A stretch of 64,000 nt of DNA, taken from Pelagibacterium limicola (GTDB lineage: Bacteria > Pseudomonadota > Alphaproteobacteria > Rhizobiales > Devosiaceae). The DNA lies in contig NZ_JADQDB010000002.1 of NCBI RefSeq assembly GCF_015694405.1, positions 372,001 to 436,000 of the forward strand, written 5' to 3'. Below the pieces are notes generated by a model that saw nothing but the letters and a program-made list of their open reading frames with translations, made no database searches and was not told the origin of the DNA. Positions 1 through 64,000 of the stretch are shown piece by piece. Position 1 is the first letter of the stretch; the number at the start of each line of letters is the position of its first letter. The translations under genes were made by a program, and so were the position numbers.

Positions 1-348
1 AATCGTTTCCAAAAAGTGAGGCACCGAGATGGGTTTAGAGATGTATCCCTCGCAGCCGCCCTGCAATATCCGCTCCTCGTCGCCTTTCATGGCGAAAGCG
101 GTGACGGCGATGACCGGGATCGGCGCAAGTTCGTCGTCTTCCTTGAGCCATTTGGTCACGACGAGGCCGGAGACCTCGGGGAGCTGAATGTCCATCAGAA
201 TGAGATCGGGCTTGTGCTCGCGCGCAAGATCGAGCGCTTCCATTCCATTGCGGGTCTGGATGGTCCGATAGCCGCGGGATTCGAGGAGATCGTGAAAGAG
301 CTTCATATTGAGCTCATTATCCTCGACAATCATCACCGTCTTGGCCAT
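1..348 (-). CDS. divK: DivK-like single-domain response regulator (partial, 3' end off the window)
   Basis: A 116-codon open frame runs from an ATG at 348 off the left edge. It reads as a lone receiver domain: acidic pair around residues 9-10, phosphoacceptor Asp53 in LILMDIQLP, Thr83 and Lys105 in ISKPIS. There is no output domain as far as the sequence goes. In Alphaproteobacteria DivK is phosphorylated by PleC/DivJ-type kinases and controls CtrA activity through DivL-CckA, at the cell poles. It is transcribed away from the DUF3572 gene, and the shared 5' region carries two GAnTC motifs, the target of the cell-cycle methylase CcrM. Family assignment is strong; the missing C-terminus cannot be judged. 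Confidence 0.87.
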
Positions 349-363
349 GCGTCCCGTTCCGCC

Positions 364-440
364 GACTCACGCCGACGCTTCCTGTTCTGGTTATGATCCG
401 GTATCATCAATCTGTTACGAAACAAGAAATAAGGCGAGTC
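364..440. promoter_or_regulatory. divK / DUF3572 divergent region with two GAnTC sites
   Basis: GACTC lies at 364-368 and GAGTC at 436-440, both in the 110-bp gap upstream of divK. GAnTC is the CcrM methylation target in Alphaproteobacteria, and promoters with such sites are often GcrA-dependent. A short hairpin (GGCGAG-tct-CTCGCC, 434-448) overlaps the second site. No clear -35/-10 pair was picked out, so a regulatory role is inference. Confidence 0.4.
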
Positions 441-458
441 TCTCGCCCGGTCGATACC

Positions 459-722
459 ATGACGGACACCGAACTCGCGGAAATCTCCGATGCCTGCCTG
501 ACCTGGCTTGCAGGGGACGTGGCCGAACTCGAGCGATTCATGTCGCTTGCCGGCTATTCCCCGCAAACACTTCGCCAGGCCTTGGGCACAACGGGGTTGG
601 CGCAGGGACTAATCGACCATTTCGGACGCAACGAGCCGCTTTTGCTGGCGATGTGCGCCAATACCGGGCTGGACGTCAACCGCGTCATGCGGCTTTGGAA
701 CCGCCTCAACGCCCACGCGTGA
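459..722 (+). CDS. DUF3572 family protein
   Basis: Small, mostly helical protein of 87 residues in which PQTLRQAL and NEPLLLAMCA match the DUF3572 pattern seen in Alphaproteobacteria; its function is unknown. The frame is open back to an ATG at 393, but the 22 extra residues do not fit the usual family length, so the ATG at 459 is preferred. No strong Shine-Dalgarno precedes either start. The stop is directly followed by dinB (2-bp gap), and in related genomes the same order divK-DUF3572-dinB is common, so co-transcription with dinB is likely. Confidence 0.7.
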   Translation: MTDTELAEISDACLTWLAGDVAELERFMSLAGYSPQTLRQALGTTGLAQGLIDHFGRNEPLLLAMCANTGLDVNRVMRLWNRLNAHA

Positions 723-724
723 CG

Positions 725-2038
725 ATGACGACAACGCCCTTCATGTGCCGCGATTGCCTGGGGCGCGGCGAGGCCGTGCGTCCCCCTGCCCGCTGCCCAT
801 CCTGCGGTTCACCGCGGGTCTTTGCTCATGCCGAACTGTTCGACCTCGTAATCGCCCACGTCGATTGCGACGCGTTTTATGCGTCAGTCGAAAAACGGGA
901 TGACCCGAGCCTTATCGACAAGCCCCTCATTGTCGGTGGCGGACAACGCGGCGTGGTCTCGACCTGCTGTTACATTGCCCGGATGAGCGGCGTGCGCTCG
1001 GCCATGCCGATGTTCCAGGCCAAACGCCTTTGCCCGCAAGCGGTTATCATCAAGCCCGACATGAAGAAATATGTGGGTGTAAGTCGCGAAATCCGCATGC
1101 TTATGGACGAACTTACCCCTCTGGTGCAGCCGCTCTCGATCGATGAGGCGTTCCTTGACCTCTCGGGCACCCAGGCCGTCCACAGGGCCCCTCCGGCCGT
1201 TGCGCTGGCGCGCTTCGCAAAGCGTGTGGAAACGGAGATCGGCGTGACGGTGTCGGTCGGACTTTCGCACAACAAGTTTCTCGCCAAGATCGCCTCGGAC
1301 CTCGACAAGCCCCGCGGTTTCGCCACCATCGGCAAGGCCGAAACCATCCCTTTCCTTGCCGAAAAACCGATCTCCTTCATCTACGGTGTCGGAAAGGCAA
1401 TGACCGAGACTCTCAAGAAGGATGGCCTGACCACAATCGGGCAGTTGCAAAATCGTGCGCCGGAAGACCTCATGCGTCGCTATGGCGAGATGGGGGCAAG
1501 ACTGGCACGTCTTTCCCGCGGTGAGGACTACCGGCGGGTTTCCACGGCGCGCGAGACAAAGTCGGTGAGCACCGAAACCACGTTCTTTTCCGATCTTTCG
1601 GGTTTCGAGGAGCTTTCGACCGCCCTGCTCTCGCTTTGCGAGCGATTGTCGGAAAGGTTGAAGAAACAAAAATTTGTCGGCGATACCGTAACGCTTAAAT
1701 TAAAGACGGCGGGCTTCAGGACGCGCACGCGTGCCCAACACCTGATGATGCCGACGCAGCTGGCAACTACGCTCTATGAGGCCGGCATGAAGCTGCTCGC
1801 GCGCGAAGTGGACGGCACCGCCTTTCGCCTGCTCGGTATCGGTGTTAGTGGTCTGGAGGCGGCTGACGGAGCCGATCCGGTCGACCTCATCGAACCCCAG
1901 ATCGCCCGCAGGGCCGCCGCCGAACGCGCGCTGGACAAGGTGCGCGACAAATTCGGGCGTGAGGCGCTAGTGCGCGGCAAGCTCTACAAGAAGCCCAAAC
2001 CCAAAGTCAGCCAGGTGGAGACGGAAGATGACGATTGA
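725..2038 (+). CDS. dinB: DNA polymerase IV (Y family) with N-terminal zinc ribbon
   Basis: Translesion polymerase of the SOS response, 437 residues. The N-terminus carries four cysteines (CRDC and CPSC, about residues 8-30) forming the zinc-ribbon extension typical of the alphaproteobacterial form. The palm follows with VDCDAFYASVE, then the catalytic SIDEAFLDLSG motif, the HhH thumb, and a little-finger domain ending in a basic/acidic tail. The frame is open far upstream, but that part overlaps the DUF3572 gene and has no family match, so the ATG at 725 is used. The 3' end overlaps the next gene by 11 bp, implying translational coupling. Catalytic residues look intact. Confidence 0.93.
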   Translation: MTTTPFMCRDCLGRGEAVRPPARCPSCGSPRVFAHAELFDLVIAHVDCDAFYASVEKRDDPSLIDKPLIVGGGQRGVVSTCCYIARMSGVRSAMPMFQAKRLCPQAVIIKPDMKKYVGVSREIRMLMDELTPLVQPLSIDEAFLDLSGTQAVHRAPPAVALARFAKRVETEIGVTVSVGLSHNKFLAKIASDLDKPRGFATIGKAETIPFLAEKPISFIYGVGKAMTETLKKDGLTTIGQLQNRAPEDLMRRYGEMGARLARLSRGEDYRRVSTARETKSVSTETTFFSDLSGFEELSTALLSLCERLSERLKKQKFVGDTVTLKLKTAGFRTRTRAQHLMMPTQLATTLYEAGMKLLAREVDGTAFRLLGIGVSGLEAADGADPVDLIEPQIARRAAAERALDKVRDKFGREALVRGKLYKKPKPKVSQVETEDDD

Positions 2039-2483
2039 ACAAAAGCTCGCAAGCTTGGGATACGCGCTGCCCAAGCCCGTCGCGCCGTTGGCCGCCTATG
2101 TCCCGGTCACCCGCTCGGGCAATCTCCTGTTTGTCTCGGGTCAGCTCTCTATAGGTCCAGATGGGCTGGTGACGGGCCATCTAGGCAAAGATCTGGACGT
2201 TGCCGCAGGCCAGAAGGCGGCCGAACTCTGCGCGGTCAATATCCTTGGGCAGATCGCATCCGTCACCCCGCTCGAAAAGGTTGCCTCGATCCTCAAGCTC
2301 ACCGTGCTCGTGGCATCTGCACCGGACTTTTCCGATCAGCATCTGGTCGGCAACGGGGCATCGGAATTGTTCATCAAAGTGTTGGGCGACGCGGCTAAAC
2401 ACGCGCGCGCTGCCTTCGGCGTCGCGGCCCTACCCCTTGGTGCCGCCGTCGAGATCGACGCCATTGTGGAGATAAAGGACTAA
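2028..2483 (+). CDS. RidA family protein (YjgF/Rid, Rv3718c-like subgroup)
   Basis: A 151-residue RidA-fold protein: the LLFVSGQLS core strand, helix with AAELCAVNILGQI, and the final strand AAVEIDAIVEI. Family members act as trimeric enamine/imine deaminases or as binding proteins in the cytosol; at this length it belongs to the longer subgroup whose substrate is not established. The start overlaps the last codons of dinB and the stop is directly followed by the ATG of the next gene, so it sits in a tight cluster. Family call is firm, biochemical role is not. Confidence 0.85.
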   Translation: MTIEQKLASLGYALPKPVAPLAAYVPVTRSGNLLFVSGQLSIGPDGLVTGHLGKDLDVAAGQKAAELCAVNILGQIASVTPLEKVASILKLTVLVASAPDFSDQHLVGNGASELFIKVLGDAAKHARAAFGVAALPLGAAVEIDAIVEIKD

Positions 2484-3239
2484 ATGATGACTACCCCCTT
2501 CGACCGCCCCATTGCCCACCGCGGACTGCACGACCGATCAAGGGGAATCATCGAAAACTCGGCCTCGGCCTTCGAAGCCGCTATCGCGCGTGGTTTTGCC
2601 ATCGAGTGCGACCTGCAATTGTCCGGCGACGGCGCAATCTTGGTGTTCCACGACCACGATCTTCAGCGTCTGACAGGACGGGACGGTAACATTCACGAAC
2701 TTGCCGGAAACGAAATCTGCGCTATGCCGCTGCTCGACAGCGCATCCGGCGACACGCCGCAACTTTTTGCACAATTTCTCGAGCAAATTGCCGGCCGGGT
2801 CCCATTGGTGGTCGAGATCAAGCAGCAGCCCACGGCCGCGGGGAACGCTGAAATCGCGGAAAAGTCGGTCGAAATCGCTCGCGATTACAGAGGACCGCTG
2901 GTTTTCAAGTCGTTCGACCCGACAGTGCTCAAAGCGGTGCGGAAAGCGGGTTATTCCGGCCAACTCGGTATCATCACCTATGGCTACAGGACGCCTGAAT
3001 GGGACGGGCACATTCCCGCCCACCGCAGATTCATGCTCCGGCACCTCTTGCACTGGCCCCTGTCGCGCTTCACATTCATATCCTGCGAGCGCACCGCGCT
3101 TGATCTCCCCGCCGTCCGGTTCTTCCGCACTTTCGGAATGAACGTCATGAGCTGGACAGTGAGAGAAAAGGCGCATGTACCCGGCGTACGCGCGCAGGCC
3201 GACCAGATCGTATTTGAAGGATTCGATCCCGAAGCGTGA
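2484..3239 (+). CDS. Glycerophosphodiester phosphodiesterase family protein
   Basis: Cytosolic GDPD-fold hydrolase, 251 residues, no signal peptide. The active-site residues are visible: IAHRG near residue 11, Glu-Asp in FAIECDLQLS, and VFHDHDLQRLTG with the second catalytic His. It would hydrolyse glycerophosphodiesters to glycerol-3-phosphate and an alcohol, as UgpQ does. Two ATGs stand in tandem at 2484 and 2487, right after the RidA stop. The 3' end overlaps the next gene by 4 bp (GTGA). Clustering with a FemAB-like acetyltransferase and a HIT protein is common in Hyphomicrobiales but does not define a pathway. Confidence 0.9.
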   Translation: MMTTPFDRPIAHRGLHDRSRGIIENSASAFEAAIARGFAIECDLQLSGDGAILVFHDHDLQRLTGRDGNIHELAGNEICAMPLLDSASGDTPQLFAQFLEQIAGRVPLVVEIKQQPTAAGNAEIAEKSVEIARDYRGPLVFKSFDPTVLKAVRKAGYSGQLGIITYGYRTPEWDGHIPAHRRFMLRHLLHWPLSRFTFISCERTALDLPAVRFFRTFGMNVMSWTVREKAHVPGVRAQADQIVFEGFDPEA

Positions 3240-4399
3240 CTTCCGCTGCCGAACTGACGATTTCGGTTCACCCCGACGCCGTATCGATTTCCGCCGCCGA
3301 CTGGAACCGGCTGGCGTCGAATGGCGCCGGAGTCGCCAACCCGTTTCTCGATCACGCCTTTTTCCTTGCGCTGGAACAATCGGGCTGTGCCACCGGACGA
3401 ACTGGATGGCAGCCCCAGCACATCGTTATCAGGCGCGGCGATTGCCCTGTCGGCTTGATGCCGATGTTCCTGAAATCACATTCGATGGGCGAATATGTCT
3501 TCGACCACGCCTGGGCTGACGCCTTCGAGCGCGCGGGCGGGCGGTATTACCCCAAGCTGCAAAGCTCTGTGCCCTTCACACCCGCGACGGCGCCCAAGCT
3601 GCTGGCGGCCGATGGCAGCATTGAAACGCGCATGGCCCTGCTTGGCGCCGCGGAAGCGCTCGCCGACAGGCTGGGCGCATCCTCGGTCCACGCCACATTC
3701 GTTCCCGGCGAGGAGGAAACACTGGCCCGGGAGGCGGGATGGCTGGTGCGGCACGACACGCAGTTTCACTGGACCAACGAGGAATTCGGGACGTTTGAGG
3801 ATTTTCTCGGCACGCTGCAATCGCGCAAGCGCAAGGCCATCCGCCGCGAGCGGCGCGATGCGCTGATCGAGGGCATCGAGGTCGAGTGGGTGACAGGAAG
3901 CGACCTGACCGAGACGCACTGGGACGCGTTCTTCGACTTCTACATGGATACCGGCTCGCGCAAATGGGGCCGCCCCTATCTCAACCGCGAATTCTTCTCG
4001 CGCATATCCGAAACGATGGCCGACCGCATTCTGCTGGTGATGGCCAAGGACGGGACGGACTATATCGCGGGGGCGTTGAATTTTATCGGCAACGACACGC
4101 TCTATGGCCGGAACTGGGGCGCGATCCGCGACGTTCCGTTCCTGCATTTCGAACTCTGCTACTACCAGGCCATCGACTTCGCGATTGCAAGAGGCCTGAA
4201 GCGCGTCGAGGCCGGGGCGCAGGGCGAACATAAGCTGGCGCGGGGCTATGCGCCGGCCAAGACACGTTCGATCCACCATATCGCGCACCCTGGACTGCGG
4301 CGGGCGGTTGCCGATTATCTCGAGGAAGAGCGACGTGCAGTGGCACGGCACAGCGAAGCCCTTGAAACCTATACCCCATTCCGCAAGAGTGGCGACTGA
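3236..4399 (+). CDS. GNAT/FemAB-like N-acyltransferase (DUF482, peptidoglycan-biosynthesis-like)
   Basis: A 387-residue protein of the DUF482 family: the segment NPFLDHAFFLALEQSG near the N-terminus, AWADAFERAGGRYYPKLQS and a C-terminal GNAT-like domain ending in the ARGYAPAKT region. Such proteins are described as peptidogalycan/FemAB-type acyltransferases, but the substrate is not known. It starts with GTG at 3236, overlapping the previous stop in GTGA, and runs to just before the HIT gene. The tandem arrangement suggests one transcript from dinB through here. Substrate and any role in the envelope are inference. Confidence 0.83.
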   Translation: MTSAAELTISVHPDAVSISAADWNRLASNGAGVANPFLDHAFFLALEQSGCATGRTGWQPQHIVIRRGDCPVGLMPMFLKSHSMGEYVFDHAWADAFERAGGRYYPKLQSSVPFTPATAPKLLAADGSIETRMALLGAAEALADRLGASSVHATFVPGEEETLAREAGWLVRHDTQFHWTNEEFGTFEDFLGTLQSRKRKAIRRERRDALIEGIEVEWVTGSDLTETHWDAFFDFYMDTGSRKWGRPYLNREFFSRISETMADRILLVMAKDGTDYIAGALNFIGNDTLYGRNWGAIRDVPFLHFELCYYQAIDFAIARGLKRVEAGAQGEHKLARGYAPAKTRSIHHIAHPGLRRAVADYLEEERRAVARHSEALETYTPFRKSGD

Positions 4400-4421
4400 C
4401 CATCAATCGCGGGAGATCCAG

Positions 4422-4841
4422 ATGACCGCCTACGATCCGGACAATATCTTCGTAAAGATCATCAAGGGCGAAATCCCCTGTCACAAGGTCTATGAGGACG
4501 ATACCACCCTCGCCTTCATGGATATCATGCCCCAGTCGAGGGGTCACACGCTGGTGATTCCGAAAACCGGATCGCGCAACCTGCTCGACGCCCAACCGGA
4601 AGTCCTCGCGGACTTGATTGGAAAAACGCAAAAGGTGGCAGCGGCGGTGATGAGAGCGACTGGCGCCGACGGCTTCCGCATCATGCAGTTCAACGAGGCA
4701 CAAGCCGGGCAGACGGTGTTCCACCTCCATTTCCACATCGTCCCCATGTATGAGGGTATCCCCCTCAGACCGCATACCGGCGAAACGGCGGATCACGAGG
4801 CGCTTGGCGCGCTCGCGGAAAAGATTCGCTCGGCGTTTTAG
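4422..4841 (+). CDS. HIT family hydrolase
   Basis: Histidine-triad nucleotide-binding protein, 139 residues. The triad HLHFHIVP lies near residue 106, and the N-terminal DNIFVKIIKGEIPCHKVYED is the usual opening strand-helix. HIT proteins hydrolyse AMP-linked substrates in the cytosol. The ATG at 4422 is chosen because GGGAGA (4411-4416) lies the right distance upstream; a longer open frame overlaps the preceding gene. It is the last gene of the plus-strand cluster and faces clpA tail to tail across a shared terminator. Confidence 0.92.
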   Translation: MTAYDPDNIFVKIIKGEIPCHKVYEDDTTLAFMDIMPQSRGHTLVIPKTGSRNLLDAQPEVLADLIGKTQKVAAAVMRATGADGFRIMQFNEAQAGQTVFHLHFHIVPMYEGIPLRPHTGETADHEALGALAEKIRSAF

Positions 4842-4921
4842 GAGCGTCTTGCACAGAGTAAAGCAGATTTGGCTCGATATCCGGGCGCGAACAGCGCCCC
4901 AATTAGCGAGCGAGAACAAAA

Positions 4922-4943
4922 AGGCCGGTGTCTCCACCGGCCT
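4922..4943. terminator. Bidirectional intrinsic terminator between HIT gene and clpA
   Basis: Perfect 9-bp stem AGGCCGGTG / CACCGGCCT with a TCTC loop, flanked by an A-run upstream and ATTTCTT downstream. It lies between two convergent genes and could serve both; the A-run (4918-4921) gives the better U-tract for clpA on the minus strand. Confidence 0.85.
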
Positions 4944-4948
4944 ATTTC

Positions 4949-7330
4949 TTAGGTCTTGGACTCGGCGTCCTTTGCCTTGGATTTGCTCGTCGGCTTTTTC
5001 CCGCCCTTCGGACCGGTGATGGCCTTGGGCCGTGCAGGTCGCGGGGGGATGGAGACGAGTTCGAGGCGGGCTTCGCTGCCCTCGCCAACCACCGTTACCT
5101 TGACCGAACCGCCCTTCTGCAGCAGCCCGAACAGAACCTCTTCGGCGAGCGGCTTCTTGACATATTCCTGGATCACGCGGCCGAGCGGCCGCGCGCCCAT
5201 CTTTTCGTCGTAACCACGTTCGGCAAGCCAAGTGGCGGCCTCGGGTGTCAGCTCGATGGTGATACCGCGCTCGGCAAGCTGGCCTTCGAGCTGGAGGATA
5301 AACTTCTCGACCACACGATGCACCGTTTCCGGCGGCAGCGGCGCGAACGAAATGATGGCGTCCAGCCGGTTACGGAACTCGGGGCTGAAGGTGCGGTTGA
5401 TGGCATCCTCGTCATCGCCTTCCTGCCGTACGCGGCCAAACCCGATGGGCGATTTCGCAAGTTCGCTGGCCCCGACATTCGACGTCATGATCAGGATGAC
5501 ATTGCGGAAGTCGACCTGCTTGCCCGAGTGGTCAGTGAGCTTACCGTGATCCATAACCTGCAACAGGATATTGTAGAGGTCCGGATGGGCCTTCTCGATT
5601 TCATCGAGCAGGAGCACGCAGTGGGGGTGCTGATCCACGCCGTCGGTCATCAGACCGCCCTGGTCGAACCCGACATAGCCTGGAGGCGCGCCGATCAGCC
5701 GCGAAACGGTGTGACGCTCCATATATTCGGACATGTCGAAACGCAGCAATTCCACCCCGAGCGTGTCGGCCAATTGCTTGGCGACTTCGGTCTTGCCGAC
5801 GCCTGTGGGGCCCGTAAAGAGGTAAGAACCGATAGGCTTTTCGGGCTCGCGCAGACCTGCACGGGCCAGTTTGATCGCTGCGGAGAGCGATTCGATTGCC
5901 TTATCCTGCCCGAAAACGACGCGCTTGAGATTGGTCTCAAGGTTCGCCAGCAGTTCAGTATCGGATTTCGATACCGATTTCGGCGGGATGCGTGCGATGG
6001 TCGCGACCGTCGCCTCGATGTCGGGTACATCGATCAACTTCTTGCGCTTGTCCTCAGTCACCAGCATCTGCCGGGCGCCGGTTTCATCGACCACGTCGAT
6101 GGCCTTGTCGGGCAGCTTGCGGTCGTTGATGTAGCGCGCCGATAGCTCGACCGCCGCCTTGAGGGCGTCATCGGTGTATTTGAGCTTGTGATAATCCTCG
6201 AAATACGGCCGCAACCCCTTCATGATCTCGATGGCGTCGGGGATTGTCGGCTCGTTGACGTCGATCTTCTGGAAACGGCGGACAAGTGCCCGGTCCTTCT
6301 CGAAGAACTGCCTATACTCCTTGTATGTCGTCGAACCGATGCACCGGATCGCGCCTGAGGCCAGCGCGGGCTTCAAGAGGTTTGAGGCGTCGAGCGCGCC
6401 GCCTGAAGTCGCTCCTGCACCGATTACGGTGTGAATCTCGTCGATGAAGAGGATAACGTTCTCCTTCTTCTCGAGCTCCTTCATGATCGCCTTGAGCCGC
6501 TCCTCGAAATCGCCCCGGTAGCGCGTACCCGCGAGCAGCGCACCCATATCGAGCGCGTAGATCACCGAGTCCTTGAGGACCTCGGGCACATCGTTCTCAA
6601 CGATTCGGCGTGCAAGTCCCTCGGCGATTGCCGTCTTGCCGACACCGGGATCGCCCACATAAAGCGGATTGTTCTTGGAGCGCCGGCAGAGCACCTGGAT
6701 GGTGCGTTCCAGTTCAGCCGCGCGCCCAATCAAGGGATCGATCTTACCTTTGCGGGCCTTGTCGTTGAGATTGATGCAGAAGTCGGCAAGCGCAGAGCTC
6801 TGCTGACTGGCGGCGCCGGCGCGCGCACCTTCTTCCGTGAATCCCGCACCGCCCTCCTCAGCGCCGCGCACAGCGCGATCCGCGTTTCGACCAGACTTCG
6901 CAATGCCATGGGAGATGAAATTGACCGCGTCGAGCCTGCTCATGTCCTGCTGTTCGAGGAAGTAGGCAGCATGGCTTTCGCGCTCGGCGAAAATGGCCAC
7001 GAGGACATTTGCGCCGGTGACCTCCTCACGGCCTGACGACTGAACGTGGATTACGGCGCGCTGGATCACGCGCTGGAATGCCGCAGTCGGGCGCGCATCC
7101 TGCCCGTTGGAAACGACGAGGCTGTCGAGTTCCTCGTCGATAAACTCTTCGAGATCGGCGCGCAGGGACTCGATATCAACATCGCAGCCCTTGAGTACCG
7201 CGATGGTGTCGCGGTCATCGGTCAGGGCCAGCAAGAGGTGTTCGAGCGTAGCGAACTCATGGGCACGCTCGCGCGCCAGGTTCATCGCCTGATGAAGTGC
7301 CTTTTCAAGTCCGCGGGAGAATGAGGGCAT
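4949..7330 (-). CDS. clpA: ATP-dependent Clp protease ATP-binding subunit ClpA
   Basis: Hexameric AAA+ unfoldase that feeds substrates to ClpP; 793 residues, usual for ClpA. Clp-N repeats occupy about 1-150; first Walker A GDPGVGKT at 226-233 with Walker B DEIH at 297-300; second Walker A GPTGVGKT at 507-514. The ClpP-docking IGF loop is present in KSPIGFG. The C-terminal tail is lysine-rich and low in complexity. It follows clpS on the same strand with a 9-bp gap, the standard operon, so adaptor and unfoldase are co-expressed. A long plus-strand open frame within it is a shadow. Confidence 0.97.
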
Positions 7331-7339
7331 TTGATGATC

Positions 7340-7786
7340 CTACTGCTTTTCCATCACGCATTGAAGCGGGTGCTGATTTCTGCGCGCGGCATCCATCACT
7401 TGGGTAACCTTGCTTTCGGCCACCTCATAGGGATAGATTCCACACTCCCCCACACCTTGATTATGCACGTGCCACATTATCGTTGTGGCCTCTTCGCGGG
7501 ACTTGTTGAAGACCTGCTCGACAATCAGAATCACGAACTCCATGGGCGTGTAGTCGTCGTTGAGCAACAACACGCGATAAAGGCTCGGCTTTCTGGTTTT
7601 GGGACGCGTCTTCGTAGCAACGCCGACATTACCCTCGCCGTCGTTCTCGTGGTCTCGTTCGCCACCGGGTCCCGCCCGGAGCGCAGCAATAGCCCTCCGA
7701 TCACGGGGATTGGCAATGAGGGGCACAGGAGAGAACTCAGGCAAGTCGGGTCGTCCCATATACAGATACGGCATAGACGGCCCCAT
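7340..7786 (-). CDS. clpS: ClpS, N-end-rule adaptor of ClpA
   Basis: Binds the ClpA N-domain and delivers proteins with destabilising N-terminal residues. The C-terminal 90 residues are classic Clp[18 protein letters not shown], then a helix with HVHNQG, then the last strand with MEKQ close to the C-terminus. At 148 residues it is longer than usual; the first 50 residues are charged and probably disordered, and an internal start cannot be ruled out. Directly upstream of clpA. Confidence 0.94.
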
Positions 7787-8033
7787 TATGTAGGCAAAAC
7801 TTCGGCCATGTTAAGGGGCGATCTCGCCATCCGCCAAAAGTGAACGGTGGCGCAGGAAAGTCGCATCAAATTTTACGCACTTTACGGATTTGTAACCGCG
7901 TCCGCCTAATCTCCTCGCCACAATGACGTTGACAGGTTCCTCTTGCCGCGGGGGTAGGCAAACGAGGCATCTGACGAACCAGGTGTACGGCGCGCGTGTT
8001 CTGCGCCGATTGAGTAAAGAGTTGGAGTACCGG

Positions 8034-9605
8034 GTGCCGACCCTTCTGCGTAATGATTCTGCGCGTTCTGTTGTTGCGCGCGCCATCCTCGTTCTTCTCG
8101 TTGCACTCGCGGCTTTTGGGCTTGTCCTGCAGCCCGCCGCTGCCCAAAACGTGCCACGCGCCTATGCCGGTATCGTTGTCGATGCGAAAACCGGGCAGGT
8201 TCTATACCAGGATAAGGCGAACGACCTGCGCTACCCGGCGTCCCTGACAAAGGTGATGACGCTTTACATCCTGTTTCAGGAACTCGAAGCGGGGCGGATG
8301 ACGCTCAACACCAAGCTCTCGGTCTCCGCGCATGCGGCGGCCGCCGTTCCGACCAAGCTCTATGTGCAGCGCGGCTCGACCATAACGGTCGAAAACGCTA
8401 TCAAAGCACTGGTGACGCTGTCGGCCAACGACGTCGCCCGTGTGGTCGCGGAAAATATCGGTGGCACCGAAAGCCGGTTCGCCGAACGCATGACCCAAAC
8501 AGCCCGCGCGCTAGGTATGAGCAAGACGACCTACAAGAATGCCTCCGGCCTGCCCGATCGCGGACAGGTGACGACGGCTGCCGACCAGGCAGTTCTCGCC
8601 CGCGCCGTATTCCAGCACTTCCCCCATTACTACCAGTACTTCCAGACCCGCAGCTTTACCTATGGCGGCAGGACATATGGCAATCACAATGCCCTGCTCG
8701 GCCAGAATGGCGTCGATGGCATCAAGACAGGTTACATCAATGCGTCGGGCTACAACCTGATGACCGCAGCGCGGGCGAACAACCGCCATATCGTGGTCGT
8801 TGCGCTCGGCTTCAACACCGGCGCCGCGCGGAACGCCAAGGTCGCCGAACTTGTCCGCACCTATATGCCGAATGCCCGGCAAGGCGATTACTGGCGCGAA
8901 GCAATGATCGCCCGGCCGGCCCTGGGCACCGGTAGCAGCGTGCAGGTTGCCGCAGCGCCGGGACAGGTTCGTCCTCTCAACGGGCTGCCGCCCATACGCC
9001 CCGCAACGCTCGTGGCCAGCACCGTGCAGGTGGCCGCAATTCCGGAACCCACCGGCCCGGCCCAACCGCAGGTGGTCCCCTTCCAGGTTATTTCTGCCGC
9101 CGATATTCCCGCCCGGCCAGGCGAAACTGCACTCGATCAGGCCACCTACGTCGCGACCGGCGTCATGCCCGAGTCCGTTCAATACCCAACGGATGATCCC
9201 ATCGGCGCCTGGATTGCCGAGACGATGCGCCTGAGCGCCTCGCCTGCCGACGTCGGCACGCTTCAGCCCGGACAGGTGCTCGTACCGCCGGCCCCGATCG
9301 CCCGCCCCGAAGGGCTCGCACTCGACATGACAACAACTCAAAGTAGCAATGCCGTTCCGGCAGGCGGTTGGGTGGTCCAGGTGGGCGCCGCCCAGACCCC
9401 CGAAGGTGCCGACGCGCTGCTTGCCGAAGCCACCGGTGCCGTCTCCAACTTCCGGGATCTTCGCGGCTATGTCGAAACCGTGGAACGCAACGGGCAAACG
9501 CTCTATCGCGCCCGATTTGCTGGCTTTGCCGACCGTGGACAGGCACGCGCAGCATGTGACGCCTTGAGCGAAGCCTCGGTGAACTGCCTGACCGTACAAG
9601 GATAG
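8034..9605 (+). CDS. D-alanyl-D-alanine carboxypeptidase (PBP5/6 family) with C-terminal SPOR domain
   Basis: Periplasmic peptidoglycan-trimming enzyme, 523 residues. The motifs are S70-x-x-K73 (SLTK), S130-A-N132 and K231-T-G233. A signal peptide with LVLLVALAAFGLVL ends at AAA-QN. A proline/alanine-rich linker (about 290-440) leads to a SPOR domain (about 444 to the end) that binds denuded glycan at the septum. The frame is open to an ATG at 7923, but the GTG at 8034 gives a normal signal peptide and has GGAG at 8023-8026 upstream, so it is preferred. Catalytic motifs are complete. Confidence 0.92.
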   Translation: MPTLLRNDSARSVVARAILVLLVALAAFGLVLQPAAAQNVPRAYAGIVVDAKTGQVLYQDKANDLRYPASLTKVMTLYILFQELEAGRMTLNTKLSVSAHAAAAVPTKLYVQRGSTITVENAIKALVTLSANDVARVVAENIGGTESRFAERMTQTARALGMSKTTYKNASGLPDRGQVTTAADQAVLARAVFQHFPHYYQYFQTRSFTYGGRTYGNHNALLGQNGVDGIKTGYINASGYNLMTAARANNRHIVVVALGFNTGAARNAKVAELVRTYMPNARQGDYWREAMIARPALGTGSSVQVAAAPGQVRPLNGLPPIRPATLVASTVQVAAIPEPTGPAQPQVVPFQVISAADIPARPGETALDQATYVATGVMPESVQYPTDDPIGAWIAETMRLSASPADVGTLQPGQVLVPPAPIARPEGLALDMTTTQSSNAVPAGGWVVQVGAAQTPEGADALLAEATGAVSNFRDLRGYVETVERNGQTLYRARFAGFADRGQARAACDALSEASVNCLTVQG

Positions 9606-9650
9606 GACCTAGACGTTTTCCCATTGGCGCAAGTGTAACGGAGTAGCCCA

Positions 9651-9932
9651 ATGAGCGATATCAACGCCCTCAACCAGCTCGCGAATTTCCGCGCAGGATC
9701 TCCGCTCGCCTCTGAGGATCCGGTTATTCGCGACCAGGCCCTGCGGCAGCTCGTGCGCAGTCTCGAGCCGAGCAAACCTATCCGCCGCCGCGTATCCGAC
9801 CTGCTCTCCGTCGTCATGGCGCTTTCCGCGCGCACACGCCGCATGGTGCTCCCGCGCGTTACTGTGGACGTCGACGTGTTCACACCGGGCGGCAGCCGCG
9901 CGGTACACCTGTTCTTCCCCGACGATCAATAA
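9651..9932 (+). CDS. Hypothetical protein, 93 residues
   Basis: Not recognised. Residues 1-45 look helical (DQALRQLVRSLEP), followed by a basic helix with ARTRRMVLPR and a C-terminal beta-like segment. No cysteine pair, signal peptide or membrane segment is visible. The ATG at 9651 follows a GGAG at 9641-9644. It sits alone between the carboxypeptidase and the SDR gene on the same strand. Confidence 0.6.
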   Translation: MSDINALNQLANFRAGSPLASEDPVIRDQALRQLVRSLEPSKPIRRRVSDLLSVVMALSARTRRMVLPRVTVDVDVFTPGGSRAVHLFFPDDQ

Positions 9933-10021
9933 GGGAACGCGCCGCCGCCGGCTGCGTTTGCCACATCTACGCTCCACCTCCTAAATTCACAAACGGCCTA
10001 TCGCGCATAGGAGACCCAAAC

Positions 10022-10801
10022 GTGTACTTCGACGGCAAGATCGCAATCGTTACAGGCGCCGGCTCCGGTATCGGCAAAGGCACAGCCCTTCATCTCGCCA
10101 AACTGGGTGCTACCGTCGTCGCGGTCGGACGCTCGCTCGAACCACTCGAAGAACTGGTGGCCACGATCTCCGAGGGTGGCACGCGCGCGTTGGCCATCGC
10201 GGCGGACGTATCGGACGAGGCAGACATGCAGGCCGCGTTCGATCAGGTGCAGGAGCAGTTCGGACGCCTGGACATCCTTTTCGCCAATGCTGGCATCAAC
10301 GGAACATGGACGCCAATTGAGGACATGAGTCCTGCGGACTGGGACGAGGTGATGGCCGTCAATCTTCGCGGCACGTTCCTTTCGGTCCACCGCGCAATTC
10401 CGCTAATGCGCAAGGCGGGGGGCGGCGCGATTGTGATCAATTCCTCGATAAACGGAACGCGGACCTTTACCCTACCGGGCACTTCGGCCTATTGCGCCAC
10501 AAAGGCCGGGCAGGTTGCCTTCACAAAGTCCGCAGCCCTGGAGCTCGCGCGCTACCGCATCCGCGTCAACGCGATATGTCCGGGCCGTATCGAGAGCAAT
10601 ATTCACGACAACCCGAAGCCGGGTACCGAAAAGATCGCAATCCGGATCGAATATCCCGATGGCGACATCCCGCTCACAGGCGGTGTTTCGGGAAAGCCGG
10701 AAGATGTCGCGGAGGTGGTCGCTTTCCTTGCTTCCGATGCATCACGGCATGTGACCGGGAGCGTCATCTTCGTCGACGGCGCTCAGTCCCTGATGATCTG
10801 A
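10022..10801 (+). CDS. SDR family NAD(P)-dependent oxidoreductase
   Basis: Classical short-chain dehydrogenase, 259 residues. The cofactor motif TGAGSGIG is at about 12-19, NAG near 92, the catalytic Ser within INSSINGT, and YCATK carries the catalytic Tyr and Lys. The C-terminus ends VTGSVIFVDGAQ as in the FabG-like subfamily. It starts with GTG at 10022, preceded by AGGAG at 10010-10014. The substrate cannot be read from the sequence. Convergent with mipZ, 11 bp between stops. Confidence 0.9.
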   Translation: MYFDGKIAIVTGAGSGIGKGTALHLAKLGATVVAVGRSLEPLEELVATISEGGTRALAIAADVSDEADMQAAFDQVQEQFGRLDILFANAGINGTWTPIEDMSPADWDEVMAVNLRGTFLSVHRAIPLMRKAGGGAIVINSSINGTRTFTLPGTSAYCATKAGQVAFTKSAALELARYRIRVNAICPGRIESNIHDNPKPGTEKIAIRIEYPDGDIPLTGGVSGKPEDVAEVVAFLASDASRHVTGSVIFVDGAQSLMI

Positions 10802-10812
10802 GACCTCATCTT

Positions 10813-11706
10813 TCAGGCGGCCGTTTCTTCCAGCTTGGACATGCGCGCGCCCTCGCCCCGCTGTCCCGCAACCCTGCGTGACGCCAATGGCAGATTGAGC
10901 GCATCGGCAAGCGCACGGTATTCCTGCCGCGCCGTGACATGGCTCATCGACGGCGCACCGCCGAGCATCTCTTCGTCCAGGGGATCGAAGACCGTCATCC
11001 CGAAGGGAAACAGAGACCGGAAGATAACGCGCTCGGCAATACCATCGGCAATACGGCAGCCGACGCGAGCGGATATGTTTTCCAATCCGGTCAGCACCAG
11101 GCGGGCATTGCGCGATCCGAGCATGGAAATCCTGTTGCGCACCAGAACCCAATCGATCGACCGCCCGTCGATATTGAGCCTTTCGCTGCGTGCCCGTTGC
11201 ACGAGACGGGTATAATGGCTCAACTCCCGGATATCGCCCGTTTCGGGATCGATCCGCCCTATGACGTCCAGGTCTATCAAGCTGTCGTTAAGCGGCGTCA
11301 CCAGGGTATCGGCCAGCGAGTGCGCCAAGCGCGTTAGATGCGTATCGAAGCCTGGCGTGTCGATAATGACGAAGTCGGCATATCCCTCGACCTCTGCAAT
11401 GGCCGAACGGAACATCTCGAAAACCGCGCGATCATTGGCAGTGCGCGAGTCCCCGCGGGGTTGCGGCAGGTGAAAATGCGTGGGCTGCGGGATTTTGATC
11501 CCCAGCTGCCGGGCGCGTTCACGGCGATTCGTGACGTAAGCAGTCAGCGTCTGCTGACGGCTGTCAGTGTCGATCGTAGCGACGCGAAAACCTTCATAAG
11601 CGAGATAAATGGCGAGATGGAAAGCGGTGGTCGATTTGCCCGACCCGCCCTTCTCGTTGCCCAGCACAATTACATGGGCATGGGCGCGCCCTCTGTTACT
11701 CTCCAA
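10813..11706 (-). CDS. mipZ: MipZ, division-site positioning ParA-type ATPase
   Basis: ParA/MinD-like ATPase that inhibits FtsZ near the poles in Alphaproteobacteria. It opens with AHVIVLGNEKGGSGKSTTAF, giving the deviant Walker A with the signature Lys, then IDTDSRQQTLT and VIIDTPGFDTHLTRLAHSLA. An upstream ATG at 11775 exists, but the TTG at 11706 has GGGGGA about 9 bases ahead and gives 297 residues, near the family norm, so it is used here. Family assignment is firm. Together with divK, cell-cycle genes flank this region on the host side. Confidence 0.88.
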   Translation of the reverse strand: MESNRGRAHAHVIVLGNEKGGSGKSTTAFHLAIYLAYEGFRVATIDTDSRQQTLTAYVTNRRERARQLGIKIPQPTHFHLPQPRGDSRTANDRAVFEMFRSAIAEVEGYADFVIIDTPGFDTHLTRLAHSLADTLVTPLNDSLIDLDVIGRIDPETGDIRELSHYTRLVQRARSERLNIDGRSIDWVLVRNRISMLGSRNARLVLTGLENISARVGCRIADGIAERVIFRSLFPFGMTVFDPLDEEMLGGAPSMSHVTARQEYRALADALNLPLASRRVAGQRGEGARMSKLEETAA

Positions 11707-11865
11707 GCTATCCCCCGAAGCAGCACGATTCTTTCCGGCAGGATGGGGGTGTGCATCAATTAGCACAAGCCCCAACCCATTGGGGGCCTATGCTAATGCT
11801 GAATTGTTTAAGATTTTAAGATCTAAGACGGCAGTCGAAGCCGACTGCCGCCTGATAATAATGCG

Positions 11866-12267
11866 TCATACCCAATAGGGCGGAATGCCATAATGGTTGT
11901 AGACGCTCATACCGGCTTCGCGGTTTTCCCAATCGAAGTCGTCGTCGGCGCTGAAGCGGGGTGCATCTTCGAGATCGGCCTTCGCCAGATCGGTGCGATA
12001 TCCCCCGACGCTTTCGTCATAGGTCAGTTTCGACCAGGGGATCGGATAGTGATCATCGCCGATTCCGAGAAAACCGCCGAAGCTCATCACGGCATAGGCG
12101 ACCTTGCCGCTGGGCTTGTCGATCATTACGCGTTCGATCTTGCCGATCTTCTCGTTCGCATGGCTGTAGACCGCCGTGCCTTCCACCTTATCGCTGCCGA
12201 TGAGATTACCCGTCTCGCGCCGGTCGAGGTCGCGGGCACGCAGTCCATTATCTGTACGCGGATCCAT
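11866..12267 (-). CDS. PRC-barrel domain protein
   Basis: A 133-residue protein with one PRC-barrel (about 20-90): DLIGSDKVEGT-type opening read here as NLIGSDKVEGTAVYS, then IGKIERVMIDKPSGKVAYAV and the IPWSKL strand. PRC-barrels are protein- or RNA-binding beta-barrels; stand-alone ones in Alphaproteobacteria are often stress-related, with no defined reaction. The ATG at 12267 is chosen over upstream ones because GGAGG stands six bases before it. Monocistronic as far as can be seen. Confidence 0.85.
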   Translation of the reverse strand: MDPRTDNGLRARDLDRRETGNLIGSDKVEGTAVYSHANEKIGKIERVMIDKPSGKVAYAVMSFGGFLGIGDDHYPIPWSKLTYDESVGGYRTDLAKADLEDAPRFSADDDFDWENREAGMSVYNHYGIPPYWV

Positions 12268-12364
12268 TGTAGTCCTCCATGTGTCGCATTGAGACATGGA
12301 AAAAACGAGTGGCCGCGCCACCGGTTCCCATTTCACTGAACTATGGCAGAGCCACAAAACGGGC

Positions 12365-12787
12365 TCAAATCAGCCCCAATTGCGCCAACTCTTCGGCCAT
12401 GTCAGCGGGCGGTTCTTCGCCACCCCTGCCAGCAAGATCCGGCGGAGCATCCTTTGCCTCAAGATAGCGCCAGCCCTGAAAGGGGCGACGGGGATAAGGC
12501 ATCGTGCGGACGACCTCGGGATCGAGCAGAATATGACATTGCGGCCTGCCTTCAGCGTCGGTGCTCGACTCGAAACCGACAATACGCTGCCGGCAACGGA
12601 TCGTGCCGGCAATCACCCAATAAAGCGAACCGTGTCCTGCAATTTCGTCGGCGCGTTTTGGCGTCATGCGCGTGCGATGAACGTTGAGGCCATCTGGCCG
12701 CCCCAGCCCCATCGCCTTTCGCTCGGCGCGCCATTCGAGCAATTCCTCCACCGAGGAAACCCCGACACAAAGTTTGATAATGTGCAT
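12365..12787 (-). CDS. DUF1489 family protein
   Basis: A 140-residue cytosolic protein that matches the alphaproteobacterial DUF1489 family: MHIIKLCVG start, HRTRMTPKRADEI and SLYWVIAGTIRCRQ, then CHILLDPEVVRT. Function unknown. The ATG at 12787 is supported by GGGGCGA upstream and by the family's conserved N-terminus; a longer open frame adds 32 residues with no family character. Confidence 0.82.
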   Translation of the reverse strand: MHIIKLCVGVSSVEELLEWRAERKAMGLGRPDGLNVHRTRMTPKRADEIAGHGSLYWVIAGTIRCRQRIVGFESSTDAEGRPQCHILLDPEVVRTMPYPRRPFQGWRYLEAKDAPPDLAGRGGEEPPADMAEELAQLGLI

Positions 12788-12928
12788 TTCGCCCCGAATA
12801 AAATTTTGCGGAGGTTGCGAACCGCAAGCCGCAGCATCGCTTAACCGAGAACCAAGAAACAAGGGGCACGCCGCCTGGCGCACCCCTCGATCTCAAAACC
12901 AGTGCATTTCCATCTGCAAATCTGGGGG

Positions 12929-13030
12929 TCAAGCCCCGGCGATGATGGAAATCACGAAACCGAGCGAGACCAAACATACGAAAGTCCAGCTAACGGTCCG
13001 CCAGCGTACGGCCCATGATTGGCTGCGCAT
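12929..13030 (-). CDS. Small single-span membrane peptide, 33 residues
   Basis: ATG at 13030, stop TGA at 12929-12931. A very good AAGGAGA stands four bases before the ATG, which is the main evidence that it is translated. The product has a basic N-terminus (MRSQSWAVRWR) and one hydrophobic segment (WTFVCLVSLGFVISIIAG) reaching the C-terminus, so it is predicted to insert in the inner membrane with the N-terminus inside. No family was recognised. Located upstream of the DUF1489 gene on the same strand. Confidence 0.6.
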   Translation of the reverse strand: MRSQSWAVRWRTVSWTFVCLVSLGFVISIIAGA

Positions 13031-13281
13031 ACGCTCTCCTTGTGCTGTTTCTACAACAACCAAATATTAACCAGAAGGCCGCGGGTGGGCAAGCCATACA
13101 ATTGCCGCAAGGACGGAAGCCGACATTCGCGGGGATTTCGCGAAGAAAATCATATGCTCGCCCTCGGCGAAACCACGACGGGCATGTGGAAAAAAGCACC
13201 GGTTAGCCCGGCCTCGGCCCGGCATGTCTCTCTCGATACGCGTACGCTGGTCTGGCCGATACGTCTGCTATATGCAAGGTC

Positions 13282-13833
13282 ATGGCCTTGCTCTCACCTG
13301 AATTCTTCGATGACGACGTCGCCAGGGTGGCTCGCTGCCTTATCGGCATGCGCTTGCTGGTTGATGGAATCGGCGGCGCGATCGTCGAAACAGAAGCCTA
13401 TGACCGGGATGACCCCGCTTCACACAGTTTCCGCGGCCCGACAGCCAGAAACGCTGCCATGTTCGGCCCACCGGGAACGGCCTATGTCTATCGCTCCTAC
13501 GGCATCCACTGGTGTTTCAATATCGTGTGCAGGCCCGGCACAGCCGTACTTATCCGCGCGCTGGAGCCGCTGGAAGGGCTCGAAACGATGGCGAGACGGC
13601 GCGGCTTGGCCACCCCGACCCGGCTCTGCGCCGGCCCCGGCTGCCTCACCCAGGCGCTGGGCATCGACATCGGCCACAACGGCCTGAGCCTCTTGGCGCC
13701 CCCGTTCGCGCTCGAGGAAGGTGCAGACCTACCCGTCGATACAGCCACCCGCATCGGCATCTCGCGCGCCGTCGATGTGCCATGGCGCTTTGGTTCCAGT
13801 AAAAGCCCGTTCCTGAGCAAGCCAATCAAATAA
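13282..13833 (+). CDS. DNA-3-methyladenine glycosylase (MPG/AAG family)
   Basis: Base-excision repair enzyme that removes alkylated purines; 183 residues. The family landmarks are VARCLIGMRLL, IVETEAYDRDDPASHSFRG with the catalytic Glu, NAAMFGPPGTAYVYRSYGIH with the intercalating Tyr region, and LCAGPGCLTQALGI. The ATG at 13282 matches the usual N-terminus. No signal or membrane segment. Stands alone and faces the L,D-transpeptidase tail to tail. Confidence 0.93.
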   Translation: MALLSPEFFDDDVARVARCLIGMRLLVDGIGGAIVETEAYDRDDPASHSFRGPTARNAAMFGPPGTAYVYRSYGIHWCFNIVCRPGTAVLIRALEPLEGLETMARRRGLATPTRLCAGPGCLTQALGIDIGHNGLSLLAPPFALEEGADLPVDTATRIGISRAVDVPWRFGSSKSPFLSKPIK

Positions 13834-13837
13834 AAAA

Positions 13838-13855
13838 GGCGCCCCGAAGGGCGCC
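13838..13855 (-). terminator. Intrinsic terminator downstream of the L,D-transpeptidase gene
   Basis: Stem GGCGCCC / GGGCGCC with a CGAA loop. The A-run at 13832-13837 becomes a T-run after the stem when read on the minus strand, so it mainly serves the minus-strand gene; it begins right after the glycosylase stop. Confidence 0.85.
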
Positions 13856-13876
13856 CGGACAGGCGGCCGGTGCCGG

Positions 13877-14497
13877 TTATGCCTGGATCACCACCACACG
13901 GGCACCGGTCGGCACACGCTCATATAGGTCGATGACGTCGTGGTTGAGCATCCGGATGCAACCGCTTGACATTGCTAGGCCAATCGATTCCGGCTGGTTC
14001 GTGCCGTGGATGCGGAACATGGTATCTGCGCCGTTGCGATAGAGATATAGCGCGCGGGCGCCCAGCGGATTGTTTGGCCCGCCCGCCATACCAGCTGCAT
14101 AAGGCCGCATGATCTCTGGATCGCGCGCCAGCATGGTCGGCGTTGGTGTCCATGTCGGCCATTGAGCCTTGCGTCCGACGTAAGCGTTGCCGCGCAAGGC
14201 CAGCCCGGCACGCCCGACCCCAACGCCGTAGCGGATCGCCTTGCCGTCACCCAGAACGTAATAAAGGTACTTGCTGGGAGTATCGACCACCACAGTACCT
14301 TTGGCATAGCTCTTGTCGTATGCCACTTCCTGCCTACGCAGATGAGGTTTGATCGCAGCGACGTTCATCGCCGGCAAAGGAAACCGCTCGTCCGCTATGG
14401 CCGAATAGGCGTTTCGGAAAGTGGTACCGGAAGAAGAAGAACACGCCGCAAGAAAAAGCGGCAGCCCGATCATAAAGCCGCGACGCGATAAGCTCAT
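13877..14497 (-). CDS. L,D-transpeptidase (YkuD/ErfK family), predicted lipoprotein
   Basis: Forms 3-3 peptidoglycan crosslinks or links proteins to peptidoglycan. The N-terminus combines a twin-arginine-like SRRGFM (about residues 4-9) with a lipobox LAAC ending at Cys19, so Tat export and lipidation are both possible. The YkuD domain spans about 65-205 with IHGT and the catalytic SSGCIRM (Cys near 185). Length 206 residues is normal for the alphaproteobacterial form. A TTAACC/GGTTAA dyad lies about 40 bp upstream. Confidence 0.92.
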   Translation of the reverse strand: MSLSRRGFMIGLPLFLAACSSSSGTTFRNAYSAIADERFPLPAMNVAAIKPHLRRQEVAYDKSYAKGTVVVDTPSKYLYYVLGDGKAIRYGVGVGRAGLALRGNAYVGRKAQWPTWTPTPTMLARDPEIMRPYAAGMAGGPNNPLGARALYLYRNGADTMFRIHGTNQPESIGLAMSSGCIRMLNHDVIDLYERVPTGARVVVIQA

Positions 14498-14870
14498 CGA
14501 TATTGCCCAAACCCAGAATCAACAACGACCGAAGAATTAACCATAACGGTTAAAGTTTCATGCACCATAGCAGGCTGGGGAAAATCGCCCGGAACGGCTG
14601 CCGGGTCACAGATGCGTGAAGGTCGCCGTACCAACCGTAGCCCACTGCTCTTCTGCGGCTCCTGATCACCGGATCGACGCCCCTGTTCCAGCAATTTATG
14701 CTCGTATACGCAGCCAATACCAATAGTTCCACGCGTTCTATCTACCAGTGGCAAAGAAGCCACACAGCCCAACAATCTAATTGAAGGCCCCGTGACAATG
14801 TGGCGCAAATCGGCGAAGTTGCTATTTATCATTACTTCTTTGTCAACCGCTCTTACTTGGGGAATTCGGA
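14498..14870. other. 373-bp intergenic region between divergent envelope genes
   Basis: No convincing gene. It separates the minus-strand L,D-transpeptidase from the plus-strand outer membrane protein, so it should hold both promoters. The one structured element noticed is TTAACC-N5-GGTTAA at 14537-14553. No clear -35/-10 pair was assigned. GGGGAA just before 14871 is the likely ribosome binding site of the porin-like gene. Confidence 0.6.
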
Positions 14871-15551
14871 ATGAATCGCACTCTGTTGGTTTCTGCTGCG
14901 CTCGTCGCATTTGCCTCCCCCGCTTTGGCGGCCGACCCGATGCGGCCGGTGCCCGTACCTAGCGTTCCCGTTGTCGACACTTCCTCGATCTGGGATGGCT
15001 TCTATGCTGGTTTCCACGTGGGTTATGGACGGGGAGAGGCCTACGATGCCGGCGGCGTGATTAGCTTTGCCGGTTCGGATTATGACTCGATCAGCGGCTT
15101 TTTCGGCGGCGTCCAGATCGGCGCCAACGTTCAAAGCGGCTCGATCGTGTTTGGCCTCGAGACCGATATTTCTTTATCGGGACTGTCGCAGACCATTGTT
15201 GATGGCGGCGGCAATGACGTGATTGTTGGATTGGATTACTTCGGCACCGTTCGTGCACGGGTGGGCGTCGATCTCGATGGCGTCTTGCCCTATCTCACAG
15301 CAGGTTTCGCCTACGGTCAGGGCTACCTTGATGATACCGACGCAGGTTTCGCTCGCGATACCAATTTCCATACCGGTTGGACGGTCGGTGCTGGCGTCGA
15401 ATTTGCCGTTTCAGATTCGATGAGCATTAAAGGCGAATATTTGTATACTGACCTCGGTATTCGCTCTTATCCCGCCGCCGGCTTGGGAGGTCCGTGGGAT
15501 GCTGGCGTTCGCTTCCATACGATCAAGCTCGGCGCGAACTTCCATTTCTAA
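14871..15551 (+). CDS. Outer membrane beta-barrel protein (OMP25/31-like porin family)
   Basis: A 226-residue surface protein with a clear signal peptide (LLVSAALVAFASPALA, cleaved before ADP). The mature part begins with the WDGFYAGFHVGYGRGEA pattern of the rhizobial/Brucella OMP25/31 family and alternates amphipathic strands up to a terminal aromatic (NFHF), as barrel proteins need for BAM assembly. A proline-valine-rich stretch (about 24-40) precedes the barrel. Followed by a strong terminator. Confidence 0.9.
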   Translation: MNRTLLVSAALVAFASPALAADPMRPVPVPSVPVVDTSSIWDGFYAGFHVGYGRGEAYDAGGVISFAGSDYDSISGFFGGVQIGANVQSGSIVFGLETDISLSGLSQTIVDGGGNDVIVGLDYFGTVRARVGVDLDGVLPYLTAGFAYGQGYLDDTDAGFARDTNFHTGWTVGAGVEFAVSDSMSIKGEYLYTDLGIRSYPAAGLGGPWDAGVRFHTIKLGANFHF

Positions 15552-15587
15552 TCCCTAATCCTGCCCCCTACGCGGCGGAAATATTAG

Positions 15588-15618
15588 AGAGGCCTGGCAA
15601 ACGCCGGGCCTCTTTTTT
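15588..15618 (+). terminator. Intrinsic terminator of the outer membrane protein gene
   Basis: Eleven-base-pair stem AGAGGCCTGGC / GCCGGGCCTCT with one T-G wobble, loop of four bases, followed by six T residues (15613-15618). A textbook rho-independent terminator 36 bp after the stop. Confidence 0.92.
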
Positions 15619-15723
15619 GCGTCGACAAGCGCGGCAGAACCAATCGGAAGTGCTATGGCGGCCAATCCCGCCCTTCAACTGCCGTGTTGGAACACAATTT
15701 GAGGCACGAAATTGAGCGAAATC

Positions 15724-15796
15724 TGGCGCCGTCAAACGGCGCCAAGAATTTTCTATTTATATTTCAGGTAATTAGGTGTTTCTCCCTCGGGAGAAA
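15724..15796. other. Two hairpins abutting attL: probable original 3' flank of tRNA-Leu
   Basis: A 9-bp perfect stem (TGGCGCCGT / ACGGCGCCA, 15724-15744) and a 7-bp stem (TTTCTCC / GGAGAAA, 15779-15796) lie directly left of the attachment core. Before integration this DNA followed the 3' end of tRNA-Leu, so the hairpins may be its native processing/termination signals. Neither has a good U-tract in the minus direction, so the terminator reading is tentative. Confidence 0.45.
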
Positions 15797-15813
15797 ATGG
15801 TGCGGTCGAGAAG
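15797..15813 (+). repeat. attL core (17-bp direct repeat)
   Basis: Identical to 57526-57542 and equal to the 3' end of tRNA-Leu(GAG) on the opposite strand, covering CCA, discriminator, acceptor strand and the beginning of the T-stem. The flanking base differs on both sides (A versus G on the left, C versus A on the right), which delimits the identity to 17 bp. Confidence 0.95.
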
Positions 15814-15873
15814 CAACCGCACCTTTGCGCACTCGTTGAAACTAAATGGAAAACTGCCAATTCAAGCCATTTC

Positions 15874-15906
15874 TGTGACGCAGTTTGTGGCTCAAAATGT
15901 GGCGCA
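15874..15906 (+). repeat. Left integrase arm-type sites (three copies, 12-bp period)
   Basis: TGTGACGCA at 15874, TGTGGCTCA at 15886 and TGTGGCGCA at 15898 are spaced exactly 12 bp. The same 9-mer with the same period and orientation occurs near the other prophage end at 57404-57436. Position 60 bp inside the core and the matching set at the integrase end suggest arm-type binding sites for the integrase or an excision factor; binding itself is inferred. Confidence 0.65.
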
Positions 15907-15927
15907 AGGTGCGCACCGTAATCCATC

Positions 15928-16179
15928 TTACCGCACCGGCGTTCCGCTCGGAGACATTGTGACCCCGATCGCGCGGCGGCCGCACGCGTTGCAGACAAAA
16001 CGCGAGAGGAAATAATCCCTGTTTTCCGAGACGACGAAGTCCGCGCCGAAGACTTCGATCAGCTTGGGTAGCGAGAGGCTCAGCGAATGCCCGCAGGCGC
16101 AGTGGATCGTGAGCCGATAACCGCCTTCCAGCTTGTCCTGGAGAGTCTGGATGGTCCAGCCGTATGCGGTCTTGGGCAA
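15928..16179 (-). CDS. Phage hypothetical protein with two CxxC-like zinc motifs
   Basis: An 83-residue protein with CACGH near residue 27 and VCNACGRR near 62, a pattern that could chelate zinc. Function unknown. The TTG at 16179 is chosen because GGAGGG ends six bases before it; the ATG at 16236 lacks such a site. It is the last gene before attL, downstream of the lysis cassette, a place where phages often carry lysogenic-conversion genes. No signal peptide. Confidence 0.5.
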   Translation of the reverse strand: MPKTAYGWTIQTLQDKLEGGYRLTIHCACGHSLSLSLPKLIEVFGADFVVSENRDYFLSRFVCNACGRRAIGVTMSPSGTPVR

Positions 16180-16272
16180 TTCTTGCCCTCCAATCGTTCT
16201 CGCCCTGAATATGAGAACGAATTGAGAACTGCGCAAGGGCCGGAGAAATCGGCACCGAAAAGCCGGTTCTTC

Positions 16273-16650
16273 CTAGCCCCCGCCCCTCCACGTATTCAGC
16301 CCGAGATTGACGAGATAGGCCACCCCACCCAGTAGCGCGGCAATCACCAGCCAGCCGATCTTGGCCGAGGTCCCCTCGATGCCGCGCCGGAACCGCCGGA
16401 TAAACCGGAAATCCTCGCGCGCCTCGTCCTGATGTTCGGCGCCGTCGAGGCGCAGGCCGGCATCGGCGAGCTCGTCGCGCATGGCGGCGCGAATCTGGGC
16501 CAGTTGCTCGGGTGAAAATCCGTGGGCGACGTTAGCGACCAGTTCGGTGATGATGCGGGATTGTTCGGCCCGATCGCGTTCCAGCAATGCAACGCGCCTG
16601 GTCAGCGTCATTTTACTCCGGCCCAGCGTCCCGCGTTCATCCTCCATCAC
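16273..16650 (-). CDS. Phage hypothetical protein with C-terminal membrane segment
   Basis: A 125-residue protein: a charged coiled-coil-prone N-terminal half (LTRRVALLERDRAEQSRIIT and onward), a basic stretch RFIRRFRRGIEG, then one hydrophobic segment (IGWLVIAALLGGVAYLV) close to the C-terminus. The layout of coiled coil plus tail anchor in a lysis cassette suggests a holin-related or second membrane component, but no family was recognised. Its ATG overlaps the stop of the spanin gene upstream (ATGA). Confidence 0.6.
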   Translation of the reverse strand: MMEDERGTLGRSKMTLTRRVALLERDRAEQSRIITELVANVAHGFSPEQLAQIRAAMRDELADAGLRLDGAEHQDEAREDFRFIRRFRRGIEGTSAKIGWLVIAALLGGVAYLVNLGLNTWRGGG

Positions 16651-16967
16651 TCCACCCCCATCAGTCCGGCGCGCAAGGCGTCGTAAAATCCCGCGCAGCG
16701 GCGCAGCAGCCCGTTGGCCTCATCGAGCTGGGCTCGCTCGCGCCGCAGGAGCACCGCCAGCTCCTCGCCCTCGATGAGCGCCGCGTGCGGCACCGGCCCC
16801 CGGCACAGGTCCGGCCAGGGTTCGAGCACTACGCCCGCTTGCGCGCGGCCGAGCGCGCTGGCGGCGCTATCGATCCGCTGACCGGTCGTTGCCGAGCACG
16901 CGCTCAAGAGTGTCAGCGTCGAGAGTGCAGCTGCGGCCCGTGCCGGCCAGCCATTGGGTGAGCGCAT
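16647..16967 (-). CDS. Rz1-like outer membrane spanin lipoprotein
   Basis: A 106-residue protein with a basic start, hydrophobic stretch and lipobox LLSAC near residue 24, followed by a helical periplasmic part. It overlaps the 3' end of the Rz-like gene by 101 bp in another frame, the hallmark of Rz/Rz1 pairs. It would sit in the outer membrane and, with Rz, fuse the two membranes at the end of the lytic cycle. It is longer than lambda Rz1 and less proline-rich. Confidence 0.72.
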   Translation of the reverse strand: MRSPNGWPARAAAALSTLTLLSACSATTGQRIDSAASALGRAQAGVVLEPWPDLCRGPVPHAALIEGEELAVLLRRERAQLDEANGLLRRCAGFYDALRAGLMGVE

Positions 16968-17265
16968 GATTGTCCTCCTCGAACTGGCGGGCGAAAGCGG
17001 CCGCGGCCCGCGCGGCCTCGGCGATGGATTGATTGAAGCTCGATGTCGCGGCCTGCCCGGCCAGCGCCTGGCGCAGCTGTTCCTTGGCCCGGGCGGCCTC
17101 GGCGGCGGCCGTCACGCGTTCGAGGCATGCCTGTTCTTGCGTCCTGACAGTCTCGGCAATGGCACGCGGCAGAACGAAGCGCTCGAACCACAGCTTGCCC
17201 CCGCCCCAGCCGAGCATCAGCCCGGCAGCGAGACCGCCTGCGGCGAGAACAAGGCTAATCCTCAT
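16867..17265 (-). CDS. Rz-like inner membrane spanin
   Basis: A 132-residue protein: one N-terminal transmembrane segment (ISLVLAAGGLAAGLMLGWGG) and a long alanine-rich coiled coil with CLERVTAAAEAARAKEQLRQ. This is the i-spanin layout: anchored in the cytoplasmic membrane, reaching through the periplasm to the Rz1 partner. ATG at 17265 is chosen because it overlaps the 3' end of the holin-like gene by 11 bp, giving translational coupling; the frame is open further upstream. The overlap with the lipoprotein gene supports the assignment. Confidence 0.73.
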   Translation of the reverse strand: MRISLVLAAGGLAAGLMLGWGGGKLWFERFVLPRAIAETVRTQEQACLERVTAAAEAARAKEQLRQALAGQAATSSFNQSIAEAARAAAAFARQFEEDNHALTQWLAGTGRSCTLDADTLERVLGNDRSADR

Positions 17266-17497
17266 CGCCGCGCCCCATATATTTGCGGGCATTGGCGTCA
17301 TCCCAGATCGCACCAAACACGTAGGAGCCGATCACGGAGCCAGCGAGCAGGAAGGCCGAGATGACGATGGTTTCGTGCAGCCGGCTATCCCCGCCCCAGA
17401 TCGTGAGATAAGCGATCTCGGCCGCGCAGAACGCGAGCGTAGCGAAGATCACACGGCGCCTGCGCGTCCATTCGAACTGGCCTTTTGGAAACTGCAT
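17255..17497 (-). CDS. Holin-like protein, two membrane segments
   Basis: An 80-residue protein with a basic N-terminus (KGQFEWTRRRR) and two hydrophobic segments (VIFATLAFCAAEIAYLTIW and IVISAFLLAGSVIGSYVFG), then a short charged tail. Size, topology and position directly after the endolysin fit a class II holin that lets the amidase reach the cell wall. No specific family could be named, so this is a context-based call. Confidence 0.65.
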   Translation of the reverse strand: MQFPKGQFEWTRRRRVIFATLAFCAAEIAYLTIWGGDSRLHETIVISAFLLAGSVIGSYVFGAIWDDANARKYMGRGDED

Positions 17498-17506
17498 GAG
17501 TCTCTC

Positions 17507-18271
17507 CTATGCGGCGAGCTTGCCGAGCGGGTCTTGCTGCACGTCGAAGCTCGGGCAGGCTTTGGCTGTCACCTCGTTATGGCCGCGCACGCGCTTGATG
17601 GGGTGCCTGGCGACAAGCTGCTGGGTGAGCCAGAGCATGGAGCTGATCTGCGCCGGCGTGCGCGTATCCTTGGCATTTTTCCCGTCCGACGAAACGCCGC
17701 CGATATAGCAGCCGCCGATCGAACCGGTGTTGTGGTCTTGGACGTGCGCGCCAACCTGACCGACCGGGCGGCCGAGCATGATGCGGCCATCAGGATAGAT
17801 GATGTAGTGGTAGCCTATATCCGACCAACCGCGCGCCTTGTGCCACTGGCGGATATCCTCGACCGTGAAATCCTTGCCCTCCGGTGTCGCGGCGCAGTGC
17901 CACCACAGCGTGTGGATAGGTCGCGCCGTATCGAGCAGTTGCAGTGTTGAGACGTTCGGTGGCGGCGCGGCGCCAGCGACGACGACCGCGGCCTTTGGGG
18001 CAGGCTGGCCCATCGCGCTTTTGTCGGGCTCGGCGCGCGCTGGAGTTTTGGCGGGCGTCGTGGCCTGCCTGAGTGCCGTTCGTGACTGTGGGCCATACCT
18101 GCCGTCCGGAACGAGCCCGACGCGCGCCTGGAACGCTCTGAGCGCGGCATCTGTCTTTGCGCCGAAATCCCCGTCAGTGTTAAGCCGCGGCGAAGCGCCG
18201 GCCTTGTTGAGTAGATCCTGTAATTCGCGCACAGCAAGGCCCTTGCTGCCGCGCATGAGCACGGTTGCCAT
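17507..18271 (-). CDS. Endolysin: peptidoglycan-binding domain plus N-acetylmuramoyl-L-alanine amidase
   Basis: Lytic enzyme of 254 residues. Residues about 5-70 form a PG_binding_1 domain (GLAVRELQDLLNKAG, TDGDFGAKTDAALRAFQ). A proline/alanine linker leads to an Amidase_2/T7-lysozyme domain with zinc ligands His125, His231 and Cys239 and Tyr154 in GYHYIIYPDG. No signal peptide, so export depends on the holin next door. The N-terminal wall-binding domain is an addition relative to T7 lysozyme. Catalytic residues are all present. Confidence 0.93.
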   Translation of the reverse strand: MATVLMRGSKGLAVRELQDLLNKAGASPRLNTDGDFGAKTDAALRAFQARVGLVPDGRYGPQSRTALRQATTPAKTPARAEPDKSAMGQPAPKAAVVVAGAAPPPNVSTLQLLDTARPIHTLWWHCAATPEGKDFTVEDIRQWHKARGWSDIGYHYIIYPDGRIMLGRPVGQVGAHVQDHNTGSIGGCYIGGVSSDGKNAKDTRTPAQISSMLWLTQQLVARHPIKRVRGHNEVTAKACPSFDVQQDPLGKLAA

Positions 18272-18305
18272 TGTCGGTCTCCATGGATTTCAGGGTTTCA
18301 GTCGC

Positions 18306-18329
18306 AAAAAACCCCGCTCAAAGGCGGGG
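18306..18329 (-). terminator. Intrinsic terminator between tail fibre operon and lysis cassette
   Basis: On the minus strand, CCCCGC / GCGGGG stem with a 6-base loop followed by six T residues. It lies after the 18353-18745 gene and before the endolysin, so lysis genes need read-through, antitermination or their own promoter. Confidence 0.85.
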
Positions 18330-18352
18330 CGTAAGGGTGGTCGCGGCTGGCG

Positions 18353-18745
18353 CTAGTCCCTCGCGAGCAGCGCGTCCGCCCGCGCCTCGCCGAACTCCGT
18401 GACAAGTTCCCAGTGCAGCACGGCAAAGAGGGGATCGTCCGAGAGGAAATACTCAACGGCGTTGTACATCAGGCGCAGCTTGGCGTGATCGGAAGCGTTG
18501 AGCCCGGCCTCGAAAGTCTCGGCCTCCTCGGGCGTCATGCGCTCGATGAACACCGATTTATAAAGGCGGTATGGCGCGTTTGGGTCGATCGGGTCTGATT
18601 CAGGCTCGGGTTCGGGGGCAGCGAACGTTTCGCCGTCATAGGTCCATCCGATCTGCACGTTGTCGCCGCAGGGCACATAGCCGGGTAGCGTCCCCATGAT
18701 GACCTGGACGACTGTCCCGTTTTCGATTTTTGCCGATTTCGTCAT
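18353..18745 (-). CDS. Phage hypothetical protein downstream of the tail fibre
   Basis: A 130-residue protein: N-terminal beta-like part (AKIENGTVVQVIMGTLPGYV), an acidic proline-rich linker (PEPEPESDPIDPN), and a helical C-terminal part with RMTPEEAETFEAGL. The ATG at 18745 overlaps the fibre stop by four bases, so it is translated with the fibre; a longer start is possible. A small gene directly after a fibre is often a fibre-assembly chaperone or an adhesin cap, but no family was recognised. Confidence 0.6.
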   Translation of the reverse strand: MTKSAKIENGTVVQVIMGTLPGYVPCGDNVQIGWTYDGETFAAPEPEPESDPIDPNAPYRLYKSVFIERMTPEEAETFEAGLNASDHAKLRLMYNAVEYFLSDDPLFAVLHWELVTEFGEARADALLARD

Positions 18746-21687
18746 GCTGCAATCCATTCGGTTATGATGCAGATACCGGCTGTGCCTGCGCCACCGGTGG
18801 CCGTGTTCGTTCCTGTTGACACCGCGCCGCCGCCGCCGGCGCCATTTCCCGAACCTGCTTGCCCGTCGGCTGATGCGTTGCTCGTGGATCCCTGCTTGGC
18901 ACCCGGCCCGCCGCGGCCATGCAGAGTGCTCCCGCCATCAGATGCAAAGCCGACAGCCGCATTTGTCGAAAACTGGTTCGACCCGATGCCTTGCGACTGT
19001 GAGGACCCTTGCGCTGCACTGAACAGGATGGTGGCCCCGGACGCAGCCCACCCCGATTGCGTGTTGGTGACTGGTGACGCGCCGTTCACTGTCGGTAGCC
19101 CGGCCGCGCCATTGGTTAGATTCCCTGTGTTGCCGCCCGGGCATGTGACAGATCGCGTACCGTCATCGTAGGAACTGGATGATCCAGTCGCATTCGGCGC
19201 GCCACCCGAACCGATGGCGATCGTTGCCGAATTGGCCGGACGGAACGGCATGAAGGCCATGAATTCTCCGCCAGAACCGCCGCCCGAGCCAACACTGACC
19301 TGCCCGTTTCCGCTTCCGGCCCCGGTCGTTCGCCCACCCGCGCCCCCGCCGCAGATGTAGATTTCGGCGGCGATACAATTGGCGTCAAAATTGTGGGTGC
19401 CCGATGTCGTTCGGACGGTCTTTTTGACACTGACAGTCGTACCGAAATCAAGAAACCAGTTCGCGCCATCCGACACCAGCTTTATTGCGACATGCGGGAT
19501 GTAGTAATCGAGCGGCGCCGCGCGGCCATTGATCGTCTGGCTCGATACAGTGCTGATTCGCAGGCGGTTGGCGCTGCCCGCATCGGCGCGGGTCAGTATG
19601 ACCCACCAGCCCGCACCGACTGTTGCCGCGCTTGGCAAGGTAGCGGTGCGGTTGGCCGCCGATGTGTTGAACCGGATCGTCTTGCCGCGATCATCCTCAA
19701 CGACTGTGTAATTGGCTGTCTTGGTCTCGATGGTGATCGCCCCGCCTCCGAACAGGCCGATCAACGACCCAAGGCTTGCGGACTTGGCCGCATCTCCGTC
19801 CTCGCTGTCGGTAATGATGATCTTGTCGGCCGCGACAGGAGCGGACTTGATCGCCACCCCGTTGATGGTCGAGGCCAGGGATACCGCATCGACTGCGCCC
19901 TGGTTGCCGATCAAAATGGGCTGGATCGAGATCGTGTCCGCGTCGTCGAACGCTGTTGCCCCGGCATGATCCTCGACCGCGATCTTGACATAGCCTGTCG
20001 CGTCGGTGACGCCGGAAATTCTCAGGACGGCCTGCGCCTCATCGTCGGTACGGGTAAGGATGATGTGCCCCTTGACCGGATTGGTCGAGGCCCCAAGCGT
20101 GAGGAGATAGGCGCCGACATTGTTCCCGCCGCGCGTGGTCTTGGAGACGAACAGAAACTCGGCCGCGCTCAGGTTCGTGTTGTCGGCGCGGAAAAGTCCC
20201 GCCCCAGGATCGCTGTCAGCGGTCCCGTCATCGAACTCGTAGAGGAGCCCGGGGTCTGTGCCATCCGCCCCGTCTTCACCGTCCTCGCCGTCTTCCCCCG
20301 AGGGGGCGAACGAGGCAACCATGACGGTTGTAGTGCTCGGCCGCGCGCCGACAATTGGCGAGACCGGGATTTCGTAATTGCCGTTGGCGCCGACAGTCAG
20401 ATCGCCGGTGACGGCAAACTCCATATAGACCGCCGCATCGGTGGCGGACTGGAACCGCAGCGTTCCGCGGGAATTGCGATTGTCGATGTCATCGAGGGCA
20501 TTGAGCCACGCCACGATCGACGCGCCGCCCATGTCCAGCGCGTTGGGGTTGAACCGCACGAGCGTGACACTGGCGAAACTCGAGTTATTCACCCGGAACT
20601 GGCCATCCGACAGTGCGCCGGTACCGGTGCCGGTATTCATCGTCAGCCGCACGCCCTGCGGATCACCTTTCACCCCCTTGATGTTGTAGGCAAGGTTGAT
20701 ATTGGAGGTGAAGCCGCCCGGCATGATATACTGCCCGACGCCTTCAGTCGGCGCGGTGCCCTCGCCTCCCACCCAAGAAATGAGCCGCACTACGGCTTCC
20801 GCGCCGGCGTTGCGGTCGACGATCGACAGGACCGGAGACCAGCCGCGCGCGCCTTGCGGGCCGGTGAGCGGGAAGCCTGGTGACCAATCTCCACTCGCGG
20901 CCGACGCCTTGACGAACAGCACCGTGCTTGTCCCATCGCTCGAGAGATAGGCGAACGGTTTGCCCTCGTCGTTGAGCCATTCGTCATCGTAGTCGTCGCG
21001 CCCAGCGAACGATCCGGCCGCATCGTAATTGAGGCCGTTGCCGCTCAGGGTCCACGAAAGCGCGACAGGCTCGGTGCCAATCACGCCATCGCTGGCAATG
21101 TGAGAAACGCCGAGCGAATAATAGCCCGAGGCGTCCACCACGCTCGTCAACTGGAATTCGTAGAACGCCGTGGTTGCCAGCGAGCGGAGCCGGATCGAAT
21201 CGCCGGGGTTGAGCCGCGACAATAGTGGCGCGACGTTGCGGTGATTGGAGTTGGCGTCGAGGTAATCGATATAGGCATGGGTTGCGGCTGTCGGATCGGC
21301 ATCGTCGAAAGCGATGTTACCAGGCCCGGGATCGGCCGCACCGGTGACGCCAATGGCGTTGAAGAACAGGCCCTGCGCATTGCGGTCATAGGCGTTGATC
21401 CGGTCACGCTGTTCGCGGACCACGCGGAACACTTCTGCCGCATCGCTCGTGGCCTGGTTGATCGGCCAGATTTCGAGTGGGACATCGGCGTCGGTGGCGC
21501 CGCCATACTCGCGCGTCAACTCGAAGGTCGAGGTGTCCGTCAGGCTCTCAAGAAAATAGACGATGCCGTCAATCGCCACGAGAAAGCCCGGAGCGGCAAT
21601 CGCCGAGGAGAGCGGGCCGCCGGTGTTGATCTCGACCGTGGTGGAACCGTTCTCGACGTCAGCGGTCGCGGAGTAGATGATCGTCAT
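18742..21687 (-). CDS. Tail fibre / receptor-binding protein with Gly-rich C-terminus
   Basis: A 981-residue structural protein. The N-terminal 120 residues (DGIVYFLESLTDTSTFELTR, then VVREQRDRINAYDRNAQG) likely attach to the tail. Short collagen-like pieces (GPQGARG near 280, GEDGEDGEDGADG near 470) separate beta-rich modules. The last 200 residues hold long glycine-serine runs (GSGNGQVSVGSGGGSGG), resembling polyglycine adhesin domains that carry receptor loops. It is encoded after the three tip paralogues and is the best candidate for host range. Exact family not determined. Confidence 0.8.
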   Translation of the reverse strand: MTIIYSATADVENGSTTVEINTGGPLSSAIAAPGFLVAIDGIVYFLESLTDTSTFELTREYGGATDADVPLEIWPINQATSDAAEVFRVVREQRDRINAYDRNAQGLFFNAIGVTGAADPGPGNIAFDDADPTAATHAYIDYLDANSNHRNVAPLLSRLNPGDSIRLRSLATTAFYEFQLTSVVDASGYYSLGVSHIASDGVIGTEPVALSWTLSGNGLNYDAAGSFAGRDDYDDEWLNDEGKPFAYLSSDGTSTVLFVKASAASGDWSPGFPLTGPQGARGWSPVLSIVDRNAGAEAVVRLISWVGGEGTAPTEGVGQYIMPGGFTSNINLAYNIKGVKGDPQGVRLTMNTGTGTGALSDGQFRVNNSSFASVTLVRFNPNALDMGGASIVAWLNALDDIDNRNSRGTLRFQSATDAAVYMEFAVTGDLTVGANGNYEIPVSPIVGARPSTTTVMVASFAPSGEDGEDGEDGADGTDPGLLYEFDDGTADSDPGAGLFRADNTNLSAAEFLFVSKTTRGGNNVGAYLLTLGASTNPVKGHIILTRTDDEAQAVLRISGVTDATGYVKIAVEDHAGATAFDDADTISIQPILIGNQGAVDAVSLASTINGVAIKSAPVAADKIIITDSEDGDAAKSASLGSLIGLFGGGAITIETKTANYTVVEDDRGKTIRFNTSAANRTATLPSAATVGAGWWVILTRADAGSANRLRISTVSSQTINGRAAPLDYYIPHVAIKLVSDGANWFLDFGTTVSVKKTVRTTSGTHNFDANCIAAEIYICGGGAGGRTTGAGSGNGQVSVGSGGGSGGEFMAFMPFRPANSATIAIGSGGAPNATGSSSSYDDGTRSVTCPGGNTGNLTNGAAGLPTVNGASPVTNTQSGWAASGATILFSAAQGSSQSQGIGSNQFSTNAAVGFASDGGSTLHGRGGPGAKQGSTSNASADGQAGSGNGAGGGGAVSTGTNTATGGAGTAGICIITEWIAA

Positions 21688-21704
21688 GGGCGCCTCGAAT
21701 GCAA

Positions 21705-21728
21705 AAACCCCGCGCGATGGCGGGGTTT
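21705..21728. terminator. Hairpin terminator between tip paralogues and tail fibre gene
   Basis: Perfect 9-bp stem AAACCCCGC / GCGGGGTTT with a 6-base loop. On the minus strand it ends in a run of five T residues. It would partly terminate late transcription just before the fibre gene, which starts 17 bp downstream. Confidence 0.75.
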
Positions 21729-21750
21729 GGGAACGGTGATTTGGAAAAGA

Positions 21751-22230
21751 TCAGAAGTTGAACGAGCAGACCGAATAGCGGATCAGGACCTGCGGGATTT
21801 TGTACCCAGTGAACTGCCGGGACCAGTTGCCGGTAAAGACAATCCGGTTATGAAAGACCGTCGCAATGACCTGCCAGAGCGCCAGCGGAATCGATCCGCC
21901 GCCGCCGGAAAACTGCCTGACGACCACGCCGAAGCTGGCGCTTTCGTTCTTCTGCATGACCCTGTGATGGTTACCCACGGGCAAATCGAACAGCACCAGC
22001 GGAGGCGTCCCGTACGACTTGGCAAAAAAGACAGTCGCGCTATAGGAGCCATCGAATCCGGAAATCGTCCAGTTGACGTTATGGGTGCCCTGCTCAACGA
22101 TCCCGAAGGCCGGGAACGAGGAGCTGTACTGGAGATCGGCATCGTTCGCCGTCAGCACGTTCTGGCCGGGCTTTGCGATCCACAGCCCCTGCTCGCTGCC
22201 GCGCTGACCCAGCAATATCCTGTTCGACAT
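21751..22230 (-). CDS. Tail tip accessory protein, paralogue C
   Basis: A 159-residue protein whose first 28 residues (MSNRILLGQRGSEQGLW, then KPGQNVLTA) are nearly the same as those of the next two upstream genes. The remainder is beta-rich and differs between the three. Such a shared anchor with a variable outer part suggests alternative or stacked appendages on the tail tip. Function is not known. Separated from paralogue B by only 3 bp. Confidence 0.7.
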   Translation of the reverse strand: MSNRILLGQRGSEQGLWIAKPGQNVLTANDADLQYSSSFPAFGIVEQGTHNVNWTISGFDGSYSATVFFAKSYGTPPLVLFDLPVGNHHRVMQKNESASFGVVVRQFSGGGGSIPLALWQVIATVFHNRIVFTGNWSRQFTGYKIPQVLIRYSVCSFNF

Positions 22231-22233
22231 GGG

Positions 22234-22698
22234 TCACGGCCTCAGGACGATATAATGAAGAAAGTTGCCGGAGCCCCGATACATGCCCGCCGCCGGCAGG
22301 ACGAAGCGGTTGTTGAAGACGCGCATATAGGTCGGCCCTGTCTTGTAATCGAGCAGCGCGTTGACTGTTTCCGCATCGTCCCAATCGATCACATGGAACT
22401 GCAACGGCCCGCCGGATTTGGAATACCTGTTGCTTGGCGTCCCTTGAGTTGCCCGCTCCATGCCGATAACCACGGGCGGCTCCGGGAGGGTGACGCCGAA
22501 ATTGACGGTTGTCGTGTTGTTGCCGGTCGGAAGCGCGACCGAACCGGCCGTGACTATTCGCGAACTGGCCAGCCATTCGCTGTCGAAGGACAAAAACCTG
22601 CCCTGCAGGTTGGCATTGAGGACGTTGGTGCCTGGGACGCTCACCCGCAATCCCTGTTCGCCCGATGGGAGTTCGCCGAGAACAAGTCTGTTGGCCAT
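22234..22698 (-). CDS. Tail tip accessory protein, paralogue B
   Basis: A 154-residue protein with the common N-terminal motif in a more divergent form (MANRLVLGELPSGEQGLRV, PGTNVLNA), followed by a beta-rich body with GNNTTTVNFGVTLPEPPVV and a C-terminal HYIVLRP. No catalytic motif, signal or membrane segment. Its start directly follows the stop of paralogue A, so the three genes are made together. The conserved N-terminus is the likely docking part. Confidence 0.7.
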   Translation of the reverse strand: MANRLVLGELPSGEQGLRVSVPGTNVLNANLQGRFLSFDSEWLASSRIVTAGSVALPTGNNTTTVNFGVTLPEPPVVIGMERATQGTPSNRYSKSGGPLQFHVIDWDDAETVNALLDYKTGPTYMRVFNNRFVLPAAGMYRGSGNFLHYIVLRP

Positions 22699-23055
22699 TC
22701 AGGGGTGCCTCGGCACGTTGAAGACGATCAGATCGAAAAGCGCAGGCGATGACACGTTGGGGTTGTACGTCACGGTGATCTGCGACCTGTTGTTCCAGAG
22801 GTAATAAGGCTCCGCCGGCCCCGAGAGCCATGCAAAGGCAAAATATCCTGGGTCCGGCCATGAAAAGACGGTGTTGTTGTTCGGGGACGCCCGTACCGTG
22901 ACAGAGCGCCTTTCGGCATAGATCACCTGCAGCATGGGTATTTCAGGAGATAGCAGCAGCCCGTTGACGCCCGCCGTCAAAACGTTCTGACCCGGCTTGG
23001 ACACCCAGAGCCCGAACTCCCCGCCTCGCTCGCCCAACAGAACCCGGTTGGCCAT
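22699..23055 (-). CDS. Tail tip accessory protein, paralogue A
   Basis: A 118-residue protein, the shortest of the three tandem relatives. It starts MANRVLLGERGGEFGLWVS and continues KPGQNVLTA, then has a unique beta-rich region with SWPDPGYFAFAWLSG. It overlaps the stop of the large tip protein by one base (TAATG-like arrangement at 23055). Function unknown; position next to the tip attachment protein suggests a tip decoration. Confidence 0.7.
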   Translation of the reverse strand: MANRVLLGERGGEFGLWVSKPGQNVLTAGVNGLLLSPEIPMLQVIYAERRSVTVRASPNNNTVFSWPDPGYFAFAWLSGPAEPYYLWNNRSQITVTYNPNVSSPALFDLIVFNVPRHP

Positions 23056-25679
23056 CAGCTATTATCCGTAATCAGAATGCGGTTGTTCGGCCCTTGGATC
23101 GATATCCCCGGTCCAGATGGCGCCGGCGCCACTCTCAGTGTGCCGGTGATCGAAGCGTTCTGGGCAAAGAGATCGCCGACATCGATCACCGAGGCATCAA
23201 GGCTGTTCGCGGCGATGTTCCCGGCCGTCAGGTTCTTGATGAAAGCGTTCTTGATATAGGCGGCGTCTCCTTCGAGATAGAACGGAGAGTCGACCAGCGA
23301 CCCATCCGCCCGCATGAGATAGAAGGCGTCGACCAGCATGGCGACGATCGCTTGCGTCTGCCCGCCGCTGCCAACCGACGCACGGAGCAGCATGGCCGCC
23401 TGCGACAACAGCCCGTCCTTGATCGCCCTGACCTTGAACAGGATATCGGCGATCGACTCTTCGGGGTTCACTTCGGCTGTTATGGCCATATATCCGCCGG
23501 CAAGGCTTTCATTGACAATTGCCACGAGCTCGATCTCGAGCTGAGCGAGCGCCCTGTCCACCTCCGCAAGGGCCTTCCGGCTTTCCACGATTGCCGCCGC
23601 ACTGGCAGCGTTGTGGGCTTCTGTAATGTCGATCTGTTGCGCGACCGTATTGTCGAGCGAGAGGGCAGCAAGCGCGATGCTTTCCTTGAGCGCCCGCAGT
23701 TCCGCGAGCTGCGTCTGGATCGCCCCGATGCTGTCGCCGGTCAGGAGCCCGTGGGCGTTGCGGAGCTCGCGGCCGAGTTGCTGGACCTGGATGTCGGTCA
23801 CATCGACTTCCTGCACCGCAGGCGTCGTGACCGGCAACCATTCAGACCACTCACTCGGACTCCCGCTGGAGCGCCGGAAGATGCCGCGGACCTCGTAGCT
23901 GGTCTGCGGCGCGAACTGCCCCGCCAGAATGACCTTCCACGGCTCGCCGTAAGGGACCTCGCCATCAAACATCGGATCGGAGGTTTCGGCCAGCCGGACC
24001 TGCACGCGCACCATGTCGACGTCCGGGACATCACTGGCAAACCAGACTTCGATGCTTGCGCGGCGCGCATTGTTGTCGTTGTCATAGATCGTCGCTGGAA
24101 AGACCTGCCAGCCTTGCATGGGCATAGGCCGTGGCCCGACAAGATCGATCGGCCCATCGGGAACGGGTGTAAAGTCCGCTTCCTGGTCCCAGTCATAATC
24201 TGAAGGGTCGACCTCTGTCAGGTCGACGATGACGTCGAGATTGGACTTGTAGACGATACCGTCGACGCGGAAATGCTTCGCGACATATCCGTTGCGGGCG
24301 CTGGTCCACGCAACGACATCGCCTGGCTCGAGCGCGCGGAACTCTGGCCCAAGCACAAACGTATGCCGTCGGGCGCGCAGGGCCTCGGCAAGCGCCCATT
24401 TCATGAGCCGCTGCACCTGGCCTTTGTAGGGCACCAGATCGAGCGATACCGATGCCATCAGGCGCCGATTGCCATCCTTGGCCTCGAGGTCTGGCCGCAG
24501 GCGCGGGGGCGCCTTCTTGACGTTCCATCCCTCCGCAGGGTTCGGATAGCTGGCATCCACCCCGTTGACTGTGTCCGCAAGCGAAAAGAACGGTGTAAAG
24601 CTCTGCTCTTCGGTCGAAAGGATATCGGCATCGGTGAATGCCATGACCGGCGACCCCGACGGGCCGGCATAGACCTTGTAGACCCCGCCAACCTCTGCCA
24701 TGCGGGCATTGGCGGCGGTCAGCAAAGCCTCGACGGTCGTTGCCACCTGCGCACCGACCTGGATTTCACCGCCCGCGCGATATGTCCGCTCGATCCCGTC
24801 TGGCCCCTCGACGGAGGCCTGCGCCGCCTCAATGCCGGCAATCCAGTTCCCAGCAGGAAGCCGCGCAGGGCTCAGGCTCTGCAGCCCGTAAACCCATTCG
24901 CCATCGAACCGGATGCCGCGCTTGACATTGTAGAGTTGGACGATCGGGTTGAAATCGTATTCGTCACCGCCCCATGTCGCGGGATCGTCCCATCTCTGCG
25001 GGCCGTCTCCGCCAGCCGTCGTGTCCTTGGCGATGTTGTACCAGCGCACGCCATGCGTCTCGAACTTGATGTTCGGGATGCCCTGGAACAGCGGTTTGTT
25101 GCCCTGGTCGCTCCGCTCCGGTGCGCGCGCAAAGACAATGGCATAGGCTATGCCGGTGCCGATGCGATCGGAACCGTAGGGCCGGTCAGGATCGGTTCCG
25201 AACGTCGAGACCAGGAACGGGTCCGCCTCGGTCTGCGTGCCGTCGTAGAACTTGATCCAGAGATGGTCCTTGCCGCCCTTCCGGAATTGCTGCACTGGCC
25301 AGCCGAAATTGGCATGTGCCTCGTCCTTAAGCAGCGTTCCGCGCTTGCCTTCGACGAAAACCCGCGTCAGGTCGCGGATCGGCAGGTCGCCAATGGCAAT
25401 GACCCGTACAGACCTTGTCCCGCCCGAACCGAATGTATTGTGATAGACCAGCGAGCCTGCCGTGCAGTTCCACCCGAAATTGATCGAGCGCGGCACGTCT
25501 TCGCCGGCCTGCAGCCTCCCCTGCACCCCAAACCGGGGCGGCTCTGGCTCCCCCTGCATGGCCTTCGCCAGGAGGTTTACGGCAATGCCCGCTGTCACCT
25601 GCAACGCGGCTGCCGTCAGACCGGCCAGAAAGGTTCCGGCGCCGAATATGGCGGAGCCGATTGCTGTGAAAACTGCCAT
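23055..25679 (-). CDS. Tail tip attachment protein J-like (host specificity protein)
   Basis: An 874-residue central tip protein. The N-terminal hydrophobic helix region (IGSAIFGAGTFLAGLTAAAL) and the following PEPPRFGVQGRLQAGEDVPR match the opening of J-like proteins in Hyphomicrobiales phages. Middle beta-rich hub domains and a fibronectin-like part (VRVQVRLAETSDPMFDGEVP) lead to a coiled-coil region (about 640-760) and a C-terminal beta tip. It would bind the receptor and gate DNA release. Family call rests on position, length and domain order. Confidence 0.83.
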   Translation of the reverse strand: MAVFTAIGSAIFGAGTFLAGLTAAALQVTAGIAVNLLAKAMQGEPEPPRFGVQGRLQAGEDVPRSINFGWNCTAGSLVYHNTFGSGGTRSVRVIAIGDLPIRDLTRVFVEGKRGTLLKDEAHANFGWPVQQFRKGGKDHLWIKFYDGTQTEADPFLVSTFGTDPDRPYGSDRIGTGIAYAIVFARAPERSDQGNKPLFQGIPNIKFETHGVRWYNIAKDTTAGGDGPQRWDDPATWGGDEYDFNPIVQLYNVKRGIRFDGEWVYGLQSLSPARLPAGNWIAGIEAAQASVEGPDGIERTYRAGGEIQVGAQVATTVEALLTAANARMAEVGGVYKVYAGPSGSPVMAFTDADILSTEEQSFTPFFSLADTVNGVDASYPNPAEGWNVKKAPPRLRPDLEAKDGNRRLMASVSLDLVPYKGQVQRLMKWALAEALRARRHTFVLGPEFRALEPGDVVAWTSARNGYVAKHFRVDGIVYKSNLDVIVDLTEVDPSDYDWDQEADFTPVPDGPIDLVGPRPMPMQGWQVFPATIYDNDNNARRASIEVWFASDVPDVDMVRVQVRLAETSDPMFDGEVPYGEPWKVILAGQFAPQTSYEVRGIFRRSSGSPSEWSEWLPVTTPAVQEVDVTDIQVQQLGRELRNAHGLLTGDSIGAIQTQLAELRALKESIALAALSLDNTVAQQIDITEAHNAASAAAIVESRKALAEVDRALAQLEIELVAIVNESLAGGYMAITAEVNPEESIADILFKVRAIKDGLLSQAAMLLRASVGSGGQTQAIVAMLVDAFYLMRADGSLVDSPFYLEGDAAYIKNAFIKNLTAGNIAANSLDASVIDVGDLFAQNASITGTLRVAPAPSGPGISIQGPNNRILITDNS

Positions 25680-25691
25680 CTTGGAAGCTGC

Positions 25692-26141
25692 CTAGGCCGC
25701 GAGCGGTTTCAGAAAGTGCGTTTCAACGGCGCGATAACCGCGCCTGCGATAGAGAATTTCGGCCTGCGGGAAGCTCACCAGCGCCGCCATCTGGCAGAAG
25801 GCGCAACCCAGTCCGCGCGCCCAGTCCTCATAGGCGTCGAGCATCGCTCCCGCCGCGCGGCCGCGCGCATCGGGCGCGACCCACCACACGGTTTCCATGG
25901 CATAGCGCGCCGGGCCGAATGGATGGTCCTGCGCAGATGCCAGCAGAACGCCTTGCGGCTGATCCCCCATGACGAGGGCCAGCATCGACGGATCGCCGAT
26001 ATGCCGGTCGGCTATGGCGAGCGCATGGGGCGCACTGAAAGCCACCGGCACCACGGGCGCCGCGGCATGCGCGTCGCGCAGCAATCTCACGATGGCGAAG
26101 CGATCCAGGGCTGTGGCTTGGCGAACGTCAGAAGATGCCAA
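25692..26141 (-). CDS. GNAT family acetyltransferase in the tail module
   Basis: A 149-residue GNAT-fold protein: ATALDRFAIVRLLRDAHAAA helix, MLALVMGDQPQGVLLAS strands, ETVWWVAPDARGRAAGAMLD with the Q/R-x-x-G-x-G/A acetyl-CoA loop, and a final ILYRRRGYRAVETHFLK. The TTG at 26141 is used because GGGGAGG lies 5 bases before it; the frame is open far upstream but that part shadows the neighbour gene. It overlaps the upstream tail gene by 14 bp. It takes the slot that an NlpC/P60 peptidase has in related tails. Target unknown. Confidence 0.78.
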   Translation of the reverse strand: MASSDVRQATALDRFAIVRLLRDAHAAAPVVPVAFSAPHALAIADRHIGDPSMLALVMGDQPQGVLLASAQDHPFGPARYAMETVWWVAPDARGRAAGAMLDAYEDWARGLGCAFCQMAALVSFPQAEILYRRRGYRAVETHFLKPLAA

Positions 26142-26814
26142 GGAAACCTCCCCAGCCGAACAGGCCCTTTGGCCTGACCGTCTGGACCTTGGCGTTGTCC
26201 CCCACGGCGCCCCAGTAATGGTCCCAGTCCCCGCACACGGCGGCGTCGATGAAGAACGCATCCCCCGGCGCGCGAACCTGCTGGTCTTCATGGCTGCGCG
26301 TCGAGGGATTGTGGCGCAACAGCTCCTGCGTGCCGCTCGTGCAGCTGAGGATCGCCGCCCCTTCCTCGTTTTCCCTCGGGGTTCGTATCTCGACCTGATC
26401 GACAAACCCCACGAACAGCGGCTCTGCGGGGTCCACCAGTTTCCGGCTGTCGGGATCGAGCAGGCCGGTATGGATTTCCACCCTTGCCTGCTTGACGTCA
26501 TAAAGCCTTATCGCCGCCTCGACCTGCGCGTCGAGCTGGCTCATGGTGATCGTGATGTTCTGCACCGATATCCCGATGACAGCCGGAATGTCGCTGATCG
26601 AAATCAGCGCCCCGGCGCCCTTGAACTCGCGCAGGTCGGGTGCGCCGGTTTCCGGGTCGATCACCAGCGCCGAGACGTCGGCGAGGTCGGACCAGAAACC
26701 CACGCTGACCGGCGCGCCGGTCACCCGGTCGCGGGCCGTGATCGTCAGAAAGTCGCGCGGCATGAGACGCCGCGCGGCGAGCGCCGCAACGGTATTGGCT
26801 GAATAGGTTTTCAT
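26128..26814 (-). CDS. Phage minor tail protein (tip assembly)
   Basis: A 228-residue beta-rich protein between the tape measure side and the J-like hub. It has VPRDFLTITARDRVTG-like segments (here MPRDFLTITARDRVTG), an ISVQNITITMSQLDAQVEAA helix-strand unit and FVGFVDQVEIRTPRENEEGA. The position matches the distal tail/hub adaptor genes of lambda-like and GTA-like tails (DUF2163-type slot), though the family match is uncertain. The ATG at 26814 is preferred over an open extension that has no RBS. Confidence 0.65.
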   Translation of the reverse strand: MKTYSANTVAALAARRLMPRDFLTITARDRVTGAPVSVGFWSDLADVSALVIDPETGAPDLREFKGAGALISISDIPAVIGISVQNITITMSQLDAQVEAAIRLYDVKQARVEIHTGLLDPDSRKLVDPAEPLFVGFVDQVEIRTPRENEEGAAILSCTSGTQELLRHNPSTRSHEDQQVRAPGDAFFIDAAVCGDWDHYWGAVGDNAKVQTVRPKGLFGWGGFLGIF

Positions 26815-26819
26815 CGCTT

Positions 26820-27428
26820 CTACCCCCGCACCTCGGTAGCGGTGAACGATATCGATCCACGCCCGGTGCGCGGGTCGGCAGGGGCCGAGAGCGAGCCGGG
26901 ATCGACCGTCATCAGGCACCAGGGCTTGTTGATGACCACGGCCTGCCCTGTCGCCGTCCCGGGCCAGAGGTGCGGCTCTATGGTGAAAAGCGCCGTCGGG
27001 TCGCCAGAGGCAGCCTCGAGCACGCGATAGAGCCCTGAACCTATGCGCACCATATCGCCGATCGAGAGAGCGATGCCGGTGAGCCCGGACAGGCGCACGG
27101 TCTTGTTGTCATCCCCGATCGTGTGCAGCGTGCCCGCCGGCAAAGAGCCGGTTCCGGAATGGGCGATCGGGCGGCAGCGGCTCGGCTGCCATGCCGTGAA
27201 CGCCATCTGGCTCACCATTGCGTGCTCGATCCGCGCCCGCCAGTGGTCCAGCGCATTGGCGCGCAAGGGGCGCGACACCCACGCCGCCCGCCAGATCGGC
27301 TGCCCCAGATCCTTGACCCGCGTGCGTCCGCTGGCATGGCGCGATTGCTCCTGCCTCGCCACGAGGTTGAAGGAGACGGCCCAGCCCGGGAAACCGGTCA
27401 GCAGGTCGAGCGGTTCGGTGAGCGCCAT
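26820..27428 (-). CDS. Phage tail protein downstream of tape measure
   Basis: A 202-residue protein that immediately follows the tape measure gene. It contains RPLRANALDHWRARIEHAMV, DNKTVRLSGLTGIALSIGDM and a C-terminal ISFTATEVRG. It is probably a distal-tail component that starts the tip; no motif allows a closer call. No signal peptide or membrane segment. Adjacent stop and start codons show coupling with its neighbours. Confidence 0.65.
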   Translation of the reverse strand: MALTEPLDLLTGFPGWAVSFNLVARQEQSRHASGRTRVKDLGQPIWRAAWVSRPLRANALDHWRARIEHAMVSQMAFTAWQPSRCRPIAHSGTGSLPAGTLHTIGDDNKTVRLSGLTGIALSIGDMVRIGSGLYRVLEAASGDPTALFTIEPHLWPGTATGQAVVINKPWCLMTVDPGSLSAPADPRTGRGSISFTATEVRG

Positions 27429-29432
27429 TTACTTCCACGTCCTCCCACGCCCTGAGACGATCTTCTTGACCCGGCCCTCGAACTCGACCTGATTGCGCTG
27501 CAACACCTGCTCGATCCGGGCAACCGCCGCAACGTCGGCCCCCCGCGCGTCGATCTGGGGGGCATAGGTTACGCTCACCCCGCCGCCCGGCGCAGGCGCT
27601 GGCAGGGCGGGCAAGGCCAACCCGCCACCGACGAGTCCGCCCTCGGCATAGCCCTTGAGCGAGCGGTGCAGCGCATCGAGATTACCAACCCCGGCCTTCT
27701 GCGTGGCCTCTTTCGAGAACACATACTCGCCCTTGTGGACGATGCCTGCGGGCTGGTGCTTGCTGCCCCGGCCGGTGTAACCCCCGCCCGCGAAGCCGAA
27801 CAGCTTGCCGAGCAGCCCGAAATCGGTGCCGCCTGTGCCGAACAGGCTGTTGAGGCCGAGCGTGAGCAAATGGTTGCCGACCTGTTCGAGCGCATTCCCC
27901 AGGGCCTCGGCCGCCGTCTTGCTCTCCTTGAGATCGTCGATGAACGAGCGCATCGCACTTTTGGAAACATCGCGCCATTCTTCCCAGAACTGCCGCTGCT
28001 TGTTTTGCTGCTCGGCAAGCTGCGCGCCTTCGCTGGCAGCGGCCGCGAGTGCCGCCGCCATCTCGTCAATGGCAGCCGACAGCGCCGGCGTGATCGTCAG
28101 GCCTTCCTTGTTCGCCGCGTTAAGCAGCTGCTGGCGCGCCCGCGCATATTCAATCGCATACCCGTAGTCGTTGACGAGCGGATTGACCTCGCGCAGCGCC
28201 GCGGACTCTGCCTTGATCATCTCGATCCGGTCGGAAATCGACTGCATCGCAGATGTGAAGGGCGAGGACTTGGACCCGCCGCCGCCAACCGGAACGATTT
28301 CCGTATCGGCAGCGTCAGGGATCATGGCGCGACGTGCCGCCGCTTCGCGAGCCGCGATTTGCGCGGTCAATTGCATGATGCGGTCGCGCAGACCCTGGTT
28401 CAGATCTACCCGCTGCTGATCAATGCCCGTAACCCAGTCCTCCTCTGGCCCTCTCGCCAGTTCGGCTAGATCGTCTGCCAGCTGTCGCCTCAACCCGTTC
28501 AAAGACATTTGGTCCATCGACCGGGTGGCATCGACCACGCTGTTGATCGCATTAGCGACTGCAGCGATCGCCTGAGCGGCCGCAATGACCACTGGTGCAA
28601 GATCGACAAAAGCCTGCTTGAGCTGGCTATCGATGACTTTTTGCGCCACACCGAGCTTGTTGTTCATCTCCTCGGAGCGGGCGATGATCTCCCGATCGAC
28701 GATCAGACCCATTTCCCGCGCGCGCCGCGTGAAGTCGTCCAGCCCGTCCGCCCCGTCCTTGAGGATGCGCACCATGTCGACGCCGGACTTCCCGAAAGCG
28801 GCCCGGGCGATGGTCGCTTTCTCCTCGGCCGTCGTTGCTTTGCGGATGGCATCTGCGACGAGCCGCAGGCGCTCCTCCTGGTTCGTCGCCAGCTGCAGCT
28901 GTTCGAGAAGGGACTTGTTCGTCTTGTCGAGAAAACTAGCAAGTTCGCCCTGGCCGTTGCGAAGCGCGCCCACGCGCACCGTGAATTGCTCGATAGCTCC
29001 GTCCAGCCCGTCCACGCCCTCTTCCAGCGCAGCAAACCCGAGCGATTGGTAAAGGTCGGTGGAGAGCCCAGCCGTCCGTGCCGTTTTCCCCAGCTTGTCG
29101 AATTCGGCAATGGCTTCACGCGCGATCCCCAGCATCTTGCCGAAGGCAAAAGTCGTGGCGCCGGCGCCGATAACGAGAGCGCCCATCGCAACGTTCGTGC
29201 GACCAAAGATCGATGCCGTCGAACTGAACCGGCTGGCAATGCCGCCAAGGGGCCCGTGCATCACCGCAATCGATGAGGCGACGTTCCGGAACGACGTGGC
29301 GAGCCGCCTGTTCCCGGCGAGCATTTGCCGCTCCATGTTACGGGTCAGGCCCATCGCCCGGTTGACGCCGTTCTGGAGTCCGGTAATCTTGGCGTCCATC
29401 TGGACAACAAGGCGCTCGATATCTGTTGCCAC
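27429..29432 (-). CDS. Tail tape measure protein
   Basis: A 667-residue protein that sets tail length. It starts at a GTG (29432) with GAGGTGA upstream. N-terminal coiled-coil region (VVQMDAKITGLQNGVNRAMG), a hydrophobic stretch (VAMGALVIGAGATTFAFG, about 82-99), a long helical middle, a Gly-rich part (GFAGGGYTGRG) and a conserved HKGEYVFSKEAT motif near 605, all typical for siphoviral tape measures in Alphaproteobacteria. At about 1.5 angstrom per residue this implies a tail near 100 nm. The gene directly upstream is on the opposite strand. Confidence 0.93.
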   Translation of the reverse strand: MATDIERLVVQMDAKITGLQNGVNRAMGLTRNMERQMLAGNRRLATSFRNVASSIAVMHGPLGGIASRFSSTASIFGRTNVAMGALVIGAGATTFAFGKMLGIAREAIAEFDKLGKTARTAGLSTDLYQSLGFAALEEGVDGLDGAIEQFTVRVGALRNGQGELASFLDKTNKSLLEQLQLATNQEERLRLVADAIRKATTAEEKATIARAAFGKSGVDMVRILKDGADGLDDFTRRAREMGLIVDREIIARSEEMNNKLGVAQKVIDSQLKQAFVDLAPVVIAAAQAIAAVANAINSVVDATRSMDQMSLNGLRRQLADDLAELARGPEEDWVTGIDQQRVDLNQGLRDRIMQLTAQIAAREAAARRAMIPDAADTEIVPVGGGGSKSSPFTSAMQSISDRIEMIKAESAALREVNPLVNDYGYAIEYARARQQLLNAANKEGLTITPALSAAIDEMAAALAAAASEGAQLAEQQNKQRQFWEEWRDVSKSAMRSFIDDLKESKTAAEALGNALEQVGNHLLTLGLNSLFGTGGTDFGLLGKLFGFAGGGYTGRGSKHQPAGIVHKGEYVFSKEATQKAGVGNLDALHRSLKGYAEGGLVGGGLALPALPAPAPGGGVSVTYAPQIDARGADVAAVARIEQVLQRNQVEFEGRVKKIVSGRGRTWK

Positions 29433-29455
29433 AAGTCACCTCGGGAGGACTGGAT

Positions 29456-29791
29456 GTGAAACACTGGTTGGCAGGGTTGGCAATTATCGCAGTGTTGGGA
29501 TCGGGCGTTGCGTCCGCTCAGAGTTTTGATGTTCAGTTTGTAAAATTCAGAACTGAAACCATCGACCGGCATCAGTTCCACAAAGCAATGGCACAAGCGA
29601 CAAACCTAACCGGCCAGACACTGACGCTATATGCCGGTTGCACTATGTTCGGCAGTGACGGGGCACCTCTCGGCCAAACGAGCTTTGTCTTTTTCAATGT
29701 CCAGCCCGGCGCGACCGCCTACTACGAGACCGGAGTTCATTCATATGCGGGTGTCAAATCGGTATCGTGCCGCGAAACAATGGCCCACTAA
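29456..29791 (+). CDS. Secreted moron-like protein, antisense inside the late operon
   Basis: A 111-residue protein with a signal peptide (HWLAGLAIIAVLGSGVASA, then QS). The mature part is a beta-sandwich-like domain with ATNLTGQTLTLYAGC and NVQPGATAYYETG, similar to FxLYD/Ig-like folds, and two cysteines that could pair. It starts with GTG at 29456 after GGGAGGA. Every surrounding gene is on the other strand: it diverges from the tape measure (23-bp gap) and its 3' end overlaps the tail chaperone stop by 4 bp. Late transcription crosses it in antisense, so it is most likely expressed from the prophage state. Function unknown. Confidence 0.72.
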   Translation: MKHWLAGLAIIAVLGSGVASAQSFDVQFVKFRTETIDRHQFHKAMAQATNLTGQTLTLYAGCTMFGSDGAPLGQTSFVFFNVQPGATAYYETGVHSYAGVKSVSCRETMAH

Positions 29792-30021
29792 GCCCTGAAC
29801 TGAACCCTGCCCTTCGGCACCGGGCGTGACGCATCCCACCAATAGGTTTGTGTTTCAAGCCAGCGCGGACCCGCGCCGTCGCTGCTCAGCCAGTCGAACA
29901 ACTCGTCCTTCTGGCTTTCCGAGAGCCTGTTGCCGCTGCCATTCGCCTGCACATAGCCATTGTACGCGGCCATGAACTGCCAGAGGCTCATTGTCTCGAC
30001 CTGCTGCGGCGAGAACCCCAT
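29788..30021 (-). CDS. Tail assembly chaperone, second frame (GTA gp10.1 / lambda T-like)
   Basis: The standalone frame from ATG 30021 gives 77 residues (MGFSPQQVETMSLWQFMAAY, then a C-terminal WLETQTYWWDAS part), matching the small chaperone following gp10 in Rhodobacter-type GTAs. The same frame stays open upstream to 30294 and is in the -1 register relative to the previous chaperone gene. It may therefore be made as a fusion by frameshifting rather than from its own, poorly served start. Chaperones of this kind coat the tape measure during tail assembly. Confidence 0.7.
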   Translation of the reverse strand: MGFSPQQVETMSLWQFMAAYNGYVQANGSGNRLSESQKDELFDWLSSDGAGPRWLETQTYWWDASRPVPKGRVQFRA

Positions 30022-30047
30022 CACGGCACCGACGCCATAGACGCCCG

Positions 30048-30434
30048 CTATTCGGAATTTTCCGTCGGGGAGGTCGTCGAGGCGTCCGTCGTCGCCTCCC
30101 CCACGGCTTCCCCCGGGTCTTCGTCCGCGGGCCCGTGCAGCGCTACACCCAGAATGCCGCGGGCGAGCATGAGGTTTTCCAGTGGCGGCCGGCTTTCGAC
30201 ATAGTCCCGCACCAGGCGCAGTGCCTTGGCAGGCTCCGTGCCCCCGCCGATCAGCGCCAGCCGGATCGTGTGGCTGATATCCCCGAGCCGCCATTGGCCG
30301 TTGCCGAGCCTCTCGTAAACCACGAACGGCCCTGCATCAGTCGCCTCCTGCAGCTTGATGAGTTCGCCCCACCGGAGCGCGAAGACGTAATCGCCATCGG
30401 CCCAATCGAGCGTTATTTCGGCAGACCGCGTCAT
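30048..30434 (-). CDS. Tail assembly chaperone (GTA gp10 / lambda G-like)
   Basis: A 128-residue protein of the phage tail chaperone type found next to the tube gene in GTA-like tails: SAEITLDWADGDYVFALRWG opening, ELIKLQEATDAGP, and LRLVRDYVESRPPLENLMLA. Its acidic, low-complexity C-terminus (about 105-128) is a usual feature of lambda G-like proteins, which end just after the slip site. The ATG at 30434 overlaps the tube gene's stop by one base. A perfect -1 slippery heptamer lies at codons 107-108. Confidence 0.75.
   Translation of the reverse strand: MTRSAEITLDWADGDYVFALRWGELIKLQEATDAGPFVVYERLGNGQWRLGDISHTIRLALIGGGTEPAKALRLVRDYVESRPPLENLMLARGILGVALHGPADEDPGEAVGEATTDASTTSPTENSE
30111..30117 (-). 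promoter_or_regulatory. Candidate -1 ribosomal frameshift site C CCG GGG
   Basis: On the minus strand the chaperone frame reads GAC CCG GGG GAA, which contains the X-XXY-YYZ heptamer CCCGGGG. Slipping back one base enters the frame of the downstream chaperone without meeting a stop and would yield a product of about 216 residues. Lambda-like phages conserve such a shift at this gene pair. The heptamer type is not among the best-studied ones, so the site is a candidate. Confidence 0.5.
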
Positions 30435-30883
30435 CAGGTGTCCGCATTCACGACGCGGACCATCTCGCCGTCCGACGACATCTCCACATTGTTGGTCACC
30501 CGGCCCTGCGGGGTCGGGTGACCCATCGTCAGCGTGGCCACCTGCATGAACCCCGTCCACACGATCGTCTTGGCCGGAAACTCGATTTCCACCTTGGCGG
30601 GCACCGAGTCGGTGCTTTCCCATGCATCGAGCCAGGTCTCGACCGATTGCGCCGCCAAAACGCCTTCGCCGCTGATCGTCATGGAAAGGCTGGTTGCGTC
30701 GCGGCCGAGCCATGGCACCTTGTCTGGATCGTCGCAGTCGGGCAGCGCGATGTCTTCGAGCCCCTTGGTGAGCGTCAGCGACTTGGAAAGAAAGCCGCAC
30801 GGCGCTTCGTAGACGATAGGGTCGGCATCATTGCCGAGCAGGACGCGGAAGCGCCCGCCCTTTGTGGTTTCGGGTTGAGCCAT
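30434..30883 (-). CDS. Major tail tube protein
   Basis: A 149-residue protein in the tube position, upstream of the chaperones and tape measure. It reads as the lambda V / phage_tail_2-like fold: GGRFRVLLGNDADPIVYEAP, TKGLEDIALPDCDDPDKVPW and a C-terminal TPQGRVTNNVEMSSDGEM. Tube proteins polymerise around the tape measure. The ATG at 30883 follows GGAGG by five bases, better than the ATG 12 bases earlier. A terminator hairpin lies immediately upstream, so the gene probably begins its own transcription unit or is protected by antitermination. Confidence 0.85.
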   Translation of the reverse strand: MAQPETTKGGRFRVLLGNDADPIVYEAPCGFLSKSLTLTKGLEDIALPDCDDPDKVPWLGRDATSLSMTISGEGVLAAQSVETWLDAWESTDSVPAKVEIEFPAKTIVWTGFMQVATLTMGHPTPQGRVTNNVEMSSDGEMVRVVNADT

Positions 30884-30895
30884 ATCGGCCTCCAT

Positions 30896-30917
30896 AAAAA
30901 AGCCGCCCGAAGGCGGC
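30896..30917 (-). terminator. Intrinsic terminator between neck genes and tail tube
   Basis: On the minus strand GCCGCC-TTCG-GGCGGC followed by six T residues (30901-30896). It lies between the tail-completion gene (stop 30935) and the tube gene (start 30883). Confidence 0.87.
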
Positions 30918-30934
30918 AGGGTGAAAAAGAAGTG

Positions 30935-31378
30935 TCAGGTGTCCGGATGGTCCGGATCGCGCTCTTCGACCAATGCGGTGAACTGCATCACCCCGTGATT
31001 GGTGATCCCGTCTGGATCACGGAACACGCGCTGCAGCGTCATCTCCAGCGTGACAAGGGCATTGGTCGTCAGCGCCAGTTCCGCATTGTGCAGCACGTTT
31101 TTGACCGCGCGGCATATCTTCCGGCATTCGACCGAGCTGTGGGCCTGGTCCGCCCCGGCCGACCAGATGTCGAGCTGGAAGGTGATCTCCTGCCCCGGGA
31201 TGCATTCGGCGTCTTCCGGTATGCCGAATGTCGGCCCCAAAGAGATGTAAGGCATCTCCGCTTCGTCGCCCTGCGGCGGCGGATCGTAGAACCGCTCGCC
31301 AATGAGGCCCGCCACCAGAGGATCCGCGAGAAGGGCAGCACGGGCGGCGAAAATCAGATCGTAATCAGGCGCGTCCAT
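30935..31378 (-). CDS. DUF3168 family tail completion/terminator protein
   Basis: A 147-residue protein of the family that caps the head-proximal end of the tail. Typical features are the opening helix (DYDLIFAARAALLADPLVAG), RFYDPPPQGDEAEMPYISLG, and the FQLDIWSAGADQAHS strand with the following RKICRAVKNVL helix. It sits between the neck genes and the tube gene, where this family always occurs. No catalytic activity is expected. Confidence 0.88.
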   Translation of the reverse strand: MDAPDYDLIFAARAALLADPLVAGLIGERFYDPPPQGDEAEMPYISLGPTFGIPEDAECIPGQEITFQLDIWSAGADQAHSSVECRKICRAVKNVLHNAELALTTNALVTLEMTLQRVFRDPDGITNHGVMQFTALVEERDPDHPDT

Positions 31379-31816
31379 CTACCGTTCTCCAGAGGCCTGA
31401 GCGGCGATGCGTCTGGCCGCCTTGTTGGTCGCGCGTGTGATCCGCCCCCGCATCCGCTTTTTGTTGGCCCGGTAGCTCGGAAAGAAATACGGCCGCGCGC
31501 GCATCTTTTTCGTGCCGAACTCGACCCATCGGGCCCAGAATGCCTTGCTGTTGCCCGCGTAGATCGTGATCCTCAGGTTCCCTTTCCCTCGGCCGCCACG
31601 CACCTCGCCCAGCGTCATCGCGCCCTCCGGCGCATTGCCCCATGTCCACCCGATAGAATCTCGGAGATCGCCTTCGTCGACAGGCACCAGGCGCCTGGCC
31701 ATGTTCACGATCTCTTGCGCCGACTTCTCCATTTCCCGGCGAAGCTCTTTGGCCACATCTTCGGTAAACCGCGAAAGCTTACGATTGAGCCGCTGGATTG
31801 CGCGAGGATCGAGCAT
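31379..31816 (-). CDS. HK97 gp10-like neck protein
   Basis: A 145-residue basic protein of the HK97-gp10/putative tail-component family, with NMARRLVPVDEGDLRDSIGW, KAFWARWVEFGTKKMRARPY and FFPSYRANKKRMRG. These proteins help join head and tail. The ATG at 31816 overlaps the previous stop by one base (TAATG), supporting this start over one 39 bases upstream. Order connector, closure, gp10, DUF3168 is the standard one. Confidence 0.87.
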   Translation of the reverse strand: MLDPRAIQRLNRKLSRFTEDVAKELRREMEKSAQEIVNMARRLVPVDEGDLRDSIGWTWGNAPEGAMTLGEVRGGRGKGNLRITIYAGNSKAFWARWVEFGTKKMRARPYFFPSYRANKKRMRGRITRATNKAARRIAAQASGER

Positions 31817-32187
31817 TATGACACGCCCCCATGATTGACGATCATCTCGAGCCATGCCCGCCTGCCGTCAGGGTCGGCCGGGGGTGCCGTGATCGCGAAA
31901 ACACGCTTCGGATCACGAGCGTCGACAGCGCGCCAAGCGGCTGTGATCTGCCGTGTCTGGCTCGACTGGCGCACCGTCAGCACATAGGGCTGCTGCCCCT
32001 GCAGTCGCGCCGCCATCACCGTTTCGGTCCCGCGCATCGGCGCAAGGCCGACCCAAACGGTGAATTGATCTTCCCAGTCCCCGGCCCCAGGCTGCACTTT
32101 GCCCCAACCGTCGTCAGCATCACCGCGTTTCTGGAAGGTGACCCGCGCCCGGGTCGCCCCGGCACGCCTGTTATTGCCGCTCGCCAT
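31816..32187 (-). CDS. Head closure / head-tail adaptor protein
   Basis: A 123-residue protein of the SPP1 gp16-like adaptor family: RARVTFQKRGDADDGWGKVQ, WEDQFTVWVGLAPMRGTETV, QPYVLTVRQSSQTRQITAAW and a final WLEMIVNHGGVS. It seals the connector after DNA packaging. It overlaps the 62-residue gene upstream by 17 bp. Family pattern is clear although sequence conservation in this group is always low. Confidence 0.85.
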   Translation of the reverse strand: MASGNNRRAGATRARVTFQKRGDADDGWGKVQPGAGDWEDQFTVWVGLAPMRGTETVMAARLQGQQPYVLTVRQSSQTRQITAAWRAVDARDPKRVFAITAPPADPDGRRAWLEMIVNHGGVS

Positions 32188-32359
32188 CGGACGTCTCCGC
32201 CTCCGGCCCGGGCTTGCGCACCATCACCCCACGCCCCAGCGCCTCGGCGCGGGCCGCGCAGGCCGTAGTCACCAGCAATGTCCGTCCCGCCCTGTAGGCG
32301 ATGGTGACGCCCGGCCTGGGCTTGAAGTCGAAATCCTTGTCGAACCGGAACCAGGGCAT
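32171..32359 (-). CDS. Small phage structural-module protein, 62 residues
   Basis: Starts MPWFRFDKDFDFKPRPG and continues VTIAYRAGRTLLVTTACAA, a pattern common to a short conserved phage protein found between connector and closure genes in many alphaproteobacterial siphoviruses. Function unknown. The ATG at 32359 overlaps the connector stop (TGATG) and is preceded by AAGGGCGGG. The C-terminus is charged and probably flexible. Confidence 0.7.
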   Translation of the reverse strand: MPWFRFDKDFDFKPRPGVTIAYRAGRTLLVTTACAARAEALGRGVMVRKPGPEAETSDGERQ

Positions 32360-32961
32360 CAGAGACCCGCCCTTCTGTAGGGCGCCAGCAGCGCGGCGAC
32401 GCCAAGCGGCAGTTCCGTTGTGATGTTGCCCACGTTCACCGCCTCGCGGTTCGCCTCCCAATGCCCCAACAGCATCAGGATCGCCGTCTTGATCGCCTCG
32501 GGAACCGTGCTCTTGGGCTCATCGTCGCCCGTATTGGGATATCCCGCCTTGAACGTCACAGAGACGGCCGCGATCTCGGCAAGGTCGGTTGGCGCCGCAT
32601 AGTCCCGCTTGAAGCGGATATAAGCGCCCAGCATATCCGCCTTGAGCGCATAACCGCTCTGCGCCACTGTCGCCAGTTGCCCCGCGCGGTTGCGCCAGGT
32701 GATCGATGAAACCGATATCACCGGCCAGAGCGGCAGCCGCAGGCACGGCGCGAATTTGTCGAAGTCCTGCCGCCATTCCTGCTCGACCAGGCAGCGCCCG
32801 AGAATGCCGGTCCACCCGTCGAGATGCGCGACCGCCGCGCGGATCAGCCCGCCAATAAAGGCGTCTTCATCGCTGCCGTCGATGCGGAGCGCTACCTTGG
32901 CCTCTGCGATGGTAACAGGCAGGATGGCCGGCGGTGTGACGAGAACGGGTGGATAGGTCAT
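32359..32961 (-). CDS. Head-tail connector protein (gp6-like)
   Basis: A 200-residue adaptor that forms the ring under the portal. It carries TIAEAKVALRIDGSDEDAFI, ALVDGWTGILGR-type text (here VAHLDGWTGILGRCLVEQEW), FPLWPVISVSSITWR-like text (LPLWPVISVSSITWRNRAG) and VPEAIKTAILMLLGHWEANR, all hallmarks of the phage gp6/head-tail connector family. The ATG at 32961 overlaps the stop of the glycosyltransferase gene (ATGA), so the head-tail genes are coupled to it. Confidence 0.9.
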   Translation of the reverse strand: MTYPPVLVTPPAILPVTIAEAKVALRIDGSDEDAFIGGLIRAAVAHLDGWTGILGRCLVEQEWRQDFDKFAPCLRLPLWPVISVSSITWRNRAGQLATVAQSGYALKADMLGAYIRFKRDYAAPTDLAEIAAVSVTFKAGYPNTGDDEPKSTVPEAIKTAILMLLGHWEANREAVNVGNITTELPLGVAALLAPYRRAGL

Positions 32962-33695
32962 GCGGCCTGTCCATTCAAGCGTTCTTCGAGCGCGCTCCAC
33001 ACCCCGATCAGATTGCGCACGCCGGGCCGCGCCAGGTCCTCCCGGGAGCCATCGAACAACGCCCGCCTGAAGGCGCCCTTCACATGCACGATGCGCGTGG
33101 TAGCCGGATCGAAACCCTCCCACGCGCTCTCCTCGCAGTTCCAGATCGCGCAGGGGAGCTTTTCGATTTCGATTGTCCCGGCCATCTCGCCCTTGAGCAT
33201 GTGGCCGAACGCGGCCTGGTTGATGCCCCCATAGGTCCGCCGCCATGGCGCGTGCAGATTGTTGTCGAGCAGCATGCGCCGGTTGACCTCCGCCCACGCT
33301 GTAAAGAACGCCTTGACCGCGTCCGAGACCCGAACCGCGATAACCCCGGAATTGAAGGGAAAGCGCGATATCTTTGCCGTGTAGGCCAGATCGAACTTGG
33401 CGTCCCAGATCGCATCGAGGCTGTTGACGATGAAGGTGTCGGCATCGATCAGCAGAATGTGCTCGCCGGGCCGGGCCGCCTGGATGATCGCATTCCACTG
33501 TTCCATTTTCTGGGTATTGTCGATGTGCCCCCGATTGGCCTGGGCATGGGCGTTGAGCGCCTCGACCGGGACGTTGCTGATGGCGATGTCCCAGCCACTG
33601 CAATGCTCCCGCGCCGTCATCTCCAGCACCGCCGCAAGGCGCTGGAACATGGGTAGCTCACCGAACCACGGCGCCTCAAGTCTCGGGCGCCTCAT
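32958..33695 (-). CDS. Glycosyltransferase-like protein in the head operon
   Basis: A 245-residue protein with LLIDADTFIVNSLDAIWD, which holds a DxD-type metal-binding motif (DAD near residue 85), followed by NSGVIAVRVSDAVKAFFTAW and YGGINQAAFGHML. This resembles GT8-like or other GT-A retaining enzymes that use a nucleotide sugar. It lies between a methyltransferase and the connector gene and is coupled to both by 4-bp overlaps. A role in modifying a virion protein or a host surface glycan is inferred; the acceptor is unknown. Confidence 0.72.
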   Translation of the reverse strand: MRRPRLEAPWFGELPMFQRLAAVLEMTAREHCSGWDIAISNVPVEALNAHAQANRGHIDNTQKMEQWNAIIQAARPGEHILLIDADTFIVNSLDAIWDAKFDLAYTAKISRFPFNSGVIAVRVSDAVKAFFTAWAEVNRRMLLDNNLHAPWRRTYGGINQAAFGHMLKGEMAGTIEIEKLPCAIWNCEESAWEGFDPATTRIVHVKGAFRRALFDGSREDLARPGVRNLIGVWSALEERLNGQAA

Positions 33696-34216
33696 GCCGC
33701 ACCTCTGGTAATCCGGGCAATGTTGCCCCGCCCAGCCAGGATTTCGACGCCGTGTCCCATGGCCGCGAGCCGCGCCAGCGATGCCTGCTCGCCGTCGCGG
33801 CCGGCATCGTGCAGCAACACCACAGGCGCGCGCCGGATCGCGAACGCGAGCGTGTTAAAGCGGCTTAGCCCCTCCTGCCCCTCGTGTTCTACCCGGAAGC
33901 GATTGCCCGGCGGGCTGTCGACGAACGCCAGGTCGAACTTGGCCCGCGCCGAAAGCCCCTCGACGGTGACATTCGGCGCATTCTGGTAGAGGTGAACGCT
34001 CACGGCAGAATGCTCTGCAAAGCGCGAGCGGGCCTTGTCTAGCCAGCCGGCGTCATGCTCGCACGTGACGATCCGCTTCACCCCCGCCTCGATAAAGGCA
34101 AAGGTCGATCCGCCCGGCCCGAACTCGAGAACGCTGGCTGCCCCCTGCGCATGCGCGAGCAGGGTTGCATAGCAATCCTCTTTCAGACCGCCAGCGCGGC
34201 CCTGAAACATCTTCAT
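33692..34216 (-). CDS. Class I SAM-dependent methyltransferase-like protein in the head operon
   Basis: A 174-residue protein with motif I in VLEFGPGGSTFAFIEAG (about 28-44), an acidic residue after the next strand in TCEHDAGWLDKARSRF, and LAFVDSPPGNRF. This is the small FkbM/O-methyltransferase-like Rossmann layout. The ATG at 34216 has GGAGG five bases upstream. It follows the capsid gene after a hairpin and is coupled to the glycosyltransferase gene by ATGA, so both probably act in one modification. Substrate unknown. Confidence 0.72.
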   Translation of the reverse strand: MKMFQGRAGGLKEDCYATLLAHAQGAASVLEFGPGGSTFAFIEAGVKRIVTCEHDAGWLDKARSRFAEHSAVSVHLYQNAPNVTVEGLSARAKFDLAFVDSPPGNRFRVEHEGQEGLSRFNTLAFAIRRAPVVLLHDAGRDGEQASLARLAAMGHGVEILAGRGNIARITRGAA

Positions 34217-34240
34217 GGAAACCTCCATCGGCTCATGAAG

Positions 34241-34266
34241 AAAGCGGCCCACACTGGGGCCGCTTT
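34241..34266. terminator. Hairpin after the capsid gene
   Basis: Perfect 10-bp stem AAAGCGGCCC / GGGCCGCTTT with a 6-base loop, between the capsid stop and the methyltransferase start. Read on the minus strand it ends in TTTCTTC, a weak U-tract. It could reduce downstream expression or protect the capsid mRNA 3' end. Confidence 0.7.
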
Positions 34267-34282
34267 CCGTGATCAACCGATC

Positions 34283-35602
34283 CTAGGTGTCAGCGACGAA
34301 TGTTATTTCGCCGGTCACAAACGCTTCGGGGCGGTAAACCGCAAGAGCAAGGCGCTCTTCAGAAAGGATCGTCACCAGGTTGCGGATGAAGTCGTCATCC
34401 ACATACCCAGTCTCGATCCTGGCATCCCATCGGTCGAACAACTGCGCGCCAAGTCTGAAGGCGCCGGTGAGGAACTCGCCAGCCGCCATCGCCTGCGTTT
34501 CGACGACCGGCAGGCGCCACAGGGTCGGAGCGATGCCGTTTTGCGGATTGCCGATAATGTAACGGCCTTCCTCGTCTTTCGTGGTCTCGATCCGCGCCCA
34601 ATCGATAGGATTGAGAACGTGACCGGTCGCAGGATATTCCGCCAGCGCCACCTGCAGCATCGCCAGTCGAAGGGCATCGATCGGAGAAGCAAACTCTGGC
34701 GTGAAGGACGGGTTGAACGCTGTGGCCTGTGGCAAGATGCCATGCAGGTTCTGGCCTTGACCGTTGCCATTGAGCAGCTGCTGTTCCTCGACATAGGCAA
34801 GGCCGTAGAGCAGGCGATTGTCGATGTAGGAGGCAAGCTGGCTGAAGTCGTCCAGGATCTGCTTGGAGGCCTTCATCCAGTGCGCGATGACCTTGGCCGA
34901 GGTCGTCACGAGATCGAATTTGAGGTCCGAGTCAGGCTTCGTCTCTCCTTCTGCGACCACATCGGCAGCATTGGTGAACCCGGTTTCCCGGACGTATTCC
35001 AGCGTGGACCCATCCATGCGGCCCGGCGTGATCAGATCACGAATGGTCAGACGACGGTCGGGCGGGGCGATTATGCCGGGCAGACGAGTATTCCGGACCC
35101 CCGCGCCAGCCGATCCGGCCGCATCGGTCGTGGCGGAAGTGATCGTCGCCTTGACGCGCATATCAGCGCCCCGTGCCCCCTTGGAGAACCCAGCGGCATG
35201 GAATGCCTTAAAGCCCTCGCTTTCCACGAACTGCTGACCAATGGACTTCTCGGCCTCTTCACCAGAGCCGCCGCCGCGAGCCATCTTCTGCTCGATGTCC
35301 GCGACCTGCTCGGCCAGGCCGTTCATCTTCAGGAGCGCTTCGTCGGCCTTTTCCTTGAGCGAGGTGGCAAGTTCCTCGCCCGATTTGGCCTTCCCGAGGG
35401 CCTCCTCGGCAATGGCCTTGACGGCATCGACCGCTTTCTGGTGCTCTGCCTTGATCTCGATCGCAAGTTCGGCGGCCGACTTTGTGGTCTCGGGGCCGTG
35501 ATCAGGTGCCCGCATGTAACGACCCATTGCGCGTTCTGCGGGGGTCATGGCGCCAAGAAGCGCCGCGCTGCCCAAAAGGGCGGCTCGTTTCAGTCCCGAC
35601 AT
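34283..35602 (-). CDS. Major capsid protein, HK97 fold
   Basis: A 439-residue protein. The N-terminal delta-domain (about 35-115) is a long charged coiled coil (LAIEIKAEHQKAVDAVKAIA, LNGLAEQ-type region read as KMNGLAEQVADIEQKMA) that the prohead protease removes. The mature part has the HK97 landmarks: FTNAADVVAEGETKPDSDLK, KVIAHWMKASKQILDD, LLYGLAYVEEQQLLNGNGQG and a C-terminal YRPEAFVTGEI. The ATG at 35602 has GGAGG at the right distance. Classic order portal-protease-capsid. Confidence 0.96.
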   Translation of the reverse strand: MSGLKRAALLGSAALLGAMTPAERAMGRYMRAPDHGPETTKSAAELAIEIKAEHQKAVDAVKAIAEEALGKAKSGEELATSLKEKADEALLKMNGLAEQVADIEQKMARGGGSGEEAEKSIGQQFVESEGFKAFHAAGFSKGARGADMRVKATITSATTDAAGSAGAGVRNTRLPGIIAPPDRRLTIRDLITPGRMDGSTLEYVRETGFTNAADVVAEGETKPDSDLKFDLVTTSAKVIAHWMKASKQILDDFSQLASYIDNRLLYGLAYVEEQQLLNGNGQGQNLHGILPQATAFNPSFTPEFASPIDALRLAMLQVALAEYPATGHVLNPIDWARIETTKDEEGRYIIGNPQNGIAPTLWRLPVVETQAMAAGEFLTGAFRLGAQLFDRWDARIETGYVDDDFIRNLVTILSEERLALAVYRPEAFVTGEITFVADT

Positions 35603-35633
35603 GGGAACCTCCATTAATGTGGATTTCTGGGGC

Positions 35634-36326
35634 CTAGCCCCTCAATGCCCGAAGAAGTTCGAGCGTCTCGTCCGCACTGGCAGGCTCCCCCTGCCCTTTC
35701 AGGTGGACGCGCGCGGCACGCTCCGCCTGCGAATTCGAGAAGCCCAATCCCTTGAGCCATGTCTCGAATTCCCGCTCGGTCAGCCGGTCCCCGGCCTTGA
35801 GCTTGTCGGTCAGCGCCTGGGCCGCCTTGACGGCCTTGACGCTGCTGATCGTCGCGCTTTCATTCGCGCCGATCGAAACGATGGAGACCTCCTTGAGGTC
35901 TAGTTTTTCGAGCGTCCACACACCGGTGTCCGTATCAACTGAATAGGACTTGATCCGATATCCGATTGACAGCCCGTCAATGTCGCCCTCTTTGAGAAGT
36001 TCGTAGGCCTCTCGGGCGCGCTGAACACCCATGTTCAACTTCCCCTTGACGAACAGTCCCTTGGTGTCTTCGAGCGCTTCCAGCCACTTGCCGACCGGCT
36101 CGTCGCGGTTGTGCTGCCAGAACATCTTGGGCATCGTGCCGGCCGCCTTGTGCTCGGCAAGAGAGTCCGAAAACGCGCCGGGCGCGATCACGTCGCCATA
36201 GCTGTCCGGTTCGCCGCCGAAGGTTGACGCATAACCCTCGAACTCGCCGGTTGCGGCAAGTCGCTTGATGTCGAGGATAGGTGATGTCTTGGCGAGATCG
36301 ACGCCAGCATCTTTGGTCTTGAGCAT
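35634..36326 (-). CDS. Prohead protease, HK97 family (U35)
   Basis: A 230-residue serine protease that matures the capsid. It opens with FEGYASTFGGEPDSYGDVI and has the catalytic His72 in MFWQHNRDEPVG and the nucleophile Ser120 in DGLSIGYR. The C-terminal extension (about 165-230) is helical and charged, as usual. It follows the portal gene with 5 bp between. Active-site residues are intact. Confidence 0.94.
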   Translation of the reverse strand: MLKTKDAGVDLAKTSPILDIKRLAATGEFEGYASTFGGEPDSYGDVIAPGAFSDSLAEHKAAGTMPKMFWQHNRDEPVGKWLEALEDTKGLFVKGKLNMGVQRAREAYELLKEGDIDGLSIGYRIKSYSVDTDTGVWTLEKLDLKEVSIVSIGANESATISSVKAVKAAQALTDKLKAGDRLTEREFETWLKGLGFSNSQAERAARVHLKGQGEPASADETLELLRALRG

Positions 36327-36331
36327 GGGTG

Positions 36332-37588
36332 CTAGTCCTGTCCCTGCGCGATCGCCCGCCTGATCGCTTCATCGTCGATTTCGGAAATCGGAACGTTCTG
36401 CATCTGCATTCGGGGTGTATCTCCACCCTCGACGGGTGGAAGGTTTTCAAGGGCCCGCACTTCATTGATCGTGAGCCACCCGCTTTGAAGCCCGGATTGA
36501 TAAAACCGCGAGCGCGCCTGGCTGTCGCCACGCAAAAGGCCTTCAAGGCTGAATTCGACGATAATGCCAGCAGCACGGTCTTCCGGTGTCAGCAATTGCT
36601 TCATGATGGCCTGCTCGAAGCGCTTGATCCGGCGGCGCAGCGTGAACTTCACAAAGCCAATGGTTTGCTGCTCGATGCCAGTTCCCCAGCTTGTGGACTT
36701 CTCCGTGTGCCCCACCATGAACGGCGGAACACCGAACAACCGGCAGATTTCCTCTACCGAGAACCCACGAGACGCCAGCATCTGGACGTCTTCTGGCTTC
36801 ATCGAGAGGGGAGTGACCGTCTGTCCACCTTCCGCAACGAACGGGCGGCCGGAATTCATCGCGCCGACAAACTTCTTTTCGAGGGCGGCATGAACCTCCT
36901 CGCGGCGCTCCCTGCTCAAAAACTCCTGGAAGGCGATCACGAAAGAAGGACGCATGCCGTTGCGGAACGTCACGGCTGCGGATTGATCGATTGCGCGCGC
37001 CATGCCGAAGGTCTGGCCGCCGAACTCCATCGTCGACAGCCCACCCTCCGGCGCGCCGCCAAAACCTCGAACATGCAGAACGTCCTGCGCGCCAACATCA
37101 AAACTCTGTCCATGTTCGGACCAGCGATACCGGAGCGCACCGTTTGAGGTGCGCGAAACCCTCATGATATCGGGGCGGACGGGCGTCAGCCCGACCAGCC
37201 TGCCGCCGAGCTTATCCTTGCGTGCATAGGCGCTGCCCCAAAGTTCGAGGCTCGCGCTTTCGAACTCGAAAAAGTCGACAGCCGTCTGGTCTGCGTTCGG
37301 GCTATCATGGAGAATCCGATAGAGCGGATGCGAGGTGTCCACCTCCCTGCCTCCATCGGAACGGCGGCGATAGACCAGCAATGGCAGGGTACCGATCGTC
37401 CCCGCAAGAAGATTGACGCAGGCCCATGCCGTCGACAGCGATAGAACCAACTTCGGGTTCAGCGCTTGGCCGGCATCGTTCTCGATCACGCCCCATCCCT
37501 CTGTGTTTGTCAGAGAAAGCGGGCGTCGAGTGTCCACTAGTTGCGACTTAGCCATGAGAGGCTGAAGCATGCGCTGAATAATGTTCAT
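36332..37588 (-). CDS. Portal protein, HK97 family
   Basis: A 418-residue portal. Recognised by [54 protein letters not shown]-type text (here [18 protein letters not shown]), [20 protein letters not shown] and [17 protein letters not shown]. The ring of twelve copies forms the DNA entry vertex. Its ATG overlaps the terminase stop by four bases. Length and motif order are normal. Confidence 0.96.
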
Positions 37589-39273
37589 GCCGCCCCCAGA
37601 AGGCTATCGAGGTAGTCTTCCAGGCCGGAACCTGTTGCCTGCGGATTGCGGATCATCACCGTCACGGCGTTGAACAGCGCCATTGCCGGATCGATCTTGG
37701 CGTCACCGGCCGTCTGCTTGGTCGCCCGGATCGCCGTGGCCGTCGGCTCGATCTTGATGTTGGAAACACACCAATCCATCATCGCCTGGCCGGCATGGCG
37801 CAGCGTGCCGTTGGCCAGCTTGCGCTCTGCCGTCTTGATCGCGTTCATCATTGCGTATCCCTGCGGCGCACCAACCAGCAATCCGGCCTCCTGTGTCACC
37901 CCGATTTCGTCGAGGGCCTCGATCATTTCGCCCAACCCGGCGGGGTCGACCGCCACCGGCCCCAAGAGACCGGCATCCTTGATCGTCTCGATCAGACCCA
38001 CGATTTCCGAAATGTCCGCCAGCTCGTCATCGACGATCACCAGATCGCCGGCCTTTTCGAAGTCCCGCAATAGCGGCGCGATCTTCTTCCGCCTTTCCAG
38101 CACGCCCTCATGGCACCACGCCCGCGACCATGCCAGCCAGTCGCGCGTTTCCTTATGACGCCCGACCAGCGAGAGCCCGAACAGATCGTCCAGCCCGCCA
38201 CCATCGAGTCCCGGCACGATCACCTCGCAAACATCGAGCATGTGATCGAGTGTGATCCTCGCATCGGCCCGCGATGGCCAGAATTCGACGCCCGCCCATC
38301 GGTCCCGGCGTTGCCGGTTGCCGATCTCGACGTTGAGATGCTTGGCGAGGAAGATCTGTATTCCGTCGCCTTCGCCGACCTGTTCCTTGGCGAGTTCACG
38401 GATGAGCCAGTCGACTTCCACCGAACGCCCGATATTGGGGTTGGTGATGTAGAAATTGTCCGGATCGAGATAGGCTTCCGCCTCGATCATCGCGGGCGGC
38501 CACTCGTAGAGCACGCCGAGCGCCGCATTATCCTCGATCGTCCCGTCGCGCACGCCGCGGAAGTAATCGAGCTTGTCCTTGAACACCCCGGCTGGCCGCT
38601 CATCGCTGTGGGTCGTGAGATAGATCACGAACCCTTCCGGCCGCGAGACCAGCCCGCCGACAGCTTCGCGCAGCATCGCAGCGGCGTTGGCGCGCTTGCC
38701 GAACATCCAGAGTTCTTCGACAAGAACGAAAGCAGCCTTCTTGCCGCCCACCGTTTCGGCGTCGGCGGCGATGACCTTGAGTTCCGCCCCGGTCACCCGG
38801 TGCTTGATCACCCTCAGATGATCCTGGACATGCAGAAGCGTGCTCAACTCATCGTCATAGCGCACCATCGCCGATGCAGGGCCGAAGACGTTATTGGCCA
38901 CTTCGAGTGTTGGTGCCAGCACCAGAAGTTCAGCCTCGTGCCGCCAGTTGCGGATAAGCGCCGTGATCATGATGCCGGCGCTGATCGTCGACTTTCCGTT
39001 CTTCTTGCTGATCAGCAGCAGGAATTCGCGGATCAGCCGCCGCGCGGTTTTGGCATCGTAAGCGCCGAAGATCGCCGCGACGAAATCGAAAACCCACTGC
39101 TCGCCGACTTCGCCGAACGTAGGTTGTCCTGGCAGATCGACGACGCGCAGCGACTTGAACACCGCCAGCGCCGCTTCCGCTTCGTCCTCAAACAGCGGAT
39201 CGCAAGGAATGAGTGACCGGCCCTGGACGATGCGGATCTCCCAGTCCGGGCAGGCCGTCGTCCAGTGCTTCAT
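37585..39273 (-). CDS. Terminase large subunit
   Basis: A 562-residue packaging motor of the HK97/YmfN-like group. The ATPase domain has the Walker A-like KKNGKST at 90-96 and a Walker B in [12 protein letters not shown] near 185. The nuclease domain has [15 protein letters not shown] with acidic residues and [14 protein letters not shown]. It pairs with the small subunit directly upstream. Family HK97 type predicts cos or headful packaging; the sequence alone does not say which. Confidence 0.95.
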
Positions 39274-39274
39274 G

Positions 39275-39751
39275 CTAGTTCAGGAGATCGGGCGCCGGCG
39301 GCGGCGCGAACTTCCCTTGAACCGAGCCCGCCGCTTCGCGCTGCATTTCCTTCTTGCCCTTCTTGGCGTCGGCTGGCGGTTTGCTCCCGTGCTGCCCGCG
39401 CGACTTGATGTGATCGGCGAGCTTTGCCAGATCGTGCTTGTCGAAGAGCCTCACCATTTCCTTGATGGCAGCGACGTTGCCCTCTTCGACCTGCGTCAGC
39501 AGCGACCCCATCGTAAGCGCCTCGACACGGGCTCGCGCTTCCTCGCGCACCTTGAGTTCCCGAAAATAATTCTTGCGCAGAGTGGGCGGCGTGATCGACA
39601 ACGCCGCCGCGATGCGTTCGATGCTCCAGTCGAACGCCTGTAACATCATGACAATCTTGCGCTTTTCCTCAGTCGGTACATGCGGCGGCCGACCCCGCTT
39701 GCCAAACCCCTCAGGAATAGGGTCGCCAAGCAGGTCAAAATCCTGTCCCAT
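39275..39751 (-). CDS. Terminase small subunit-like DNA-binding protein
   Basis: A 158-residue protein whose N-terminal third holds a helix-turn-helix: [20 protein letters not shown], then [21 protein letters not shown] helical oligomerisation part ([20 protein letters not shown]) and a lysine-rich tail follow. Position just before the large subunit makes the small-subunit call secure by context. It would recognise the pac/cos site. ATG at 39751. Confidence 0.82.
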
Positions 39752-39831
39752 CGAAAAAAAATCTCCACGTGAGGGGGTGGCGGGTCCGGCGTGCGAGCGG
39801 TCCCAGACTTTTGACCCCCCCCCTCCGACAA

Positions 39832-40191
39832 TCAGAAACCAGCGGCTCGCTCCTCGGCCTGGATGATCCCGTCGTGGATCGCCTTGCTCACGGTCTCGAT
39901 GTTGTTGATGTCCCAGAACAGCTTCGGGTCACCACGGTGCGGTACCTTGTGATTGGCGACCGGACTGTTGGGCGCCGGATGCTTGCCAATACACAACTCG
40001 CCTGTACGCTGGCAGCGATATCCGTCGCGCACGAACACCGCGCGTCGCAACTGCGCCCATCGTTCCGACTTGTACCAGCCACGCACGGCGCTATCGACAC
40101 TATAGCGCGTGTCGCGCACCTCGCGCATGGTTGCAACCATTGGCTTGATGTTGGCGACGACAGGCCGGATCGATTTGAGCTTGCTGGGCAC
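39832..40191 (-). CDS. HNH endonuclease upstream of terminase
   Basis: A 119-residue HNH protein: VFVRDGYRCQRTGELCIGK with the first cysteine pair, VANHKVPHRGDPKLFWDINN containing the His-Asn core, and a final helix. HNH proteins next to terminases help DNA packaging by nicking or cleavage. It starts with GTG at 40191, preceded by GGGGGCAGA. The second structural Cys pair typical of some HNH nucleases is not obvious. Confidence 0.87.
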   Translation of the reverse strand: MPSKLKSIRPVVANIKPMVATMREVRDTRYSVDSAVRGWYKSERWAQLRRAVFVRDGYRCQRTGELCIGKHPAPNSPVANHKVPHRGDPKLFWDINNIETVSKAIHDGIIQAEERAAGF

Positions 40192-40208
40192 TCTGCCCCC
40201 AGAAACGG

Positions 40209-40236
40209 AAAAACCCGCCTCGGAAGTCCGGGCGGG
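40209..40236 (-). terminator. Intrinsic terminator upstream of the packaging genes
   Basis: Minus-strand stem CCCGCC / GGCGGG with an 11-base loop, followed by five T residues (40213-40209). It separates early/middle genes from HNH-terminase, a natural place for an antitermination-controlled switch to late expression. Confidence 0.82.
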
Positions 40237-40290
40237 CTGTATGTCACCTATTTGTGTGTCCGGGACTATGTCAAAATCCGCGTGACGCTG

Positions 40291-40965
40291 TCAAGCCCTC
40301 GTGCGCACCTGGTCGCGCCTAATCTTGCGCCCGGCGATTTCGACATATTCGGCGCTTACGCGATCCTCTGCCTTTCTGTGCCGCTCGAACGGGCCATCTG
40401 GCGTGAGGATAGCGCGCTTCTCCTCCTCCCATGGCGTACGCGACACCCGAGGCCCGGTCGCCTCATGGCTGGCCATCCTGCCATTGACGATATCGACAAG
40501 CCCCGCCAGCCCGTCCCACCAGTCGGTATAGTCCTTGCGCCAGCGCACCACGTCCTTCTCGGGCCAGCCGATGAACTCCATCACCGCCGTGCGCTGCGAG
40601 CGCCTGTCGCCCGGCTTGGCGTAATGCCACGCCGGATGCCCGTTCGCCCCTGTCTTCTGCCGCCAGTATCCCGGGCCTTCCTCGCACCAGTCGGGCCGCG
40701 TGCCGGTCCTGCCATGCCGCAACACAAGTTCGCCCACACGCTCATCGAGCGCGACAATCGCGTCCCGCACGATCACGGCATCATCGTCCGAGAGCAGCGA
40801 TATCGAAGGCGGGCCGATAGTACCGCCATCGATCCGCGTGCCCAGTGCTGCATAACCAGTCCGCGCGCCAGACCCGCCACCACTCATCGCCCAGCCAAGC
40901 CCTTGCTCGACCATCGCCCATGTCACCAGCCGCTCAACGTCCATTGTCTCTTTTGCCTGTTTCAT
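40291..40965 (-). CDS. Phage hypothetical protein, possible late regulator by position
   Basis: A 224-residue protein not assigned to a family. It contains LVTWAMVEQGLGWAMSGG, a glycine-rich loop, DDDAVIVRDAIVALDERVGE, RSQRTAVMEFIGWPEKDVVR and a strongly basic C-terminus (GRKIRRDQVRTRA). Lone gene between the iteron-like region and the terminator before the packaging genes; this is where Q-type antiterminators or late activators lie in other phages. Nothing in the sequence proves that role. Confidence 0.6.
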   Translation of the reverse strand: MKQAKETMDVERLVTWAMVEQGLGWAMSGGGSGARTGYAALGTRIDGGTIGPPSISLLSDDDAVIVRDAIVALDERVGELVLRHGRTGTRPDWCEEGPGYWRQKTGANGHPAWHYAKPGDRRSQRTAVMEFIGWPEKDVVRWRKDYTDWWDGLAGLVDIVNGRMASHEATGPRVSRTPWEEEKRAILTPDGPFERHRKAEDRVSAEYVEIAGRKIRRDQVRTRA

Positions 40966-41360
40966 TTCTAGCGACCTTTGCGACCTTTATTCGAGAGTTG
41001 GATATCAACCCTCGCAAACTGAAATAGATAAGCGGATCAATGCGATGGTGGTCGTTTCAGCGAGGGAGCGAGGGTCAAACAGGAACCGCGCTATATGGAA
41101 ACGATTTTGCCGTGCCGCCTTGTGCCCGAGAGAACCACCCCGAACCCCTGCTTACGCATTATAGGCGTTTTCGACCCTCGCACCCTCGCGAAAATCGTGC
41201 CAAACACTTGTTTTTGTTGTTGAAATCGGCGCGCGAGTGTTCCATTTCCACCCTCGTTAAAACCTCGCAACCCTCGTGTCGCCCGCCGTCAGGCGGGGCG
41301 ACACGAGGGTTGCGACTTCCATGTTCTGTTATTCTTGAAGGGGGTGCGGGGCGCTGGCGC
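40966..41360. repeat. 395-bp gene-free region with eight CCCTCG repeats
   Basis: No gene. CCCTCG occurs at 41009, 41175, 41183, 41251 and 41271 and its complement CGAGGG at 41061, 41069 and 41304: eight copies in about 300 bp, roughly 0.3 expected by chance at this base composition (rough estimate). Two GCGACCTTT copies stand in tandem at 40971-40988. A long inverted repeat lies at 41265-41315. Location right after the helicase gene makes an origin of replication or a multi-site operator plausible. Confidence 0.6.
41265..41315. repeat. Long inverted repeat downstream of the phage helicase gene
   Basis: The arms 41265-41287 and 41292-41315 pair over 23 bp with one bulged G and a four-base GTCA loop. 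Each arm contains one CCCTCG repeat copy. Read on the minus strand the hairpin is followed by GGTTTTAAC, so it could act as the terminator of the primase-helicase operon, or as an origin structure. Confidence 0.65.
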
Positions 41361-43097
41361 TTAAAAGGAAGGCCCGGGATCGCCGGGGTCAGGAGGCGGC
41401 GCAGCGCCGTCCTGCATCGCCTCATAATCGAGATAGACATCGAGATAGGTGTAGGTCCGGCCGCGATCCTTCTTGTAGCCAAGCTCACCCAGCCGGTCCC
41501 CGAACGATCGCTGCTTGGCGGCCGTCAGCCCGTTCTTTTCCGCCCATTTGCAATAGACCGTGTAGAGCACGCCGGCAGGGACCGTCTGGTTAGGCGCGGG
41601 TTTGAGACAGCTTTCGGCAAAGACCGAAACATTGTCCCGCTCGTGCCGGTAATCCTCGGTGAACGCGGTAACCTCGGGTGGGATATAGGGTGTAAGTCCT
41701 TCAACCATATAGAGTTTGATCCCTTCTATCATCCAGTTGAGAATGCCCGACCGTTCGGCATCGAGCCTGTCGTTGAGTTCGGAGGGCGCCATGCGCTCTT
41801 CCTCGGGGATGGTGACACCCCACAGCACCAGCAGCACGCGCCGCCAGATGCCATAGTCCGACCCCGCGATCGAGGGCTTGGTGTTGCCGGTCAATGAGGC
41901 GGTAAAGATCGGCTCGAATTCGAAGATGTTCTGCATCAGGAAGCGGGCCGTCATCTTGGTGCCGCCCGAAACCGCCTTGATCAGATCCTCTTTGAGCGGC
42001 GCATTCTTGGGCAGCTCCTCGACGGTCACGAACCGCGTGTTGAACAGCCGCGCGATGTCGGGGCTGGCCTGCTGACCCTGCCTCTGCCCGTCGCCCGTGA
42101 TCGTTTCGGGCGAAACCACGGTGCGATAGGTGCCGGCAATGCGCCCGAAGATCTCTATAAAGGCAGATTTCCCGTTCGCGCCGGTCCCGTAGTGGAAGGC
42201 AAGCTTTTGTTCGTCATTGCGCCCGATCAGCATCGAATAGGCCTGGAAGACCTGCAAAAAGAGCTGCATCGCCTTGTCGGGCTGCACCTTGGCCAGAAAT
42301 TGTTCCTTGAAGAACGGGCAATCGGCATCCGGGTCGTAGTCGACCTCGGCGCGCTTGGTCACCATGTCGGCTCTGTCATGGGGCCTGAATTCGACACGAG
42401 CGATATAGCGCGGATCGTCCGGGTCCGATTCATCGTGCTCGACTTTCGAGAACACCAGTGTGCCGTTGCGCACATTGAACAGCATGTGATTGGCGTCGAG
42501 CAGGTTCTGGTCGATGGCCTTGAGCGATGCAGCCTGATCGAGCATCGCCCGCGTCTTGCCAGCATTGCCGGACGATATCGCGAACGTCTTGCGTTTCGAG
42601 CGTGTCTGGTAAAGCCCCGAAAGGATTTTCGTCGACCGGCTGATCACGGCCTCCTGCTCGGGGCTGCGCTCGGCCGGTATGATCTTCTGATAGGCCTTGG
42701 CCTCGTCCACGATCGACTGCTTGCGGCGGTCGAGTTTCAGATAGAACGCCTCGAGCTTGATCTTGTCGACAACCTCTTGGGCGAGAAACCGCGCCTTGAG
42801 ATCGCCCTCGTCGCGCTCCCAGTGCGTCCCTCGCCAGGTCAGCCAGCCCATGCCCGAGACATAGGCGAGATCGTCACCGAACCACTCGATCAGCCGCCGT
42901 GCATTGTCGCGATCGTTCTGGTCATATTCGGCGCAGCGCTTGACCCTCGTCCAGTCGACATCGATCTTGTCGACCTCGCCGCCCTCGTCCCAGTCGGGCG
43001 CGGGAGCATCGTCATCGCCATAAAGCGCGTAACCCTCGTCGCGCACATCCTCGGCCTGCCCCATCTGCTCGGCGATCTTGTTCTTCTTTTTCGTCAC
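41361..43097 (-). CDS. Phage replicative helicase (P4-type D5/SF3 primase-helicase C-terminal part)
   Basis: A 578-residue protein. The N-terminal third is charged; the D5_N region (about 70-270) precedes an SF3-type helicase with Walker A GTGANGKS near 312, VTVEELPKNAPLKEDLIKAV and GTKMTARFLMQNIFEFEP, then SYGIWRRVLLVLW-type text (SDYGIWRRVLLVLWGVTIP). It unwinds phage DNA at the origin. A C-terminal winged part (KQRSFGDRLGELGYKKDRG) may bind DNA. Its start overlaps the primase stop (ATGA). Initiator sites are probably close, as in the repeat region just downstream. Confidence 0.9.
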   Translation of the reverse strand: MTKKKNKIAEQMGQAEDVRDEGYALYGDDDAPAPDWDEGGEVDKIDVDWTRVKRCAEYDQNDRDNARRLIEWFGDDLAYVSGMGWLTWRGTHWERDEGDLKARFLAQEVVDKIKLEAFYLKLDRRKQSIVDEAKAYQKIIPAERSPEQEAVISRSTKILSGLYQTRSKRKTFAISSGNAGKTRAMLDQAASLKAIDQNLLDANHMLFNVRNGTLVFSKVEHDESDPDDPRYIARVEFRPHDRADMVTKRAEVDYDPDADCPFFKEQFLAKVQPDKAMQLFLQVFQAYSMLIGRNDEQKLAFHYGTGANGKSAFIEIFGRIAGTYRTVVSPETITGDGQRQGQQASPDIARLFNTRFVTVEELPKNAPLKEDLIKAVSGGTKMTARFLMQNIFEFEPIFTASLTGNTKPSIAGSDYGIWRRVLLVLWGVTIPEEERMAPSELNDRLDAERSGILNWMIEGIKLYMVEGLTPYIPPEVTAFTEDYRHERDNVSVFAESCLKPAPNQTVPAGVLYTVYCKWAEKNGLTAAKQRSFGDRLGELGYKKDRGRTYTYLDVYLDYEAMQDGAAPPPDPGDPGPSF

Positions 43098-44263
43098 TGG
43101 ATCGCCTCGGCATCGGCCATTTGCATGGCAAGGTCGTTGAAATCGAGATCGGGGCCGGGCGCGGGCACGATTTTGCCGCGCCGCCCGGGCTTGAGCCGCA
43201 TGGCCCGCCGGAGCCCGCGCACCAGCTTGTCATGGAGATGACTGCCCTCGCTTTCGGCATCGGCGAGGTAGACAAGCTCGTCGCACCACTCGGGTGGCAA
43301 AAACCCGTCGCTATCCTCCATGTCGGGCTGGTCGTGCACCTGCTTGCCCGCGCCATCGCGCAGCGCCTTGCCGTGCATGTTGCCTAGGTTGATGAGCGCC
43401 CAATAGGCGGTGTCCGGTTCGAACGCGTGGCAGAACACCGACATCGTCGTTTCAATGCCTTCACCCCCGACAATGCGCCTGGCGCCCTTGGGCGTATAAA
43501 GCCGGATCGCGCAGCCGCGCTGCGTGCCCAGCACCTTCTTGGTGGCGCGCGGCCTGCCGGAATCGTCATCGGGCAGCACAAGCCGTCCCTTGGGTTGGGT
43601 GAAATCGAACCAGGTCCGGTGCACACCGGCAAAGCTGCCATCTGGAAACTGGATGCCTGCAGCCATTGCATCGGCATGGGTAATCGTCACCCATTCCCTG
43701 CCCCGCTTTTCGGTCCATGCCAGATCGGGCGCAAAGCGCAGCGCGGCCAGCGCCCCCGGCGCGTTGGCAAGGATCGCAGCACAATCGATCCCGCGCATTG
43801 CGAAATAGTCGAAAACCGGATGCCGGTGCCGCCATTCGGTGGCTTTGCTGCGGTCCCAGATCGCCCGCCCCGCCCTGATGGCCCGCTCGCGATACTCCGC
43901 CGCCTCTTTCTCCCGCCTGGCCTTCTCGGCCTCGGCATCGGCCTTGAGCCGTTCCGCGCGTTCGGGGTCGACCGGCTCATCAGCCGATCGGCCGGTGACG
44001 ATCTCGCAGGCCCGCCTGAAATCGACATTCTGGGTCTTCATCACCAGGTCGATCACCCCGGCGCCGGATATCCCGCAACGGCGGCAGTTGAAGGTGTTCT
44101 TGCCGGTATGAATGGCAAACCGGTCCTTGCCGCCACAGACCGGGCATGGCCCGGCGCGGTCGATACCGGGCCCGAGCGGCCAGCGGGCGCGGATCGCCCA
44201 GGCCTCGCAGCTCGTGCGCAGCGCATCGAGCTTGAGCGCTTCGAGATGTGGCGGGAGCGTCAT
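43094..44263 (-). CDS. Phage primase with zinc-binding and TOPRIM domains
   Basis: A 389-residue protein. Zinc ribbon with CPVCGGKDRF and CRRCG (about 40-70), a charged helical linker rich in Glu/Lys, and a TOPRIM-type catalytic region containing VGGEGIETTMSVFC and DLDFNDLAMQM with acidic residues. It makes primers for phage replication together with the SF3 helicase next in the operon. The ATG at 44263 is used; an open extension upstream crosses the hic operator and is not coding. Confidence 0.88.
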   Translation of the reverse strand: MTLPPHLEALKLDALRTSCEAWAIRARWPLGPGIDRAGPCPVCGGKDRFAIHTGKNTFNCRRCGISGAGVIDLVMKTQNVDFRRACEIVTGRSADEPVDPERAERLKADAEAEKARREKEAAEYRERAIRAGRAIWDRSKATEWRHRHPVFDYFAMRGIDCAAILANAPGALAALRFAPDLAWTEKRGREWVTITHADAMAAGIQFPDGSFAGVHRTWFDFTQPKGRLVLPDDDSGRPRATKKVLGTQRGCAIRLYTPKGARRIVGGEGIETTMSVFCHAFEPDTAYWALINLGNMHGKALRDGAGKQVHDQPDMEDSDGFLPPEWCDELVYLADAESEGSHLHDKLVRGLRRAMRLKPGRRGKIVPAPGPDLDFNDLAMQMADAEAIQ

Positions 44264-44281
44264 ACCGACACCCCAATAAAC

Positions 44282-44334
44282 ATACACATTTTTGTGTCGA
44301 TTTTCCTTGTTACCGACACAAAAATGTGTATACT
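44282..44334. promoter_or_regulatory. hicAB / primase divergent promoter with 18-bp inverted repeat
   Basis: Arms 44282-44299 and 44314-44331 are a perfect 18-bp inverted repeat with a 14-bp spacer. Each arm is itself a dyad ACACA-TTTT/AAAA-TGTGT, so two copies of one operator face each other. A sigma70-like promoter for hicAB overlaps it: TTGTTA at 44307-44312, 16-bp spacing, TATACT at 44329-44334. HicB or the HicAB complex is the natural ligand, and because primase transcription starts on the other side, it may be affected too. Confidence 0.75.
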
Positions 44335-44364
44335 CAAATTCATCGGAACGGGGGAACGAAAGGA

Positions 44365-44568
44365 ATGCGCAGAAACGATCTGATCCGAGCCCTCCGCGCC
44401 TACGCCAGAAAGCGCAACATCGAGTTCTGGGTGGATGAAAAGAAGGGCAAGGGATCGCACTACCGGGTGAAAGTCGGAACCGAGTTGACCACAATCCAGT
44501 CCGACCTCAACCCACCGAGAATTCAGCGAATTCTCAAGCAACTCAAGATCGACCCCGCCGATATCTAG
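44365..44568 (+). CDS. hicA: HicA toxin (mRNA interferase)
   Basis: A 67-residue dsRNA-binding-fold toxin. The catalytic His32 lies in GKGSHYRVKVG; basic N-terminal helix (RRNDLIRALRAYARKRN) and C-terminal ILKQLKIDP complete the fold. HicA cleaves mRNA and stops growth when HicB is lost. The ATG at 44365 follows AAGGA. It is transcribed against all surrounding phage genes, typical for a toxin-antitoxin module carried as cargo, active in the prophage state. Confidence 0.88.
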   Translation: MRRNDLIRALRAYARKRNIEFWVDEKKGKGSHYRVKVGTELTTIQSDLNPPRIQRILKQLKIDPADI

Positions 44569-44576
44569 GCGGGGTC
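44551..44576 (+). terminator. Hairpin at the hicA 3' end
   Basis: Perfect 9-bp stem GACCCCGCC / GGCGGGGTC with an 8-base loop that includes the hicA stop, followed by TTTC. It is terminator-like but has only a short U-tract, so it may act as an attenuator or RNA-processing element between toxin and antitoxin cistrons. Confidence 0.6.
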
Positions 44577-44601
44577 TTTCGCCCGCCACAGGATTGATTG
44601 G

Positions 44602-45036
44602 ATGATTGAAATGTATGGACCCTACCCACTCTCCTTTACCGCTGAGGACGGCGATATCGTCGTGCGCAGCCGGGATTTTCCAGAGCTTCTGACCGCCGGC
44701 GGCACCGAAGCCGAAGCGCTCGAGCTGGCCGAGGACGCCCTGGTCGTGGTCGTGCTCGGCCGACGCGGCGACGGGAGCCCTTTGCCCAAGCCGTCGCGTC
44801 CCGAAGCGGGCGAACAGCTCGTCTACCTGCCCGCCGCCGTTGCCGCCAAGTTGGCCGTCCTCGACGCCTTCGAGGCGGCCGGCATCAGCAAGGCCGAGCT
44901 CGGTCGGCGCCTGGGCGTGGCTGTCAACGAGGTACAGCGCATCCTCGATGTCGACCATAAGACCAAGCTCAATCGCCTGGAGGCCGCCGCCCGCGCACTT
45001 GGTGTGCGATTGATCGTAAGCGCCGAAGCGGCCTGA
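44602..45036 (+). CDS. hicB: HicB antitoxin with C-terminal DNA-binding domain
   Basis: A 144-residue antitoxin. The N-terminal partial RNase H-like fold (PLSFTAEDGDIVVRSRDFPE, then TEAEALELAEDALVVVVLGR) neutralises HicA; the C-terminal helix-turn-helix (KAELGRRLGVAVNEVQRILD and LEAAARALGVRL) binds the operator. The two paired dyads upstream of hicA are the expected target. It begins at ATG 44602, 33 bp after hicA. Confidence 0.88.
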   Translation: MIEMYGPYPLSFTAEDGDIVVRSRDFPELLTAGGTEAEALELAEDALVVVVLGRRGDGSPLPKPSRPEAGEQLVYLPAAVAAKLAVLDAFEAAGISKAELGRRLGVAVNEVQRILDVDHKTKLNRLEAAARALGVRLIVSAEAA

Positions 45037-45062
45037 CTGGGCTGTCGCGGAGGGTATGCAAA

Positions 45063-45227
45063 TCATGGCGCGCCCTCCGCGATTGCGGCAGCGATCGCCG
45101 ACCGCGCCTCAACAGGAACCGCATAGCCGCGCCCCCAGACCGTGCTGAAATCGATGCCCTTGGGCCGGAGTTTCGTCCGGACCTTGGACATCCAGACATC
45201 GCCAAAGAGAAACGGCTGCAGTCTCAA
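45063..45227 (-). CDS. 54-residue CtrA-like recognition-helix/wing fragment
   Basis: TTG start at 45227 overlapping the stop of the helicase-methyltransferase gene (TTGA), stop at 45063-45065. The product contains FGDVWMSKVRTKLRPKGIDF and VWGRGYAVP, clearly related to IVDVWVSKLRRKLNPLGITF and WGRGWSL of the phage protein at 50386-50790 and to the end of the CtrA winged helix. Only the recognition helix and wing are present; the first helices are missing. It may be a decoy, a dimer-only DNA binder, or a remnant. The overlap favours real translation. Confidence 0.6.
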   Translation of the reverse strand: MRLQPFLFGDVWMSKVRTKLRPKGIDFSTVWGRGYAVPVEARSAIAAAIAEGAP

Positions 45228-47863
45228 GCCACGGCCTCCCCGCTCTCTTCCCTGACCGGCTCGGCAAAGTCGAAAAGCCCCGGCATGGCCATGTCCCGCG
45301 CCGCCGCCTCGACATAGGTGCAGCCGTCAAGGAAATAGGCCGGGTTGAGTTCGACCCCCACGCCCTTGCGCTTGGCCCTGATCGCCCGGTACGGCACCGT
45401 CATCAGCCCCGCGAACGGATCAAACACCGTCTCCCCGGGCTCCGAATATTGCGCGATGGCCCTATCGACCAGGTCGAACTGCAGCGGGCAGAGATGCATT
45501 TCTCGGCCCTTGGCCGATTGCAGCGTGTTCATGGTCAACATGCGGGTGATGTCGGTCCACACCCCAGGATCGGGTGAGTGCGTGGGCAGCAGCATGAAGG
45601 TCGAGGGCAGCGCCCCGCGCTCTTCCAGCGCCTCGGCGATTTTGACGTGGTGTTCGAAATCATAGACCACCGAGAGGCTGTATTCCCGCCACACCTTGAA
45701 GATCACATTGGCGTCGAGGCCTAAAATTTCTTCCGGTGCCAGCAGCCGGTCCCCGCTCGATCGCCGGTATCCATGCGCATCGAGCTGCCAGCGCGCCCGC
45801 GAATAGCCCGGCCCGCTCCATTTCCCATCGCCAAGATGCTCGCGCTTGGTCTTTTTGACCTTTTTATCGGCATAGCCATCGGAACGATCACTCGGCGGCT
45901 TCCTGAAATGGAGGAGATATTCGGGCATCCCGTTGCCCATCCGGCTCCCGTCCTTGCACTGCTCGGACCAGCCCAGCCGGTATGTCTGGTTGTTTTCCCG
46001 CACAACATCGGTGGTCACCGGCACGCGCGAGAGAAAGGCAAAGCCGTGACGCTGGAACCGGGCAATGCAGTCATCGGAAAACGGGTAAACCGTCTGGAAG
46101 CCCAGCCCGTTGATCCCGCCCGGCACAATCCTGTCCTTGACATGGATCGCCGCCACCCGGCCCGGCGCCAGCACCCGCAACAGTTCGGGGATCAGGAAAT
46201 CCATCTGGCTCCAGAAATGCTCATTGTCGTCGGTGTGCCCGAAATCAGCGTAGTTCGGCGAATATTCATACTGGGTCGAGAACGGGATCGATGTGACGAT
46301 CAGGTCGACGCTGTCGGCGTCCATGCGGCTCGTTTCCTCGACACAATCATTGTTGACCAGCCGGAAATTCTCACCCCTGACCTCGATCCTCTCGACGCCC
46401 ATGGCGCGCTTGAGACTCTCCGCCATCGCGCCCTCATTGAGCCCGTATTTGCGGATGATGTCCGTCATGATGGCCATCTGTTCCTCGTGCCTTCTCCACT
46501 TGGCGACAAGCACATCGCGCACCGGGCGCTCGGCCTCGGTGTAGATGAGGTCGAGCCGCACCGTGCTGGTTTGCAGGAAGCGCTGGATGCGGTGCACCGC
46601 CTGGATGAAATCGTTGAACTTGAACCCGATGCCTAAAAAGATCGCCCAGGCGCAATAGCGCTGGAAATTGCAGCCCGACCCCGCGATCACCGGCTTTGCC
46701 GCCAGCTCTTGGATCTTGCCATCGGAGAAATCGATGATCGTCTGCTCGCGGATATCGAGATCCTGTGAACCGTAAACGCTGGCAACGCCGGGAATGGCCT
46801 TCTCGATCGCCTCGCGCTCGGCTTCAAGATCATGCCAGATCAGCCGGTGGGCGTCAGGGTCCTCATTGCGCAATGCCATGAGCTTGTCGATCCGCCCGGC
46901 AAGGCTGTCGCGCTTTTCCCGCGCCGCGTCGACCAGCGATGCCGCCGCATTGCGCAGCAACCGCCCCTGCCCCGATTTTTCTTCCCCCGCCGTCGAGTGA
47001 TCGGCAGGGATTTCATGCCAGTTGATGACCATGTCGGGCAGTTCATAGCCCTCATCGGAAAACCCGAGGTCCGAGGGCTTCTGGACGAACAGCCCCCAGC
47101 TCGCCACCCACAGCCAGAATTCGCGCTCCTTGTGCGGATGGATGGTGAGCTGGTCGGCCTTTTCCGAATTGCGCTTGAAGAACCGCGTCTTGGCCTGCCC
47201 GATATCCATCACCTCGAGGAATGCCGAATAGGCCAGCAATTCGATATATTGATTGGGTGAGGGCGTTGCCGTGGCGACGAATTTGAACGCGATCCCGTCA
47301 AAGAGCCGCATGAACTCGCGGAACGTCTTGCTCCCGCCGAACCCGCGCAGGCACGATGCCTCGTCGAGGGTCGCGGCATCGAATTCGCGCGGATCGATCT
47401 TGCCGTCGCGCACGCTCTCGTAATTTGTGATGTAGAGCCCATCCGGCCCCGCCGCCTCGCTCGTGCGGATGAAGCTGATGGCGATGATCCGGCGCGGATC
47501 CTCGGCAATCCATGCCGCCAGCGCTGCCCGCTGCGCGTCAGTGATGCGCGGGTGAACACCCGTATTGAGCAGTTCGGCATCGCGCTTGAATTCCTGCCGC
47601 ACCCCGAGCGGGGCGACGATCAGCCCGCGCCCGCCTGCCCGCATGGCGACGAGCCGCATGATCTCGAGCTGGATCACCGTCTTGCCCAGCCCGAATGCTG
47701 CAAACACCGCCCGCCTGCCGCCCCGGCACGCCCATTTGACGATGGCCCGGTGATGGCCGAGAAGGATCGGGTTGATCTCTTCGTCGGCCACATCGAACCC
47801 CGCCTTGGGCGCCATGGCGATCTTGGCTTCGAGGAACTGGCGATAGGTGAGCGGGAGATTCAT
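45224..47863 (-). CDS. Helicase-DNA methyltransferase fusion
   Basis: An 879-residue two-part protein. Residues 1 to about 500 form an SF2 (SNF2-like) helicase: FGLGKT at 57-62, LDEASCLRGFGG as motif II, VATATPSPNQ as motif III and AVHRIQRFLQTSTVRLDLIY as motif VI. The C-terminal part is an N4/N6-type methyltransferase with DLIVTSIPFSTQYEYSPNY in the place of the S/D-PP-Y motif and FDPFAGLMTVPYRAIRAKRK as the SAM-binding motif. It would methylate DNA, protecting it or changing regulation. SIPF instead of the usual SPPY/F is a variant also known from phage homologues. Coupled to both neighbours. Confidence 0.83.
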   Translation of the reverse strand: MNLPLTYRQFLEAKIAMAPKAGFDVADEEINPILLGHHRAIVKWACRGGRRAVFAAFGLGKTVIQLEIMRLVAMRAGGRGLIVAPLGVRQEFKRDAELLNTGVHPRITDAQRAALAAWIAEDPRRIIAISFIRTSEAAGPDGLYITNYESVRDGKIDPREFDAATLDEASCLRGFGGSKTFREFMRLFDGIAFKFVATATPSPNQYIELLAYSAFLEVMDIGQAKTRFFKRNSEKADQLTIHPHKEREFWLWVASWGLFVQKPSDLGFSDEGYELPDMVINWHEIPADHSTAGEEKSGQGRLLRNAAASLVDAAREKRDSLAGRIDKLMALRNEDPDAHRLIWHDLEAEREAIEKAIPGVASVYGSQDLDIREQTIIDFSDGKIQELAAKPVIAGSGCNFQRYCAWAIFLGIGFKFNDFIQAVHRIQRFLQTSTVRLDLIYTEAERPVRDVLVAKWRRHEEQMAIMTDIIRKYGLNEGAMAESLKRAMGVERIEVRGENFRLVNNDCVEETSRMDADSVDLIVTSIPFSTQYEYSPNYADFGHTDDNEHFWSQMDFLIPELLRVLAPGRVAAIHVKDRIVPGGINGLGFQTVYPFSDDCIARFQRHGFAFLSRVPVTTDVVRENNQTYRLGWSEQCKDGSRMGNGMPEYLLHFRKPPSDRSDGYADKKVKKTKREHLGDGKWSGPGYSRARWQLDAHGYRRSSGDRLLAPEEILGLDANVIFKVWREYSLSVVYDFEHHVKIAEALEERGALPSTFMLLPTHSPDPGVWTDITRMLTMNTLQSAKGREMHLCPLQFDLVDRAIAQYSEPGETVFDPFAGLMTVPYRAIRAKRKGVGVELNPAYFLDGCTYVEAAARDMAMPGLFDFAEPVREESGEAVA

Positions 47864-49767
47864 GCGACCGCCTCGCCGCGCTGATCGGCATTGACCGCCA
47901 GGTCGGCGCAATTCGCCGCGACGATCGCTTCGGCCAGCGGCGGGCAAACCGAATTGCCGCAGCACGAGCCCTGCACCGTCATTGAGAGCTTTGAGCCGTC
48001 GGGACGGCGGTCGATGATGTAGGAATCGGGAAAGCCCTGCGCCCGGAACCGCTCGCGCGGGGTCAGCATCCGCATGCCGATATCGGCAATAGCATATGTC
48101 TCGCCGTCGATATCGAGCGTCACCAGTCCCATCCGAGGCTTGGTCGACAGGGTGTGCATCGGATCATCAAGTTCCGACCACTGACCCCCGGTGCCGTAAT
48201 ATTTTGTCAGGAACCCCGAGATCAGCGCGGCATGATTGCCCTGCGCCGAGAGCGTCCGGATCGGCTCGTCGGCTGGCGCAGCGCGCCTTTCGCTGCCCCG
48301 CATGTTTTGCAGGTGCGCCGCGATTACGCTCTGCTGCGACCCTTTCGCAGTCACAGTCGAGATTGGTTCATTTGCCGATCGTGCTGGCTGACCTGGGTGA
48401 GACCCTGCCGTATGCTGGGCAAGGAACGCGGCGACGACGCCAAATTTCGGCGCACCGGCCATTACGGTATCGACCGGTTCATCCGCCCCGCTGCCCACAC
48501 CGTTTTGGGTGAAGCGCGAAAGGTGAACGGCGGCTAACACCCCTTCATTTCCGCCCGGAACCACAGTAGCTGCTGGAACTTCGACCGAGCGTGTTCTTGG
48601 CGCTTGGCCTTCGCGCTCCTGATATCGGGGCACCAGATATGGCGCGATGACGGCATGACTACCGGCCGTCGTTTGTGTGCGCAGAGGATCCTCGACGCTG
48701 TTGATCCCGTTCCGGGCCGCAGCACTTGCCATGTCCGTCCGCACGACAGCGGGAACGATGATCGCGTTCTGATCTTTCGGGCTTGCCGTGATGGTGTGCA
48801 TCGGCTCATCGGCCGCGCGATTGGACCCACCATGCTGCGCGGCCGTGACAACAGGCATCACCAGCCCCCAGGCATCGCGCGCCGCCGCCACTGTATGGGC
48901 AGGCTCGTCTATGCTCTGGCCCCGGAAATGCTCCCCACCATGATTGGCAACGACGATGAAGGGCTTTTTCGCCTCCAGCACATAGCGCACCACGCCCCGC
49001 GCGATCCGGGTCATCGTGGCATCGGCTAGCGGCCGCACCGCACGCAGGCCGTACTTGGCCATGATTTCTTCGGACGTCTCGAAGATCGAGGGGCATGGCA
49101 GCGACCAGTCGATGATCTCGGCGGCCGTCCTGTATGGCAGCAACTTGCCCTGCGCGATCAGCTTGGCGTCCTCGGGCTTTTTCGGGTCGCCATGTGTGCG
49201 CTTGGGCCACACGATCGGCTTGCCGTCGCGCCGGGCGATCATGAAGAACCGCTTGCGGATGGTCGGCGCGCCATAATCGCAGGCGCGCAGCTCGCGCCAT
49301 TGCACCTTGTACCCGGCCTTTTTCAGCCGCCGCGTCCACTCCTCGAAGGTGTGCCCGCGCAATTCGATGATGGGCTTGCCATCATCATAAAGCGGTCCCC
49401 ATGTGCGGAATTCTTCGACATTCTCGAGGATGATGACGTCGGGCTTGGCTTCCTCGGCCCAGCGCACCACGACCCATGCAAGGTCGCGGATATTGCGGTC
49501 CATCGGCTTGCCGCCCTTGGCCTTGGAAAAATGCTTGCAGTCCGGCGAGGCCCAGAACAGCCCGACCGGCCTGCCCTTGGTCACCTCGAGCGGCGCGACA
49601 TCCCAGATATTGCTGTCCAGATGAACCGTGTTGGGATGGTTGACCTCGTGCATGGCCAGCGCGTCGGCGCTGTGATTGATCGCATAATCGGGCGAGCGGC
49701 CCAGCGCCATTTCAATGCCTGTCGAAGCACCCCCGCCACCGGCAAAACTGTCGATGATCAGCTTCAT
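47860..49767 (-). CDS. C5-cytosine DNA methyltransferase with tandem-repeat insertion
   Basis: A 635-residue enzyme. Motif I IIDSFAGGGGASTGIEMALG at 4-23, catalytic Cys77 in ASPDCKHFS, ENV at 115-117 (motif VI), RACDYGAPTIRKRFF at 161-175 (motif VIII) and GNSVCPPLAEAI at 604-615 (motif X). Between VIII and IX, residues 286-545 contain eight units of about 35 residues, each with a DEP-x-x-T core (for example ADEPMHT, ADEPVDT, ADEPIRT). That region should include or replace the target recognition domain. ATG at 49767 overlaps the gcrA-like stop. Start upstream of this is a shadow. Confidence 0.9.
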   Translation of the reverse strand: MKLIIDSFAGGGGASTGIEMALGRSPDYAINHSADALAMHEVNHPNTVHLDSNIWDVAPLEVTKGRPVGLFWASPDCKHFSKAKGGKPMDRNIRDLAWVVVRWAEEAKPDVIILENVEEFRTWGPLYDDGKPIIELRGHTFEEWTRRLKKAGYKVQWRELRACDYGAPTIRKRFFMIARRDGKPIVWPKRTHGDPKKPEDAKLIAQGKLLPYRTAAEIIDWSLPCPSIFETSEEIMAKYGLRAVRPLADATMTRIARGVVRYVLEAKKPFIVVANHGGEHFRGQSIDEPAHTVAAARDAWGLVMPVVTAAQHGGSNRAADEPMHTITASPKDQNAIIVPAVVRTDMASAAARNGINSVEDPLRTQTTAGSHAVIAPYLVPRYQEREGQAPRTRSVEVPAATVVPGGNEGVLAAVHLSRFTQNGVGSGADEPVDTVMAGAPKFGVVAAFLAQHTAGSHPGQPARSANEPISTVTAKGSQQSVIAAHLQNMRGSERRAAPADEPIRTLSAQGNHAALISGFLTKYYGTGGQWSELDDPMHTLSTKPRMGLVTLDIDGETYAIADIGMRMLTPRERFRAQGFPDSYIIDRRPDGSKLSMTVQGSCCGNSVCPPLAEAIVAANCADLAVNADQRGEAVA

Positions 49768-50270
49768 GCCGCCACCCGCCTTTCCGGCGCCGGAAGCGAT
49801 ATCTCGAGATGGGTCGCGCAATAGGTGTGATGGCCATCCCGGGCGGCGTTGCAGAACAGCGTCTCGCCCGCCGGCCCGTCCACCGGCCAGCAACACCCGG
49901 TGCGCTCGAGCAGCGGGACAGGCGCGGTGCCGTGGAGTGGTGCCCATGCCGCCGAGCGCAGCAGCCTGATGCCCTCGGCATCGGTGCAGGCCTGCTTGAT
50001 GCCGCGCGGTGTTTTCTGGGCCACGGGCTTTGCCGCGACCGATGCCGCTTGCGGCCTGGCCGGGCGCTTTCGCGCGATTTCCGAGCGCTTGCGCTTGGGC
50101 GTGCTCTGGGCGGCGGCGCGCTTTGGCAGCTTGAGCCGGTGCACCTTTCCGATCACGGCCATGCGCGTAACCCCGCCCAGATGCGCGGCGATCTCGGCGG
50201 CCGAAAGGCCTTCGGCCCACATATGCGCAAGCGTCTTGACGCGCCCTTCCGTCCAGAATGCGGCACTCAT
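49764..50270 (-). CDS. Phage-encoded GcrA homologue
   Basis: A 168-residue protein. The N-terminus WTEGRVKTLAHMWAEGLSAA and HLGGVTRMAVIGKVHRLKL is the GcrA DNA-binding helix-turn-helix; the C-terminus keeps CCWPVDG, FCNAA and YCATHLEI, the cysteine/histidine signature that contacts sigma70 in GcrA. Host GcrA activates promoters with methylated GAnTC sites during S phase. The middle (about 50-100) is a basic, flexible linker. It overlaps the membrane peptide stop (TGATG) and the methyltransferase start (ATGA). This looks like a full-length, intact regulator. Confidence 0.88.
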   Translation of the reverse strand: MSAAFWTEGRVKTLAHMWAEGLSAAEIAAHLGGVTRMAVIGKVHRLKLPKRAAAQSTPKRKRSEIARKRPARPQAASVAAKPVAQKTPRGIKQACTDAEGIRLLRSAAWAPLHGTAPVPLLERTGCCWPVDGPAGETLFCNAARDGHHTYCATHLEISLPAPERRVAA

Positions 50271-50386
50271 CAGGCCAGCCCTCCGATGATGATGAGAATG
50301 AAAGCGATCGCGCCGGCCGTGGCGCAGCCTGCCGCTATCGCAAGGATGGTTTGAGCCCATCTGTCCGCGAGCGCGCCCCTCCGCAT
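50270..50386 (-). CDS. 38-residue membrane peptide in the early operon
   Basis: ATG at 50386, TGA at 50270-50272, overlapping both neighbours by single-base TGATG junctions. The peptide is MRRGALADRWAQTILAIAAG followed by a hydrophobic stretch ending FILIIIGGLA, a single membrane span with a basic N-terminus. Translational coupling on both sides argues it is made. Function unknown. Confidence 0.6.
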   Translation of the reverse strand: MRRGALADRWAQTILAIAAGCATAGAIAFILIIIGGLA

Positions 50387-50790
50387 CAGGCCATCTCCCG
50401 CCTGCCGAGAGAGTCGAGCGCCGCACGGCCCGCATGGGTCAGCGACCATCCCCGGCCCCAACTGGTGAGAAAGGTGATGCCCAAGGGATTGAGCTTGCGC
50501 CGGAGCTTTGACACCCACACATCGACGATCTTGGGATCGGGCGCATCCTCGCGGTCGAGATAGATCGCCATCATGGCCTGTTCCCGCGACACCTGCTTGC
50601 GCGCGATCATCATGCGCAACAGGGCCGTTTCGTTTCGCGTCAGTTCCGGCAAGCCATCCGGCAGCGGTTCTTCCCCCTCGAGCTGGCCGCGCAACTGCCG
50701 CACCGTCTCTTCGAGTTCGTCGACCCGGGCGCGCAGGCGCTGATTGTCCTGCTGGTAGAATTCAACCGTGAACCTGTCCGCCGATTGCAT
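50386..50790 (-). CDS. CtrA-like DNA-binding protein lacking a receiver domain
   Basis: A 134-residue protein. Residues about 8-40 form a coiled coil (FYQQDNQRLRARVDELEETV), replacing the receiver. Residues about 48-125 are an OmpR/PhoB-type winged helix: LTRNETALLRMMIARKQVSR, then PKIVDVWVSKLRRKLNPLGI and TSWGRGWSLT. The recognition helix is very close to KIIDVFICKLRKKL of CtrA, which binds TTAA-N7-TTAA sites. Without a receiver it would be active regardless of CckA signalling and may dimerise through the coiled coil. Similarity is read by eye, not by search. Confidence 0.72.
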   Translation of the reverse strand: MQSADRFTVEFYQQDNQRLRARVDELEETVRQLRGQLEGEEPLPDGLPELTRNETALLRMMIARKQVSREQAMMAIYLDREDAPDPKIVDVWVSKLRRKLNPLGITFLTSWGRGWSLTHAGRAALDSLGRREMA

Positions 50791-50792
50791 GG

Positions 50793-51032
50793 TTAAAACT
50801 CCCCCAGCACCTTGACGCCGGGATTGACCCGGTTGTTGTGGCCATCGTCCCGCATCACTTCGGTGTCGAACGCATCGAGCGCGGCCCGCAGGCGCGGCAC
50901 ATCGGCGATGGACAGATTGAGCTTGCCCTGGAACCCCAGTTCCATTTCGAACCGGTGCGCCCCATTGGGATCGAGCCGCGCAAGCGCGGGCATCGGGTCG
51001 GGGCTGATATGGATCGGCAGCGAGCGCGGCAC
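50793..51032 (-). CDS. Phage hypothetical protein in the early operon
   Basis: A 79-residue protein starting MPRSLPIHISPDP, with RFEMELGFQGKLNLSIADVP and a C-terminal NNRVNPGVKVLGEF. No known motif. The GTG at 51032 follows GGAGGG, whereas the GTG at 51047 has no site before it; either is possible. Two bases separate its stop from the CtrA-like gene, so it belongs to the same operon. Confidence 0.55.
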   Translation of the reverse strand: MPRSLPIHISPDPMPALARLDPNGAHRFEMELGFQGKLNLSIADVPRLRAALDAFDTEVMRDDGHNNRVNPGVKVLGEF

Positions 51033-51158
51033 CTCACAGCCCTCCACAAAGAAACTGGCCGGGCCGACGGATCGGGGGAAACCCGCGGACCCGGCCAGAG
51101 TGTGCGCGCTGGAGGTGTGCGCGCAGGGAGGAGAGGGTGAAAGCTCTGACTGTGAGGC

Positions 51159-51398
51159 TCATTCTGCCGCCGCCAAATTTTGGCGCTCCCAGCCAAGGCG
51201 GCAATCGTGCATGTCCTGCGGCGTCACTTCGCCATTGGTGGCATCGAAGATCGCCTGCACCACCGTTGCCGGGGGACGGCGTTCGCCAGTCTCGAATCGC
51301 TGCAGGTCGCGCGCCGGGTTGCTACCGGAAAGGCCGATCATCGAGGCCATATCCGCAAGCGTCAGTTGCCGTTCTTTGCGCCAGTCAATTAGTTTCAT
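51159..51398 (-). CDS. Cro-like helix-turn-helix regulator
   Basis: A 79-residue protein with LIDWRKERQLTLADMASMIG and the HTH continuing LSGSNPARDLQRFETGERRP. It diverges from the S24 repressor gene across three operator dyads, the genetic position of Cro. It is the first gene of the minus-strand early operon. A promoter with TTGACA (51435-51430) and GCTATA (51412-51407) on the minus strand lies upstream, and operator 1 overlaps its -10. Confidence 0.8.
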   Translation of the reverse strand: MKLIDWRKERQLTLADMASMIGLSGSNPARDLQRFETGERRPPATVVQAIFDATNGEVTPQDMHDCRLGWERQNLAAAE

Positions 51399-51407
51399 AT
51401 TCTAGAT

Positions 51408-51483
51408 ATAGCCGCAACGGCTACTTAACTGTCAAGCGCAAAATAGCCGCTAAGGCTATGACAGGCGTAGCCACGCAGGCTAT
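51408..51483. promoter_or_regulatory. Right-type operator region: three 17-bp dyads between divergent regulators
   Basis: ATAGCCGCAACGGCTAC (51408-51424), ATAGCCGCTAAGGCTAT (51443-51459) and GTAGCCACGCAGGCTAT (51467-51483) share the pattern RTAGCC-N5-GGCTAY. Dyad 1 overlaps the -10 of the cro-side promoter. Dyad 3 overlaps the promoter of the repressor gene: ATGACA at 51458, 17-bp spacing, TATAAC at 51481-51486. This is the lambda OR arrangement with three sites. The repressor is the expected ligand. Confidence 0.87.
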
Positions 51484-51492
51484 AACCGGGAA

Positions 51493-52125
51493 ATGCGTAA
51501 CCGGATCAAAGAATTAATGCGGCTGCAAAAACTGTCGCGGGACGATGTCGCCGAAGCCATCGGCGCGCATCCCGTGACCGTGAGCAAGCTCATTAGCGGG
51601 AAGACGCCGCTCAATACGAACTGGCTCGAAAAGCTCTCTGCGCTGTTCCGCGTACCACCCGAACAGATCATAGCTGCGCCACCGACCGTACGCGCGGTCC
51701 AGGTCAAATATAGTGTCCAGGCTGGTCATTGGGCCGAGACGGTCGAATGGGCACATGACGACTGGTACGATGTCGCCATCCCCGACGATCCCGACCTGCG
51801 CCTCTACGAATTGTTCGGCGCCGAGACGCGCGGCCCGTCGATGGACAAGCGCTATCCCGAGGGGACCGTCGTCATCTGCACAAGCATGGTCGAGACGCGA
51901 GAGGACATCCAGCCAGGCAAGCGCTACATCATCGAGCGCGAGCGCGCCGACGGCATGCGCGAGGCTACCGTCAAGCTGCTTTGGCGCGACGATGCCGGAA
52001 AGTTCTGGCTGCTGCCCGAATCGAACGATCCCCGCTTTCAACAGCCGATTGCCCTTGATGATATCGAGGACACGACCGTCCGGATCGTGGGCCGAATTCG
52101 CTATTCCGTTCAAAGGGAAGAGTGA
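51493..52125 (+). CDS. CI/LexA-like phage repressor with S24 peptidase domain
   Basis: A 210-residue repressor. HTH at about 13-38 (KLSRDDVAEAIGAHPVTVSK), Ala77-Gly78 in SVQAGHW as the likely self-cleavage site, Ser116 in ETRGPSMDKRYPEG and Lys161 in EATVKLLWR as the catalytic dyad. All parts needed for RecA-stimulated cleavage are present, so the prophage should be SOS-inducible. The ATG lies only 6-7 bases after the end of the predicted -10 box, so the mRNA may be leaderless, as lambda cI from PRM. Confidence 0.92.
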   Translation: MRNRIKELMRLQKLSRDDVAEAIGAHPVTVSKLISGKTPLNTNWLEKLSALFRVPPEQIIAAPPTVRAVQVKYSVQAGHWAETVEWAHDDWYDVAIPDDPDLRLYELFGAETRGPSMDKRYPEGTVVICTSMVETREDIQPGKRYIIERERADGMREATVKLLWRDDAGKFWLLPESNDPRFQQPIALDDIEDTTVRIVGRIRYSVQREE

Positions 52126-52141
52126 CAGGTTAATTCAAATC

Positions 52142-52195
52142 GTAGCCGTTACGGCTATTTTTTGTTGACAGTGATGTAGCCGTTGCGGCTATTAT
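52142..52195 (+). promoter_or_regulatory. Left-type operator/promoter of the plus-strand accessory operon
   Basis: Two more copies of the repressor dyad, GTAGCCGTTACGGCTAT at 52142-52158 and GTAGCCGTTGCGGCTAT at 52176-52192, flank and overlap a sigma70-like promoter with a perfect TTGACA at 52165-52170 and TATTAT at 52190-52195 (19-bp spacing; CTATTA at 18 is the alternative). Binding to the second dyad would cover the -10. It should silence the operon from 52223 on in a lysogen. Confidence 0.85.
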
Positions 52196-52222
52196 GCCCC
52201 ATCTTAACCGATGGAGGCAGTG

Positions 52223-52633
52223 ATGCTGCAATCTTCCCTCGCCGGTCCCGCCCGGCCCCAGCCGTCCCCTGACAAATCGATCATCGACCAGCTGGCCGAG
52301 GACATGGTCGACCTCACCGCCGCAGAAGGATGCGCCACGCGCGACCGGCTGCTTGAGCGCGGCTGGGGCGATATCGAACTGGCCTCTTATGAAACCGAGG
52401 CCCGCCAGCGCGCCCGCGCGCTGATGAACCGGGCCGAGACGAGCCCTGCGGCCTCCCGCGCCCATCGCATCGCTTCTGCCGCCCGCGAGATCGGGCACCT
52501 AATGCCGACCATGCAGCAGGTCGTGATGCACCTCCAGAACCGGCGCTTCTCCAAACCCGAACTCGACGACATCCTGGCTGACGCCATCGCCAAGGCAGGC
52601 GACAATTTCGCCCACGCTGGCGGCGCGTCGTGA
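52223..52633 (+). CDS. Phage hypothetical protein, first gene of the plus-strand early operon
   Basis: A 136-residue helical protein. It has SIIDQLAEDMVDLTAAEGCA, RDRLLERGWGDIELASYETE and ASAAREIGHLMPTMQQVVMH, with no known family. The ATG at 52223 is favoured by GGAGG five bases before it over an ATG 12 bases upstream. As the first gene after the repressed promoter it would be made early after infection or induction. Confidence 0.65.
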   Translation: MLQSSLAGPARPQPSPDKSIIDQLAEDMVDLTAAEGCATRDRLLERGWGDIELASYETEARQRARALMNRAETSPAASRAHRIASAAREIGHLMPTMQQVVMHLQNRRFSKPELDDILADAIAKAGDNFAHAGGAS

Positions 52634-52731
52634 CGATCCTCTTCGCCCTCATCGCCGAATACGCCCAGCCGGTCCTCATCGGCTGCGGCACCATCGGCTT
52701 TGCCGCTCACCTTGCTATCAACGGGTTCTGA
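52630..52731 (+). CDS. 33-residue membrane peptide
   Basis: GTG at 52630 overlapping the previous stop (GTGA), stop at 52729-52731. The peptide starts with TILFALIAEYAQPVLIGCG after the initiator and ends in a second hydrophobic piece (TIGFAAHLAINGF). It is nearly all hydrophobic, so a membrane location is predicted. Overlap with the previous gene is the main evidence for translation. Function unknown. Confidence 0.5.
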   Translation: MTILFALIAEYAQPVLIGCGTIGFAAHLAINGF

Positions 52732-52734
52732 CCA

Positions 52735-53337
52735 ATGGCGCACTTCTCGTCACACCTCATGACGACGGCCGCGCCGGTGCCCTTCGATCTGGCTGCACCG
52801 CGGCCCGAAATGCTCGATCGCACCGCGCTGGCCTATCAGCTCGCGCGCATCACCTGCCTCAATGGCAATGTGAAATTCCGCTATTCCGTGGCACAGCGCA
52901 GCCTGATCGTCGCTGAGGCGATCCCGCAACTCGTTTGGCGGGTCTACGGCCTCTTGCGCTTTGCACCGGCCATTATCTTTGGCGATCCGCCCCAGCCGGT
53001 GCGCGACCATCTGCTCGTTACTGGCCGCTCCGGATTGCGGGAACGGGAAATTCTCGCCTGTGTCTGGTCGCATTTCGGGCTGGCATCACCTGACGCCGCA
53101 GCGGCCCGCGCTGTTGACTTTGCCTGCATGCAGGTCGAGGCGACCGAACATCGCGACGTCATGTTCAACAATGCGACAGCCCTGCCGCTCTCGGCAAAGC
53201 CACTGGCCCGCGCAATCAAGCCGATGCCCGATGAAAGCAAGGTCGAGGAGGCGTTTATCGCCGCACTCGATTCCTGCCTCTACTGGCATCGTGAGGCGGT
53301 TGGACCGGGTCAGCGCAAAGACGAGGCGACCGCGTGA
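52735..53337 (+). CDS. Degenerate HD-domain (YfbR-like) protein
   Basis: A 200-residue protein whose region 35-95 resembles YfbR-type HD phosphohydrolases: NGNVKFRYSVAQRSLIVAEA, then LLRFAPAIIFGDPPQPVRDH. In active enzymes the first motif is AQHS and the second is LHDAPE; here both metal-binding His residues and the HD pair are replaced (AQRS, LRFAPA). It therefore probably lacks nucleotidase activity and may act as an inhibitor or a structural partner. Followed by a MazG-like gene, another nucleotide-metabolism fold. Confidence 0.65.
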   Translation: MAHFSSHLMTTAAPVPFDLAAPRPEMLDRTALAYQLARITCLNGNVKFRYSVAQRSLIVAEAIPQLVWRVYGLLRFAPAIIFGDPPQPVRDHLLVTGRSGLREREILACVWSHFGLASPDAAAARAVDFACMQVEATEHRDVMFNNATALPLSAKPLARAIKPMPDESKVEEAFIAALDSCLYWHREAVGPGQRKDEATA

Positions 53338-53645
53338 TGCCGGACGGCCAGATTTCCCCATGGATGCCTGAACAGGATCGTATCCGGATCGCCGTCCTCG
53401 GCAAGCTGGCCGAGGAATGCAACGAGCTGGCAGCGCGCGCGGCCCGCTGCATCATCCATGGCCTGCACGAAGTCGATCCTGACAGCGGGCGGTACAACAT
53501 CGACGAACTTGAGCGCGAAATGGCGGACGTCTTCGCCTGCCTCTCCGTCGCCCGCATGCGGCTCCGCGCCGAGCCGGACATCAACCGCATTGAAACCAAG
53601 ATGCAGGGCTTCGCCCGCTGGCATCGCATGATCGAGGACAGGTGA
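53337..53645 (+). CDS. MazG-like nucleotide pyrophosphohydrolase family protein
   Basis: A 102-residue all-helical protein with LAEECNELAARAARCIIHGL and NIDELEREMADVFACLSVAR. The EExxE and ExxxAD patterns correspond to the metal-binding helices of the MazG/dUTPase-like superfamily. Phage MazG proteins alter host (p)ppGpp or dNTP pools. The ATG at 53337 overlaps the previous stop (TGATG); a GTG three bases earlier is an alternative. Activity not proven since the motif is only partly standard. Confidence 0.68.
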   Translation: MPDGQISPWMPEQDRIRIAVLGKLAEECNELAARAARCIIHGLHEVDPDSGRYNIDELEREMADVFACLSVARMRLRAEPDINRIETKMQGFARWHRMIEDR

Positions 53646-54055
53646 TGGAAACGCCCCTCAAGCCCTGCCCCTTCTGCAGCTCCAATGCCGTGTTCTCGCC
53701 TGTCCAGAGCGAACCCGGCAAATATGACTGGGAACGCGGCCGTGTCGAGTGCGTCATGTGCGATGCCCGCACAGGCGGAACACTCGCCCGCGCTGTAGCC
53801 GAAGCTGCATGGAACCGTCGTCCCGCCGCTTTGGCGCTACCCCTCGCCGAGATCGAGGCCTTCGTCGCCGAAACCCGCGACCTGGTCGAAAAGGTCACTT
53901 TCGACGAAAGCGGCCGGCTTGTCGCTGGCCAGTGGGTCGGCGGCAATGGTGGCCTGCTTGGCCGCGAAACCCTCACCGCCGCCGATACGCTCCGCCGCCG
54001 CCTCGACATCATCGCGACATTGATCGCCAGCCATCACCAACAGGAGGGCCAGTGA
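53645..54055 (+). CDS. Lar family restriction alleviation-like protein
   Basis: A 136-residue protein beginning METPLKPCPFCSSNAVFSPV with a second cysteine pair in VECVMCDARTGG and the EAAWNRRP motif, the typical Lar/zinc-ribbon beginning of phage proteins (Rac Lar modulates type I restriction). The C-terminal 70 residues (LAEIEAFVAETRDLVEKVTF onward) are an unrelated helical extension. A restriction-alleviation role is only inferred by family name. Confidence 0.72.
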   Translation: METPLKPCPFCSSNAVFSPVQSEPGKYDWERGRVECVMCDARTGGTLARAVAEAAWNRRPAALALPLAEIEAFVAETRDLVEKVTFDESGRLVAGQWVGGNGGLLGRETLTAADTLRRRLDIIATLIASHHQQEGQ

Positions 54056-54294
54056 TGCCCAAACTGATCCACCCCGAAACCATCAGCTTTCGTGCCAGCG
54101 TCACAGAGGCGGAAATTCGCGAGCGGATGGCCCATGAAGTGCTCGAGCAAATCGGCGGCATCGGCCGGGACGGCAAGCGCCTGCCCGGCATCACCGTCAA
54201 GGTCAATCGCGGCAATGGCCGGGCCGGCGGCTACACGATCGATATCTCCGGCCCCGCGCCCGCCCGCATCTTTCTACCAAGGGAGGGCGAATAG
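54055..54294 (+). CDS. Phage hypothetical protein, 79 residues
   Basis: Starts with ATG at 54055 overlapping the previous stop, with CAGGAGGG upstream. Sequence has FRASVTEAEIRERMAHEVLE, a basic GRDGKRLPGITVKVNRGNGR and a beta end with YTIDISGPAP. Alpha/beta layout, no known family. Tightly packed in the accessory operon. Confidence 0.6.
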   Translation: MPKLIHPETISFRASVTEAEIRERMAHEVLEQIGGIGRDGKRLPGITVKVNRGNGRAGGYTIDISGPAPARIFLPREGE

Positions 54295-54681
54295 ATGCCC
54301 GTCAAATACATCAAATGGTACACGCGCGAGCTGCTGCGCGCCGAGCCAAAGGCATTCTTTGTTTTCGGCGATAATTGTCGGCGGATCGGACATGGCGGGC
54401 AGGCTGCAGCCTGTCGAGACGAACCTAACGCCATCGGCGTCGCCACGCTTTATGCGCCGGGGTTTTTTTACGATCCCAACGATCCTGTCGCCCTCGCCCA
54501 TGTGACCAATGACCTTGCGCGGGTCGGGCGAGAGCTTGCCGGCGGCATCACCGTCTATGCACCCATCGACGGTCTGGGTACAGGCCTCGCCCGTCTCCCC
54601 GAACACGCCCCAAATCTTCACCGCCTGATCCTCGCCTTCTTCCGCGCGGCACCCGGCGAACCCTGCCCATGGAAGGATTGA
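54295..54681 (+). CDS. DUF7831-like phage protein
   Basis: A 128-residue protein: YTRELLRAEPKAFFVFGDNC, RIGHGGQAAACRDEPNAIGV and VYAPIDGLGTGLARLPEHAP. This set (GDN, GGQAAACR, DG-x-GTGLA) is common to a phage/plasmid family of unknown function, sometimes compared with macro-like or nucleotide-binding folds. Conserved polar motifs suggest an enzyme or ligand binder. Follows its neighbour without a gap. Confidence 0.68.
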   Translation: MPVKYIKWYTRELLRAEPKAFFVFGDNCRRIGHGGQAAACRDEPNAIGVATLYAPGFFYDPNDPVALAHVTNDLARVGRELAGGITVYAPIDGLGTGLARLPEHAPNLHRLILAFFRAAPGEPCPWKD

Positions 54682-54683
54682 TC

Positions 54684-55817
54684 ATGGCCAAAACCGCAAA
54701 GCCGAAAGCCCAGCCTGTCACCGAAGCTCCGGCGAAGATCCTCGCCATCAAGGGGTTCGACGAAAATCTCGCCTGTCGCGGGTTCATCTATGAAATCGGC
54801 CAGACCTATACCCATGAGGGCAAAGTCATCGCCTGCCAGAGCGGGTTTCACGCCATCGAGGGCCATCCGCTCGATGTGTTCAATTTCTATGCTCCGGCCA
54901 ATAACCGCTTCTGCCTCGTCGAGTGCTCCGGCGATATCGCCCGCGAGGACGAGAGCACGGACAGCAAGATCGCCTGCGCCGAAATCACCATCAAGGCGGA
55001 AATCCGCCTGCCCGAGCTGATCGAGCGCGCCGTCAAATACGTCATCGACCGCGTCACATGGGTTAATGGCGACCGCGCCGAGGGCGAAGGCGAAGGCGCG
55101 CGGTCCAGTAAAGACCGAGGCGCTGCCACCGCATCGGGAACGCGGGGCGCTGCCACCGCATCGGGTGACGGGGGCGCTGCCACCGCATCAGGATGGCAGG
55201 GCGCTGCCACCGCATCAGGATGGCAGGGCGCTGCCACCGCATCAGGATGGCAGGGCGCTGCCACCGCATCAGGATTGCAGGGCGCTGCCACCGCATCGGG
55301 TGACTATGGCGCTGCCACCGCATCGGGTCGCTGGGGCGCTGCCACCGCATCGGGTCGCTGGGGCGCTGCCACCGCATCAGGATGGCAGGGCGCTGCCACC
55401 GCATCAGGATGGCAGGGCGCTGCCACCGCATCGGGTCGCTGGGGCGCTGCCACCGCATCGGGTGACGGGGGCGCTGCCACCGCATCAGGTGACTATGGCG
55501 CTGCCACCGCATCAGGTGACTATGGCGCTGCCACCGCATCGGGAACGCGGGGCGCTGCCACCGCATCGGGTGACGGGGGCGCTGCCACCGCATCAGGTGA
55601 CTATGGCGCTGCCACTGCACTGCATGCCACGGCCAGCGCCCATGCGTCCGGCTATGAGGGCAAGGCGCGCGGCGTCGAGGGCGCTGCGCTCCATCTCGAT
55701 GAACGCGACACCAACGGCAAGATTGTCGCTGTCTGGGCCGGGATCGTCGGCCAGAACGGCGTCAAGCCAATGACCTGGTATCGCCTCGTTGACGGCAAGC
55801 CTGTCGAAGTCGACTGA
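54684..55817 (+). CDS. DUF7666-like protein with 18 nonapeptide repeats
   Basis: A 377-residue protein in three parts. Residues 1-135 are the DUF7666-like domain (FDENLACRGFIYEIGQTYTH, then GFHAIEGHPLDVFNFYAP). Residues 146-312 are 18 and a half repeats of GAATASG plus two variable residues (TR, DG, WQ, LQ, DY or RW). The C-terminal 65 residues (ALHLDERDTNGKIVAVWAGI) form a cap. Such repeats probably build a beta-solenoid with the variable pair on the surface. ATG at 54684 follows GGAAGGA. Function unknown. Confidence 0.78.
   Translation: MAKTAKPKAQPVTEAPAKILAIKGFDENLACRGFIYEIGQTYTHEGKVIACQSGFHAIEGHPLDVFNFYAPANNRFCLVECSGDIAREDESTDSKIACAEITIKAEIRLPELIERAVKYVIDRVTWVNGDRAEGEGEGARSSKDRGAATASGTRGAATASGDGGAATASGWQGAATASGWQGAATASGWQGAATASGLQGAATASGDYGAATASGRWGAATASGRWGAATASGWQGAATASGWQGAATASGRWGAATASGDGGAATASGDYGAATASGDYGAATASGTRGAATASGDGGAATASGDYGAATALHATASAHASGYEGKARGVEGAALHLDERDTNGKIVAVWAGIVGQNGVKPMTWYRLVDGKPVEVD
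55119..55619 (+). repeat. 27-bp tandem repeat array inside the DUF7666-like gene
   Basis: Eighteen exact-period 27-bp units (55119-55604) plus a partial one. The first 21 bases (encoding GAATASG) are almost invariant; only the last six vary. The order of the variable dipeptides (TR DG WQ WQ WQ LQ DY RW RW WQ WQ RW DG DY DY TR DG DY) shows higher-order duplications. It is coding, in frame and without spacers, so it is not a CRISPR array. Confidence 0.95.
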
Positions 55818-55821
55818 CGCC

Positions 55822-56055
55822 ATGATCAACCGCCCACGCCAGAAAAAGCCTGTCACGGCCGAGCGCGTCGATAACGCCCTCGACATTCTGGCGTGGGTGA
55901 TTTCCAAGGCAGGATCGGACGCGAACCTGCTCGCGCCTATCTGGAAGCGCCTCGAGGCCGAACGTGAACGGCTCGTCGAGGAAGAGGCGATCCTCAACGC
56001 AGCGCGCGATCGTCTCAAACGATCGAAGGATCGAATGGCAACTCAATCCGCTTGA
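55822..56055 (+). CDS. Phage hypothetical protein, 77 residues, converging on the integrase
   Basis: Highly charged helical protein: INRPRQKKPVTAERVDNALD, then KRLEAERERLVEEEAILNAA. No family. ATG at 55822, five bases after the previous stop. Its 3' end overlaps the end of the integrase gene by 41 bp tail to tail. Small basic proteins beside integrases can be excisionases, but no helix-turn-helix was identified here. Confidence 0.6.
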   Translation: MINRPRQKKPVTAERVDNALDILAWVISKAGSDANLLAPIWKRLEAERERLVEEEAILNAARDRLKRSKDRMATQSA

Positions 56056-57382
56056 GTTCACCCAGTCGCCATTTGAGCGACCCGCCCGATCCGTAGCGCG
56101 GCCGGTCGATGGCATGACCCATCAATATCCGGCGCAACTCGTCATCGATCCCGCCCTCTTTCATCCGGTCCTCGAAAGCGTGCCGGAAGGAATAGATTTT
56201 ATGCTGGCTGGTCGGAAAGAGCTTGTTGTCTTTGAAATAGTTGTTGAGCGTTCCTGACAATTCACCTTCACGATTGCGGTAGCGCGGAAAGCCCTTCCGG
56301 TGCCGCTTGAACACCGCCAGCGCCACACCAATCAGGGGCACCTGACGTTCCGAGGATACCGTCTTGATCTCGCGCGGGTCGTCGGGGTCCATGCGCGGCT
56401 CGATGGCGATATGTGGCACAGGATGCTCGATTCGGATCGCGCTCTCGGAAAGGTTGGCGATCTCGCTCGGCCGCGCACCGGTTTCGATGATGGCCAGCAC
56501 GATCCCGCGCGCCTCGTCGTTGAGGCTGGCAAGGTTGCCCGGCCGCATGATCGTACCGGTGATCCATTCTGTCGGAAATGGCGGGCGCGTGCGCTTTTTC
56601 TTGACCGAAAATGACAGCCCGTTGAACGGGTTTTTGCGCTCCTCATCCCCGATATGCTTGAAATAGCTCTCAAACAGCACCCGCATATTGCCGATATCGC
56701 GATTACCCGAGGATGCCGAGTGCGTCGGCCGGCCTTCCTTGGGCACGATCCGCTCGAGCCAGTGGCGATAGATCTTCATCGCGTCGTCGCGCGTGATCTC
56801 ATGCATCGCCTTGTCGCCGCACAGAGCGACGAAATTGTTGACCGCCCGCTGCTTGACCTTTTTCCACTGCGCCTTCTGGTTTGCCGATTTGCCCACATGC
56901 TCGTGAGAGACGATCTCGTCAACATAGATTTCGAAGGCCTGCGAGACAGTCACGGGCGGTGTTTCAACCGCGCCGAGCAGGGCCTTGGCCGTCGCAATCG
57001 GCGTTCTGTCGGGCACGATAGATTCCATGCGCGAGAGAATGTCGTCGAGCAAGGATGATTGAGCGATCTGGTGTGAGGTACGGTAAGTGTAGCCCAGTGC
57101 TTCGACCCGCCGCATGGCCGCCTGGTAGCGCGCGCGGGCGGGGTCTTGCGGCTGATCGAGCAGGATCGATGCCCAAAGCGCATCGTCCGCCGCTTCCATC
57201 TGGTCGCGCTTGGCACGCGCCAGGGCGAGGTCATCGGTCTTGAGCGAGACGCGAACCATGGGCGCACGCTCGTCAAATTCGTCGACCGAGGACGGCACGC
57301 GGCGCTTGTAATGATAATTGCCCTTCCGCAGAAAAAGATAGCGGTCAGGGTCCTTGCGTGCAGCCTTCCGCGCCAAGCGCAC
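56015..57382 (-). CDS. Tyrosine recombinase (phage integrase)
   Basis: A 455-residue integrase that inserts the phage at tRNA-Leu. N-terminal part DPDRYLFLRKGNYHYKRRVP is the DUF6538-type arm/core entry region; the core-binding domain spans about 140-260; the catalytic domain has Arg in ETGARPSEIANLS, HxxR in YSFRHAFEDRM, His in LMGHAIDRPRYG with a nearby Tyr. The open frame reaches an ATG at 57445, but that 21-residue Cys-rich extension is encoded by the arm-type repeats, so the GTG at 57382, right after a run of nine G, is preferred. Both starts remain possible. Confidence 0.92.
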   Translation of the reverse strand: MRLARKAARKDPDRYLFLRKGNYHYKRRVPSSVDEFDERAPMVRVSLKTDDLALARAKRDQMEAADDALWASILLDQPQDPARARYQAAMRRVEALGYTYRTSHQIAQSSLLDDILSRMESIVPDRTPIATAKALLGAVETPPVTVSQAFEIYVDEIVSHEHVGKSANQKAQWKKVKQRAVNNFVALCGDKAMHEITRDDAMKIYRHWLERIVPKEGRPTHSASSGNRDIGNMRVLFESYFKHIGDEERKNPFNGLSFSVKKKRTRPPFPTEWITGTIMRPGNLASLNDEARGIVLAIIETGARPSEIANLSESAIRIEHPVPHIAIEPRMDPDDPREIKTVSSERQVPLIGVALAVFKRHRKGFPRYRNREGELSGTLNNYFKDNKLFPTSQHKIYSFRHAFEDRMKEGGIDDELRRILMGHAIDRPRYGSGGSLKWRLGELKRIELPFDPSIV

Positions 57383-57403
57383 CCCCCCCCAAAAAACGGG
57401 TGC

Positions 57404-57436
57404 AATGGCGCACCCTGTGGCGCATTTTGTGGCACA
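57404..57436 (+). repeat. Right integrase arm-type sites (three copies, 12-bp period)
   Basis: AATGGCGCA at 57404, TGTGGCGCA at 57416 and TGTGGCACA at 57428, spaced exactly 12 bp, about 90 bp from attR core. They match the trio at 15874-15906 in sequence, period and orientation. They also overlap the possible integrase promoter, so the integrase could regulate itself. Confidence 0.65.
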
Positions 57437-57525
57437 AACTCGCACAAAAGATCAAGCGCTCTCGGCGCTACATAAGGTAAATGCCAATGTTTTCAAGGGG
57501 ATGGCTTGTGCAAAACAAGCCCAAG

Positions 57526-57542
57526 ATGGTGCGGTCGAGAAG
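57526..57542 (+). repeat. attR core (17-bp direct repeat)
   Basis: Identical to attL at 15797-15813. It forms the 3' end of the intact tRNA-Leu gene, so integration restores the tRNA. The phage side carries a hairpin, GGCTTGT / ACAAGCC (57503-57521), that replaces the original tRNA 3' flank. Confidence 0.95.
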
Positions 57543-57613
57543 ACTCGAACTTCCACGGGAGTTACCCCACAGCGACCTCAACGCTGCGCGTCTACCAATT
57601 CCGCCACGACCGC
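57527..57613 (-). tRNA. tRNA-Leu (anticodon GAG)
   Basis: An 87-nt gene read on the minus strand. Acceptor stem GCGGTCG / CGACCGC, discriminator A, encoded CCA; anticodon stem CAGCG / CGCTG around the loop TTGAGGT gives anticodon GAG; long variable arm (TGGGGTAACTCCC) and the T-arm GTTCGAGTC as expected for a class II tRNA. Its 3' 17 bases are the phage attachment core. It remains complete in the lysogen. Confidence 0.95.
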
Positions 57614-57655
57614 ACTGTCTGGGGAATGCCTCGCCGCTGGGGCGAAGCGAGGCTG

Positions 57656-57684
57656 CATGTAGCAAATGGTTCCCTGTCCCTCAA
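57656..57684 (-). promoter_or_regulatory. Candidate promoter of tRNA-Leu
   Basis: On the minus strand TTGAGG (57684-57679), 17-bp spacing, TACATG (57661-57656), about 43 bp upstream of the tRNA. A GCCTCGC / GCGAGGC hairpin (57628-57653) lies in the leader. Reasonable sigma70-like match, not proven. Confidence 0.5.
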
Positions 57685-57728
57685 GTGCCTAAATGACATC
57701 ACCGACATAAAGTTTGGAACAAGGGAAA

Positions 57729-57962
57729 TCAGACGGCCTTGATGACCTTTTCCGTCACCACCACATTAAGCTGGCCGTCGTCCACGGAAATCTCGCCCTT
57801 TGCGATGAGCGTGTTGTTGGCGTAGATACGCATGGGATCGTTCTCGAAGCTGTCGAGTTCGATCACCGCGCCGCGCCCGAGGCGCAAGAGGTGGTGAATG
57901 GGCAAGATCGTCGCCCCGAGTTCGACGGAAATATCGACTTCGATGATTTCAAGCGTATTCAT
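57729..57962 (-). CDS. FliN/SpoA-domain flagellar motor switch-like protein
   Basis: A 77-residue protein that consists almost only of a SpoA domain: VDISVELGATILPIHHLLRL, GRGAVIELDSFENDPMRIYA and GEISVDDGQLNVVVTEKVI. FliN forms the lower rim of the C-ring and controls rotation and export. FliN of related species is a little longer, with an extra N-terminal part. No other flagellar gene is in the window, so it may be a stand-alone paralogue. The ATG at 57962 is chosen as the domain begins right there. Confidence 0.82.
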   Translation of the reverse strand: MNTLEIIEVDISVELGATILPIHHLLRLGRGAVIELDSFENDPMRIYANNTLIAKGEISVDDGQLNVVVTEKVIKAV

Positions 57963-58038
57963 AGCCGGCCTGTTACGAACTTGCGACGCGCGCGAGATTC
58001 GCATCCCATGGCTGCGCACGAGAGAGCATTGAACCTCC

Positions 58039-58773
58039 ATGGTTAGCGAAGCGTTAATTTCGTCCCCTCTTCCCACGTGTACAAGTGCTGGAAAGCTCAG
58101 GCGCCTGGACGGCAGACCCGCGAACTGGATGATTGCTGAAAGCTATGTGCCATACCCCGACGCACTCGAGGTCATGCGCAGCCGTGCTGCAGCGATCGCC
58201 GCGGGAGAAGCGGAGGAAACCGTCTGGCTGCTCGAGCACCCTCCGCTCTATACGGCCGGGACATCGGCAAAGCCGTCGGACCTTCTGGCGCCGGACCGGT
58301 TTCCCGTGTTCGATGCGGGGCGCGGCGGGCAATACACCTATCATGGCCCCGGCCAGCGAGTTGCTTATGTCATGCTGGACCTGCGCGCCCGCGGACGCGA
58401 TATTCGCTGCCTGGTCGAGGGTCTCGAAAACTGGATTATCGATGCGCTGGCCGCGTTCAACGTCAACGGCAAAAAACGCGAAGGACGCGTCGGCGTCTGG
58501 GTGAAACGGCCCGAACGCGGGCCGTTCGCCGAGGACAAGATCGCCGCCATCGGCGTGCGGGTGTCCAAATGGGTGAGCTTCCACGGCATTTCAATCAATG
58601 TCAGCCCGGATCTCAGCCATTATTCGGGTATCGTGCCGTGCGGTATTGCCGACCAGGGTGTCACCAGCCTGGAGGACCTGGGGCACATCGTCCAGATGGC
58701 GGAGGTCGACTCGGTGATGAAATCAGCGTTTGAGCGGCATTTCGGCACGGTCAGGGTTGCCCCGGCGCTCTAA
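58039..58773 (+). CDS. lipB: Lipoyl(octanoyl) transferase LipB
   Basis: Transfers octanoate from ACP to lipoyl domains, the first step of lipoate assembly. 244 residues with [20 protein letters not shown] at 95-114, catalytic Lys167 in DKIAAIGV and Cys201 in [19 protein letters not shown]. The N-terminal 25 residues are less conserved; starts inside are possible, but 58039 is the first ATG. Single gene, divergent from the FliN-like gene. Confidence 0.95.
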
Positions 58774-58831
58774 CCGAACCAGATTAAGGCTTCAGCGATT
58801 CATAATTCATCCGGTGCGAGGACGAAGCGAC

Positions 58832-59353
58832 ATGCGGTTTGAGGACATAAAGAAACTGGCTACTGGCACTGTGCTGTTCGACCTCAAAAGGATCATCGCA
58901 CCGCGGCTGGTGACCATCGCCTATCTCCTGGGCCTCGCGGCGATATTGCTTTGGGCGGTCAACCACTTCTTCTATTCCTTCCGCTTCGGCTTCGGGAATG
59001 GCCTTTGGGGCCTGCTCGAGATTGCCGTCTTCGGGTTGCTCGCGCTGATTATCCTGCGCGTCGCCTGCGAAGCCGTGATTGTCTACTTCAAGGCTCATAG
59101 GGAAGAGACAGCCGAAGTGGTCCCCGTCCGTCCCGGCGCGACGCTGATCGACGACGTCCGCGATGCCATCGAGGATCTCGCCGAGCAGGAGCCCGACATC
59201 GAGGAGGTCGAGGTCGTGGTCGCTCCTCCCCCGCCGCCATCGGCTCGGCCGGCATCACCTCCTCCCCCGCCGCCCCCTGCGGCACCCGCCGCTGGGCCCG
59301 CGCCAGCCGCTCCAGCGCGGAAGCGAGGGCGTCCGGCAAAGCCGATCGTATAG
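58832..59353 (+). CDS. DUF4282 membrane protein with proline-rich tail
   Basis: A 173-residue inner membrane protein: FEDIKKLATGTVLFDLKRII then two membrane spans (VTIAYLLGLAAILLWAV and LLEIAVFGLLALIILRVACE) with the DUF4282 motif IVYFKAHRE following. The cytosolic tail (about 95-173) has an acidic helix and then proline/alanine runs (PPPPPSARPASPPPPPPP) ending in basic residues (RKRGRPAKP). The tail is probably disordered. Function unknown. ATG at 58832. Confidence 0.8.
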   Translation: MRFEDIKKLATGTVLFDLKRIIAPRLVTIAYLLGLAAILLWAVNHFFYSFRFGFGNGLWGLLEIAVFGLLALIILRVACEAVIVYFKAHREETAEVVPVRPGATLIDDVRDAIEDLAEQEPDIEEVEVVVAPPPPPSARPASPPPPPPPAAPAAGPAPAAPARKRGRPAKPIV

Positions 59354-59386
59354 CGGCCCCATCCCCCCGTTCAAGGCAGGGTTGCA

Positions 59387-59424
59387 CTGGCAAAGATTGA
59401 CCTTTGCCAGCTTTACGCTATGAC
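59387..59424 (+). promoter_or_regulatory. Promoter of the rimO-fol operon with overlapping 9-bp inverted repeat
   Basis: TTGACC (59397-59402), 16-bp spacing, TATGAC (59419-59424) gives a sigma70-like promoter 33 bp before rimO. A perfect 9-bp inverted repeat CTGGCAAAG / CTTTGCCAG (59387-59395, 59402-59410) brackets the -35. This is an operator candidate; as a terminator for the upstream gene it lacks a U-tract. Confidence 0.6.
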
Positions 59425-59456
59425 ACGCGCTTTGATGAAAGGTTGGACAGACGCCT

Positions 59457-60803
59457 ATGAGCGCGCCGACGCAAAACGCCCCGAAAATAGGTCTCGTGAG
59501 CCTTGGATGCCCCAAGGCTCTCGTCGATTCCGAACGCATCCTCACGACCCTGCGCGCGCAAGGCTATAGCTTTTCGCCCTCTTATGAAGGCGCGGATGTG
59601 GTGATCGTCAACACGTGCGGCTTTCTCGACAGCGCCAAGGCCGAAAGTCTCGATGCGATTGGCGAGGCTATTCAGGAAAACGGCAAGGTAATCGTCACGG
59701 GTTGCCTGGGCGGCGAGGAAGAACTGATCCGCAAGACCCACCCGGGGGTTCTGGCCGTTTCCGGTGCGCATCAGTACGAGGCCGTGGTGAACGCGGTGCA
59801 TGAGCACCTGCCGCCGGTCCCCAATGCGTTCGTCGATCTTGTGCCCGAGCAGGGCCTGCGACTGACCCCGCGCCACTACGCATATTTGAAGATCTCAGAG
59901 GGTTGTAACAACCGCTGTACTTTCTGCATCATCCCCTCGATCCGCGGCGATCTCGTCTCGCGCCCTATCGCGTCCGTGCTTTACGAGGCCGAGCGGCTGG
60001 TCAAGGCGGGGGTCAAGGAGATCATGGTGATCTCGCAGGACACTTCGGCCTATGGCGTGGACCTGAAATATGCGGCCTCCCCCTATCGCGGGCGGCAGGT
60101 CGAGGCGCGCTTCCAGACGCTGGCCGAGGAGCTCGGACAATTGGGCGCCTGGGTGCGGATGCACTATGTCTATCCCTATCCGCACGTTGATAACGTCATT
60201 CCGCTGATGGCGGATGGCGTGATCCTGCCCTATCTCGATATCCCCTTCCAGCACGCCAGCCCGCTGGTCCTCAAGACCATGCGTCGCCCGGCCAATCAGG
60301 AAAAGACTGCCGACCGCATCCGCAAATGGCGCGAAACCTGCCCCGACCTCGCGATCCGCTCGACCTTCATCGTCGGCTTCCCCGGCGAAACGGAGGAGGA
60401 TTTCCAGATGCTGCTCGATTGGGTCGAGGAGACAAAAATAGACCGCGCCGGCGCCTTCCCCTACGAGCCCGTGACCGGCGCCAAGGCCAACGACCTCGGC
60501 CTTGATGAAATCCCCAACGAGGTCAAGACCGAGCGCTATGGCCGCCTTATGGAAGCTCTCCAGAAGGTCTCCGCCGAACGGCTCGCCACTAGAGTCGGAC
60601 GCACCATCGACGTTCTGGTCGACGACGTTGAACCTCAGGACAAACGCGCCATCGCCCGCAGCCAATGGGATGCTCCCGAGATCGACGGCAATGTTATCGT
60701 CGAGGACGCGGACGGGGTCAAACCGGGCGACATGATTTCCGTCGTCGTGACCGGTAGCGACGAGTACGATCTTTACGCCACCCCCGCCGAGAGGGTCCAG
60801 TGA
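59457..60803 (+). CDS. rimO: Ribosomal protein uS12 methylthiotransferase RimO
   Basis: Radical SAM enzyme that adds a methylthio group to Asp88 of S12. 448 residues: UPF0004 domain with Cys18, Cys54 and Cys83 for the auxiliary cluster, radical SAM motif Cys150-x3-Cys154-x2-Cys157 in [17 protein letters not shown], and a C-terminal TRAM domain (about 375-440). The length and motifs are standard for RimO rather than MiaB. First gene of a coupled operon with folP. Confidence 0.95.
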
Positions 60804-61651
60804 TACACCTCGCCTACGAGGTGCCAATGCGCGGAGGCCCGCTGCGGCTAGGCCCCGACCCCATAATGATGGGTATCCTGAACGTTACGCCGGACAGCTT
60901 TTCGGACGGTGGCGACTTTTCCGTTCTCGACGCTGCCCTCGCCCAAGCGCGGCAACTGGTGGACGACGGAGCGCATATCGTCGACGTGGGCGGTGAAAGC
61001 ACCCGGCCCGGCTCGGACGATGTCGGTGTGCAGGAAGAACTCGACCGCGTGATGCCCGTGCTTGACGCGCTGGCCGAAGCGGCACTTCCCGCTGCCATTT
61101 CCATTGATACCTACAAGGCGCTGGTCGCCGATCAGGCCGTTCAGGCGGGTGCGGCCATCGTCAACGATGTCTGGGGGCTCCAGCGCGATCCCGAGATTGC
61201 TGCCGTCGCCGCACATCACGGCGTCCCGGTGATCGCCATGCATTGGGACACCGAGCGCGACACGGATAAGGACCTGATCGGAGAGATGAAGCGCTGGCTG
61301 TCACGCTCCATCGAGATCGCGCTGGATGCCGGCATCGCACGGGAGAAGATCATTCTCGATCCCGGTTTCGGCTTCGCCAAGACGTGGGCGGAGAACTATG
61401 TCCTCCTCAATAGACTCGAGGAATTGCACGCACTTGGCTTCCCGCTGCTCATCGGCACGTCGCGCAAATCGATGATTGGCAAACTGCTCGACGCGCCACC
61501 CAAGGAGCGCGAGTCGGGAACCGTTGCGACGAGCGTTCTTGCTTACCTCAAAGGCGGGCATATTTTTCGTGTACACAATGTTCGCGCAAATCTACACGGC
61601 TTGCGTGTTGCCCACGCTACGCTCTATGGTGCGACCAGCGGGAGGGACTGA
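60800..61651 (+). CDS. folP: Dihydropteroate synthase
   Basis: Condenses para-aminobenzoate with dihydropterin pyrophosphate in folate synthesis. 283 residues; [47 protein letters not shown], and [17 protein letters not shown] with the KxxR-like substrate loop. GTG start at 60800 overlaps the rimO stop in GTGA. The order folP-folB-folK groups three consecutive steps of the pathway. Confidence 0.95.
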
Positions 61652-61653
61652 GA

Positions 61654-62040
61654 TTGAGCGATTTCGACGATAGAGACCGCATCCTTTTGGCTGGACTGGC
61701 TTTTTACGGCTATCACGGTGTGATGCTTGAAGAGAACAAGCTCGGCCAGCGCTTCCGTATCGATCTTGAGCTGGGACTTGACATGAGCGACGCCGCAAAA
61801 ACGGATGACGTTGCTTCGACCGTGCACTACGGAAATGTATACAATGTGGTAAAAGAGGCCTTCGAGGAAAGACGCTTCAAGTTGATCGAAGCCCTCGGCC
61901 ATCACATCATTGTTCGGCTGTTCGGCGCGTTCGACAAGGTGGACTGGATCCGCATCCGCGTGCGCAAACCTGAGGCACCACTTCCCATCGTCGCCGGAGA
62001 AGTGGCCATCGAACTGCTCAGGACTCGGGATCAGATCTGA
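61654..62040 (+). CDS. folB: Dihydroneopterin aldolase
   Basis: A 128-residue tunnelling-fold enzyme: RILLAGLAFYGYHGVMLEEN with the conserved YGYHG and Glu, then TVHYGNVYNVVKEAFEERRF. Splits dihydroneopterin to hydroxymethyl-dihydropterin. It starts with TTG at 61654, well served by GGGAGGGA. Stop overlaps the folK ATG by one base. Confidence 0.93.
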   Translation: MSDFDDRDRILLAGLAFYGYHGVMLEENKLGQRFRIDLELGLDMSDAAKTDDVASTVHYGNVYNVVKEAFEERRFKLIEALGHHIIVRLFGAFDKVDWIRIRVRKPEAPLPIVAGEVAIELLRTRDQI

Positions 62041-62486
62041 TGGCTCGCGCCATCCTTGCGCTCGGCGCCAATATCGGTGACGCGGCGGGGCAGATCGAGG
62101 CTGCAATCGCGCGCATCGCGGATCATCCGAAGATAGCGCTCCTCAAGCGCTCGACAATTATCGTCACCCCGGCCTGGGGCGTTACCGATCAGGACGACTT
62201 TCATAACGGCGCGGTGCTGATCGAGACCGACCTGCTCCCTCTCGAACTGCTCGATTTCTGCCTTGAGACCGAAAATGCGCTGGGGCGTGTGCGGACGAAG
62301 AAATGGGGACCGCGCGTCATCGATGTCGATCTGATCACCTATGACCGGCTGGAAATGGCAAGCGACCGGCTGATTTTGCCCCATCCTTATGCGCGTGAGC
62401 GCGATTTCGTGCTCGCTCCACTACGCGAGATTGCTCCGGACATTGCAGAGTGGCTGGTCAGCCGGCCAGCCACCGCATCACATTGA
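62040..62486 (+). CDS. folK: 2-amino-4-hydroxy-6-hydroxymethyldihydropteridine pyrophosphokinase
   Basis: A 148-residue HPPK. It has ILALGANIGDAAGQIEAAIA, LLDFCLETENALGRVRTKKW, GPRVIDVDLITYDRLEMAS and LPHPYARERDFVLAPLREIA, the full set of family motifs. Phosphorylates hydroxymethyl-dihydropterin for FolP. The C-terminus overlaps the end of the ATP12 gene by 29 bp on the other strand. Confidence 0.95.
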   Translation: MARAILALGANIGDAAGQIEAAIARIADHPKIALLKRSTIIVTPAWGVTDQDDFHNGAVLIETDLLPLELLDFCLETENALGRVRTKKWGPRVIDVDLITYDRLEMASDRLILPHPYARERDFVLAPLREIAPDIAEWLVSRPATASH

Positions 62487-63234
62487 CCGCAGCATCGAAT
62501 TCGATCTTGCGCTTTTCGCGGCGCTTGGCGGCCTCGAAGTCCTCGCCCCAATGGGCAATCTGGTAGTCCTCGTCCACATGCGCAGCCCGCCAGGCCGTCT
62601 CGGGATCGATGAGCCCTTCCAGCATGGCGATCGTGAGCAGGCCCGAACCCATAATGCCCGTCATCGAGACCAGCGCCGCTGCCGACATGAAATCGACCGA
62701 AGCGAGAGAAATCTTGAGCTTTTCCTGCGTTTCCACCGGTTGCTCCTGGTGCAGGATCCCGACCGTCGGCCGGAAGCTGACCGAAAAATGGCGGGCGATC
62801 TTGACGAGAACGCTGTCCCACACGTCTTCCTGCAACGCGGCCAATTCGCGTGGGGAGTCGGCGCGATAAAGGAGCAAGTCGTTTGCGGCATATTTGACGA
62901 CCTCGTCGATCAGCGCTTCCCGAGCCTCCTCGCCGCCCTCGATAGCCGAATTGACCAGCCTGACGTGGGGCATCAGATCGGGATCGACATGCGTCCCCTG
63001 CCCGTCCCATTCGGTACGCATCGTCTCGGCCAACTCCCGTGACGCAACGGTCACCGCCTTCTTGGTCGGCGTCTTGATCTGCCGCCCGTCGAGCGTCACC
63101 GTATAGCCGCTACCGACCTGGGCGACGGCAACGATCTTATAGAACCGCTTGGGCAATTCGCGCTGCATGTGCTTTTGCGCGCGGCCATAGCCATCGTCGC
63201 GATGATTGAGGGCATCTTCGAGAAATTCGCGCAT
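62458..63234 (-). CDS. ATP12 family F1-ATPase assembly chaperone
   Basis: A 258-residue alphaproteobacterial ATP12: PKRFYKIVAVAQVGSGYTVT, LDGRQIKTPTKKAVTVASRE, EWDGQGTHVDPDLMPHVRLV and LAWE-type helices. In mitochondria ATP12 binds the F1 alpha subunit before assembly; the bacterial homologue is probably similar. It is a strong Alphaproteobacteria marker. It overlaps the HAD phosphatase stop by one base (start at 63234), so the three minus genes are one operon. Confidence 0.9.
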   Translation of the reverse strand: MREFLEDALNHRDDGYGRAQKHMQRELPKRFYKIVAVAQVGSGYTVTLDGRQIKTPTKKAVTVASRELAETMRTEWDGQGTHVDPDLMPHVRLVNSAIEGGEEAREALIDEVVKYAANDLLLYRADSPRELAALQEDVWDSVLVKIARHFSVSFRPTVGILHQEQPVETQEKLKISLASVDFMSAAALVSMTGIMGSGLLTIAMLEGLIDPETAWRAAHVDEDYQIAHWGEDFEAAKRREKRKIEFDAAVNVMRWLAG

Positions 63235-63902
63235 CAGCCGAGCACCTCTTCTATGGCCGCATCGAGATCGGCGTAATCGTCGATGATGATGTGCGCACCT
63301 GCCTCTTCGAGCAGCGCGCGACCGTGATAGCCCCAGGTAACCCCGATCGTCTTAGCCCCGGCAGCGACGCCGAGTTCCATGTCGAAGGTTGTATCTCCGA
63401 TCATCACGGCACGGGACGGATCGATTGCGGTCTCGGCACAGGCGCGAAGCATCATGCCGGGATGGGGCTTGGAGGGATTGTGATCCGGGGTCTGCACGGT
63501 CACGAAATGGTCTGTGAGGCCATGAAGGTCAAGGATGCGCGAAACGCCGTGCAGCGCTTTCCCCGTAGCAATCCCGAGCAAGGATGTTTCCATACCGCGC
63601 AACCGGATCAGGGCATCCACCGCGCCGGCGTAGAGCGGCTCGTGCCGGTCGCCCTTGGCTAGCATCGCGCGGTAATGGCGCCGGTAGGTTTCGGCCAGCG
63701 CAAGCGCCGTCGGCTCGTCGCAACCGGCCAGCCGCCGCATGGCGATATCGAGCGTCAGCCCTATGACTGTGTTGGATTGCTCGCGTGTCGGCGCGGCCAA
63801 GCCGTGCTCGAGGAAGGTGGTCGCCATATGCTCGGCGATGATCGCGCCGGAATCGATCAGCGTGCCGTCCATATCGAAGACAATGAGGCGGGGCTGGGCC
63901 AT
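63234..63902 (-). CDS. HAD family hydrolase, phosphoglycolate phosphatase-like
   Basis: A 222-residue HAD enzyme: nucleophile motif FDMDGTLIDSGAII near residue 9, a helical cap, motif II-like LLGIATGKALHGV, Lys in NPSKPHPGM and the acidic motif IGDTTFDMELGVAAG. The substrate is likely a small phosphate ester such as phosphoglycolate; alternatives exist. ATG overlaps the stop of the pseudouridine synthase gene by one base. Confidence 0.9.
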   Translation of the reverse strand: MAQPRLIVFDMDGTLIDSGAIIAEHMATTFLEHGLAAPTREQSNTVIGLTLDIAMRRLAGCDEPTALALAETYRRHYRAMLAKGDRHEPLYAGAVDALIRLRGMETSLLGIATGKALHGVSRILDLHGLTDHFVTVQTPDHNPSKPHPGMMLRACAETAIDPSRAVMIGDTTFDMELGVAAGAKTIGVTWGYHGRALLEEAGAHIIIDDYADLDAAIEEVLG

Positions 63903-64000
63903 CAGGCATCGTCCTCCGGATCGGCGTCCTGTGCGTCGTAGCGATTGGCGTCGAACCCGAGCGTATCGAAGGTCTGTTTCATATGGGGCGGCAGGGGCGC
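63902..64000 (-). CDS. RluA-family pseudouridine synthase, C-terminal end only (partial)
   Basis: Only the last 32 codons are in the window (stop at 63902-63904): APLPPHMKQTFDTLGFDANR and an acidic tail. The PLPPHMKQTFDTLGF pattern is typical for the C-terminus of RluC/RluD-type enzymes, and the order rluC-HAD-ATP12 is common in this order of bacteria. With so little sequence this is a moderate call. Confidence 0.6.
   Translation of the reverse strand, partial: APLPPHMKQTFDTLGFDANRYDAQDADPEDDA

Follow-up and report, generated by a model that had tools for sequence, protein, structure and literature searches.

The host times its cell division with CtrA and GcrA, and the DNA analysed here, a window of 64,000 nucleotides, contains a prophage in which likenesses of both regulators stand in one row of genes with two DNA methyltransferases. 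The locus raises the question of whether the phage has copied the cell-cycle circuit of its host as a unit, as an earlier note on this DNA had claimed, or carries separate regulators that happen to be neighbours.

An early operon of a temperate phage

The features of the prophage on which the analysis rests are as follows.

15794..57542 (no strand), prophage of ~41.7 kb between attachment repeats 15794-15813 and 57523-57542 (19/20 match)
43094..44263 (-), phage primase of the zinc-ribbon/Toprim type; phrog_510 E 2.6e-65
45063..45227 (-), ORF of 54 codons with PF00486 similarity, corresponding to the latter half of a CtrA-type winged helix; probable recombination remnant
45224..47863 (-), DNA helicase with N6/N4 methyltransferase domain, 879 aa; phrog_16 E 1.5e-115, PF01555 (N6_N4_Mtase) E 8.7e-14
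47860..49767 (-), C5-cytosine DNA methyltransferase, 635 aa; PF00145 E 1.7e-33, phrog_116 E 1.8e-103
49764..50270 (-), GcrA homologue (168 aa) in which a low-confidence linker joins the DNA-binding domain to the sigma-interacting domain
50270..50386 (-), hydrophobic peptide of 38 aa between wHTH and gcrA, with TGATG at both ends
50386..50790 (-), receiver-free CtrA-type winged helix (wHTH), 134 aa; PF00486 and host CtrA similarity
50793..51047 (-), 84-aa protein of the early operon with a match in a sister prophage, E 3.4e-20
51159..51398 (-), XRE/Cro-type HTH protein, 79 aa; first early-operon gene, opposite the repressor
51409..51482 (no strand), the three operators that separate the repressor from the early operon, TAGCC-N5-GGCTA at 51409, 51444 and 51468
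51493..52125 (+), repressor with HTH and S24 peptidase domain; PF00717 E 2.8e-10, HTH_3 E 6.3e-8
52143..52191 (no strand), two more TAGCC-N5-GGCTA operators (52143, 52177) downstream of the repressor
56015-57445, integrase, inside the prophage
57527-57613, tRNA-Leu gene into which the prophage is inserted

The ORFs were found on the minus strand at the coordinates given in the earlier note, and the gene row is real. The overlaps described there were likewise located: TGATG at 50388-50384 (wHTH stop and 38-aa start) and 50272-50268 (38-aa peptide and gcrA), ATGA at 49767-49764 (gcrA and C5 methyltransferase) and 47863-47860 (C5 and helicase-methyltransferase), and TTGA at 45227-45224 (helicase and fragment). 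The repressor, Cro-type gene, shared operators, integrase and attachment repeats that mark a temperate-phage early operon are all present and bear out that assignment; in this tailed temperate phage of an alphaproteobacterial host, the gene row forms the early (PR-type) operon. The five operators are perfect, and the window holds six matches at no more than one mismatch, against 0.70 expected and with 0/100 shuffles giving as many. The 79-aa HTH protein matched Pfam HTH_31 (E 7.2e-5) and HTH_3 (E 9.3e-5), both just under the cut-off, and a simple scan of 51300-52300 gave no sigma70 promoter. Searches with Pfam, PHROG and NCBIfam models returned no family for the 84-aa protein, nor did Pfam or PHROG for the 38-aa peptide, a gene absent from the earlier list.

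Both methyltransferases are ordinary phage modification enzymes. The helicase-methyltransferase, compared by family and sequence match alone, belongs with the phrog_16 helicase-methyltransferases, and its relatives occur in 310 phage records, 146 of them named Mycobacterium and 85 Flavobacterium. It was rejected as a CcrM mimic, scoring 30.5 bits with the CcrM model NF050803 against a cut-off of 830, a value that the host's own CcrM homologue (634.5 bits) likewise misses and that 0/14 control genomes reach. With this enzyme not CcrM and the other a C5 methylase, the part assigned to methylation in a cell-cycle imitation was not supported. The 54-aa fragment, presented as a second CtrA-like component, does resemble the 134-aa wHTH (52.8% identity over 36 aa; E 1e-8 in the phmmer search with the wHTH). 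It covers PF00486 positions 47-76 of 77 at 14.9 bits against a cut-off of 26.2, and no counterpart was seen downstream in the best 80 of 533 helicase loci. Being half a domain, in an ORF whose 54 codons are by estimate not unusual at the given G+C, it was rejected as a working protein and is probably half a winged helix left as a recombination scar.

The winged helix and the GcrA homologue

The 134-aa wHTH matches Trans_reg_C (PF00486) at E 2.7e-9, with 37.4 bits against a cut-off of 26.2, and Pfam finds no CheY-type receiver in it. Its AlphaFold2 model (mean pLDDT 92) comprises a helix at residues 2-37 and a winged helix at about 50-117, and the first of these carries the heptad positions L19, V23, L26, V30, L33 and L37; on this model the N-terminal helix is a predicted coiled coil in the receiver's place. 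A phmmer search with the receiver of host CtrA gave no match at E 0.001 in the ORFs of the wHTH-anchored and GcrA-anchored loci described below.

Among ten host OmpR-type regulators, the closest to the wHTH is CtrA (G000:C9, L056). The two have the DNA-binding domain, the recognition helix and the W-G-x-G wing with its Trp in common, whereas CtrA has a receiver and no coiled coil and the wHTH the reverse. The recognition helix shares 11/19 residues with that of CtrA, compared with 4-8 for the nine other host regulators, and the FICKL of CtrA reads WVSKL in the phage protein (Trp for Phe, Ser for Cys). A profile of phage wHTH proteins scored host CtrA at 74.2 bits and the runner-up host regulator at 48.5, and a tree built with 24 hand-picked wHTH domains split the nine other host regulators from CtrA and the phage proteins with branch support 89/94. 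For a larger wHTH tree, 91/117 domains were kept by a similarity filter. The NCBIfam CtrA model gave the wHTH 27.5 bits against a cut-off of 350.

It is unlikely that the wHTH instead derives from a generic OmpR-type regulator and owes its CtrA likeness to convergence of the recognition helix. CtrA ranks first for 20/23 full-length wHTH proteins (the 134-aa protein counted), another host regulator being best for the three from L045, L048 and L049, and in L004 CtrA leads only at E 1.8. The Trp of a T-x-W-G motif, present in CtrA but in 0/9 other host regulators, is found in 82/111 wHTH ORFs, the remainder failing the pattern (25) or having a different residue (4). In favour of a generic origin, an AU test on the same hand-picked set (83 columns) left unrejected a tree with all host regulators together and the phage proteins apart (p 0.39). 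Ranking by score, the profile, the recognition helix and the placement in the tree nonetheless all set the wHTH nearer to CtrA than to the other host OmpR-type regulators. The counter-evidence named in the earlier note, a grouping with generic OmpR regulators, was thus not obtained, although the tree with the phage proteins apart stands unrejected.

The protein claimed as a GcrA homologue is one, by Pfam (PF07750 E 6.4e-25, 88.8 bits against a cut-off of 26.9), by a sequence alignment to 7ye1 that spans its two domains (E 1.3e-20) and by structure, its model matching 7ye1_G at E 8.6e-5 and 5yiv at E 1.4e-3 (TMt 0.94); it has both a DNA-binding and a sigma-interacting domain. The linker of the model is of low confidence, and for the sigma-binding half alone the best structure match was 5yix_B (E 0.11, TMt 0.79, probability 1.00). 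The equivalog model NF050816 gave 100.1 bits against a cut-off of 280, so we call the protein a GcrA homologue and not the cellular orthologue. Its recognition motif has Met where 78/90 distinct GcrA DNA-binding domains have Asn, a count from which GcrA rows were dropped if their DNA-binding segment was a repeat or their score was low; its site may therefore differ from methylated GANTC.

Neither regulator was entirely new to phages, although the earlier note had suggested that the set may not have been described. GcrA is encoded by phiCbK-like phages (PMC3556154) and by Atu_ph08 (PMC6630229), in both cases with a proposed action on host transcription or replication genes, and by a phiLM21-like prophage (PMC12429752). 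A phage-encoded GcrA is shared with the operon here, which differs in being the early operon of a temperate siphophage, in the neighbours of gcrA, which are a CtrA-like wHTH and a C5 methyltransferase, and in the Met for the usual Asn. A receiver-free phage protein is already annotated 'Transcriptional regulator CtrA' in GenBank, namely UFK26716.1 of Roseobacter phage RDJL6 (OK283306). Like the 134-aa wHTH it is a short phage CtrA-like winged helix without receiver (judged by length and by eye); identity between the two is 42.6% across 49% of the query, and its N-terminal stretch, by eye, differs from the coiled coil. A family of receiver-free CtrA-like phage proteins with a coiled coil replacing the receiver was not found described in searches of the open-access literature, some of which covered the top-ranked results. 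Host CtrA acts on phage promoters (PMC9437464) and phage Jorvik needs host CtrA (PMC10589892); the link between CtrA and alphaproteobacterial phages is the same, but there the host protein works on phage DNA and here the phage has its own.

Separate occurrence and methyltransferase neighbours

Viral contig searches with the CtrA-like protein yielded 180 stretches, and those with GcrA 148. Single-sequence searches with the 134-aa wHTH matched 4/50,697 named phage records, one viral contig and no genome contig, and those with the operon GcrA matched 10 named phage records and one viral contig. The wHTH-anchored set comprised 103 loci (the window, L004, L008, 20 order-search regions and the best 80 of the 180 viral stretches), of which 93 were distinct after removal of 10 duplicates. 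The GcrA-anchored set was the best 80 of 148, with 70 distinct loci for the methyltransferase-neighbour test. GcrA, wHTH and DnaA-domain-IV neighbours were called by HMMs built for the present analysis.

These loci bear on the idea that the CtrA-like protein is not a transcription regulator but the DNA-binding part of phage replication or modification, marking an origin or controlling methylation. The wHTH lies no more than two genes from a methyltransferase in 23/90 distinct loci, against an expectation of 10.4 for a same-strand gene picked at random and with 0/5000 draws as high, the window being among the 23 and some loci being related. It directly adjoins one in 11 loci (6.5 expected, p 0.037), and DnaA-domain-IV proteins are near it in 19/93 distinct loci; four of these 19 calls (L004, L034, L036 and L037) were checked with Pfam and all pass. 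Such closeness is, however, expected for many genes of early regions, and the DNA-binding domain is of the OmpR-type transcription-regulator kind, which makes a replication or modification role quite improbable.

We have still less confidence in a concerted override of the host cell cycle, with the CtrA-like protein, GcrA and DNA methylation acting jointly and early. The CtrA-like and GcrA homology is real, the host has CtrA, GcrA and a CcrM homologue, and one contig (L257) carries wHTH and GcrA ORFs with a 4-bp overlap, both just above the Pfam cut-offs, together with a helicase-methyltransferase and a C5 enzyme. The parts nevertheless occur apart. A sister prophage (L303), whose integrase is 88% identical to that of the window prophage, encodes a GcrA that is 51% identical to the operon GcrA (phmmer E 2.5e-37) but no match to the wHTH, C5 or helicase within the 19.5 kb examined, and the whole genome carrying it has no wHTH relative at E 1e-8. 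The wHTH is close to GcrA in 3/80 GcrA-anchored loci (best 80 of 148, duplicates included). Among the best 80 of 533 helicase loci (duplicates included), GcrA occurs in 9, the wHTH in 5 and both in 1 (Fisher p 0.46). GcrA neighbours by Pfam were present in 11/93 distinct wHTH-anchored loci, with 11 of 14 calls passing the cut-off (L040, L069 and L070 fail) and, among the 11, L047 over the DNA-binding part only and L036 and L037 as fusions. Neither methyltransferase here is CcrM, and CtrA boxes are at chance level in the window: TTAA-N7-TTAA has two near-matches against 2.5 expected, neither inside the prophage, so no CtrA-box target was found on phage DNA. TTAACCAT was also tried as a CtrA box and rejected (two window copies, one spanning the wHTH start; 0.48 expected, 9/100 shuffles with as many). 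The loci examined thus show no special association of the wHTH with GcrA, and a circuit copied as a unit, the earlier claim, was rejected. The wHTH and GcrA seem rather to be separate phage accessory genes, each in many phages, whose co-occurrence here would be module shuffling.

It is very unlikely that the neighbouring phage methyltransferases write a mark for GcrA to read. GcrA directly precedes the helicase-methyltransferase in 7/80 helicase loci (best 80 of 533, duplicates included; L226, L227, L231, L233, L237, L238 and L269), and a methyltransferase is within two genes of GcrA in 10/70 distinct loci (6.1 expected, p 0.048), but direct adjacency in 4/70 (3.7 expected, p 0.52) ruled out pairing as a rule. 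The motif Asn is replaced in 5/9 GcrA domains from helicase loci or the window and in 7/81 others (Fisher p 0.0017, for a grouping chosen post hoc and with L257 below the score filter); helicase-linked GcrA proteins are generally divergent, so this difference may reflect just divergence, and in the sister prophage, where an MT-A70 enzyme lies next to GcrA, the Asn is retained.

Proposed role of the two regulators

The best explanation, to which we give a probability of roughly 0.6, is that the wHTH and the GcrA homologue are separate accessory regulators steering sigma70 transcription, not a copied circuit. Once the repressor leaves its five operators, both proteins would be made. With a coiled coil for the missing receiver, the wHTH would most likely be a permanent dimer, binding CtrA-type half sites independently of phosphorylation. 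For the GcrA homologue, which keeps both domains, the likeliest action is to bind sigma70 domain 2 and bring RNA polymerase to chosen promoters. The likeliest use of the pair would be on phage DNA first, and possibly on host promoters.

If the coiled coil does replace phosphorylation-driven dimerisation, nature would here have provided a simple test of the CtrA receiver's purpose, along with a means of keeping CtrA sites occupied. Phage GcrA and CtrA-like genes recur and move independently, and cell-cycle studies in lysogens must therefore count extra copies.

More tentatively, alphaproteobacterial phages might have in common a set of 'headless' cell-cycle DNA-binding domains (coiled-coil CtrA winged helices, GcrA and DnaA domain IV, sometimes tandem or fused) that would bind host regulatory sites free of phosphorylation or ATP control and take over promoters, possibly also the origin. 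DnaA-domain-IV companions and a GcrA-DnaA fusion were not found described in the open-access literature. In the two fusions, L036 and L037, the GcrA DNA-binding domain is joined to DnaA domain IV.

The prophage and its early operon

A prophage occupies 15.8-57.5 kb of the window; its 18-40 kb part encodes tail fibre, tape measure, major head, portal and terminase. Its ends, control region and one additional operon gene are as follows.

15794-15813 and 57523-57542, attachment direct repeat, 19 of 20 bases the same
50270-50386 (-), 38-aa hydrophobic peptide, between the winged-helix gene and gcrA
51159-51398, Cro-type gene, facing the repressor
51409, 51444 and 51468, three perfect copies of TAGCC-N5-GGCTA on the early-operon side of the repressor
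51493-52125, repressor (HTH and S24 peptidase), opposite the Cro-type gene
52143 and 52177, two perfect copies of TAGCC-N5-GGCTA past the repressor end
56015-57445, integrase, inside the prophage
57527-57613, tRNA-Leu gene, with the right repeat (57523-57542) at its end

The five perfect copies of TAGCC-N5-GGCTA thus flank the repressor on both sides; with at most one mismatch, six were found in the window against 0.70 expected, and none of 100 shuffles contained as many. The gene order and overlaps claimed for the early operon in the earlier note were borne out on the minus strand, where the junctions were read directly. All genes that it listed are present, but it overlooked the 38-aa peptide, which matched no known family in Pfam and PHROG. 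By eye, a small hydrophobic peptide lies directly 3' of the winged-helix gene in two phages, this one and L004 (about 8350-8580).

A relative of the helicase-methyltransferase was found in 310 of the 50,697 phage records searched; 146 of the 310 bear Mycobacterium in their names and 85 bear Flavobacterium. The 54-aa product after it, described earlier as a second CtrA-like fragment, does have a winged-helix-like end but is no complete domain: the first similar residues are those of the recognition helix, roughly nine codons past the overlap with the helicase stop. No fragment-like sequence was found 3' of the helicase in the best 80 of 533 helicase-anchored loci. The simplest reading is a putative recombination scar.

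Several smaller features were observed. A small gene pair at 44248-45036 (+), HicA/HicB-like by eye, separates the fragment from the primase and is antisense to the operon; the HicA-like gene reached only E 0.089 with Pfam HicA, and the second an HTH match below cut-off. A 27-bp repeat (17 register copies, 55038-55700) lies inside gene 54669-55817 (+), a weak match to a collagen-like tail family. GANTC is scarcer in the prophage (15794-57542; observed/expected 0.20, 32 sites) than in the host flanks (0.49, 44 sites), and CTNAG is also low (0.30 versus 0.47). TTAACCAT, which we take to be a CtrA half site, spans the start codon of the winged-helix gene at 50789-50796 (-); the window holds two against 0.48 expected, and 9 of 100 shuffles had as many.

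Probable kinship of the receiver-free winged helix with CtrA

Ten host proteins, P0001 (the 134-aa winged-helix protein) excluded, score above the Trans_reg_C cut-off, and we read one of them, L056, as host CtrA by its sequence. It alone of the ten was found by a P0001 search of the host genome at E 0.001, and BLAST with P0001 gave it 42.0 bits, compared with 32.7 for the next host regulator. CtrA was the top host match for 20 of 23 full-length phage proteins (P0001 counted), in L004 only at E 1.8; another regulator came first for L045, L048 and L049. A profile of the phage proteins scored CtrA at 74.2 bits and the next regulator at 48.5. Across the 19 columns of the CtrA recognition helix, P0001 has 11 identical residues, the other 23 phage proteins in the set 9-16 (except L128, 6) and the nine other host regulators 4-8. 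In a tree of 24 hand-picked winged-helix domains, CtrA falls amid the phage proteins with the nine other regulators outside (branch 89/94). A larger quick tree, built on the 91 of 117 domains left by a similarity filter, agrees, placing eight of the nine past a 97% branch; the exception is the long-branched L055. Scores, profile, recognition helix and tree branch all favour a CtrA-like protein, as proposed, over a generic OmpR regulator, but the AU test on the 24-domain tree does not reject the alternative in which all host regulators group together, apart from the phage proteins (p-AU 0.39, 83 columns). CtrA kinship is likely, not proven.

The AlphaFold2 model of P0001 (mean pLDDT 92) comprises a helix, residues 2-37, and the winged helix. 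Its best solved-structure matches are response-regulator DNA-binding domains, none below E 0.001, and no CtrA DNA-binding domain was among the 50 of 718 matches listed; a sequence search did retrieve a solved CtrA chain, matched over the receiver only.

IMG/VR, searched with an alignment of relatives, yielded 180 stretches encoding winged-helix relatives. To the best 80 of these were added the window, L004, L008 and 20 regions found in the order search, which gave 103 loci (93 distinct). The host CtrA receiver matched no ORF at E 0.001 in these 103 or in 80 GcrA-anchored loci, and receiver absence appears to be the rule among the phage relatives. At least two winged-helix ORFs occur in 18 of the 93 distinct loci, the window with its fragment counted; such ORFs are often tandem (for example L085, L087, L109 and L123). 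Counting the window's genome, a relative was present in 2 of 136 genomes of the host's family (at E 1e-8) and in 20 of 397 sampled from the order. Single-sequence searches with P0001 find far fewer: 4 of 50,697 named phage records, and one match among viral contigs.

In the helix before the domain, leucines are kept across 20 aligned members (Leu33 invariant, Leu26 nearly so), with L19, V23, L26, V30, L33 and L37 as the heptad series of P0001. This suggests constant dimerisation through a putative coiled coil, which would replace phosphorylation. In three proteins (L046:9363-10268, L239:841-1371, L257:2300-3334) a CPCCGAPV stretch ahead of the winged helix, zinc-ribbon-like by eye, replaces the coiled coil.

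As to a possible first description, no paper on the receiver-free family was found in the open-access literature among the matches listed, but phage GcrA is already described in PMC3556154, PMC6630229 and PMC12429752. Moreover, the Roseobacter phage RDJL6 record holds a short protein annotated 'transcriptional regulator CtrA' that by eye lacks a receiver. Host CtrA is reported in PMC9437464 to act on phage promoters.

GcrA and its co-occurrence with the winged helix and methyltransferases

That P0002 (168 aa, 49764-50270, -) is a GcrA homologue was confirmed by family, sequence and structure matches. By sequence it aligns with both parts of C. crescentus GcrA in 7ye1; its model matches 7ye1_G (E 8.6e-5), the DNA-binding domain 5yiv (TMt 0.94, E 1.4e-3) and the sigma-interacting domain 5yix_B (TMt 0.79, E 0.11), domain roles being taken from PMC7403470. 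It scores 100 bits with the cellular GcrA equivalog model, under the cut-off of 280, and the host's own GcrA is encoded elsewhere in the genome. At a position that is Asn in 78 of 90 distinct GcrA DNA-binding domains, P0002 carries Met (rows with repeated DNA-binding segments or low score excluded). Among 61 related genomes, including that of the window, the closest relative of P0002 is encoded by L303, a sister prophage from the same genus (51% identity).

The two phages have in common the integrase (88% identical, with one stop codon in the L303 frame), terminase, both primases and the 84-aa gene. The L303 early operon encodes an MT-A70 methyltransferase, then GcrA. P0001, the C5 enzyme and the helicase-methyltransferase had no match in 19.5 kb of the L303 region, and the whole genome carrying it has no winged-helix relative at E 1e-8. 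By this comparison GcrA is the part in common, and the rest of the set comes and goes.

The earlier note had proposed one coupled set. Winged helix and GcrA do share the window's operon, but no special linkage was seen across loci: besides L303, the winged helix occurs in 3 of 80 GcrA-anchored loci (best 80 of 148), and the best 80 of 533 helicase-anchored loci hold GcrA in 9, the winged helix in 5 and both in 1 (Fisher p 0.46), duplicates being included in both samples. From the other side, 14 of the 93 distinct winged-helix loci have a GcrA-like match by our own HMM, 11 above the Pfam cut-off. In L257, the sole helicase locus with both, winged-helix and GcrA ORFs overlap by 4 bp, followed by helicase and C5 enzyme; the winged helix and GcrA score barely above their Pfam cut-offs (27.3 versus 26.2 and 28.5 versus 26.9 bits). 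By this locus, the window's gene set is not unique. GcrA stands immediately 5' of the helicase in 7 of those 80 helicase loci and the winged helix in L239 and L249, so the two seem to use one slot.

Methyltransferases exceed expectation near the winged helix: one lies within two genes of it in 23 of 90 distinct loci, against 10.4 expected, and directly next to it in 11, against 6.5. Around GcrA, one is within two genes in 10 of 70 distinct loci (6.1 expected, p 0.048) and adjacent in 4 (3.7 expected).

DnaA-domain-IV companions and fusions

A DnaA-domain-IV-like protein was called by our own HMM near the winged helix in 19 of the 93 distinct loci, and all four of these calls checked with Pfam passed. 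It also occurs in 16 of the best 80 of 148 GcrA-anchored loci, duplicates included. The GcrA DNA-binding domain (PF07750) is fused to Bac_DnaA_C (PF08299), both above Pfam cut-offs, in two proteins near a CtrA-like winged helix:

L036:12247-12816 (-), GcrA-DnaA domain IV fusion
L037:7065-7931 (+), GcrA-DnaA domain IV fusion

A third HMM candidate, L206:9974-10531, was rejected, as Pfam finds GcrA alone. The DnaA-IV pairing and the GcrA-DnaA fusion are the more novel lead.
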